A stretch of DNA of 31,829 bases from a virus, in the IMG/VR virus record IMGVR_UViG_3300029286_001115, positions 1 through 31,829 of that record. One strand, 5' to 3'. The notes beneath the pieces are model-generated. The model made no database searches. It worked only from the letters and a program-made list of their open reading frames with translations, and was not told the DNA's origin. The position numbers and the translations under genes are program-made. Position 1 is the first letter of the stretch. Every line of letters starts with the position of its first letter. Positions 1 through 31,829 of this stretch are shown piece by piece.

Positions 1-2
1 AG

Positions 3-236
3 GTTGACCCAGATGGTGAACACGATATTTTATTGATTACTAATGACACAGGAAAATCTTATGTTATTTTACCATTCCATAATGGAAACGAATTTAGTGT
101 AATGGGGGTAATGAAAGAGTATAAATTTAAAACTAAAAAATCGCCAAAAAGTGAGGAAGAAATGGCTAGTTTTATAACCGAATTTATTAATAAAGATTTA
201 TCAGTTATAGTTCAATACATTAAAACGAAAGAATAA
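3..236 (+). CDS. Hypothetical protein, 5' end outside the window
   Basis: The reading frame is open from the first bases of the window, so this is the C-terminal part of a longer protein; the ATG at 33 is probably internal. The visible 78 residues are mixed alpha/beta and end in a lysine-rich tail. I see no motif that names a family. Transcription runs into the next gene 29 nt downstream, but that gene has its own ATATTTATA motif. Confidence 0.6.
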   Translation, partial: VDPDGEHDILLITNDTGKSYVILPFHNGNEFSVMGVMKEYKFKTKKSPKSEEEMASFITEFINKDLSVIVQYIKTKE

Positions 237-243
237 TATCATA

Positions 244-252
244 ATATTTATA
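244..252 (+). promoter_or_regulatory. ATATTTATA late-type promoter motif
   Basis: An exact ATATTTATA lies 13 nt before the ATG at 266. The same 9-mer at the same distance precedes the gene at 6946, and near-copies precede many other starts. There is no Shine-Dalgarno sequence between motif and start. Confidence 0.5.
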
Positions 253-265
253 AGAAAGAAATACA

Positions 266-655
266 ATGAAAAAAGTAATAAAACTAAAGGAATCAGACAT
301 CAGAAATGCTGTCCTGCAAATCATTTCAGAGCAATCATCAGGTCAGGACGAAAGTAATCCATTGGATATGATAAAACCATCGCCAAGAATTAACCCAGCT
401 CCTTCTGCACCATCGACTGCGAATGGGCCACAAGTAATTAATAGGCCGACAACACACGAAGTTATACTTAGAAAGAAAATTGCAATTCGTACAGGATTAA
501 AAAGAGTAATGCAAGACATCAAAGACTTAATTGTGTATAGTGGGATAAATCCAGAAACAAACAATCTTGCAAGGGATATAGAAAAGATTGGAGATAAATT
601 TGAAAGTTTATTTGGTGAACCAACCCCGAAAGAAGAAGGTGGAGATAACGAATAA
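266..655 (+). CDS. Small protein with shared N-terminal leader
   Basis: 129 aa. The first ~22 residues (MKKVIKLKESDIRNAVLQII) form a predicted amphipathic helix followed by S-E-Q. The same kind of leader opens the proteins at 5035-5403, 16273-16953 and 17635-17931. It is followed by a Pro/Ser/Asn-rich linker (about residues 25-65) and a helical C-terminal domain (70-115) ending in an acidic tail. No enzymatic motif is visible. The leader resembles, in position and character, the capsid-targeting peptides of T4-like internal head proteins, so a virion-packaged protein is a reasonable guess, not a demonstrated role. A hairpin terminator follows directly. Confidence 0.75.
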   Translation: MKKVIKLKESDIRNAVLQIISEQSSGQDESNPLDMIKPSPRINPAPSAPSTANGPQVINRPTTHEVILRKKIAIRTGLKRVMQDIKDLIVYSGINPETNNLARDIEKIGDKFESLFGEPTPKEEGGDNE

Positions 656-679
656 TTAGACTTGTATGTTATTTATGAT

Positions 680-712
680 GCCATATTATATTTATATGAT
701 ATGGCATTTTTT
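680..712 (+). terminator. Intrinsic terminator after the 129-aa gene
   Basis: GCCATAT pairs with ATATGGC (7 bp) around an AT-rich loop and is followed by a run of six T. The loop contains TATTTATA, so the element may double as a promoter for the gene at 718. Confidence 0.6.
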
Positions 713-717
713 ATTAT

Positions 718-1521
718 ATGAAACTCGAGCACACCTATCAAAATATAATCACCGAATTACAGGGCATTAGTCCACAGGCTCGTGCCTGGACGCCAATTCT
801 TACCAATTTTTTAGTCGATGACGATCCTCCAAATCCATTAATTATAGATGGTGAAAAATATCCTGACGCTTATGAAAATTTTCCTGTTGATAAGTTTGTT
901 ATACATATATCAGATAATGCAGGTGGTTATGATGATCGTCAAAGTGGATATGATGAAAATAAAAAGTATGTTGTACACTTATCAGTTCCAATTTTTCACC
1001 ATAAGAGAAAATTAAGTATAGAATTAACTTTAAATCATGAATTAAGGCACGCATTTGAGGATTATAATAGAATATCAAATAATAGGACTCGTCTTTCGCA
1101 AACAAAAGAAGCAGAATTATTTTATAATCCAGATTTTGAAAGATTATTAACGGGGAAGACAAAGGAGTATATATCACCGTTTAGAGAAATTATGACTGCT
1201 TTATACTACACATCTAAAATAGAGGAATCTGGTTATGCCGAAACGGTCGCGGATATACCAAATTTTAGTATTATAGGAATATTAAAAGATATACTAAAAA
1301 GAAATTATGTAAATGCAAAACAATTATCAAAGGATCGATTCGTACAAAAAAGATGGGAATATTTCAAGGCTAATTATAAAATACCTATTTTGGATAAGTT
1401 CAATGATTATTCTGATTTTATAAACTGGGCAGATAGCGTTATTCAAAGACGAGCAAAGAAAATGTATAAGAAGCTATTAAAAACACAATATATACACCAT
1501 ATGAAAAAAGGGGGTATATAA
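718..1521 (+). CDS. Putative zinc metallopeptidase (HExxH)
   Basis: 267 aa. Residues 103-112 contain H-E-L-R-H (107-111) in a hydrophobic helix, the zincin signature in which the two His bind zinc and Glu is the general base. A possible third ligand is the Glu in a later GYAET segment. No signal peptide or membrane segment is seen. The N-terminus (MKLEHTYQNIITEL) is a weaker version of the leader found on other proteins here. A phage zincin could mature virion proteins, act in lysis or modify a host protein; the sequence does not decide between these. The stop codon lies inside a terminator shared with the convergent gene at 1555. Confidence 0.65.
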   Translation: MKLEHTYQNIITELQGISPQARAWTPILTNFLVDDDPPNPLIIDGEKYPDAYENFPVDKFVIHISDNAGGYDDRQSGYDENKKYVVHLSVPIFHHKRKLSIELTLNHELRHAFEDYNRISNNRTRLSQTKEAELFYNPDFERLLTGKTKEYISPFREIMTALYYTSKIEESGYAETVADIPNFSIIGILKDILKRNYVNAKQLSKDRFVQKRWEYFKANYKIPILDKFNDYSDFINWADSVIQRRAKKMYKKLLKTQYIHHMKKGGI

Positions 1522-1530
1522 CCCCCTTTT
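1505..1530. terminator. Bidirectional terminator between convergent genes
   Basis: AAAAAGGGGG and CCCCCTTTT form a near-perfect stem around TATATAA, with A-rich and T-rich flanks on both sides. It overlaps the stop codon of the upstream gene and can serve both strands. Confidence 0.75.
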
Positions 1531-1554
1531 CAAGACCTTGTAATTTCACTTTAT

Positions 1555-2478
1555 TTATTTTGCAATCCAATTATTGGATCCACAATGTTGACAGAACGGA
1601 CCTTTGCCTTTCTTTGACCCACAATTACCACAATAAAGATTATTTAAATCCTCACTGGTTACTGGTTTTTGTGATTTAGGTAAAATTTTCCAATTGGATG
1701 ACCAAGACCAATATGTATTGAATGTTGTATTATCCATTTGGAACGATTGATTAGAAACAGAACCCTTTTCAATTCTTCCTGTTTCGATTTCTTTTTGTTT
1801 AAATTCATCAACAAATGATTCGTCCTTTTCCATCATAAAAATTCCGGGGGATTGATATGATTTTGACTTTTTTAGGTTGGAACGCATATTGATTTCCTGT
1901 TTAGGAGTATCATTATAGTTCACACTTGATGTAAATGTTGCTGCGCCAGTACTGGCGGATATATTATCCATTGAATTGCTAAGGTAACTCATTCCTCCGA
2001 CTGGGGGATTACCATTACCACAACAATCTAATGTTGCTATACCGCTTGGGTAACATTTATATGTACCTGTATGATAGTTACCCCAATAAGACCAGTCAAT
2101 GGTTGGTGTGGTATGATATACAATAGGTATATACTCGGCGTAGAATTTTACCCTTACATTGCCGTTTAATGCGATTGCCGCTTTTACGTCTGCATTACTA
2201 CCACTAACATTATAAGTCTCGAACAAGAATTTTCTTGCTGTTTCGATGTATCTTTCCAAGAAGACTCTTTCGCCTGGTCGTAAAACAATCCCTCCCCCGA
2301 TGGATATTCCATTCAGTTCGATTTGTGCTAATACTTTATTGGTTGTTGGATTAAAAAGTTCGATTTCGAACTGGTCTCCGTTATTTAAATAAACGGTTTT
2401 CTCAAACTGCTTTATGCGTTGTTTTCCTTTTGTTACATACGCACAGGGTACAGTTTCCCTAGTGGTTACATTTTTCAT
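1555..2478 (-). CDS. Probable virion-associated protein with C-terminal zinc ribbon
   Basis: 307 aa. The N-terminal ~125 residues are beta-rich, with phrases such as IELFNPTTNKVLAQIEL and LRPGERVFLERY, which fit a beta-sandwich decoration-type fold. A Ser/Gly/Asn-rich middle follows. The last 30 residues carry two CxxC pairs (YCGNCG and FCQHCG), a small zinc ribbon. I do not recognise a named family. The beta domain and the low-complexity middle fit a structural or decoration protein. The start ATG at 2478 has no Shine-Dalgarno. It is convergent with the metallopeptidase gene and separated from it by a terminator. Confidence 0.6.
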   Translation of the reverse strand: MKNVTTRETVPCAYVTKGKQRIKQFEKTVYLNNGDQFEIELFNPTTNKVLAQIELNGISIGGGIVLRPGERVFLERYIETARKFLFETYNVSGSNADVKAAIALNGNVRVKFYAEYIPIVYHTTPTIDWSYWGNYHTGTYKCYPSGIATLDCCGNGNPPVGGMSYLSNSMDNISASTGAATFTSSVNYNDTPKQEINMRSNLKKSKSYQSPGIFMMEKDESFVDEFKQKEIETGRIEKGSVSNQSFQMDNTTFNTYWSWSSNWKILPKSQKPVTSEDLNNLYCGNCGSKKGKGPFCQHCGSNNWIAK

Positions 2479-2624
2479 ATTTCCTTATTTTATTTTTGTT
2501 TATTTGGTTCTCATTTCGTTGGGTGTTTGATGTCCAACTCAAATGTCTAAAATGACACATGAGGACCAATCACAAGGTCTGAAAATAAATATATGGGAAT
2601 AATAAAAAAAAGTAAATGGTATTT

Positions 2625-4403
2625 TTAAACTTTCACTAATCTACCAATTAATTCGTCGCCATCACGGCTTTCAAGAAACTTACCTTTTAAATAATTTGGA
2701 TTGGTTTTATCTTTTTTAAGTAAATCTTCTCTTCTGAATAACCAATAGAAGTAGTCGTTGTCTGATACATATTTTATAAATGCGTATACTGTTCTATCTT
2801 CTTTATTTAAATAAAAACGAACTGGTTGTACAGAATAATTCACTGGTTTAACCCATTTGTATTTACTTAAATCATAAACGCCAAATTTACCTAATGATAG
2901 TTTGGATTGAAGGACTCTAATTTGTGGATTGGTATAATCTTTCCAAGAACCTTTGTATGATTTGTTTAGAATAGCACTAACGACACCATAAATACCATCA
3001 GGAATTCCTTGTTCGTTTTTTAAAATATTATTTAAAAATTTAATATTTGGCGTTCTTAGAGCGCTTATCATAGCAAAAACGTCTTCGGTTGGGTCTGATG
3101 TGTTGTATCTATTTTGAAAATTGGCCGCAGTTGTTCTACGAACATATTCTTCCTGTAAGTCAACAGCCCTTCCATCAATCATTACCTCACCTAACGACAA
3201 TAATGCTTTTCCTGATTTTATGGGCCTGGCAGTCTCAATATATCTAAGTTGTGCTCTTGGTTTTAAGAAAGTAAAATCGGTATCTCTATTTCTTCCGTCA
3301 AAGGTATATGTGTCATAAATTCGTTCTATACTTTCTTCCTCTGTTTCTTCGAACCATACGATATTTTTTTTAGCGTTATTTAATTCACTACATTGTGTGT
3401 GACTCACAACCTCCTCAAAAGTTAAACTAGAAATATTACTACTATTATACATATTAGTAAGTGTGAACGGATAATTGTTGTCATCTTTTTTTACCGCTCC
3501 GATTGCAAACATTCTATATTGATGATCTTCTGGCACATTTTTGTTAAGAACATAATAAAACGCTCTCCAATGTCTATAACTTGTATATAAATTTCCAGAA
3601 CCAATTTTGGTGGTGCACCAATAATTACTTATAGAGTGTGGGTGTGTATCTTTTAAACAATTTTGTAATCCACCGTAGGCTATTGATTGTTCTTTTGATT
3701 CGATTTTAATGATTGTTACTCCATTTGCGTCATAAAGTTTTTTTCTTTTAGCCTCCCACATTTCGTAAGCTTTTGGAAGAAATCTTGATAAGTTAACACC
3801 TTCAATTTGTATTCTTTCGCCTTCCTCTATTCCTTCTTCTTCTACTACTTCTTCTGGGCCTTCAACATATCGTTCAATGAAAAATATGATTTGTGGCCAT
3901 GTATATGTTTGAATATCTCTTATTCTACCAAGATCAGAAGCTGGAAATTCTGGAAATCTTTGTTTTAGTGCAAATAATTGTGGAATGTCACGATTATTTG
4001 GTGGATTGGAAAGTGGTCTTAAATTTCCTTTCTTTTGATTGAAGAAATCGATAGCATCATCCATTGATGCTTCACTAATTGCCATATTTGTTTCAGCTGC
4101 CTGTGTTACCCATATCGCTTTCACTTTAGCGATTGCATTTACCTTCTTTTTAATGGTTTCGTTATGCGTTGCGGTGTCGTCAGGTTGTTCTGGCTGTGGG
4201 GTTTCTATTTGATTAGGTTCTGGACGAGCTGCTCGTGGATAAAGTCGGTCTCCTGGCTCTTGTTGTTCAGGTTCATCATCATCTGGCATTTGTAAATTAC
4301 CTTCTCCGTCTCTTTCGTCTCTTTCATTATCGTCTGGCTCTAAACCACCTGGGTGATTTACCTGTTCCCACAAATAGTTAATAATTATATCTTCAAATTT
4401 CAT
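2625..4403 (-). CDS. Large orphan protein, 592 aa
   Basis: The N-terminus is MKFEDIIINYLWEQ, a short hydrophobic-acidic helix like the leaders on other proteins here, followed by a strongly acidic, Pro/Glu/Asp-rich disordered region (about 20-80). The middle contains a WCTTKIGSGNLYTSYRHW stretch followed by FYYVLNK and YRMFAIGAV. These Trp/Tyr/Cys-rich blocks resemble a module I associate with large environmental phages, but I cannot give it a function. The C-terminus is beta-rich. Two copies of the ATATTTATA-type motif precede the ATG, the nearer one 4 nt away, so expression is probably late. A virion protein is the leading guess. Confidence 0.6.
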   Translation of the reverse strand: MKFEDIIINYLWEQVNHPGGLEPDDNERDERDGEGNLQMPDDDEPEQQEPGDRLYPRAARPEPNQIETPQPEQPDDTATHNETIKKKVNAIAKVKAIWVTQAAETNMAISEASMDDAIDFFNQKKGNLRPLSNPPNNRDIPQLFALKQRFPEFPASDLGRIRDIQTYTWPQIIFFIERYVEGPEEVVEEEGIEEGERIQIEGVNLSRFLPKAYEMWEAKRKKLYDANGVTIIKIESKEQSIAYGGLQNCLKDTHPHSISNYWCTTKIGSGNLYTSYRHWRAFYYVLNKNVPEDHQYRMFAIGAVKKDDNNYPFTLTNMYNSSNISSLTFEEVVSHTQCSELNNAKKNIVWFEETEEESIERIYDTYTFDGRNRDTDFTFLKPRAQLRYIETARPIKSGKALLSLGEVMIDGRAVDLQEEYVRRTTAANFQNRYNTSDPTEDVFAMISALRTPNIKFLNNILKNEQGIPDGIYGVVSAILNKSYKGSWKDYTNPQIRVLQSKLSLGKFGVYDLSKYKWVKPVNYSVQPVRFYLNKEDRTVYAFIKYVSDNDYFYWLFRREDLLKKDKTNPNYLKGKFLESRDGDELIGRLVKV

Positions 4404-4407
4404 AGGT

Positions 4408-4416
4408 TATAAATAT
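4408..4416 (-). promoter_or_regulatory. ATATTTATA late-type promoter motif
   Basis: Read on the minus strand, ATATTTATA ends 4 nt before the ATG of the 592-aa gene. A second copy (ATATTTATT) lies about 10 nt further upstream. The short gap implies a very short leader if this is a -10 element. Confidence 0.5.
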
Positions 4417-4469
4417 TCAATAAATATCTTATTAGAGTATATATAAGTAAATACCTTAATTTTTGTTAT

Positions 4470-5042
4470 ATGATTGACAACTTGGTAAAAAAAATTGGAT
4501 ATTACTCCATTTATGAAACGAAAAAGAATATTAAAAAGAAATATAGGGTAGATAGCGGTGAAACATTACACCTTGCCAGATTCAATAAAACAATAACAAA
4601 TCCATATAGAGATGTTAAAAATTTCGAGACGCTGGCTGCCGCTACATCATATATAAAAAAGAAATTAAACAAGAAAGCAAAGGCGAAGAAAAAGATATTG
4701 AAGACGTTACCAAAATCGTTATATTTGGTTTTGATTAAGGAAGAAAAAACGGGAAAGACGTTTGTAAAAGTTGGATTCACAACCAAACGATTTATCCATA
4801 GAAGATTCAGTAAAATTTATGGATATGAGGGGTACGCACTTGAATCGATATTAAGAAGGGTTAATTCGCCTGACGCTGAGGAGCTGGAAAAGGAAATAAA
4901 AGATAAGTTAAATAAAAAAAGGTCGGTAAAAAAATACCGACCAATTCTTGAAAATTTCTCCGGATACTCCGAATGTTATGATTTTATATGTTTAAGTGAT
5001 ATTGTAAAAATATTTGACGCTGTTGCCAATAAGGTTATCTAA
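4470..5042 (+). CDS. T5orf172/GIY-YIG-like domain protein
   Basis: 190 aa. A basic N-terminal half, very Lys-rich around residues 65-80, is followed by YLVLIKEEKTGKTFVKVGF and TTKRFIHRRFS. This reproduces the beta-strand, KVG and Arg pattern of T5orf172/MUG113-type domains in the GIY-YIG superfamily. A conserved Glu follows in the helix ELEKEIKDKL. Such proteins are nuclease-like and common in phages. Whether this copy is active cannot be told. It converges with the next gene and overlaps its end by 8 nt. Confidence 0.55.
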   Translation: MIDNLVKKIGYYSIYETKKNIKKKYRVDSGETLHLARFNKTITNPYRDVKNFETLAAATSYIKKKLNKKAKAKKKILKTLPKSLYLVLIKEEKTGKTFVKVGFTTKRFIHRRFSKIYGYEGYALESILRRVNSPDAEELEKEIKDKLNKKRSVKKYRPILENFSGYSECYDFICLSDIVKIFDAVANKVI

Positions 5043-5403
5043 GTAAATTTAAAACTTTATCAATTATATCGCCCTGAGCGTTAAGATAGTCATCATATAT
5101 TTTCTTATCGTTCTTTGGCATTTTATCATAGGTGTCTTGTCCCCAAACACCGTCAGTTGGGTAGACCCCAATTATTTGTTGATATTTTTCTATAGCTTGC
5201 TTTGTGGATGGTCCAACGATTCCGTCAACTTTTAGGTTTGCTTTTAATCTTGTGTTTAGAAAATTCTGTATTGTTTTTGTTTGTTTTTGTTCTTCCTGTT
5301 GTTCTCTTAAATTTAGAATTTTGCTACTGTCGGAATTTTCTTCTTTAATAACACCATCGATGATGTATTTTATTTGTGATTCGGTAAAAATATATTTTTT
5401 CAT
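5035..5403 (-). CDS. Peptidoglycan-binding protein with shared N-terminal leader
   Basis: 122 aa. Residues 1-22 (MKKYIFTESQIKYIIDGVIK) are the recurrent leader. After a Gln/Glu-rich linker comes a PG_binding_1 (PF01471) type domain with the pattern IQNFLN, LKVDGIVGPSTKQAI, YQQ and DGVWGQDTYD. This three-helix domain binds the cell wall. No catalytic domain is attached, so it may guide another lysin or be a virion component that contacts the wall. The related protein at 17952-20024 carries two similar domains. Confidence 0.75.
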   Translation of the reverse strand: MKKYIFTESQIKYIIDGVIKEENSDSSKILNLREQQEEQKQTKTIQNFLNTRLKANLKVDGIVGPSTKQAIEKYQQIIGVYPTDGVWGQDTYDKMPKNDKKIYDDYLNAQGDIIDKVLNLLR

Positions 5404-5425
5404 ATTATTCTTTTGATTTTGAATT

Positions 5426-5764
5426 TTATTGAGACTTATTTTTTCTTTGATATGGTGATATTTGTTTCGATAAAATGTCGTTTCTTAATTCTTTATTTTC
5501 TTTTTCTAGAAACTCAACTTTTGTGCTGAGTGCAGAAACTTGACTTGTTAATTCTAAAATTTCTTTACGCATCTGGTCTTTTTCTTTTGATGCTCTTTCT
5601 AGAAGCGCTTCTAGTTTGGTGATTCTTTTGTCGCAATCATCTTTCATAATATTGTCGGTTTTTTCTTTTAGTGATATACGCTTCTCGTAAAAACGCCAAG
5701 CGCTTGCCGAGCCGAATACGGTTATTATGGTTATAATTACGGTATAGATAGAAGTAGCATCCAT
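5426..5764 (-). CDS. Single-span membrane protein with coiled coil
   Basis: 112 aa from the ATG at 5764. I prefer this start to the one at 5800 because an ATATTTATT motif lies 5 nt upstream of it. Residues 5-25 (SIYTVIITIITVFGSASAW) form one membrane segment. The rest is charged with a regular heptad pattern (about 45-100) and a basic tail. The layout, a short N-terminal outside, one membrane span and a long cytoplasmic or periplasmic coiled coil, fits an inner-membrane spanin or a holin-associated protein. It lies beside a peptidoglycan-binding gene. No sequence signature proves a lysis role. Confidence 0.55.
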   Translation of the reverse strand: MDATSIYTVIITIITVFGSASAWRFYEKRISLKEKTDNIMKDDCDKRITKLEALLERASKEKDQMRKEILELTSQVSALSTKVEFLEKENKELRNDILSKQISPYQRKNKSQ

Positions 5765-5769
5765 TACAG

Positions 5770-5778
5770 AATAAATAT
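5770..5778 (-). promoter_or_regulatory. ATATTTATT late-type promoter motif
   Basis: On the minus strand ATATTTATT ends 5 nt before the ATG at 5764, matching the spacing at other starts and supporting that start codon. Confidence 0.45.
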
Positions 5779-5829
5779 AATAACTATATAAAATGTTCAT
5801 TTAATTTTGTATCTTTATAAAAAAAAACG

Positions 5830-6060
5830 ATGATACCGAAATACGAGCTGGTGAATTTTAATGATAAGTTATATTATGTCTATAGAACTATACCTGAAGA
5901 ACAGGTAAAAGAAGGTTGGTTAAATGAATTAAAAGAACATTGGATGTGTGACCTTGTTTTGAAAAATAAGAAGATTAATGATAATATATTGGTCTTTTTG
6001 CGTGAAATTCCGGACGCAGAAATAATAGAAGACGACGCTCCAAAATTAATCGATGGTTAA
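5830..6060 (+). CDS. Hypothetical protein, 76 aa
   Basis: A small acidic protein with no recognised motif. TATCTTTA about 12 nt before the ATG resembles a host-type -7 box. Its last bases overlap the end of the convergent gene at 6057. No function is proposed. Confidence 0.55.
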   Translation: MIPKYELVNFNDKLYYVYRTIPEEQVKEGWLNELKEHWMCDLVLKNKKINDNILVFLREIPDAEIIEDDAPKLIDG

Positions 6061-6416
6061 GGTGTTTTATCAATGCTTGGTTTGATTGTTTTAACAAGTG
6101 GTTTTACCGTGGTTGTTTTTTCATTGACCGCATCAAAATTTTTAATAATATCGTTTAGAATTGCTGCCAATTCGTAATTTTCACACTCTTCATTCTTTTT
6201 ACACAAAACAATGGTGAAACTTTTAATCTCATCTGTAGTTAAATTTCCTTTAATTCTTAATGATGTTTTCATTAATTTAAATACAATGTACTGCATACCG
6301 ATTTTCTTGTCCGAAGAAAGTCCGAAATATCCAGTTGTGGTAACATGAGCAAGAATCGTATTAGACACATTATCAAGAAATAAAATAAAATTTGGGTGGT
6401 TTACATTGATATCCAT
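6057..6416 (-). CDS. Hypothetical protein, 119 aa
   Basis: Mainly helical; it begins MDINVNHPNFILFLDNVSN and ends in a Thr/Lys/Pro-rich tail. No membrane span, metal motif or known domain is seen. An ATATTTATT motif lies 14 nt upstream of the ATG, close to the spacing at 266 and 6946. Confidence 0.55.
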   Translation of the reverse strand: MDINVNHPNFILFLDNVSNTILAHVTTTGYFGLSSDKKIGMQYIVFKLMKTSLRIKGNLTTDEIKSFTIVLCKKNEECENYELAAILNDIIKNFDAVNEKTTTVKPLVKTIKPSIDKTP

Positions 6417-6430
6417 GTTGAGTGTTTAGT

Positions 6431-6439
6431 AATAAATAT
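6431..6439 (-). promoter_or_regulatory. ATATTTATT late-type promoter motif
   Basis: Minus-strand ATATTTATT ending 14 nt before the ATG at 6416; one of the longer-gap copies of this motif. Confidence 0.4.
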
Positions 6440-6504
6440 TTTATTAAATAGAAAGGGGGAAAATTATTTTCCCCCCCTTTCCAAAAATAAAATAACGAAG
6501 TTTA

Positions 6505-6876
6505 TTATTTACCCCATTTTTTATTCTTAACGATTTGGGAAATAATTGAGTAAACGGACAAATCTTTATAGGTGTCGTCTATTGCTTCCCCAACATTATC
6601 TTTTCCCCCAAGAACGACAAGTTGTTTAATTCTTTGGATTTTATCATTCGTCCTGAACCATATACCAGTTAATGATAATTTTATTTCTTCTGGGGTTTCA
6701 AGTTTAGTCCCTACTGAAATATTTTCGGGTCCGTAATTTGATTGCTTAAGGCAGAACAATTCATATTGATCGTTCACAATCCTTTTGAATTCCTTGGTCA
6801 TTTCTGGATATTTGGCTTCCATTTCTTTAACGACTGGATTCTTTTCTGGTTTTGTTTTTGTTGTTTCTTCGTCCAT
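6505..6876 (-). CDS. Nucleotide-modification-associated domain 1 protein (DUF1599-like)
   Basis: 123 aa. After a Lys/Thr/Glu-rich N-terminal tail come LKQSNYGPENIS, IWFRTNDKIQRIKQLV and EAIDDTYKDLSVYSIISQ. This is the order seen in the Nmad1/DUF1599 family (PF07659): KxxDYGP, then R-xxDKIxRLK, then E-xxDxxxDLxxY. The family is all-helical, MazG-like in feel, and often found in phages near base-modification genes. The substrate is unknown. A clear host-type promoter lies just upstream. The neighbouring purine gene at 7232-8296 gives a possible nucleotide-metabolism context. Confidence 0.65.
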   Translation of the reverse strand: MDEETTKTKPEKNPVVKEMEAKYPEMTKEFKRIVNDQYELFCLKQSNYGPENISVGTKLETPEEIKLSLTGIWFRTNDKIQRIKQLVVLGGKDNVGEAIDDTYKDLSVYSIISQIVKNKKWGK

Positions 6877-6892
6877 AATGTTTGTTTTTATT

Positions 6893-6924
6893 GAAATATA
6901 ACCAATTTATTTCAATTTTCCAAA
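6893..6924 (-). promoter_or_regulatory. Host-type promoter for the Nmad1-like gene
   Basis: On the minus strand TTTG (6924-6921), a 20-nt spacer and TATATTTC (6900-6893) match the Bacteroidota vegetative consensus TTTG-N19/20-TAnnTTTG except for the last base. The ATG follows about 16 nt downstream. Confidence 0.6.
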
Positions 6925-6932
6925 TATTTATA
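6924..6932 (+). promoter_or_regulatory. ATATTTATA late-type promoter motif
   Basis: Exact ATATTTATA ending 13 nt before the ATG at 6946, the same gap as at 266. It abuts the divergent host-type promoter on the other strand. Confidence 0.5.
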
Positions 6933-6945
6933 AAAAAATATTAGT

Positions 6946-7188
6946 ATGGCTACCAAGAAATCAGAAGAAAAATCATCACATCCGGGCGCAGAGGGGAATG
7001 TTCCCAAGTCAAGACAATTAATTAGAATGTTATCATTTAGAATTGTTCCTGCCTATTACAAAAAAATAGAAAAAGTAGCAGACAGCCAAGGCACTACAGT
7101 ATCGGCATTAATAAGAAGATATATCAAAGAAGGAATGGTCAAGGATCTTGAAATGAGCGGTGAAAATACTGAATTCAGAATTGAATAA
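6946..7188 (+). CDS. Ribbon-helix-helix DNA-binding protein
   Basis: 80 aa. A disordered basic N-terminus is followed by a beta-strand LSFRIVPAYYKKIEKVADSQ and the helix pair GTTVSALIRRYIKEGM. This is the CopG/Arc ribbon-helix-helix pattern: strand, helix A, a G-T/S turn, helix B. Such proteins bind DNA as dimers and usually repress transcription. Divergent from the Nmad1-like gene, it is well placed to regulate that shared intergenic region. A strong terminator follows. Confidence 0.75.
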   Translation: MATKKSEEKSSHPGAEGNVPKSRQLIRMLSFRIVPAYYKKIEKVADSQGTTVSALIRRYIKEGMVKDLEMSGENTEFRIE

Positions 7189-7203
7189 GATTATAAGTTA
7201 CAA

Positions 7204-7232
7204 GAAAAACCCCGTCAAAAGCGGGGTTTTTT
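7204..7232. terminator. Bidirectional intrinsic terminator
   Basis: CCCCG and CGGGG (5 bp) flanked by A5 on one side and T6 on the other, lying between convergent genes. The T-run reaches the end of the IMPDH/GMPR-like gene. Confidence 0.8.
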
Positions 7233-8296
7233 CATTTCATAAGGTGAGGTTTTGATTCTTGTAACCCAGCATTGGTGACTATCACATAAGTTGGGTGAAA
7301 TTCGGTCAAATTAGACGCCCCATTGTACGATAATCCAGATTTGATGCCATCCACCAACCCATCGATTGTGAATCGCACACCCCCTTTAAATGGAACTACG
7401 GTGGATTCCCCCTCAACATTTCTTTCTTCTTTATTATGGGTAATTTTTGTTTCCAACGATGCAGAACCACGATACCTTTTATATAATGCTCCTGATTGGT
7501 GATCTTGGATTATTTTTCCTGGCGTTTCTTCCGTTCCTGCAAGTAATGAACCCAACATCACAGAACTGGCGCCGATAGCTAGTGCTTTACATATGTCACC
7601 ACTTGTCCTGATTCCACCATCAGCCATTACTGGGGTTTTAGCAACCGCTATAATTTCCTCAAGGGCGGTTACATTTGGTACACCAAAACCAGTTTGAATC
7701 CTAGTCGTACAAAGACTTCCTCCCCCCAACCCGACCCTTAATCCATCGGCGCCAGCGGATTCTAATTCCATTGCGGCGTCTGCAGTTACAATATTACCAG
7801 CAATTATATCGATTCCTTTTGGTAAAGTGTCTTTACACCATTTAACCATATTAATCACATTTTCGTGGTGCCCGTGAGCAACATCAATAACAAGAATATT
7901 TGCCCCCGCTTTCACTAAAGACCAGGCTCTTTTTTTGTCTTCTTCTTGAACGCCGATTGCCGCCATAATTGGATTAAACCCAATTTCTTTCATCCAGATG
8001 TCGGCAATTCCATAATTAAATTTATCTTTCCCCAATATGAGATTGATTAGTTCATCAACTTGATTGGATTGTTCCTCGGCGGTCATAAATCTATGAATAC
8101 AACCCACACCACCGAGCAAATACATTTTATAGGCCATATCAACTTCACAAATAGTATCCATAGGGGATGCCACAAAAGGATTTAATAAACCATATCGTCT
8201 ACTAACCATTGTCTTTAATGATATATCATTTCTCGATTTTACTTTTGAAAATGAAGGTGTGAGTAAAATGTCATCATATGTTAGGGCTGTTTTCAT
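7232..8296 (-). CDS. IMP dehydrogenase/GMP reductase-type enzyme without CBS domains
   Basis: 354 aa from the ATG at 8296 ([16 protein letters not shown], the usual family start); the longer frame to 8338 adds only unrelated residues. It is a TIM barrel with [18 protein letters not shown] and the catalytic loop [17 protein letters not shown], in which Cys196 forms the thioimidate with the nucleotide. ADGGIR and [16 protein letters not shown] bind phosphate. The flap region reads [13 protein letters not shown]. Length is that of GMP reductase (about 345 aa), and the CBS pair of most IMP dehydrogenases is absent. It may make XMP from IMP or recycle GMP to IMP; sequence alone does not settle this. 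It would adjust the purine pool during infection. Confidence 0.85.
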
Positions 8297-8347
8297 AGTG
8301 GAATCGTTTATAATTGAAATATACATTATTTTTATCAAAGAAACAAA

Positions 8348-8695
8348 TTACTTTTTCATTCTTTCCCCAAAATCCTTTCCGTCTTTTGTTAAGAAAAAAA
8401 CTTCTTCAGTATTGTCATCTTCATAAGAATCTATTAGACCTTTTTTCTTTAAACTGTTGAGAACACAAGATGAAATCATTAACCTCATAACATTAAAAAA
8501 TTCTTCTTCAGAGTAAGCCGAGCACCCATCTGATATTTCACCTTGAATAAATTTTTCGGTAAGTGAATCATAAAGTATAATTCGAGCTGGCTCAACATCT
8601 GTTATTTGATTCTCGTTGAAAAAATCGTCTTCTTGTAATAAATTAATCATTTTATTTCCCAGTTCTATAACTTGTGGTTGATATGTTTTTTCCAT
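8348..8695 (-). CDS. Hypothetical protein, possible winged-helix fold
   Basis: 115 aa from the ATG at 8695 (MEKTYQPQVIELGNK). A host-type -7 box TAGATTTG lies at 8714-8721, so the upstream ATG at 8716 would fall inside the promoter. The protein is helical and ends LKKKGLIDSYEDDNTEEVFFLTKDG, which looks like the last helix and wing of a winged-helix domain. It is acidic overall, which speaks against simple DNA binding. It lies 51 nt upstream of the IMPDH-like gene in the same direction and may be co-transcribed with it. Confidence 0.5.
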   Translation of the reverse strand: MEKTYQPQVIELGNKMINLLQEDDFFNENQITDVEPARIILYDSLTEKFIQGEISDGCSAYSEEEFFNVMRLMISSCVLNSLKKKGLIDSYEDDNTEEVFFLTKDGKDFGERMKK

Positions 8696-8751
8696 ATTTC
8701 TGTTTTTAGAATACAAATCTACAAAAAAAAATGAAACGTCCGACAGTATTT

Positions 8752-8783
8752 GTTGAAAATAGTTAAAATTTTGTGTATATTCT
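8752..8783 (+). promoter_or_regulatory. Host-type promoter of the glycan operon
   Basis: GTTG (8752-8755), 20 nt, then TATATTCT (8776-8783). The block TTTTGTGTATATT also occurs in the promoter of the TerD gene on the minus strand. It drives the remnant start at 8797 and probably the HNH and glycosyltransferase genes beyond. Confidence 0.55.
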
Positions 8784-8796
8784 AAAAAAAAGAAAT

Positions 8797-8850
8797 ATGG
8801 ATAGGATATTCGTACAAATTGCGGATATTTATTTGTATGAAGAAATGTAA
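8797..8850 (+). pseudogene. Remnant of a glycosyltransferase start, cut by an HNH gene
   Basis: An ATG directly behind the promoter opens a 17-codon frame that begins MDRIFVQIA and then runs out. The intact glycosyltransferase at 9540 begins MKETIFVQLAAYRD. The similarity of the first nine residues suggests this is the old 5' end of that gene or of a paralogue, interrupted by the HNH gene that begins at 8837. Confidence 0.5.
8825..8833 (+). promoter_or_regulatory. ATATTTATT motif before the HNH gene
   Basis: ATATTTATT ends 3 nt before the ATG at 8837, the same gap as at the RHH gene at 15358. It selects this start over the upstream alternative at 8819. Confidence 0.45.
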
Positions 8851-9538
8851 AAAATGTGAAATAGAAAAAGATTATAACGATTTCTATACGAATAAAAATG
8901 TATGTAAGAAATGTTGTAATGAAAACTCAAAAATCCATCAAAAAAAATGGAGAGAAAAAAATAGAGAAAAAATAAAATTAATCTGCAAGGAATATAGAAA
9001 AAACAATTTAGAAAAATCAAAGCAAGCCCAAAAGAAATGGTATAATGAAAATTCAGAAAAACAGAAAGTATATAGAAAAAAATATTTAGAAGATTTTCCA
9101 GAAAAAGTAAAAGAAAGTTGGGTAAAATATAGAGAAAAAAATAAAGATAAAATGAAAAAAAATAGTAAAGAATATGCAAAAAAAAATCGAACTAAAATAA
9201 ATGTATATGCTGTGAATAGAAGAAAGTCGTCCCCCATTTTAAGAATATCTCATAATGTAAGAGGAAGAATAAGAGACTTTTTGAAATCAAAAAATATGAA
9301 AAAAAATAATAAAACATTTGAAATCATTGGATGTACTCCTCAACAGTTAAAAGATCATTTAGAACAACAATTTACTGTTGGAATGTGCTGGGAAAATTAT
9401 GGTTATTATGGATGGCATATTGATCATATTATATCATTAGATTCCGGGGAAACTGAAGAAGAAATATATAAACTGTGTCATTATACAAATCTTCAACCTT
9501 TATGGTGGGAGGAAAATTTATCAAAAAGCAACAAATAA
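8837..9538 (+). CDS. HNH homing endonuclease (intact copy)
   Basis: 233 aa. The N-terminus has a zinc-binding CxxC pair (MKKCKKCEIEKDYNDFY) and a later CKKC. A very Lys-rich helical region (about 35-125) follows. The C-terminal nuclease half contains FEIIGCTPQQLKDHLEQQF, WENYGYYGWHIDHIISLDSG and LCHYTNLQPLWWEENLSKSN. The His-Ile-Asp-His and Asn-Leu-Gln-Pro-Leu are the HNH catalytic core. Two relatives are in this window (14613-15222, broken; 24287-24910). It sits between a promoter with a gene remnant and the glycosyltransferase at 9540, so it is probably a free-standing homing endonuclease inserted at a gene start. Confidence 0.85.
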   Translation: MKKCKKCEIEKDYNDFYTNKNVCKKCCNENSKIHQKKWREKNREKIKLICKEYRKNNLEKSKQAQKKWYNENSEKQKVYRKKYLEDFPEKVKESWVKYREKNKDKMKKNSKEYAKKNRTKINVYAVNRRKSSPILRISHNVRGRIRDFLKSKNMKKNNKTFEIIGCTPQQLKDHLEQQFTVGMCWENYGYYGWHIDHIISLDSGETEEEIYKLCHYTNLQPLWWEENLSKSNK

Positions 9539-9539
9539 T

Positions 9540-10796
9540 ATGAAAGAAACTATTTTTGTCCAACTGGCGGCATACCGAGACGCTGAGCTAATCCCCACAA
9601 TTAAACATATGTTGGAAAATGCTCTTCACCCAGAAAATTTAAGATTATCAATTGTTCGACAATACCATCCTGACGATAAGTTTGATGATTTATCGGAATA
9701 TGAAAATGATGAAAGATTTCGTATCGTTAATATTCCATATAACGAGGCGAAAGGCGTTTGCTGGGCTAGGAATTTAACACAAGAAGCCTACCAAGACGAA
9801 GAATATACATTACAAATAGATTCCCATATGAGGTTTATTAAACAATGGGATGAAAAGTCAATCAAAATGATAAAAGACCTTCAGAAAAAAGGTTACAAGA
9901 AACCACTTTTAACTGGGTATGTGTCTTCCTATAACCCTGAAAATGACCCAGCTGGAAGAATAACCGTTCCGTGGCGAATGGCTTTTGATAGATTTATTCC
10001 AGAGGGAGCGGTGTTCTTTCTACCTGAAACAATTCCAGGGTGGGAAGAATTAAATTCACCTGTACCATCACGATTTTACTCGGCACATTTTTGTTTTACT
10101 CTCGGGCAATTTTCAAAAGAAGTTCGGCACGATCCCGAATTTTATTTCCACGGAGAAGAGATATCGATTGCGGTTAGGGCGTTCACGCACGGGTATGATT
10201 TGTTCCATCCACATAGAATCATTTGCTGGCACGAATACACACGAAAGGGTAGAACCAAACATTGGGACGATAATAAAGATTGGGGAGAAAGAAATTCCAA
10301 ATCACATTCTAAAAATAGAAGACTATTCAGTATGGATGGTGAGGTTTACAATCCAGAAGAATTTGGTATATATGGTTTTGGAAATAAAAGAACATTAAGA
10401 GATTATGAAAAGTATGCTGGTATACTTTTTAGTCAAAGATCTGTTCAACAATATACGCTAGATAAGCACTATCCACCTAATCCGTATAATTTCGAAACTG
10501 AAGATGAATGGATGAATAGTTTTGCAAAGATATTCAAGCATTGCGTTGATGTAAATTATTCTGATGTTCCCGAAAAAGATTATGATTTCTGGGTGGTGGC
10601 ATTTCACGGTTCAGATAATGAAACCATTTATAGAAAAGATGCAGATAAATCAGAAGTTACAAGATTACTGAATGACCCAGAACACTACGCAAAAATATGG
10701 AGAGAATTTCAAACAGACAAACAACCAGCATATTGGGTGGTCTGGCCTCACAGTGAATCAAAAGGTTGGTGCAATAGATTAACTGGAAACTTATGA
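9540..10796 (+). CDS. GlcNAc-transferase-type glycosyltransferase (PF11397-like)
   Basis: 418 aa. The order IFVQLAAYRDAEL, then RIVNIPYNEAKGVCWARN, then YTLQIDSHMRF (metal-binding DxH at about 94-96) and FHGEEISIAVRAFTHGYDLFHP matches the GlcNAc-T family (PF11397), which transfers GlcNAc from UDP-GlcNAc to hydroxylated protein or to glycans. An extra C-terminal segment (about 330-418) ends YWVVWPHSESKGW. It overlaps the next gene by 4 nt (ATGA). Decoration of virion proteins or of host surface glycans is likely; the acceptor is unknown. Confidence 0.8.
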   Translation: MKETIFVQLAAYRDAELIPTIKHMLENALHPENLRLSIVRQYHPDDKFDDLSEYENDERFRIVNIPYNEAKGVCWARNLTQEAYQDEEYTLQIDSHMRFIKQWDEKSIKMIKDLQKKGYKKPLLTGYVSSYNPENDPAGRITVPWRMAFDRFIPEGAVFFLPETIPGWEELNSPVPSRFYSAHFCFTLGQFSKEVRHDPEFYFHGEEISIAVRAFTHGYDLFHPHRIICWHEYTRKGRTKHWDDNKDWGERNSKSHSKNRRLFSMDGEVYNPEEFGIYGFGNKRTLRDYEKYAGILFSQRSVQQYTLDKHYPPNPYNFETEDEWMNSFAKIFKHCVDVNYSDVPEKDYDFWVVAFHGSDNETIYRKDADKSEVTRLLNDPEHYAKIWREFQTDKQPAYWVVWPHSESKGWCNRLTGNL

Positions 10797-11557
10797 AAAA
10801 AGTAGTTTTAACATTAACAACAATACCTAATAGGTTATCGAAACCGATAGATAATGGCGTTGAAAAAGTGATAAGGTTTTTATGTAATCTATCATATGAT
10901 GATTATGAAATACATTTTAATATTCCATATGTAAATAAAAAAACTAACGAAGTGTATGAGATTCCCGATTGGCTTAGGTTACTTGATTGTTGTACATCAG
11001 AAAAATTGAAGATTTATAGAACTGAAGACTATGGTTCTTTAACCAAGCTATTACCAACAATCCAACGAATCACCAATCCAGAAACTGTTATTATAACAGT
11101 AGATGATGATTTGGAATATATAGATGGATTCATCGAAGAACATTTGAAGAAACGAGAAGTGTATCCTGACTGTGCTCTTGGCTTTGCTGGTATTGCATCT
11201 ATACCAAATGGTATTTGTCATTTCTGTACTCCCGTTAAAGAAGATACAAGAGTTAAAATACTTGAAGGGTATAAAACTATTTCTTATTTACGCAAATTCT
11301 TTCAAAGTGACTTTGAAGAATTTGCTGTTGGTAATAGTTGGAATGATGATATGATTATTTCTGCTTATTTAGGTAAGGAAAGGATTCATAAGATTGTATT
11401 AGCCTATGATAAAGAAACAGATTTCAGGGCAAGAGCCGAGTCATTTCCAGTTGTAAGAAGTTTACCAAACGATGCGGGAGGATGTTATTTATATAAAATA
11501 GAAGGGATTCCTGATAATCACGATGTCTATTATAAAGCTGGATACTTGGAACGATGA
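10793..11557 (+). CDS. Glycosyltransferase-like protein with DDD motif
   Basis: 254 aa. It begins VVLTLTTIPNRL, then YRTEDYGSLTKLLP and VIITVDDDLEY, with a metal-binding triple Asp at about 104-106, followed by GNSWNDDMIISAYL. This is a GT-A-type fold of a small family seen in surface-glycan and phage clusters. It overlaps both neighbours by 4 nt, so it is translationally coupled in the operon. The sugar donor is not deducible from the sequence. Confidence 0.7.
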   Translation: MKKVVLTLTTIPNRLSKPIDNGVEKVIRFLCNLSYDDYEIHFNIPYVNKKTNEVYEIPDWLRLLDCCTSEKLKIYRTEDYGSLTKLLPTIQRITNPETVIITVDDDLEYIDGFIEEHLKKREVYPDCALGFAGIASIPNGICHFCTPVKEDTRVKILEGYKTISYLRKFFQSDFEEFAVGNSWNDDMIISAYLGKERIHKIVLAYDKETDFRARAESFPVVRSLPNDAGGCYLYKIEGIPDNHDVYYKAGYLER

Positions 11558-12237
11558 GAAATAGAATTTACAATTCGGTTTATGATTTTCGTATCGATAA
11601 AAAATTCTGGAAAACCACTGCGTTATCTGGCCACGATCATGATGTATATAGAAGTAAGCCTGGGCCATATATAAAAAAGGAAATTGAAATAGCAAAAAAA
11701 CTTGGATTAAGAACCTTCGTTGAGATTGGGTCGTGTAGACTTGCTCTTTCAAATAACTGCATAGATTATTTTTATAATAGTTCGGATCCTTATATTTCTC
11801 CACCGTGTTGCAATGATGGGCACGCCAGTATATTTTGGGCTCTTGAGGGGTTCAATGTTCACACGGTAGACATTGACACAAATTGTTCAAAACAAATTGT
11901 TTGGTCTTTTAATAACATAAATAAACCGTTTCCAAATAATTTGGTTGCTCATATACCTATGGATGGTATTGAGTTTTTACAGAATTTCAAGGGGAGTATA
12001 GATATATTATTTCTTGATGGTTGGGATATTGGTACTCCAAATTATCAACAAAAACATTTGGATGCATATATGGCTAGCGAGGATAAGTTATCCGTCACAT
12101 ATTTAGTAATAATAGATGATACGGATTTTGACATTCCTGGCGAAGGGAAAGACGCTTTGTTGTCACCATATCTGATTAACAAAAATTATATAATGTTGTT
12201 TAATGGTAGACAAACATTATTTATTAATAAATTTTAA
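11554..12237 (+). CDS. Class I SAM-dependent methyltransferase
   Basis: 227 aa. FVEIGSCRL (about 55-63) is the glycine motif I of a Rossmann methyltransferase. VHTVDID is the acidic end of strand 2. IDILFLDGWD and YLVIIDDTDF give the later strands in the style of Methyltransf_24. Two Cys lie in PPCCNDGHAS. It probably methylates a sugar or other glycan substituent, given the glycosyltransferases on both sides. The start overlaps the previous stop (ATGA) and the stop abuts the next start. Confidence 0.7.
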   Translation: MRNRIYNSVYDFRIDKKFWKTTALSGHDHDVYRSKPGPYIKKEIEIAKKLGLRTFVEIGSCRLALSNNCIDYFYNSSDPYISPPCCNDGHASIFWALEGFNVHTVDIDTNCSKQIVWSFNNINKPFPNNLVAHIPMDGIEFLQNFKGSIDILFLDGWDIGTPNYQQKHLDAYMASEDKLSVTYLVIIDDTDFDIPGEGKDALLSPYLINKNYIMLFNGRQTLFINKF

Positions 12238-12921
12238 ATGAACAATATAAAATATTGGGACGATAATATCGTTGAGAGTTGTGTTGGCCACGAAGTTAAT
12301 GTGATGAAAATGTACTTTTTATCTAAAGGAAAAAAGAAAATAAAATATATAGATATAGGAGCTAATACTGGCAAGTATTATGATGTCTTGATAAAGAACA
12401 ATTTTGAAATAGAAAAAGTAATAATGGTTGAGCCCGCTCGGGCTCTTTTCAATTATCTGGTGGAAAAATTTAAAAATATTCCAAATTCTTTCATATACGA
12501 TTATGCTATTAGTGATTATAATGGTGATGGTAAACTAAATGTTTGGAATTTAGAATACGACACGGAAAATATTGAAAATAAACCTTTAAATAGTATAAAT
12601 TTGGGGCTTTCCAAATTATCCGATAATGGTCAAGATGTGAAACTAATATCGGGGTATAATTTTTTAAGACTGATGGGCGATGATTTTGATTTCATTAAAA
12701 TTGATACAGAAAATAGGGATTATAATATTTTATCATCAATTAACGATTACATTAAGTCGTTAAAGAATAAACCATATATCATATATGAGCACAATTATCA
12801 TAACGATATTTCATACGATGGTGCAAAATTTATTTATGAAAAATTTGTTTCTGAATGTGATTATGATGGTTTACCCTTCGATAACCTACATAGTAGTGTA
12901 TATTTAACACCTAAAAAATAA
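12238..12921 (+). CDS. FkbM-type methyltransferase
   Basis: 227 aa. YIDIGANTGKYYDVL (about 37-51), IMVEPARALFNYL, the acidic loop YAISDYNGDGKLNVW and FDFIKIDTENRDYNIL follow the FkbM (Methyltransf_21) layout: motif I, the E-P of strand 2, and the strand-5 KIDxE. FkbM enzymes O-methylate sugars and polyketides. The ATG follows the previous stop directly, with no Shine-Dalgarno, as is usual in this operon. Confidence 0.75.
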   Translation: MNNIKYWDDNIVESCVGHEVNVMKMYFLSKGKKKIKYIDIGANTGKYYDVLIKNNFEIEKVIMVEPARALFNYLVEKFKNIPNSFIYDYAISDYNGDGKLNVWNLEYDTENIENKPLNSINLGLSKLSDNGQDVKLISGYNFLRLMGDDFDFIKIDTENRDYNILSSINDYIKSLKNKPYIIYEHNYHNDISYDGAKFIYEKFVSECDYDGLPFDNLHSSVYLTPKK

Positions 12922-14616
12922 ATGGTAACAATAGTAACAGGAATTTGGGATATAAAGAGAGACGAACTGTCCGAAGGCTGGAACAGGGGATTTAATCATT
13001 ATTTAAATCATCTACAAAATTTGATGGAAACCAATGATAATATGATTATTTTCATTGAGGAAGAACATAAAGATTTTGTGGAATCACATCGTAAAAAAGA
13101 AAACACTCTCATTGTTGTTAGAGATTTATCTTGGTTTAAAAACAATGGCGACATCTACGAAAAAATACAAAAAATAAGAATACAACCAAATTGGTATAAC
13201 CAATCTGGATGGCTTCCTGAAAGTACTCAAGCCAAGCTGGATATGTACAATCCGATTGTAATGTCTAAAATGTTTTTGTTGAATGATGCTGCAATTTTAG
13301 ATCCATTTAATTCGACGCATTTGGTTTGGGTTGATGGGGCGTTAACGAACACTGTTCATAGTGGGTATTTCTGGAAAGACAACGTAATTCAAAAATTGGA
13401 AAAGTATTTTAACAAGTTTAGTTTTGTTTGTTTTCCTTATAATGGAAAGGTGGAAATACATGGGTTCGAATATTCAGGAATTTGTAAGTATGCTGGCGAT
13501 GAAGTAAATATGGTGGCTCGTGGCGGAATATTTGGTGGGCCTAAAAGTAGTATTCAAGATGTGAACAACATATATTATTCATTGTTGAATAATACGTTGT
13601 CCGAAGGATTGATGGGGACAGAAGAAAGTTTGTTCACGATTATGGTTTACAAATATCCAGAAACATTTTCGTATTATGAAATAGACGAGAATGGACTATT
13701 GGGTAAATTCTTCGAAGATTTAAAAAATGATTCATTAGAATCTAAGGTTATAACTTTAAAAAACCAACCAGCTCATCAGCCTGTAGGCATAAAAAATGAT
13801 TTAGATGTGTCCAAAGTCGGGTTATATGTCATTACATTCAATAGTCCTGACCAGTTCGAAAAATTAATTTTTTCTATGCTGGAATATGATAGAAATTTCA
13901 TTGATAAAACAAAAAAATTCTTATTGAATAATTCTACCGACTTAACAACCACGCCGAAATATGTTGAATTATGTGAAAAATATGGATTTGAGCATATAAA
14001 AAAGGATAATATTGGGATCTGTGGCGGGAGACAGTTTATCGCCGAACATTTTGATGAAACAGATTTGGATTTTTATTTCTTTTTTGAGGACGATATGGGA
14101 CTTTATTCTAAAATTGGGGAAGTGTGTAAGAATGGGTTTAATAGATATATGACAGATTTATATCAAAAGTCATTAGAAATTATTAACAAAGAAAATTTTG
14201 ATTTTTTGAAGTTATCATTTACTGAGTTTTATGGGTCTAACAACATACAATTTTCTTGGTATAATGTCCCTCAACATATTCGCACTTCTGTGTGGCCTAA
14301 TAATTGTACGCTACCCAAACAGGGATTATCCGATACTGCCCCGAGAACTAAATTTGATTCTATAAATGTTCATAAAGGGCTTGGTTATATTTCTGGTCAA
14401 ATATATTTGTCAAACTGGCCTATTATTATGAGCAAAAAAGGAAATTATAAATGCTACCTTGAAACTATCTATCAATCACCATTTGAATCGACTTTGATGA
14501 GTCATTGCTTTCAACGAACAATTAATGGTGAAATTAATCCTGGAATATTATTACTTTCACCTATAGAGCACTGTCGTTTTGATCATTATGACGGTAAAAT
14601 AAGAAAAGAAGTTTAA
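12922..14616 (+). CDS. Two-domain glycosyltransferase (HtrL/YibB-like plus GT-A-like)
   Basis: 564 aa. The N-terminal ~280 residues fit the HtrL/YibB family: VTIVTGIWDIKRDELSEGW at the start, then THLVWVDGALTNTV and MVARGGIFGG. The second half begins VGLYVITFNSPDQFEKLIFSM and includes NNSTDL, GICGGRQFIAEHF and FYFFFEDDMGL, a GT2-like nucleotide-sugar fold with an E-D-D metal site. Two activities in one chain suggest it adds successive sugars. It ends the operon and its stop overlaps by 2 nt the stop of the convergent HNH relic. Confidence 0.7.
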   Translation: MVTIVTGIWDIKRDELSEGWNRGFNHYLNHLQNLMETNDNMIIFIEEEHKDFVESHRKKENTLIVVRDLSWFKNNGDIYEKIQKIRIQPNWYNQSGWLPESTQAKLDMYNPIVMSKMFLLNDAAILDPFNSTHLVWVDGALTNTVHSGYFWKDNVIQKLEKYFNKFSFVCFPYNGKVEIHGFEYSGICKYAGDEVNMVARGGIFGGPKSSIQDVNNIYYSLLNNTLSEGLMGTEESLFTIMVYKYPETFSYYEIDENGLLGKFFEDLKNDSLESKVITLKNQPAHQPVGIKNDLDVSKVGLYVITFNSPDQFEKLIFSMLEYDRNFIDKTKKFLLNNSTDLTTTPKYVELCEKYGFEHIKKDNIGICGGRQFIAEHFDETDLDFYFFFEDDMGLYSKIGEVCKNGFNRYMTDLYQKSLEIINKENFDFLKLSFTEFYGSNNIQFSWYNVPQHIRTSVWPNNCTLPKQGLSDTAPRTKFDSINVHKGLGYISGQIYLSNWPIIMSKKGNYKCYLETIYQSPFESTLMSHCFQRTINGEINPGILLLSPIEHCRFDHYDGKIRKEV

Positions 14617-15222
14617 AGTATTTTGTTTGATTTTTCTAAATTTTCTTCCCACCATAATGGTTGAAGATTTGTATAATGGCATAATTTATATATTTCATCT
14701 TCTGTTATTCCAGAGTCTAATGGAATAATATGGTCTATATGCCATCCAAATTGTCCGTGGTTTTCCCAAGACATTCCAATTGTAAATTGTTTTTCTAAAT
14801 ATTCTTTTAACTCCTGTGGCGTACAACCAACTATTTCAAAAGTTTTATATTTTTTATTGAAAGACTTTAATTTTAAAATTTCTTTAATCCTTGCACTAAC
14901 TCTTCTTTTAATTTTATATAGGGGGGTCTGTGTGATATTTTTTTCTTCTTGTTTCATTGCGTTTTTCGTTATATTTATGATTCATATTACATATATGATG
15001 TTTATTTATTTTGTAATATGCTCGTTTATATTCCTTCAGCTCTTCGTTATTTTTATCCCTCCACATTTTATGAGAACCTGGATTATTTTTACGATATTCC
15101 TTACTTATTCTATTAACGCAAATTTTACACCAATGATGTATTCTATTATTAGTCTTGTCTTTATAGCCAAATTCATCTAAATCTTTTTCAATGCCACATT
15201 TAGTGCAGATTTTTGTTTCCAT
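14613..15222 (-). pseudogene. HNH homing endonuclease split by a frameshift at a C6 run
   Basis: Read 5' to 3' on the minus strand, the first frame (15222-14914) has METKICTKCGIEKDLDEFGY and further Cys pairs, then stops after HTDPPI. A second frame (to 14613) continues TPLYKIKRRVSARIKEIL, FEIVGCTPQELKEYLEKQF, WHIDHIIPLDSG and LCHYTNLQPLWWEENLEKSN. The two intact relatives (8837, 24287) join exactly these parts. Removing one C from the run of six at 14921-14926 restores one frame. It may be a real pseudogene, a sequencing error in a homopolymer, or (less likely) a programmed shift. It overlaps the RHH gene upstream. Confidence 0.75.
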
Positions 15223-15358
15223 AATATTCTTTCAATAATTTTTCTATTAATCTGGATTTTTTAATTTTATCGTCAACCATACGATTAAAAATTCGTCTAT
15301 CTAAACTGATTCCAAATTTTATTTTTTTATCTTCAGTTGGCATTGATTTTCTACCCAT
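15200..15358 (-). CDS. Ribbon-helix-helix partner of the HNH gene
   Basis: 52 aa: MGRKSMPTEDKKIKFGISL, then DRRIFNRMVDDKIKKSRLIE and KLLKEYYGN. Basic strand, helix A, a short turn and helix B make a minimal RHH protein. It is a close relative of the 50-aa protein at 24154-24306 (shared SRLIEKL and EYYG). Both overlap an HNH gene at the same point, the RHH C-terminus covering the HNH start. It may repress or target its nuclease. ATATTTATT ends 3 nt before the ATG. Confidence 0.7.
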   Translation of the reverse strand: MGRKSMPTEDKKIKFGISLDRRIFNRMVDDKIKKSRLIEKLLKEYYGNKNLH

Positions 15359-15361
15359 AGT

Positions 15362-15370
15362 AATAAATAT
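15362..15370 (-). promoter_or_regulatory. ATATTTATT late-type promoter motif
   Basis: Minus-strand ATATTTATT ending 3 nt before the RHH start at 15358. Confidence 0.4.
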
Positions 15371-15405
15371 TGGTTAAATTGAAAAAGTGAAACTTTTATT
15401 AAGAT

Positions 15406-15564
15406 TTATTCTGTTTTCTTTTCTTCTTCTTTCTTCTTTGGCATATCAGGTTGTTGTAGACCTTTTTTCATGTTGTCTTTCTTTTCCTGTTCTTTTTTGG
15501 CGGCTTCTTCGTGTTGTTTATGAATTGCTGCTCTTTCTTTTTCTGTTAGACTAAACCCACTCAT
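15406..15564 (-). CDS. Small charged helical protein, 52 aa
   Basis: MSGFSLTEKERAAIHKQHEE followed by a run of Lys/Glu/Gln ending KKKEEEKKTE. Probably one long helix or disordered. Its ATG overlaps the stop of the upstream 116-aa gene (ATGA), which supports translation. No function is recognised. Confidence 0.55.
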   Translation of the reverse strand: MSGFSLTEKERAAIHKQHEEAAKKEQEKKDNMKKGLQQPDMPKKKEEEKKTE

Positions 15565-15911
15565 TTTGTATTGTTTTTAATGTTTTCAATTATTATTTCG
15601 GTGACTCGTGCCGCTGCTTCTGCTTCGGCATCTACTCCTGGCGTTTGATTAATTTCGACCACTAATTTGTCAAAATTATCTTTAATTGCACTAATGATTT
15701 CCTCTGCTGTTACAACGGTATCTAAATCAGTATCCCTAACTACTCTATAGGTAATTGGGAAAGTTACTGTTTCAAAGGATCCTTCAACGGCGTCGGCAAT
15801 AAGAATCTTGGCTGCATCCTCATATAGATTTACCAATTTAGGTACTTTGGCGTCGTCCATACCATACAGAAATCCGATTCTTCTCCATTTATCAATTAAA
15901 TTTTCAATCAT
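15561..15911 (-). CDS. Hypothetical protein, 116 aa
   Basis: Acidic alpha/beta protein (MIENLIDKWRRIGFLYGMDD at the start). No metal motif or membrane segment. It lies 3 nt downstream of the 98-aa gene and overlaps the 52-aa gene, so the three form one transcription unit. Function unknown. Confidence 0.6.
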   Translation of the reverse strand: MIENLIDKWRRIGFLYGMDDAKVPKLVNLYEDAAKILIADAVEGSFETVTFPITYRVVRDTDLDTVVTAEEIISAIKDNFDKLVVEINQTPGVDAEAEAAARVTEIIIENIKNNTK

Positions 15912-15914
15912 ACA

Positions 15915-16211
15915 TCATACTTTTTCTGTTTTTAACTCCATAATGCTCAAAGCGTCATTTTTCTTTTCTAATAAAACAGCACATTTTTCGTACGCTTCTT
16001 GGTCTTCGAATATTTTTATTAATCCGTTCACAATTTCGATATACAGCTCTAAATCGTTGTCATACGAAAGAACGGTGTTTGTCATATGATAACTAATTAA
16101 ACTTTCATTGTCAAGGCTTTTACAAAAATCGTATATCATTTGTGTCTCGGTATCTGTGTATATACCAAGATGAAGAATTCTAATCGCTTGTAAAATAAAA
16201 TTAACTGACAT
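15915..16211 (-). CDS. Hypothetical protein, 98 aa
   Basis: All-helical, acidic, starting MSVNFILQAIRILHLGIY. No recognised domain. It is first in a three-gene minus-strand unit. GTATTTATA lies 6 nt before the ATG, so the unit probably belongs to the ATATTTATA class. Confidence 0.55.
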   Translation of the reverse strand: MSVNFILQAIRILHLGIYTDTETQMIYDFCKSLDNESLISYHMTNTVLSYDNDLELYIEIVNGLIKIFEDQEAYEKCAVLLEKKNDALSIMELKTEKV

Positions 16212-16217
16212 AACACA

Positions 16218-16226
16218 TATAAATAC
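16218..16226 (-). promoter_or_regulatory. GTATTTATA late-type motif
   Basis: Minus-strand GTATTTATA ending 6 nt before the ATG at 16211; the same variant (G first) precedes the gene at 17635. Confidence 0.4.
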
Positions 16227-16247
16227 ATAAATTCTATTAGATTACTT

Positions 16248-16267
16248 ATATTTATAGAATATTTATC
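16248..16267 (+). promoter_or_regulatory. Tandem ATATTTATA/ATATTTATC motif
   Basis: Two copies in a row; the second ends 5 nt before the ATG at 16273. Together with the divergent copy at 16218-16226 this makes the 16.2-kb junction a two-way late-type promoter region. Confidence 0.5.
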
Positions 16268-16272
16268 ATCAT

Positions 16273-16953
16273 ATGAAAATGATAATCACAGAAAATCAAG
16301 TTAAATCCTTGATGAAAATATTGGAATCAGAAGAGTCAATACCTAGTTTTCAAGGTGTGGTAATTCCATCCCAATTAAATAAGCTAGGGTCTTTAATGGA
16401 TAAAAACGGAATGGATGTTTTAACAAAAAAATTCGGTCCTGAAGTTGTAAGTAAATTAAAACAACTTTTTGGTATTGACAAGTTAACGGACACTCCAGTA
16501 TCAAAAATAAAAAATTTTATAGATTCAAAAATATCTTCTAATCTTACATTATCAAACCCTTTAGGGGATCCAAATTTTAAGGTTGGGAGCGGGTTTAATG
16601 CTCTTCGGGGTGGTAAACCACATCAAGGAGTAGACATTCCAGCCAATAGTGGAACGCCTGTATATGCTCCAGAAAATGGGACAGTTATTGCGGCCAAAGA
16701 TACAACACCAAACCGTTGCGGCGGATTTATACAACTTGACCACGGAAAGGTAATTACAAAATATTGTCATTTAAGTAAATGGAGCGTGGCACAGGGAGAA
16801 ACTGTAAAGAAAGGACAAGTAATAGGTTATACTGGCGGTGGATTGAATGACCCATATCGTGGTGATTCAAGTGGAGCACATTTACATTATGAAATAAAAG
16901 ATAAAAGTGGGTTAGCGTTAAACCCGCAACAATCACAATTTGGATTAGTATAA
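16273..16953 (+). CDS. M23-family peptidase (LytM type) with N-terminal leader
   Basis: 226 aa. Residues 1-22 (MKMIITENQVKSLMKILESE) are the recurrent leader. The M23 domain (about 105-225) has HQGVDIPANSGTPVYAPENG with the zinc ligands H117 and D121, YCHLS, and GAHLHYEI with H203 and H205. All catalytic positions are present. M23 enzymes cut peptide cross-links of peptidoglycan. Without a signal peptide, the enzyme is either carried in the virion (which the leader would suit) or needs a holin. It heads the cluster up to 20024. Confidence 0.85.
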   Translation: MKMIITENQVKSLMKILESEESIPSFQGVVIPSQLNKLGSLMDKNGMDVLTKKFGPEVVSKLKQLFGIDKLTDTPVSKIKNFIDSKISSNLTLSNPLGDPNFKVGSGFNALRGGKPHQGVDIPANSGTPVYAPENGTVIAAKDTTPNRCGGFIQLDHGKVITKYCHLSKWSVAQGETVKKGQVIGYTGGGLNDPYRGDSSGAHLHYEIKDKSGLALNPQQSQFGLV

Positions 16954-16963
16954 TATAAATAAT

Positions 16964-17203
16964 ATGACGATATTAGAATATAGTTTCATTGAAGAAAGAG
17001 GTTTATTGAATGTATACTTCACAATGACCCAAGATGATGAAGATGTTGATAGATCATTAACATTTAATCTTTGGGATATTGAATATTATCTACCGACAAT
17101 ATCCAGCGTGGATGATTTATCACACATAACAGAAGATATGGTACACGAATTGGTTGCTCAATATCTGAAGGAAAATGAATTTTTAGAAGAAGACGAAATT
17201 TAA
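16964..17203 (+). CDS. Hypothetical acidic protein, 79 aa
   Basis: MTILEYSFIEERGLLNVYFT followed by many Asp/Glu. No recognised motif. It lies 10 nt after the peptidase gene and 4 nt before the HExxH gene, so it belongs to that operon. Its strong negative charge would suit an inhibitor or chaperone for a neighbour, but that is only a guess. Confidence 0.6.
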   Translation: MTILEYSFIEERGLLNVYFTMTQDDEDVDRSLTFNLWDIEYYLPTISSVDDLSHITEDMVHELVAQYLKENEFLEEDEI

Positions 17204-17207
17204 AACT

Positions 17208-17576
17208 ATGGAATTTTTAGACGATAAAAAGAAAAAAATATTAAATGAGTTCGCTAAGTTTGCGATAAAGCAGCTTAAAATAAAAACGCCGCCTACTATT
17301 GCTATTCAGGACGGAAGAGGTAAATTGAAAACTACGGCAGCATATGACTACACAAAAGACGATAAAGTTTTGAAAGTAAACTGTAAAAACAGACTAATCG
17401 TTGATGTATTAAGAAGTATGGGACATGAACTCAATCATCACAAACAATGGGAAGATGGCCGTTTAAAGGTTAAACCACCCGACATCGGCGGTCCAATTGA
17501 GGATGAAAGTAATGCTGTTGCTGGTCAATTGATTAAAAAATTTGCAAAGATTGACAATACTATATATGATGAATAA
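17208..17576 (+). CDS. Small HExxH metalloprotein
   Basis: 122 aa. SMGHELNHHKQWEDGRL has H-E-L-N-H at 73-77, and GGPIEDESNAVAGQLIKKF supplies a probable third zinc ligand (Glu near 98-100). This is the compact phage zincin pattern of about 120 aa. The tight spacing behind the M23 gene suggests a shared role in wall passage or virion processing. Substrate unknown. Confidence 0.7.
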   Translation: MEFLDDKKKKILNEFAKFAIKQLKIKTPPTIAIQDGRGKLKTTAAYDYTKDDKVLKVNCKNRLIVDVLRSMGHELNHHKQWEDGRLKVKPPDIGGPIEDESNAVAGQLIKKFAKIDNTIYDE

Positions 17577-17621
17577 TTTTGTCCCATTTGATATTGGATA
17601 CGAATTATAATAGAGGTTTGT

Positions 17622-17630
17622 GTATTTATA
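17622..17630 (+). promoter_or_regulatory. GTATTTATA late-type motif
   Basis: Ends 4 nt before the ATG at 17635, the same gap as at 24154 and 4403. It supports this start over the frame extension at 17620. Confidence 0.45.
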
Positions 17631-17634
17631 TGTT

Positions 17635-17931
17635 ATGAAAGTAATAATTACTGAGAGACAATTAAAAGAATTAGTGTCAGGGATAACGTCTAAACAAATT
17701 GATGAGGCTGACGAAACTCCAGAGGATGCTGAGCCAAAATCTGGAGCATCCGATGATCAAGTTGGAGGAACTCCACCCCCACCAGGAGGAACGGAAGGTG
17801 GTTGTCCAGATACACATAAATGGGAAAGTGGCGCATCAAGAGGGCCAGATAATTTAGTTGCAAATACTAAATGGCCTTCAGCGGGTCAACAACCACAAAG
17901 AGGAGTTGCAAATCCATTATACAATTATTAA
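17635..17931 (+). CDS. Low-complexity protein with shared N-terminal leader
   Basis: 98 aa from ATG 17635. The first ~20 residues (MKVIITERQLKELVSGIT) are the recurrent leader. The rest is acidic, then Pro/Gly-rich (GGTPPPPGGTEGG), and ends ANPLYNY. No folded domain is evident. The leader attached to an otherwise disordered chain suggests the leader has a function of its own, such as sending proteins into the head. Confidence 0.65.
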   Translation: MKVIITERQLKELVSGITSKQIDEADETPEDAEPKSGASDDQVGGTPPPPGGTEGGCPDTHKWESGASRGPDNLVANTKWPSAGQQPQRGVANPLYNY

Positions 17932-17951
17932 ACAACAAAACATTCAATAGT

Positions 17952-20024
17952 ATGAGAAAAAATAGAATAAATAGAAATGTAGACGTACAGAGAATTCATT
18001 TATTAATGAATTATAACCCAGAAAAAACCTTAAATGAAAATGTTGACATCATTAATGAAGTTGACACGGGTAGATTAGGAACAGCTGTTGGAGCTGGCGT
18101 TGGTGGAGCAGCTTTAGGTGCAGGACTAGGTGCTGCGGCTACAGGTGGAATTGGAAGTATTGGAGGAGCTGCTCTTGGTTCAACTGCGGCTGCAGGTGCT
18201 GCATCCAATATCGGTATTGCTTTAGGCGCGACAAGTATGGGTGCCGCTGCCGCAATTGGTGGGGCTGTTTTAGGTGGAGCTGCGGCTTTAGCGGTTCTTC
18301 CATTGGCGTACTGGTTAATAACAAAAGACACTAACGCAGGAAAAGTTAAAAGAATTTTTAATTATTGTGTTCAAGATATTAATAAAATTAATAAGATACC
18401 AAGAAAAATAAATGACGTTGAAATTAGAAATTTATCGGATCAGTTATATGACGCAATGAGCGGTCTTGGTACTGATGAAGAAAAAGTTTATGGAGCTTTT
18501 AAATCATTAGAATCTGCATCAGATTTTTGCTCGTTAGTTGTTAGATTTAATAAAGATTATGGCGATTTATATGAATGGCTGGACGATGATTTTGACTCAC
18601 CAAGCGAATGGGAACAAATATATAGACCAATTAGAAATGTTGTTGAGGATACTTTAATGTCAATAAAAGATGATTCTGGAGGTGCAGGTGGTCCACAACC
18701 AGGTGTAGGTGGTGGTAATGGTGGTTATAAACCTTGTCCAGGTCCGACATTTACACAAGGTTGCTCTAATATAAACATACAACTATTACAAGGATGTTTA
18801 GGACTTGTCCAAGACGGAAAATTTGGTCCTAAGACATTGGCTGGCATCAAGGCTAAGATTCCAACATTTGATGGTACACTTACGCCAGAAATAATTGCCG
18901 AATTAATGAAGAATTGTAAAGGTAGCGGCGGAGCCGATGCTCCAATGACTAAAGAACTTTTTGATGCGCTGACGGCTCAGGGGAAAATAAGATACGGAAG
19001 TTTAAATGGTAGTAATGCTAAATTTTATTTTGTTCAAAAGGGGGGTATTAACGATGTTAATTTACCATCTTTAGACGCATTCTTAAAGACAAAAGGATAT
19101 GAAAAAGTGTCTGACGCTGATATGTTACAAATTGGTGGAGATGAGATGGGTGCGATGTGGTCTAATCCTAATGAGGTAAGTGCGGCAAGAGACCTTCAAA
19201 GAGTGGGAATTAGACCGCCATCGCAACAAAACACACAAATACCAAACCAAACACTATCAGAAAGGGCGTTCGCAAAATACGAGAAATCTAAATTACTTAA
19301 AGATGCAACAGTGACGGAGCAAACTAGAATGGAGCTTGGAAAACGAACAGGTGGTCTTAATCCATCTGGAAAAATTGATAATAAGTTACCTATGTGCGTT
19401 CAACAATTACCTGGCGGAAGTACAGGAATTTCTAAATTTGGTCAATATGTTAAAATACCTGAAGGTATTGATGCTCAATCGATAGGTAAAAAAGGTGTTT
19501 ATTTTTGGCAAAATGGTCAAGTTGTAACAGGTGACCGTACACTTAATGGTACATATACTTGTATTGGTGGTACGCCAGATCCAAATAGTCCATATAAAAA
19601 TATAAAAATAACTTGGAAAACTGCCCCTATTGATAATAAAGCATTAGCTGGCGGGGAAACGGCGCCAGAAACAACACCAAAAGTTGGGTATAAACCGTGT
19701 ACAAATTTCCCATTTACACAAGGATGTGTTAATGATAAAATAAAACAATTACAAACCTGTTTGGGGTTAACTCCTGACGGACATTTTGGACCTAAAACAT
19801 TGGCCTCTATAAAGGTTAAGATTCCCACCTTCGATGGTAATTTAACACAACCTATTATAGATGAACTTATGAAGGGTTGTCAAGGTGGAAATAAAAGTTC
19901 ATTAATACCGAAACCTGTCTTTAAAGATATTGAATCACCATCTTTATTAAAACCAGGCACATCAACAGACTATATGCTGGCGGGTAAAAAAACGCTGCAA
20001 GAAATGTTCAAAAAGATTATTTAA
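17952..20024 (+). CDS. Large protein: glycine zipper, annexin-like repeat, two peptidoglycan-binding domains
   Basis: 690 aa from ATG 17952; the longer frame from 17871 overlaps the previous gene. Residues ~40-120 are a Gly/Ala zipper (AVGAGVGGAALGAGLGAAAT and similar) ending AVLPLAYWLI, probably membrane-inserting. About 157-235 resembles an annexin repeat (LYDAMSGLGTDEEKVYGAF, then DLYEWLDDDF). Two PG_binding-like domains at about 258-324 and 578-644 share GYKPC, FTQGC, LQ-C-LGL, DG-FGPKTLA-IK and KIPTFDG. A Gln/Pro/Ser-rich part lies between. This is the architecture of a virion protein that binds the wall and inserts into the inner membrane. Confidence 0.7.
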   Translation: MRKNRINRNVDVQRIHLLMNYNPEKTLNENVDIINEVDTGRLGTAVGAGVGGAALGAGLGAAATGGIGSIGGAALGSTAAAGAASNIGIALGATSMGAAAAIGGAVLGGAAALAVLPLAYWLITKDTNAGKVKRIFNYCVQDINKINKIPRKINDVEIRNLSDQLYDAMSGLGTDEEKVYGAFKSLESASDFCSLVVRFNKDYGDLYEWLDDDFDSPSEWEQIYRPIRNVVEDTLMSIKDDSGGAGGPQPGVGGGNGGYKPCPGPTFTQGCSNINIQLLQGCLGLVQDGKFGPKTLAGIKAKIPTFDGTLTPEIIAELMKNCKGSGGADAPMTKELFDALTAQGKIRYGSLNGSNAKFYFVQKGGINDVNLPSLDAFLKTKGYEKVSDADMLQIGGDEMGAMWSNPNEVSAARDLQRVGIRPPSQQNTQIPNQTLSERAFAKYEKSKLLKDATVTEQTRMELGKRTGGLNPSGKIDNKLPMCVQQLPGGSTGISKFGQYVKIPEGIDAQSIGKKGVYFWQNGQVVTGDRTLNGTYTCIGGTPDPNSPYKNIKITWKTAPIDNKALAGGETAPETTPKVGYKPCTNFPFTQGCVNDKIKQLQTCLGLTPDGHFGPKTLASIKVKIPTFDGNLTQPIIDELMKGCQGGNKSSLIPKPVFKDIESPSLLKPGTSTDYMLAGKKTLQEMFKKII

Positions 20025-20140
20025 TTATTAAAGATGATAAATATATCCTATAATTTCTGATATTTATTATTGAGTTTGGCAATTTGGCCATCGTCAAATG
20101 ATAAAAGAGGAAACGAAAGGGAGGTATTTCAAAATCTAAA

Positions 20141-20173
20141 AAGTAAGGGGTTTTGAATCCCCTTATTTTTTTG
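20141..20173. terminator. Bidirectional terminator between the 690-aa gene and tmRNA
   Basis: AAGTAAGGGG pairs with CCCCTTA(T)TT around an 8-nt loop; T-runs occur on both strands. It lies 9 nt beyond the tmRNA 3' end and also stops plus-strand transcription. Confidence 0.75.
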
Positions 20174-20181
20174 CCTGGAAG

Positions 20182-20569
20182 TGGAGGCGCCGCTATTGAA
20201 AGCGGGTCTTGCTCGCCCAAACATAAACGGACTACACGCTTATTCTGTTATTCACAACAGACAAATATTTGGTTTTTATTTTTTCATCATCACCAACAAC
20301 TGTGAACGGTTCATATATAACGGGATAGAACCGTAAACACCTTCCCTTTTATGAAGAATTCTGTTGCTAGGTAATCTCTTCAGTATTCACCCCTGTAACT
20401 ACCCAAAGTTAATTAAGCTGTTACTTTAGAAGTTGCAAGTAAACCTGCAAGTTCCATTTGATTGTAAATGTTGCCGTTTAAAAGGCTACCATCATAGATT
20501 TAAGTCGTAGATGATGTCCGACTGCGTGCCCATTTATACTAGTGACGCCAATCAACACCTGTCGCCCCC
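20182..20569 (-). ncRNA. ssrA: tmRNA (ssrA), 388 nt
   Basis: The 5' end GGGGGCG pairs with CGCCTCC near the 3' end (7-bp acceptor with one G-U). GGTGTTGATTGG matches the tmRNA D-loop block GGxxTTGAYxGG. The T-arm is CCGCT/AGCGG with loop TTCAAT, one base short of normal. The mRNA-like frame ends at TAA 20413-20415. With the resume codon at GGC (20475-20473, nt 95) the tag is 20 aa, GNIYNQMELAGLLATSKVTA. A Gly resume codon is usual in Bacteroidota (GENNYALAA), but the tag is long and ends VTA. CCA is not encoded after A73. A host-type promoter and a terminator flank it. The role is rescue of stalled ribosomes. Confidence 0.88.
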
Positions 20570-20591
20570 GTATAGTTTCAAAGAACTTTTA

Positions 20592-20623
20592 CAAATATAC
20601 TAATAAATATTGGATTAACCAAC
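20592..20623 (-). promoter_or_regulatory. Host-type promoter of tmRNA
   Basis: On the minus strand GTTG (20623-20620), 20 nt, then TATATTTG (20599-20592), an exact TAnnTTTG. It would start transcription about 15-20 nt upstream of the mature 5' end, leaving a short leader for RNase P. Confidence 0.6.
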
Positions 20624-20654
20624 TTGTTTTATAAAAAAAATTATGTTATCTTTA
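20623..20654 (+). promoter_or_regulatory. Host-type promoter of the 500-aa glycosyltransferase gene
   Basis: CTTG (20623-20626), 20 nt, TATCTTTA (20647-20654), then the ATG at 20670. Its -33 box touches that of the divergent tmRNA promoter, so both probably respond together. Confidence 0.5.
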
Positions 20655-20669
20655 AGAAAATAAAGATTT

Positions 20670-22172
20670 ATGAAAAACAAGAAAAACAGCGTAGTTGTGG
20701 TTTTTTCATCCCATCTTGGAGAAGAAAAGAATCAAGAATTTATCAATCACATCCACAAAACAATAGGATGTGTACACGGTGTCATTCGTTATGAGAACTA
20801 TAATGAATTTTCACTACCAGAGCTTTATAACAAAGCACTTAAAGAAAATTCAAAGGATAATACGATTATGGTATTTTGTCATCCTGACATTAAAGTTAAA
20901 ACGAAAAATTGGGGTCGTGTTCTTTTAAATCATTTTAACAATTCTGAGTATGGTATTATAGGTCTTGCTGGAACAACATATCTCGGAGCATCTGGAATGT
21001 GGTGGGAAGATAAGAAAACTATGTTTGGGATTGTTAATCATACAGATGGTGAAAGAGAGTGGGAAAGTAGATTTTCACCACCAATTCAAGGCATACAGCC
21101 AGTTGTTACAGTTGACGGTGTATTCGTTGCTGTGGATCCTGGAAAATTGGAACACGGATTCGATGAAAAATATGGTAAATTCCATTTCTACGATTTAGGG
21201 TTCTGTGTTCCTAATTATTTGGATGGCGTCGATCTTGGCGTTATTTCTTCTATTAGAATAGTTCATAGTTCAGTTGGTATAACAAATGAAGACTGGGAAG
21301 TTAATAGAATTAAATTCGCTGAAGAATATAAAGATGAACTACCTATAGCGTTGGAGCCGATTATTAAAGATATCGATATTAAATTAACTAAAGAACCGAA
21401 AGTAACTGTAATCATTCCAACAAAAAATAATTTCAATATTTTAAGAAGTAATATTGTTTCTTGGAAAACATTTGTTAAGTACAAAAATTATGAAATTTTG
21501 ATTGCAGATACTGGTAGTGACCCTGAAGTTAAAGAAAAGTATGAAGAAATAGTTGATTATAATGTGAAGGTGGTGGAATATGATTATTTCAATTTCGGTC
21601 AAATTAATAACGATATGGTTAAAAACCATACAACCGAAGAAACTGAAATTGTTTTATTCTGTAATGATGATATTAAATTGTTAAATGACGCGCTTAGCAG
21701 ATGTGTTCAGGTGTATAATGAAACAAAAAGTCCTGGAACTTTTGGTATTAGATTACATTATGAAAATGGGACTGTTCAACATAACGGGATTATCTATTTT
21801 GAAGATAAGGAAGGTAACTTACATCTCACACATAAAGACATAAGAAAATCAGACAACTACACTACGACAACTCAATATAAAACACACGGGAATACTGGTG
21901 CATTTATGTTAATCAGTAGAAAATTGTTTCTTGAACTTGGTTGTTTCAATGAAGAATATATTGAATGTTTTGAGGATGTAGAATTAAATCTTAAATGCCG
22001 GCTGAATAGAAAACAAAACATAACCGTATCCGATGCTGTGGCGTACCATTATGAATCGCTTACAAGAGATAAGGATCCAAGAAAACTCGAGAAATTAAAT
22101 CTTGATTATCAGAAAAGATTACATCCTTTCTGGAAGGAAAACAAAGAAGAGTTGAAGAAATTACTGAAGTAA
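20670..22172 (+). CDS. Two-domain glycosyltransferase, 500 aa
   Basis: The N-terminal ~225 residues (VVVVFSSHLG, NTIMVFCHPDIKVKTKNWG, VTVDGVFVAVDP, FHFYDLGFCVPNYLDG) fit the Glyco_tranf_2_5-like family (PF13712). The C-terminal half is a GT2 domain: KVTVIIPTKNN, ILIADTGSDPEV, VLFCNDDIKLLN (metal-binding N-D-D), GNTGAFMLISRKLF and CFEDVELNLKCRL, ending with the YHYES-type helix. It is probably bifunctional in glycan building, like the gene at 12922. It stands alone behind its own promoter, divergent from tmRNA, and is followed by a terminator. Confidence 0.8.
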   Translation: MKNKKNSVVVVFSSHLGEEKNQEFINHIHKTIGCVHGVIRYENYNEFSLPELYNKALKENSKDNTIMVFCHPDIKVKTKNWGRVLLNHFNNSEYGIIGLAGTTYLGASGMWWEDKKTMFGIVNHTDGEREWESRFSPPIQGIQPVVTVDGVFVAVDPGKLEHGFDEKYGKFHFYDLGFCVPNYLDGVDLGVISSIRIVHSSVGITNEDWEVNRIKFAEEYKDELPIALEPIIKDIDIKLTKEPKVTVIIPTKNNFNILRSNIVSWKTFVKYKNYEILIADTGSDPEVKEKYEEIVDYNVKVVEYDYFNFGQINNDMVKNHTTEETEIVLFCNDDIKLLNDALSRCVQVYNETKSPGTFGIRLHYENGTVQHNGIIYFEDKEGNLHLTHKDIRKSDNYTTTTQYKTHGNTGAFMLISRKLFLELGCFNEEYIECFEDVELNLKCRLNRKQNITVSDAVAYHYESLTRDKDPRKLEKLNLDYQKRLHPFWKENKEELKKLLK

Positions 22173-22469
22173 TTAATCGAATTCGTGCCACTTAAGCCCT
22201 CTTTTTTCAATACCACAAAGGAGGGCTTTTTCTATGTCACAATGGTAAATAATGGTTTGATTATCGGGACTAATCATACAGGTGTTACCCATCATTGCAT
22301 CGTTGTATTTGTCCATATCTATATCAGGATAATCCTTCAATAAATCGTTGATTTCAGACTCTATAAACCCCTGTGGGTATTTGGTTTTATATCCATATAC
22401 CCTTTCATATACTTCTTTATAAAGTTTTTGTTGTGGAGTTAATTCGGTTTTAATTTTTTTCTTTGCCAT
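22173..22469 (-). CDS. Hypothetical protein, 98 aa
   Basis: Start taken at ATG 22469 (MAKKKIKTELTPQQ) because TATATTTG, a host-type -7 box, lies at 22491-22498 and would be inside the longer frame. A basic N-terminus is followed by an acidic alpha/beta region with FIESEINDLLKDYPDIDMDK and IIYHCDIEKALLCGIEK. No known domain. Its 3' coding end contains the hairpin that terminates the convergent glycosyltransferase gene. Confidence 0.6.
   Translation of the reverse strand: MAKKKIKTELTPQQKLYKEVYERVYGYKTKYPQGFIESEINDLLKDYPDIDMDKYNDAMMGNTCMISPDNQTIIYHCDIEKALLCGIEKRGLKWHEFD
22194..22230 (+). terminator. Intrinsic terminator of the 500-aa glycosyltransferase gene
   Basis: AAGCCCTC pairs with GAGGGCTT (8 bp) across an 18-nt loop and is followed by T5. 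It lies inside the coding end of the convergent gene. Confidence 0.6.
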
Positions 22470-22490
22470 TTTATTTGTAATTTTGTACTG

Positions 22491-22524
22491 CAAATATACA
22501 ATAAATTTTTTAATATCCAACAAA
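22491..22524 (-). promoter_or_regulatory. Host-type promoter of the 98-aa gene
   Basis: TATATTTG at 22498-22491 on the minus strand with TTTG 22 nt upstream (a TTGG alternative lies 18 nt upstream). The -7 box is exact; the -33 spacing is slightly off. Confidence 0.4.
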
Positions 22525-22529
22525 TTAAA

Positions 22530-22627
22530 ATAAAAAAAGCCGGGATTAACCGGCTTGGGGATGTCTGAGGTTGCAATAACCTCTCCAGCTCCACCACTTG
22601 GTTTAAAAAAGCCAAGAAACTATTTAT
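22530..22627 (-). ncRNA. Candidate small RNA, about 95 nt
   Basis: A minus-strand promoter (22664-22633) fires into an intergenic stretch with no coding frame, ended by a strong terminator. The predicted RNA has three hairpins in order: CTTGG/CCAAG with a 10-nt U-rich loop, GAGGTT/AACCTC with a 5-nt loop, and the terminator AAGCCGG/CCGGCTT. The first CTTGG can also pair with CCAAG at the foot of the terminator, so alternative folding is possible. It starts antisense to the leader of the CCA-adding enzyme gene. No known family recognised. Confidence 0.5.
22532..22556 (-). terminator. Intrinsic terminator of the candidate small RNA
   Basis: On the minus strand AAGCCGG and CCGGCTT (7 bp, 6-nt loop) followed by T7. 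The opposite strand lacks a T-run, so it serves a minus-strand transcript that begins in the short gap upstream. Confidence 0.7.
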
Positions 22628-22632
22628 ATTAA

Positions 22633-22664
22633 TAAATATACACAATAAATGACAAAAAGTCAAC
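22633..22664 (-). promoter_or_regulatory. Host-type promoter reading away from the CCA enzyme gene
   Basis: On the minus strand GTTG (22664-22661), 20 nt, TATATTTA (22640-22633), with the TTGTGTATATT block shared with the TerD and 8752 promoters. It overlaps the first codons of the gene at 22649. Confidence 0.5.
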
Positions 22665-24115
22665 TTTTATTTGAATCTACCGAAGAAGAAGTTTTAAAAT
22701 TTTTACAGAATCTTATTAAAGGTACTGAATGGGATAATAAAGTCTTCTTGGCTGGCGGTGCTGTGCGCGATGAAATTATGGGGAAACCACCAAAGGACTT
22801 GGATTTTGTCATTACGGGTGATATCGATGCTGGTATTAATTTTGCAACTTGGTTAACAAAACAACTTGGAAATTACAAGCCAGAAAGTAATCCTGTTATA
22901 TACCCACTATATGGAACGGCAAAGATATCGTTAGGTTATAGTAAATACAATTTACCGAGTATTGATTTAGAATTTGTTGCTCCAAGAAAAGAAAAATATA
23001 GTACAGGATCCCGCAAGCCAAAAGTAAGTGGCGGGCAGTTAATTGATGATGTAATGAGAAGGGATTTAACCATCAATTCATTACTAAAGAACATATCAAC
23101 AGGTGAAATATTGGACCTCACGGGTAAAGGAATAGAAGACATTAAGAATGGTCTTATTAGAACCCCTGCCGACCCAAGTATTATATTTAAAGATGATCCT
23201 TTAAGAATGTTAAGGGCGATACGATTTGCCGTTAAATATGATTTTAAATTTACTGACGAACTCATTAAGTATATCAAAAAATATTCTAGTTGGATTAAGA
23301 TAATTTCTCACGAAAGAATAAAAGATGAATTAAATAAAATTTTAGTATCACCAAAACCTGATGCTGGAATTCGATTATTAAAGATTACTGGATTATTAGA
23401 TTATGTCATTGAAGAATTCAATGAGACATTTGGAATGAAACAAAATAAACATCACAAAGAAGATGTCTTCAAGCATACGATGTCGGTATTGGCCAAAACC
23501 CCCCCAGACCTTAAAACAAGACTTATGGCGCTGTTTCACGACATAGGTAAGGTATTGACCCGAACGGTCACTCCGGATGGTTCTGTACATTTCTATGGAC
23601 ACGAGAAGGCTAGCGAGGATATGGTAAGAAATATTATGTCCCGACTTAAATATCCTGGTGATTTAATAGATGCGGTTGCTAAAGGTGTGAGCCATCATAT
23701 GTCTTTAAAACACGGGGCAGATGACGCTTCACAATTAAGCGATAAGTCGTTAAGAAAATTTACATCTGTGGTCGGTAACAACTTAACGAACATTTTAGAC
23801 CTGATTCACGCTGATAATATATCTCACGCTAATGAATCTGCTATGCCCAATCAAATAGAACTCGTTAGACAGCGTATAGAACGATTAAACACACAGATTG
23901 ATAATAGTAATAATAAGTTACCTATCAATGGTGATGATTTAATTAAGATGGGGTTAAAACCCTCTAAATTGTTCAAGGATATACTCACCGCAGTGCAGGA
24001 CGCTTGGTATGAAAACCCTAATATCACAAGGGAAGAAGCTCTGGATATTGCTAACAGAATTAGACTTCAGAGTAATATTACCGAAATTAAAAATTTAATG
24101 GGAAAAATGTTATAA
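22649..24115 (+). CDS. cca: CCA-adding tRNA nucleotidyltransferase with HD domain
   Basis: 488 aa. Class II head: VFLAGGAVRDEIMGKPPKDLDFVI (about 32-55) holds the G-G-x-x-R-D and D-x-D catalytic motif. RRDLTINSL (137-145) and DDPLRMLRAIRF (182-193) are the base-recognition and neck motifs. A C-terminal HD phosphohydrolase region has FHDIGK (296-301) and later HH. The length is that of the HD-containing family. It adds or repairs the 3' CCA of tRNAs. The tmRNA and tRNA-like RNAs here do not encode CCA, so the gene has an obvious partner set. The first residues (MTKSQLLFESTEEEVLKFLQ) slightly resemble the shared leader. Confidence 0.88.
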   Translation: MTKSQLLFESTEEEVLKFLQNLIKGTEWDNKVFLAGGAVRDEIMGKPPKDLDFVITGDIDAGINFATWLTKQLGNYKPESNPVIYPLYGTAKISLGYSKYNLPSIDLEFVAPRKEKYSTGSRKPKVSGGQLIDDVMRRDLTINSLLKNISTGEILDLTGKGIEDIKNGLIRTPADPSIIFKDDPLRMLRAIRFAVKYDFKFTDELIKYIKKYSSWIKIISHERIKDELNKILVSPKPDAGIRLLKITGLLDYVIEEFNETFGMKQNKHHKEDVFKHTMSVLAKTPPDLKTRLMALFHDIGKVLTRTVTPDGSVHFYGHEKASEDMVRNIMSRLKYPGDLIDAVAKGVSHHMSLKHGADDASQLSDKSLRKFTSVVGNNLTNILDLIHADNISHANESAMPNQIELVRQRIERLNTQIDNSNNKLPINGDDLIKMGLKPSKLFKDILTAVQDAWYENPNITREEALDIANRIRLQSNITEIKNLMGKML

Positions 24116-24140
24116 AAGTAGTATTTTCCTCATTTTCTTG

Positions 24141-24149
24141 ATATTTATA
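24141..24149 (+). promoter_or_regulatory. ATATTTATA late-type motif
   Basis: Exact 9-mer ending 4 nt before the ATG of the RHH gene at 24154. Confidence 0.5.
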
Positions 24150-24153
24150 ATAT

Positions 24154-24306
24154 ATGAAACCAAGAAAAAAAGAAGATCAAAAAAAAGTGAAAATATCCAT
24201 CACTTTAAATCCAGAAATTAATAAAAGATTGGAAAATGAACTTATTAATAAGTCTCGTTTAATAGAAAAACTAATCATTGAATATTATGGTCAGAAAGAT
24301 ATGTAG
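24154..24306 (+). CDS. Ribbon-helix-helix partner of the second HNH gene
   Basis: 50 aa: MKPRKKEDQKKVKISITL, then NPEINKRLENELINKSRLIE and KLIIEYYGQKDM. Minimal RHH fold with a basic N-terminus; a relative of the protein at 15200-15358 (shared SRLIEKL and EYYG). Its last 20 nt overlap the HNH start in another frame, so the two are translationally coupled. It probably binds DNA at or near the insertion site or its own promoter. Confidence 0.72.
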   Translation: MKPRKKEDQKKVKISITLNPEINKRLENELINKSRLIEKLIIEYYGQKDM

Positions 24307-24910
24307 TAAATGCAAACTAGAAAAAGATATAACAGATTTTTATAAAAGATTGGATAGAAAATGCGGGACAAAAAGCCAATGTAAAGTATGTGATAATAGT
24401 AATTCTATAAAATGGAAGGAAAATAATTCAGAAAGAAAAAAAGTTTATGACAAAAAATATAAAGAAAATAATCCTGATAAAATAAAAAAGACTCAACAAA
24501 TTTCGAGTCGAAAATATTATTATAAAAATAAATCTAAAATTAATTATTCAAAAAAAGAAAGATTAAAACTCGATGTTATTTTTAAAATTAAAAATTCAGT
24601 TAGAAGTAGAATTAGAGGGTTTTTAAAGAAAAAAAACATTCAAAAGAATAACAGCACATTTAATATTATTGGTTGCTCGCCAGAATATTTAAAACAATAT
24701 TTGGAAGAAAAATTTACACATAGAATGTCATGGGAAAATTATGGATTTTATGGATGGCATATAGATCATATAATTTCATTGGATAATGGAAAAACGGAGG
24801 ATGAAATTTATAAATTATGCCATTATACAAATTTACAACCGTTGTGGTGCGACGATAATTGGGCAAAATCTAATAAAAATAATCAAATTGCTTTCAGGAT
24901 TGAATCTTAA
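24287..24910 (+). CDS. HNH homing endonuclease (second intact copy)
   Basis: 207 aa from ATG 24287 (MVRKICSKCKLEKDITDFYK); the frame to 24278 needs a TTG start. N-terminal CxxC and CKVC zinc site, Lys-rich helical middle, FNIIGCSPEYLKQYLEEKF, WENYGFYGWHIDHIISLDNG, LCHYTNLQPLWCDDNWAKSN. HNH core residues are intact. It is the counterpart of the frameshifted copy at 14613-15222, with the same RHH gene in front, and it sits just after the CCA-enzyme gene. The free-standing position suggests homing into intergenic sites. Confidence 0.85.
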   Translation: MVRKICSKCKLEKDITDFYKRLDRKCGTKSQCKVCDNSNSIKWKENNSERKKVYDKKYKENNPDKIKKTQQISSRKYYYKNKSKINYSKKERLKLDVIFKIKNSVRSRIRGFLKKKNIQKNNSTFNIIGCSPEYLKQYLEEKFTHRMSWENYGFYGWHIDHIISLDNGKTEDEIYKLCHYTNLQPLWCDDNWAKSNKNNQIAFRIES

Positions 24911-24987
24911 TTTCGGTGACATCGGCAATTACCCCGATGACTTATTCTTAAAACTACAGACTAAACTGTACTATTGATTATTTTTTG

Positions 24988-25058
24988 TAGCCGGTGGCAA
25001 TTTCGCTTTACCGTTACACCCCCCGAAGGGGTGGGTCCTGTCATTGGACGAACCGGCC
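24988..25058 (-). tRNA. Cloverleaf RNA, tRNA-Arg(UCG)-like, lacking elbow motifs
   Basis: 71 nt that fold exactly as a tRNA: acceptor GGCCGGT/ACCGGCT (7 bp, first pair G-U), D-arm GTCC/GGAC with a 7-nt loop, anticodon arm CACCC/GGGTG with loop CTTCGGG (anticodon TCG), 4-nt variable region, T-arm GGTAA/TTGCC with a 7-nt loop, A73. The D-loop (AATGACA) has no GG and the T-loop (AGCGAAA) lacks TTC, so the usual D-T loop contacts are missing. The U-G pair in the T-stem exists only on this strand. No CCA is encoded. It may be a degenerate tRNA or a tRNA mimic at the end of the TerD-region transcript. Confidence 0.55.
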
Positions 25059-25130
25059 AAGTTTCTTTTGAAAATATAAAGAATAGTTTTCACATTTCCA
25101 AATATTTTCAAAAGAATTTTGAAAGTTTTT

Positions 25131-25574
25131 TTACTTTGCTTTGTCAAGCAATGCGCCGATGGATTCCAATTCCATCTGTGCTTTCAATTCCGGAGAAATG
25201 ATAGCGTTCAAACGGCTTTCGATTTCAGCAAGTTCCTTGCGTTTTTCCTGGATAGAGATTTGGTTTACCCTTGTCTGGAAGTCGGACTTCCATTCATCGA
25301 TGGTGAACCCTAACCAAGTGAACTTGTAATCGACACCAAGTTCTGTGGCCGATTTTTCTGATTTTTCCTTACGGTCGATCAAAAAAGCGTACATATCCAC
25401 GATTTTGCGAATATCAGTAACTGTTTTTACTTCAACCCTGTCGTGGGCGGATTTAGCGGAGTACCCGAAAGAACCACCTGTGTTCCAGCAAGGTTTTTCT
25501 GCCTTTTCAATTGCTAATTTCTTTTCCTGTACTGTGTTAAACAATAGTTTAACTTTTTCATCTGTTGTTTTCAT
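25131..25574 (-). CDS. 147-aa helical protein linked to the TerD gene
   Basis: Helical and charged, starting MKTTDEKVKLLFNTVQEKK, with a central WLGFTIDEWKSDFQTRVNQI and a C-terminal helix KELAEIESRLNAIISPELKA. One CW pair lies at about 29-30. No metal site or membrane segment. It seems to me to belong to a family that accompanies large TerD-domain proteins, but this is from memory of the pattern and should be checked. It is collinear with TerD and the RNA array. Codon use and base composition (less AT-rich) match the TerD gene better than the nearby orphans. Confidence 0.6.
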   Translation of the reverse strand: MKTTDEKVKLLFNTVQEKKLAIEKAEKPCWNTGGSFGYSAKSAHDRVEVKTVTDIRKIVDMYAFLIDRKEKSEKSATELGVDYKFTWLGFTIDEWKSDFQTRVNQISIQEKRKELAEIESRLNAIISPELKAQMELESIGALLDKAK

Positions 25575-25644
25575 TGTTGTTTGTTTTTGTTGTTAATTAT
25601 TTATTTGTTTAATCATTACCCCAACTGGGGCAATTCGTTTAAAG

Positions 25645-25781
25645 TGGGGAAGGGAGGAATCGGACCCCCGACACGCAGTTTTACAAGTTAGAAGTATCTT
25701 AATATATAGCCGATTGATTTTAATTTCACAGAAATCATAAAAGAATAACGGACTACTGCTCTACCACTGAGCTACTTCCCC
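25645..25781 (-). tRNA. tRNA-like gene interrupted in the anticodon loop by an array element
   Basis: 137 nt. Acceptor GGGGAAG/CTTCCCC (7 bp perfect), TA, D-arm GCTC/GAGC with AGTGGTA, A26, T-arm GGGGG/CCTCC with loop TCCGATT and variable GTGTC are all canonical. Anticodon stem GTAGT/ACTGC (one U-G) encloses about 72 nt instead of 7. If the join leaves C32 followed by TGTAAA, the loop is CTGTAAA, that of tRNA-Tyr(GUA), but the short variable region is unlike bacterial tRNA-Tyr. The extra ~65 nt contain one complete GGCTAT...TACTTCT element (25690-25711). It may be an unknown small intron, an insertion, or a tRNA mimic. CCA not encoded. Confidence 0.55.
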
Positions 25782-25894
25782 TGGTATTAAAAAAATCTGG
25801 AAATTCGTTATGTCGTTTTGATTTTCAAGTCAGTAGAAGTAACATAAACGATAGCCAGGTTATTAGGTAAAATTGGAAATTGAATACATCTTTT

Positions 25895-25957
25895 CCCCTT
25901 TCGGGGCTTTAGGATTTGAACCTAAAGATCCCATCTTTCGAGTGGGGTCTTTAACCA
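25895..25957 (-). ncRNA. tRNA 3'-half-like segment with stacked hairpins
   Basis: Directly after array copy 3 (read on the minus strand) come a variable-arm-like hairpin with a GAAA loop, then CTTTAGG/CCTAAAG with the T-loop TTCAAAT, then CCCC-GAAA-GGGG. The T-loop is canonical but the stem is 7 bp, and the acceptor-like strand closes on itself with a tetraloop. No matching 5' tRNA half is found nearby. It looks like a tRNA mimic or a remnant. Confidence 0.4.
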
Positions 25958-26461
25958 TAGAAGTAATGTAATTTTCATAGCCAATTTATATTATAAATGG
26001 AAATTAGGCAAGTCAGTTTTCATAGTTGCTAGGGCGATGCCCTAAAGTTTACAGAAGTAACTTTTATGACATGATTGACGAATATCTTCGGATATTCACA
26101 TATCACAACCTATAGCCATTTGTTTGTTATATAAAAGAAGGAAATTCTATGTCTATTTTTTCCCAATGAAAGTAGAAGTAAGACGGATAGATAGCCTTCA
26201 TTTAATATGGTTTGTGGTAATTGTGCGTCTACTAGTTTTTCGTATGTATAGAAGTAAGACTTTTATTTCTGGTCTGAGCTCTTTTTTAAATCTCACTGTC
26301 CATTACCTAGTAATGTTATGTGAGACGAGCGCGTGGCCAGAAAATTCACATAGCCACAATTTTAAATCATTAATTCAAAGAACAAAAAAGAAGGAAATCG
26401 TGCTAGACAATAACATTTGGAAGTTGTTTTTAGAAGTATCTAAACACATAGCCTTCATTTG

Positions 26462-26591
26462 ATGTTCGGGTAGGGGTCGAACCTACACTAGAATGGGCCG
26501 GTCTGCCCTGTATTCCTACAGGTTTCGGGATTACCATTATTCCCTACTTATTGACGCTCGCCAGGGCGTTTTCCATTTTCGCCACCAAACA
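26462..26591 (-). tRNA. tRNA-Leu-like gene with an expanded anticodon region
   Basis: 130 nt. Acceptor TGTTTGG/CCGAACA (7 bp, one U-G), D-arm TGGCG...CGC of the tRNA-Leu type, and T-arm GTAGG-TTCGACC-CCTAC are canonical. Between D-arm and T-arm there are 78 nt, against about 32 in a class II tRNA. GCCCTG after the D-arm pairs with CAGGGC further on, and within this span lie two hairpins (GGGA.../...TCCC and CCTGTA-GGAA-TACAGG). No sensible 7-nt anticodon loop with U33 is visible. Array copies flank it on both sides. It may be an interrupted or repurposed tRNA. Confidence 0.5.
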
Positions 26592-26685
26592 TATTTTAAA
26601 GAACGATAAAGAACGGGAAGAGTGTTAGTCGGTTTACATTAAAAGTGTATTGGCTTACGCCGAGAAGTAACTAAACACATAGCCG

Positions 26686-27333
26686 TTATATATATTTAAA
26701 CTTAAATCCTTTATATGTTTTACATCCTTTAATACCATTACAAAGTTTAGATAAGTCACCACGATTTATTTTTAACTCTTTAGAACAATCACCAACAGAA
26801 TCAAAAACTTTTATTAAATTATCGTCCAAATCCATCTGAAGTATTTTTTTCTTTTTTTTATTAATGTAATTTTTATACCCGTTAGAATTTATTCGAGACG
26901 TAATCGTTTTTTCTGTTTGTTTTTGACCCTTTGTTCGTTGATTTCCGATTAATGATATTCTTATTTTTTCTTTAGTAGTTTCTAAGTGTCTGCGGTTTTT
27001 TCTACTTTCACTTAGTTTTTTTATAGTTTCTGTTTTACAAATTCTACCAAAACTACTATTAGATTTTTTCTGAATGTTATATAAGTTTTTAATATTATCT
27101 ATAAACCATTGTTCCAACATTAAACAATATTCTTTAGGACATTTCGCTAAAACCTTAAACTCAAAAGATGATTCACCATATTTATTCCACGATTTTTGTA
27201 GGTGCTCATTAGTGTGTATATTTCTTCTTAAATAAGATAAATGGTTTAATTTTCTCGTTTTTAAGTTATTTGCGCTTCCTACATACGATTTACCATTAAT
27301 TTTATTTAATATTTGATACACGCCAGAGTTCAT
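26686..27333 (-). CDS. GIY-YIG homing endonuclease
   Basis: 215 aa. SGVYQILNKINGKSYVGSANNLKTRKLNH has the GIY (here G-V-Y) and YIG (Y-V-G) strands and the catalytic Arg. The catalytic Glu follows in LMLEQWFIDNI. The C-terminal half is basic with NUMOD-type DNA-binding motifs (ESRKNRRH, then ILQMDLDDNLIKVFDSV, ELKINRGDLSKLCNG). It starts 9 nt after the TerD stop, and its stop lies 2 nt before the last array copy. It is probably a mobile intruder that split a TerD-RNA transcription unit. Confidence 0.85.
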   Translation of the reverse strand: MNSGVYQILNKINGKSYVGSANNLKTRKLNHLSYLRRNIHTNEHLQKSWNKYGESSFEFKVLAKCPKEYCLMLEQWFIDNIKNLYNIQKKSNSSFGRICKTETIKKLSESRKNRRHLETTKEKIRISLIGNQRTKGQKQTEKTITSRINSNGYKNYINKKKKKILQMDLDDNLIKVFDSVGDCSKELKINRGDLSKLCNGIKGCKTYKGFKFKYI

Positions 27334-27341
27334 AAATTTTC

Positions 27342-29423
27342 TTATACCCCCATATAAATACCTGTCTTTTCATATGATTCGGAAAAATCTTCATACTTGA
27401 AATAAGTATCAACATTTTGATCCAAAGTCACTTGTTTTCCTCTCGCTTCAACATGTAAGAGTACTAAATCGTAGACACTTACCTTCGGCAGCTTCGTGAA
27501 TTCTTCTACCATCTTGATAGTATTCTTCACATCACCACTTGCAACTACTGAACCTGAAGAATCAATATCCAACATAATGTATTCCTTTGTAATCAAGTCA
27601 ATGATTGCAATTAATGTGTTGTTTGATTCTGAATCCAGAGTCTGGCAGGTTGTTATGGTTTCAGGTAGCCAAGTTTTGTTACATTCTGGGTGTTCCCTTT
27701 CCATTATACCAAACCTTGTTTCCACGGTTTGTAATCCCCTGCCGTTGAAGTTTCTCACATCGATGACAGCGTATAAGAAACCATTTTTGATGGCGTCATT
27801 CATATCGATGTCAACATATTCAGCACAAGCCCCCTTTCTTTGTCTCACATCACCAGAGTGAACTGAATTACCAACTCTGTAGTTGTGGAAGTTAAGAACT
27901 TCATTCCTTTTACCAACAAAGGTAACGCTTAAGTCCAAGTCTTCTCTTCCATTCTTATCCATCCAATGAACGAATGGTCTGATAACCTTTGCGTCAGGGT
28001 TGTTTAATGGAACTCTTTGACCAGTAATTTTAGGTTTGGTTGAGAAACTTGCGTTCCTCTTTGTTCCCATCCCGATTGGTAACGGAATTTTCTTCAATTC
28101 CGGGTCAATCCAACAATTTCCAAGTGCAGGAAGAGTAGTGAATTTTTCCTTCAGGGTTTCGAACAACCTGCTATGAATTCCTTCAACAAGTTTTCCTGGA
28201 AGTGCAGTTAAAGATGGTAATTGTGTTGGTTTTCTTGCTCCTTTAACCTTGATGAACCTGTTAGTGTTCGGTTCTAACCTTCCTTCGAAATGTGAATACA
28301 CTTCAAACAGAACCTTATTTGATGTACCCTTCAGAACTTCAGTTAAGAAGTTCATAATAAGTATAAGGTCTTTTGGATATGTACGAACCAACCAGTCAAT
28401 CCTTCTTGAAAATTCCCCTGGCCTTTGTGATAGAATCTTCAAACCAGTTTCCAAATCTTTCCTGAACCCATCGTTAAGTTGGGCGTACCAAGACTTAACT
28501 TTTTCATTCCTGATTTTGTGGAAAGCAGAAGCAGTTTTTGGATATTGTGCTTTGTATTCTGCCGGGTGAAGAATTTCGCCTAAACGAACCCATCTTTGAT
28601 CCTTCAGAACCATTTCTTTTGGATCACAGTTGGTGTTTTCCAATAGGCCCATCAGATACTTTCTTTCCTTACGAGAAAATTTCTTGAATTTGAATTTTTC
28701 CCTTGCAGGGTTATCACTTTTTGACCTACTCCATCTGCTAAGTCTTACCTTAGCGAAAGGAACTTTCGGTAAACTGATATCCCCGCCAGAAAGGTGTACG
28801 GCAATCCTCAACACATCGGTTGGGGTCTTCACTGGCAATCCTTCGATTCCCATTGCTGCCAATGTACAAAGGTTTTCTTTGAATGGAATCTGTGCAGGGA
28901 AGACCAATTTTTCACCACTTGATGCGAACCATCTTACGATAGCTAAATCTTGTGGCGCCAAACTCTGGTTGATTGAAACCAAATCCGTGAAGATTCTTGC
29001 GAACCTTTCGGGTGTGGCGTACCCAATCATAGTGTACTTAATCTTTTCGAATTTGATTGGTTTTTCATATTCAACCGTTGACGGTTCCCAAGTACCATTA
29101 CTCCAGTAGTGAATGATGGCGTTCAGATAGAATTCGAAATCTGTTAACGACATTACTTCCTGTGGGAAATTTTTGTACAATGGTGTAAAGTTGTGTTTTC
29201 CACCCATCACATCTTTCAAATATTCGATAACCTCGTTATTAAAAGGTTCGATGAAAGATAAATCTGATTTTGATAATTCTGTGAAGGCGTCTTGGTCTAA
29301 CATATATCCCCATTGCATTAAGTGGGATTGAACGGTCGCTACTGCGATTCTGTTATCCATTCCATCGTGTGACGGAGTAACCAAGCCTTTTTGAAGAGCG
29401 ATGATGTTTTTTGTCAGCTTCAT
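27342..29423 (-). CDS. Large protein with C-terminal TerD-like domain
   Basis: 693 aa from ATG 29423; the frame to 29483 runs into the promoter. The N-terminal ~480 residues are helical, with phrases such as TPTDVLRIAVHLSGGDISLP, WVRLGEILHPAEY and ILSQRPGEFSRRIDWLV that suggest repeated helical hairpins. The C-terminal ~200 residues read DLDLSVTFVGKRNE, NSVHSGDVRQRKG and YVDIDM, the order of a TerD beta-sandwich. The later DIDSSGSVVASG is probably part of this domain rather than a vWA metal site. TerD domains bind calcium and belong to stress and defence systems. Here it heads a unit with an RNA array. Function in the phage is unknown. Confidence 0.65.
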   Translation of the reverse strand: MKLTKNIIALQKGLVTPSHDGMDNRIAVATVQSHLMQWGYMLDQDAFTELSKSDLSFIEPFNNEVIEYLKDVMGGKHNFTPLYKNFPQEVMSLTDFEFYLNAIIHYWSNGTWEPSTVEYEKPIKFEKIKYTMIGYATPERFARIFTDLVSINQSLAPQDLAIVRWFASSGEKLVFPAQIPFKENLCTLAAMGIEGLPVKTPTDVLRIAVHLSGGDISLPKVPFAKVRLSRWSRSKSDNPAREKFKFKKFSRKERKYLMGLLENTNCDPKEMVLKDQRWVRLGEILHPAEYKAQYPKTASAFHKIRNEKVKSWYAQLNDGFRKDLETGLKILSQRPGEFSRRIDWLVRTYPKDLILIMNFLTEVLKGTSNKVLFEVYSHFEGRLEPNTNRFIKVKGARKPTQLPSLTALPGKLVEGIHSRLFETLKEKFTTLPALGNCWIDPELKKIPLPIGMGTKRNASFSTKPKITGQRVPLNNPDAKVIRPFVHWMDKNGREDLDLSVTFVGKRNEVLNFHNYRVGNSVHSGDVRQRKGACAEYVDIDMNDAIKNGFLYAVIDVRNFNGRGLQTVETRFGIMEREHPECNKTWLPETITTCQTLDSESNNTLIAIIDLITKEYIMLDIDSSGSVVASGDVKNTIKMVEEFTKLPKVSVYDLVLLHVEARGKQVTLDQNVDTYFKYEDFSESYEKTGIYMGV

Positions 29424-29472
29424 GTTGTCAGTTTTTGTGGTTAAAAAATGTTTTATTAAAAATGTTGTGTGG

Positions 29473-29503
29473 AAAATATACACAAAATTTTTCTAAAGTC
29501 AAG
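29473..29503 (-). promoter_or_regulatory. Promoter of the TerD-RNA unit
   Basis: On the minus strand CTTG, a 19-nt spacer and TATATTTT (29480-29473), preceded by TTTTGTG as in the 8752 promoter. TTGACT with TATATT 16 nt apart is also a fair sigma70-type pair. The leader before ATG 29423 is about 45 nt. Confidence 0.55.
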
Positions 29504-29525
29504 CTTTTTTTGAAAATATTTTTAA

Positions 29526-29741
29526 TTATTTTACTATAATTGATGTAAACCCTTGATTTACACTATTTTTCTCGTTATCTGTATTAGTATCTATATTTGA
29601 AATATTTGATGGTATTCTTTCGGGGCCAAGAACTAATGTACAGTCCCCATTCGATTTAATATCTTTTACTCTGGCAATCATCCCAATTTGAAAGTGAAAC
29701 CCTGAAAGAATTTTGACTCTTGCGTCATCATTTATTTTCAT
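29526..29741 (-). CDS. Small protein with KOW/SH3-like start, 71 aa
   Basis: Start at ATG 29741 (MKINDDARVKILSGFHFQIG), since the host-type -7 box (29753-29746) lies inside the longer frame. VKILSGFHFQIGMIARVKDI followed by CTLVLGPE has the rhythm of a KOW/SH3 barrel. With the promoter so close, the transcript would be nearly leaderless. Function unknown. Confidence 0.5.
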   Translation of the reverse strand: MKINDDARVKILSGFHFQIGMIARVKDIKSNGDCTLVLGPERIPSNISNIDTNTDNEKNSVNQGFTSIIVK

Positions 29742-29745
29742 TCGA

Positions 29746-29777
29746 CAAAGATATGTCAACTATTTTTAACTGCCAAA
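29746..29777 (-). promoter_or_regulatory. Host-type promoter, full consensus
   Basis: TTTG (29777-29774), exactly 20 nt, TATCTTTG (29753-29746): a complete match to TTTG-N20-TAnnTTTG. The best example in the window. Confidence 0.7.
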
Positions 29778-29811
29778 TTTTTTTAATGTTTTTTTGAAAA
29801 TATTTTTCTTC

Positions 29812-30003
29812 TTACTGATTATCAGTAGACTTAATTTTCATTTTTGTGGTGTTATCTGTTTTTCTTTGGAATTTAACAGACAATGTTGAATCGTATTTAA
29901 TATTTTCTCCTCCTTGCAACCAAATAGTGGGAAATTCTGGAATAATGTGTGTTGCGATTTCAGTTTCGGCGAGGAAACTACCTACAATGTATTCTACTTT
30001 CAT
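29812..30003 (-). CDS. Hypothetical protein, 63 aa
   Basis: MKVEYIVGSFLAETEIATHI, then a short beta-rich chain with a Lys/Thr/Asp-rich tail. No recognised motif. It lies 12 nt downstream of the radical SAM gene and may share its transcript. Confidence 0.5.
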   Translation of the reverse strand: MKVEYIVGSFLAETEIATHIIPEFPTIWLQGGENIKYDSTLSVKFQRKTDNTTKMKIKSTDNQ

Positions 30004-30015
30004 AATGTTTTTGTT

Positions 30016-31245
30016 TTAGGTTCTATATAATAACGAGTATAAATGTTCCTTTAAATTATTGTTATTGTTTTTTACTATCTGTTCGGCGTATTCCCATCCA
30101 TTAGGTATGTGTGCGCACATTGCAAATATTTCTTGTAGTTTCTTTATTTCTTCCTTGCGTTCTTGTGGGTAGATTAAAACACTTTCCTTGAAGAAAGACG
30201 CCGCAACATCTTCGTTATTTCCCTCATATAAATTATTCCTAACACAATATTCACCCAATGCTGTTCCTCTGTATGGTTGAAATATACTTGTCCAAGCAAT
30301 TGTTGGTTTTATTTCACAATTCAGTTTAAGTAATAATAATTCATCTTCTAAAGTGGTATTTGGTAAACCCAACATTTGTTCTGTTCTTAACCCCATACCA
30401 GAATCCAAAATTTTTCTGCAATTGTGATATATAACATCGTTTTTCATCTTCCGATTCAAAACGGTTGCTCGATACTCTTCAGAATACGCTTCAATTGCAA
30501 TTGTAACACTTATACAACCACTTTCTCTTAAAAGTTGTATCTTATCATCATCCAGCATTTCAATCCTCATCTGAGCGTGATATGGTCGTTTATCCCATTT
30601 ATCCCTGAACTCTTCCAACCAACTTTTCTTATACCCGAAAAAATCATCCTGAAAGAATATCAAATCGGCATCCAATCCTTTTGCTTCATCAACCACCGAA
30701 TCAACACTTCTTAAACGGACTTTAAGATTAGGATATAACTCCCTGTACAATGAATTATAACAATACGTACAAGTGAACGGGCAACCAAAGGATGTCATTA
30801 TATTTTTAATTCTATTGTCCTTATGAAATGGTGAATCTTTGTAGAAACCTTCTCTGTCTGGAATTAATGTGTTTGGATCAACTAATGGATAAATTTTTTT
30901 ATCGTCCATTATAGGAAATGACAGTACACTTTCACCACGGAAAACGTAATCTGCATATTGTTTACACTCTTTATAAAAGAAAGTTGCGTGAGGGCCACCA
31001 ATTGCGGTTTTAACTCCAATTGTTTTTAGATATTCACAACATTCATAAACTTCAATGTGATTACCTGTATAGGTACTAAATCCAACCAAATCAAATTCTG
31101 TTATGTCAAAATCGAACAGTATTTGGGCATTTCCACTATGTAAAAAATATTTAACCTCGTGGCCATAGTCTTTCATCGCTTTACCGATGACCATTAAACC
31201 AAGAGGTTCAATCACCGAAAATTTCTGTACTAATAATATCTTCAC
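30016..31245 (-). CDS. B12-binding radical SAM enzyme
   Basis: 409 aa. N-terminal Rossmann-type cobalamin domain: MKILLVQKFSVIEPLGLMVI, DLVGFSTYTGN, TAIGGPHATF. The radical SAM core has C-P-F-T-C-T-Y-C (Cys 155, 159, 162) for the 4Fe-4S cluster, then FFQDDFFG, SGCISVTIAIEA and MLGLPNTT. The cobalamin His (DxHxxG) is not evident, so B12 may bind base-off in a variant way or not at all. The family methylates or rearranges unreactive carbons. The substrate may be a nucleic acid base, glycan or peptide. It overlaps the methyltransferase gene upstream by 38 nt. Confidence 0.8.
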   Translation of the reverse strand: MKILLVQKFSVIEPLGLMVIGKAMKDYGHEVKYFLHSGNAQILFDFDITEFDLVGFSTYTGNHIEVYECCEYLKTIGVKTAIGGPHATFFYKECKQYADYVFRGESVLSFPIMDDKKIYPLVDPNTLIPDREGFYKDSPFHKDNRIKNIMTSFGCPFTCTYCYNSLYRELYPNLKVRLRSVDSVVDEAKGLDADLIFFQDDFFGYKKSWLEEFRDKWDKRPYHAQMRIEMLDDDKIQLLRESGCISVTIAIEAYSEEYRATVLNRKMKNDVIYHNCRKILDSGMGLRTEQMLGLPNTTLEDELLLLKLNCEIKPTIAWTSIFQPYRGTALGEYCVRNNLYEGNNEDVAASFFKESVLIYPQERKEEIKKLQEIFAMCAHIPNGWEYAEQIVKNNNNNLKEHLYSLLYRT

Positions 31246-31696
31246 TATTTTCTTTATAAAAAATCACTTCAAGTGTGTTATGGAGTTGACCCTTTAATTT
31301 TGCAAGCGGTTGGAACGGTAACCAGTTTGCTTTTGAATTTTCACAAACAATAATTTCACCTTTTCTTTCCAAACACCATTTTGCAAGTTTTTCATAATTG
31401 ATAAGTTTATTCGACGCGCTTGAATGATAGTATATTCCACCGAATTCGTAGGGTGGGTCGATGAACCAAGTTGCTTCAATATTCTCGATATTCGTAAAGG
31501 TATCATTGACGATTTTCCAATGTTTCACCTTATGTAAATTGTCGAGAAAATATTTCTTATGTCTCGGCCACGACTTCGCTCCCCTGGCGCTAACCGTTTT
31601 CTTCGGCATCCCACTTGCAGGATTTGCACAGAACCCAAGTAATGATCTTTCAGCGTCACTTATATTGATGGTATCCAAGTTCAGTCCTTCTTTCAA
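31208..31696 (-). pseudogene. N6-adenine DNA methyltransferase (D12 class), N-terminus missing
   Basis: TWFIDPPYEFGGIYY holds the catalytic DPPY (80-83 from the TTG at 31696), and NPASGMPKKTVSARGAKSW is typical of the middle of phage Dam-type enzymes. The SAM-binding FxGxG part that should come first is absent. The frame is open back to a stop at 31751-31753 without an ATG, and the first 75 bases of the window on this strand carry no such motif. It is either a truncated gene or a frameshifted one whose 5' part lies outside. As seen it could not bind SAM normally. Confidence 0.65.
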
Positions 31697-31753
31697 ATCT
31701 GGTAAGTTTTGGATGTCGGATAATGTGGCGTGGTTAATTAGTGTCTGTCTTTA

Positions 31754-31829
31754 AACTCAAATTGTTAATAAATACTGGGGGTTGATAGGATTATTCAAGA
31801 AAGTTCCCGGTAACTTCGAATCAAAGATA
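31754..31829. other. Window edge, no gene recognised
   Basis: No supported reading frame. On the minus strand AGTATTTATTA at about 31764-31774 resembles the late-type motif and would read into the truncated methyltransferase. Confidence 0.3.

Follow-up and report, generated by a model that had tools for sequence, protein, structure and literature searches.

Phage-borne ssrA genes have been described in mycobacteriophages and in Bacillus phage G (PMC4131195), and tmRNA together with SmpB has already been published for huge phages (Al-Shayeb 2020, PMC7162821). The flavobacterial phage Calle, a 73-kb podovirus infecting Bacteroidota, encodes one tmRNA along with many tRNAs (PMC8776804). Tags are most often 10 aa long (PMC11915505), and a hydrophobic terminal residue is usual (PMC4131195). 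As to why tmRNA occurs in phages, the lineage described below offers a concrete and testable answer: a phage tag, a phage unfoldase, and a phage peptidase, found across many viral contigs.

We analyzed a 31,829-nt viral contig (IMG/VR record IMGVR_UViG_3300029286_001115; hereafter “the window”, i.e., the whole stretch of DNA analyzed). An initial annotation had placed a tmRNA at positions 20182–20569, and a covariance search bore this out: read from 20569 to 20182 on the minus strand, the locus matched the one-piece tmRNA model RF00023 over model positions 1–374 with 57.8 bits, above the gathering score of 47 (cmscan), and the acceptor, D-loop block, and tag frame are all present. The features of the locus and two genes used in the analysis below are, in window coordinates:

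20182–20569, minus strand: ssrA gene, one-piece tmRNA, 388 nt including the discriminator A (complement of T at 20182); cmscan with RF00023
20563–20569, minus strand: 5' acceptor strand GGGGGCG, 7 of 7 pairs with 20183–20189
20183–20189, minus strand: 3' acceptor strand CGCCTCC, from sequence and pair counts
20190–20205, minus strand: T-arm CCGCT-TTCAAT-AGCGG with a 6-nt loop; 5-bp stem intact, two pairs inverted relative to the family consensus
20483–20522, minus strand: pseudoknot PK1 region (GTCG...CGAC, CATCAT...ATGATG), from the Rfam alignment; stem-2 pairs covary in the family
20413–20475, minus strand: tag reading frame GGC...TAA, encoding GNIYNQMELAGLLATSKVTA and a stop; frame kept in 75 of 76 relatives, codons 1–12 differing mostly at third positions
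20592–20599, minus strand: Bacteroidota-type -7 promoter box TATATTTG (TAnnTTTG), with TTGG at 20622–20619, spacing 19
20139–20172, no strand assigned: terminator-like hairpin AAGGGG...CCCCTT flanked on either side by T-runs, read from the sequence
22649–24115, plus strand: CCA-adding enzyme (tRNA nucleotidyltransferase); Pfam PolyA_pol, PolyA_pol_RNAbd, and HD; phrog_2244
27342–29483, minus strand: lineage marker protein phrog_33734, 73–74% identical over ~690 aa in relatives L015, L083, L082, L038, L036, and L008

The seven acceptor pairs (GGGGGCG/CGCCTCC) include the alanine identity pair G3-U70, and the D-loop block reads GGTGTTGA. At the 3' end, the discriminator A is followed by CTT, i.e., CCA is not encoded, which fits the presence in the window of a CCA-adding enzyme that could complete the end missing from the gene. 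The T-loop had been described as one base short, and TTCAAT, which fits the TTCRA consensus of such loops, indeed has 6 nt instead of the usual 7; the deviation is one of size, with the arm and its 5-bp stem retained, and the same 6-nt loop occurs in 6 of 76 family genes, the other 70 having 7 nt. Downstream, the terminator-like hairpin sits between ssrA and a convergent gene (17871–20024).

This gene is easily overlooked. ARAGORN did not call a tmRNA at 20182–20569 with default settings and returned only noise in the window with relaxed ones. Rfam with fast filters, run on the whole window, likewise overlooked the ssrA gene, as did an RF00023 search of the window's own record, whose sole match was a tRNA at 25642–25781. 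With the window gene missed by ARAGORN and just 8 of 21 tag residues called in a relative (L002, see below), it is clear that some phage tmRNAs escape tmRNA finders run with default settings.

At 25644–25781 (minus strand), within the span of this match, lies a tRNA-like RNA of ~125–138 nt, with acceptor, D-, and T-arms and a long insert in the anticodon arm, which Rfam identifies merely as tRNA. It has counterparts in relatives L036 (8306–8436), L083 (6328–6457), L015 (complement of 4743–4870), L009 (4101–4224), L084, L311, and L313. The core of the insert (ATTTCYG...YGGCTA...TACTWCT) is kept in nine distinct copies, and the “anticodon” assigned by ARAGORN varies (Tyr, Gln, Ala, Ser). Instead of a tRNA with an intron, it may represent a conserved, functionally uncharacterized RNA.

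Next, we placed the window tmRNA among its relatives. Through the neighboring CCA-adding enzyme (65% identity) we reached L002, whose tmRNA scored 80.4 bits and carries the tag GNVYRSMEVAGLLATSEVAVA. A search pattern built from the conserved 3' part AATAARCGTGTAGTC and a T-loop downstream was then found in at least 119 viral contigs, several of them >300 kb. We extracted 76 distinct genes, 75 of which carry 20–22-aa tags with a common motif; being bound to the search pattern, this sample describes one lineage and not all phage tmRNAs. The window tmRNA belongs to this large and distinct viral lineage. Among 59 family representatives, G3-U70 was found in 58 and the discriminator A in 57 (acceptor pairs counted from the ends). 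RNAalifold predicted 46 pairs for the same 59 sequences, with compensatory changes in 32 (kinship among sequences not factored in), and both the P2 helix and PK1 of the family are backed by covariation. Two sets of compensatory changes are specific to the window: a C-G at P2 column pair 50/414, where the 58 others have T-A or T-G, and the two inverted pairs of the T-stem. The L002 homologue, the 75 of 76 relatives with 20–22-aa tags in the same frame, and the covarying helices confirm that the locus is a real tmRNA and not a chance match.

Outside viruses, a scan of ~85,000 species genomes of bacteria and archaea with the same 3' pattern yielded 27 matches, all of which failed the check for a tmRNA; a bacterial reservoir of the family is hence unsupported at the stringency of this pattern. 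A blastn comparison of the window tmRNA and two family members against INPHARED phages recovered short chance matches but no tmRNA, and the 717-aa protein neighboring ssrA had no relatives among viral contigs. Promoter boxes of the Bacteroidota type (TAnnTTTG) occurred ≤70 nt upstream of 69 of the 76 family genes, compared to 10% in shuffled sequence, and based on this promoter type the phages of this lineage probably infect Bacteroidota. The tag had been described as unlike the short type of such hosts, and this held in our sample: while the window tag has 20 aa, ARAGORN tags from Bacteroidota were 9–10 aa in all 31 called, out of 33 loci that are mostly the best-scoring ones of 148 genomes, so that rarer tags may be missed.

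The reading of a 20-aa tag ending in VTA from a Gly resume codon stands as well. From GGC at 20475–20473 the frame encodes GNIYNQMELAGLLATSKVTA (20 aa) and closes with TAA at 20415–20413. Across the 75 family genes, tags have 20 aa in 19 cases, 21 aa in 50, and 22 aa in 6, and follow a common plan: Gly or Asp comes first, followed mostly by Asn; position 4 is aromatic or aliphatic, position 7 is Met or Leu, position 11 is an invariant Gly, and the end is nonpolar and rich in Ala. The last residue is Ala in 72 of 75 tags (ends AVA in 23, VAA in 23, VVA in 7, and VTA in 2). The window's VTA is a minor variant of VAA; its tag ends in -SKVTA, the family form being ...SKVAA. With its conserved small, nonpolar, and Ala-terminated tail, the family thus conforms to the usual tag type (PMC4131195).

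Codon-level variation supports this frame. Between related sequences, differences in codons 1–12 numbered 1421 at the first codon position, 530 at the second, and 1962 at the third; the corresponding counts for the 12 nt preceding the resume codon were 880, 955, and 585; in genes with an identical tag peptide, variation was almost wholly at third positions. No alternative frame giving a normal tag emerged, the objection that the initial annotation had itself raised: the other two frames contain stops in 58 and 62 of 66 relatives, and codons 1–12 are under coding constraint. For the same reason, we rejected the L002 tag called by ARAGORN (ATSEVAVA, 8 of 21 residues), since the codons 1–12 that lie upstream of it show this constraint. 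A later resume codon was rejected also because GGC sits where the Rfam model and host tmRNAs begin their tags: measured from the 5' end, the resume codon of the phages lies at 90–97 nt and that of host tmRNAs at 90–103 nt (ARAGORN).

We then examined which partners of the tmRNA are encoded in the lineage. A Clp ATPase was found in 23 of the 28 records bearing a family tmRNA. For one of these proteins, from L044, the best match among solved structures was ClpC, starting at ClpC residue 143. Two Walker A motifs were present in all 23 ATPases and the [IV]GF ClpP loop could be read in 22, the anchor having fallen elsewhere in the twenty-third. Given the match from residue 143 and the short leaders with which the 23 proteins start before D1, the N-terminal domain is absent, and Pfam found no N-domain match in the relatives' Clp ATPase. 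Since D1, D2, and the ClpP-docking loop are present while the N-domain is missing, this unfoldase is ClpC-like and not a full ClpC. The N-domain is the adaptor-binding part of ClpC, and its loss points to the ClpC pore as a possible direct reader of the tag. A probable ClpP was encoded in 10 of 19 records (18 with a family tmRNA plus the window). The copies read keep the GMAASMGS and LHQ.SGG active-site stretches, and the best models were Clp proteolytic subunit families, at 207 bits and below curated cut-offs, compared to 73 bits for a head-maturation model. SmpB, passing equivalog cut-offs, was detected in 4 of the same 19 records, G004 and G005 among them; many of the relatives searched are fragments. 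None of clpC, clpP, and smpB was found in the 31.8-kb window, and all three are absent from the record of its closest relative, a 55-kb fragment.

Wherever clpC and ssrA share one stretch, clpC is located 5' of ssrA, either 3–6 kb or 22–28 kb away. The shorter spacing characterizes one group of tag classes and the longer one the window's own class, GNVY. For G004 and G005, likewise GNVY members, the linear distance is ~285 kb, or ~25 kb if the genome is circular. In G014 and G015, smpB is ~0.6 kb from ssrA. A reciprocal search from one phage ClpC, into which the linkage was not built, returned 80 loci at 69–100% identity, and a family tmRNA lay 2–6 kb downstream of clpC in all 48 loci with ≥6 kb of downstream sequence; these loci are mutually related and so not phylogenetically independent. 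All 64 tmRNAs found beside clpC were on the same strand. Such linkage can also reflect a common expression class instead of a common pathway. In the megaphage LR756502.1, the best INPHARED match for ClpC, Rfam detected no tmRNA within 20 kb of the ClpC gene; LR745206.1 was checked for tmRNA by the family profile only. The LR756502.1 megaphage carries a GOLLD RNA (L229 14013–14419, 275 bits) ~6 kb from its ClpC gene.

The window is tied to this ssrA- and clpC-bearing lineage by the marker gene at 27342–29483, which it has in common with clpC-bearing relatives: the records of L008, L015, and L082 carry clpC, and that of L015 also clpP and smpB. Extrapolating from the layout of the relatives, the clpC of the window phage would be expected near coordinate 43–49 kb, beyond the end of the 31.8-kb contig, and its clpP would likewise lie beyond the contig ends.

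Taken together, we consider it reasonably probable that these phages run a trans-translation system of their own, with the long tag serving as a degron for the ClpC-ClpP that they themselves encode. The ssrA of the window would then be functional, as part of a distinct viral lineage of tmRNAs carried by large phages, with its product charged with alanine via G3-U70. With SmpB, phage-encoded in some relatives and otherwise supplied by the host, the charged tmRNA would enter ribosomes stalled on broken mRNAs and add the 20-aa tail to the stalled protein. This long tail, with its small, Ala-terminated end, would act as a phage-specific degron, so that the N-domain-less phage ClpC would unfold the tagged proteins and, with phage ClpP, destroy them. 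Ribosomes and amino acids would thereby be recycled during infection, on the phage's terms. More tentatively, the system might be self-contained and orthogonal: the N-domain-less phage ClpC, together with ClpP, might be the main reader of the 20–22-aa tag, which host proteases would recognize poorly. In that case the phage would control which unfinished host or viral proteins are destroyed during infection; we see this as possible but doubtful.

Other explanations have to be weighed against tag-directed degradation by a phage protease. The initial annotation had suggested that the tail could escape host tail-specific or ClpXP proteolysis: the tag would rescue ribosomes while being invisible to host proteases, and stalled phage proteins would be set free and survive. 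The tag does differ in length and sequence from the 9–10-aa tags of Bacteroidota, and ends in -SKVTA and not in -ALAA. Yet throughout the family the tag ends in small, nonpolar residues with a final Ala (72 of 75), and the lineage carries a probable clpP (10 of 19 records) as well as a clpC linked to ssrA (23 of 28 records and 48 of 48 loci); these patterns disfavor the proposal, and we regard release and survival as improbable, though the tag may resist host ClpXP or Tsp. Because the lineage has its own Clp unfoldase tightly linked to ssrA, and in about half of the records searched a probable ClpP, degradation by the phage protease is favored.

It is also rather unlikely, if somewhat less so, that this is an ordinary phage copy providing extra rescue capacity, with products degraded by host ClpXP and a tag length without special meaning. 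In its favor, huge phages are known to carry tmRNA with SmpB (PMC7162821), and ssrA was reported in 402 of 18,146 phage genomes (PMC9004378), but a tag about twice the host length that is nonetheless conserved as a peptide across a divergent family, and an ssrA tightly linked to phage clpC, speak against a mere copy. Least plausible, to the point that we give it very little credence, is that the tmRNA has degenerated or acts as a decoy, binding SmpB and so blocking trans-translation by the host, similar to the RNA of mycobacteriophage DS6A, in which a tRNA-like domain alone inhibits tmRNA (PMC4131195). While the short T-loop, the lack of an encoded CCA, and the modest Rfam score could be seen as signs of decay, the window RNA retains a full-length mRNA-like domain with a conserved tag frame, has acquired window-specific compensatory pairs, and is accompanied by a CCA enzyme encoded nearby.

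The window and its relatives display several further features. Four small homing-endonuclease-like proteins are encoded at 8819–9538, 14613–14957, 24278–24910, and 26686–27333, three of them mutually similar and HNH-like and one GIY-YIG-like (by eye); some such genes intervene between ssrA and the genes that neighbor ssrA in relatives. An IMP dehydrogenase / GMP reductase gene lies at 7232–8338 on the minus strand (Pfam PF00478, 333 bits), and probable glycosyltransferase genes form a cluster with related ones at 9540–14616, 20670–22172, and 30016–31245, stretches that also encode a B12-binding radical SAM protein. The 55-kb relative L002 has >20 clustered tRNA genes (497–8425). Stop codons of 37 selected ORFs in the window were TAA in 31 cases, TGA in 6, and TAG in none, and tRNAs with a CTA anticodon occur in relatives L002 (13261–13331) and L083 (1238–1310). 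Full amber recoding of the phage was considered and is unsupported: past their likely starts, the long ORFs of the window are free of internal TAG.

Neither a family of such long tags nor a linkage of clpC with ssrA was reported in the open-access literature searched, so that their novelty is provisional. If the favored reading of a phage-run system is true, phages run their own tag-and-destroy quality control, and the tag represents a novel degron read by a dedicated partner.

Compared to known systems, the window RNA has the G3-U70 acceptor, D-loop block, T-arm, long P2, PK1, and resume codon ~95 nt from the 5' end of the one-piece tmRNAs described by RF00023, but differs in the 20–22-aa tag of its family, in its own 6-nt T-loop, and in being missed by default ARAGORN. 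As for the huge phages of Al-Shayeb 2020 (PMC7162821), these are large phages with ssrA and, in some relatives, smpB, whereas Clp is unmentioned in the main text of that study. The tmRNAs of mycobacteriophages and Bacillus phage G (PMC4131195) belong to phages of other hosts, and blastn gave no match of the window tmRNA to INPHARED phage tmRNAs. Phage Calle (PMC8776804) is alike in being a Bacteroidota phage with a tmRNA, but differs as a 73-kb podovirus. Finally, the relatives' ATPase differs from ClpC (e.g., PDB 6em8) in having no N-terminal domain, the match beginning at residue 143, and otherwise aligns end to end with its D1-M-D2, including both Walker A motifs and the [IV]GF loop.
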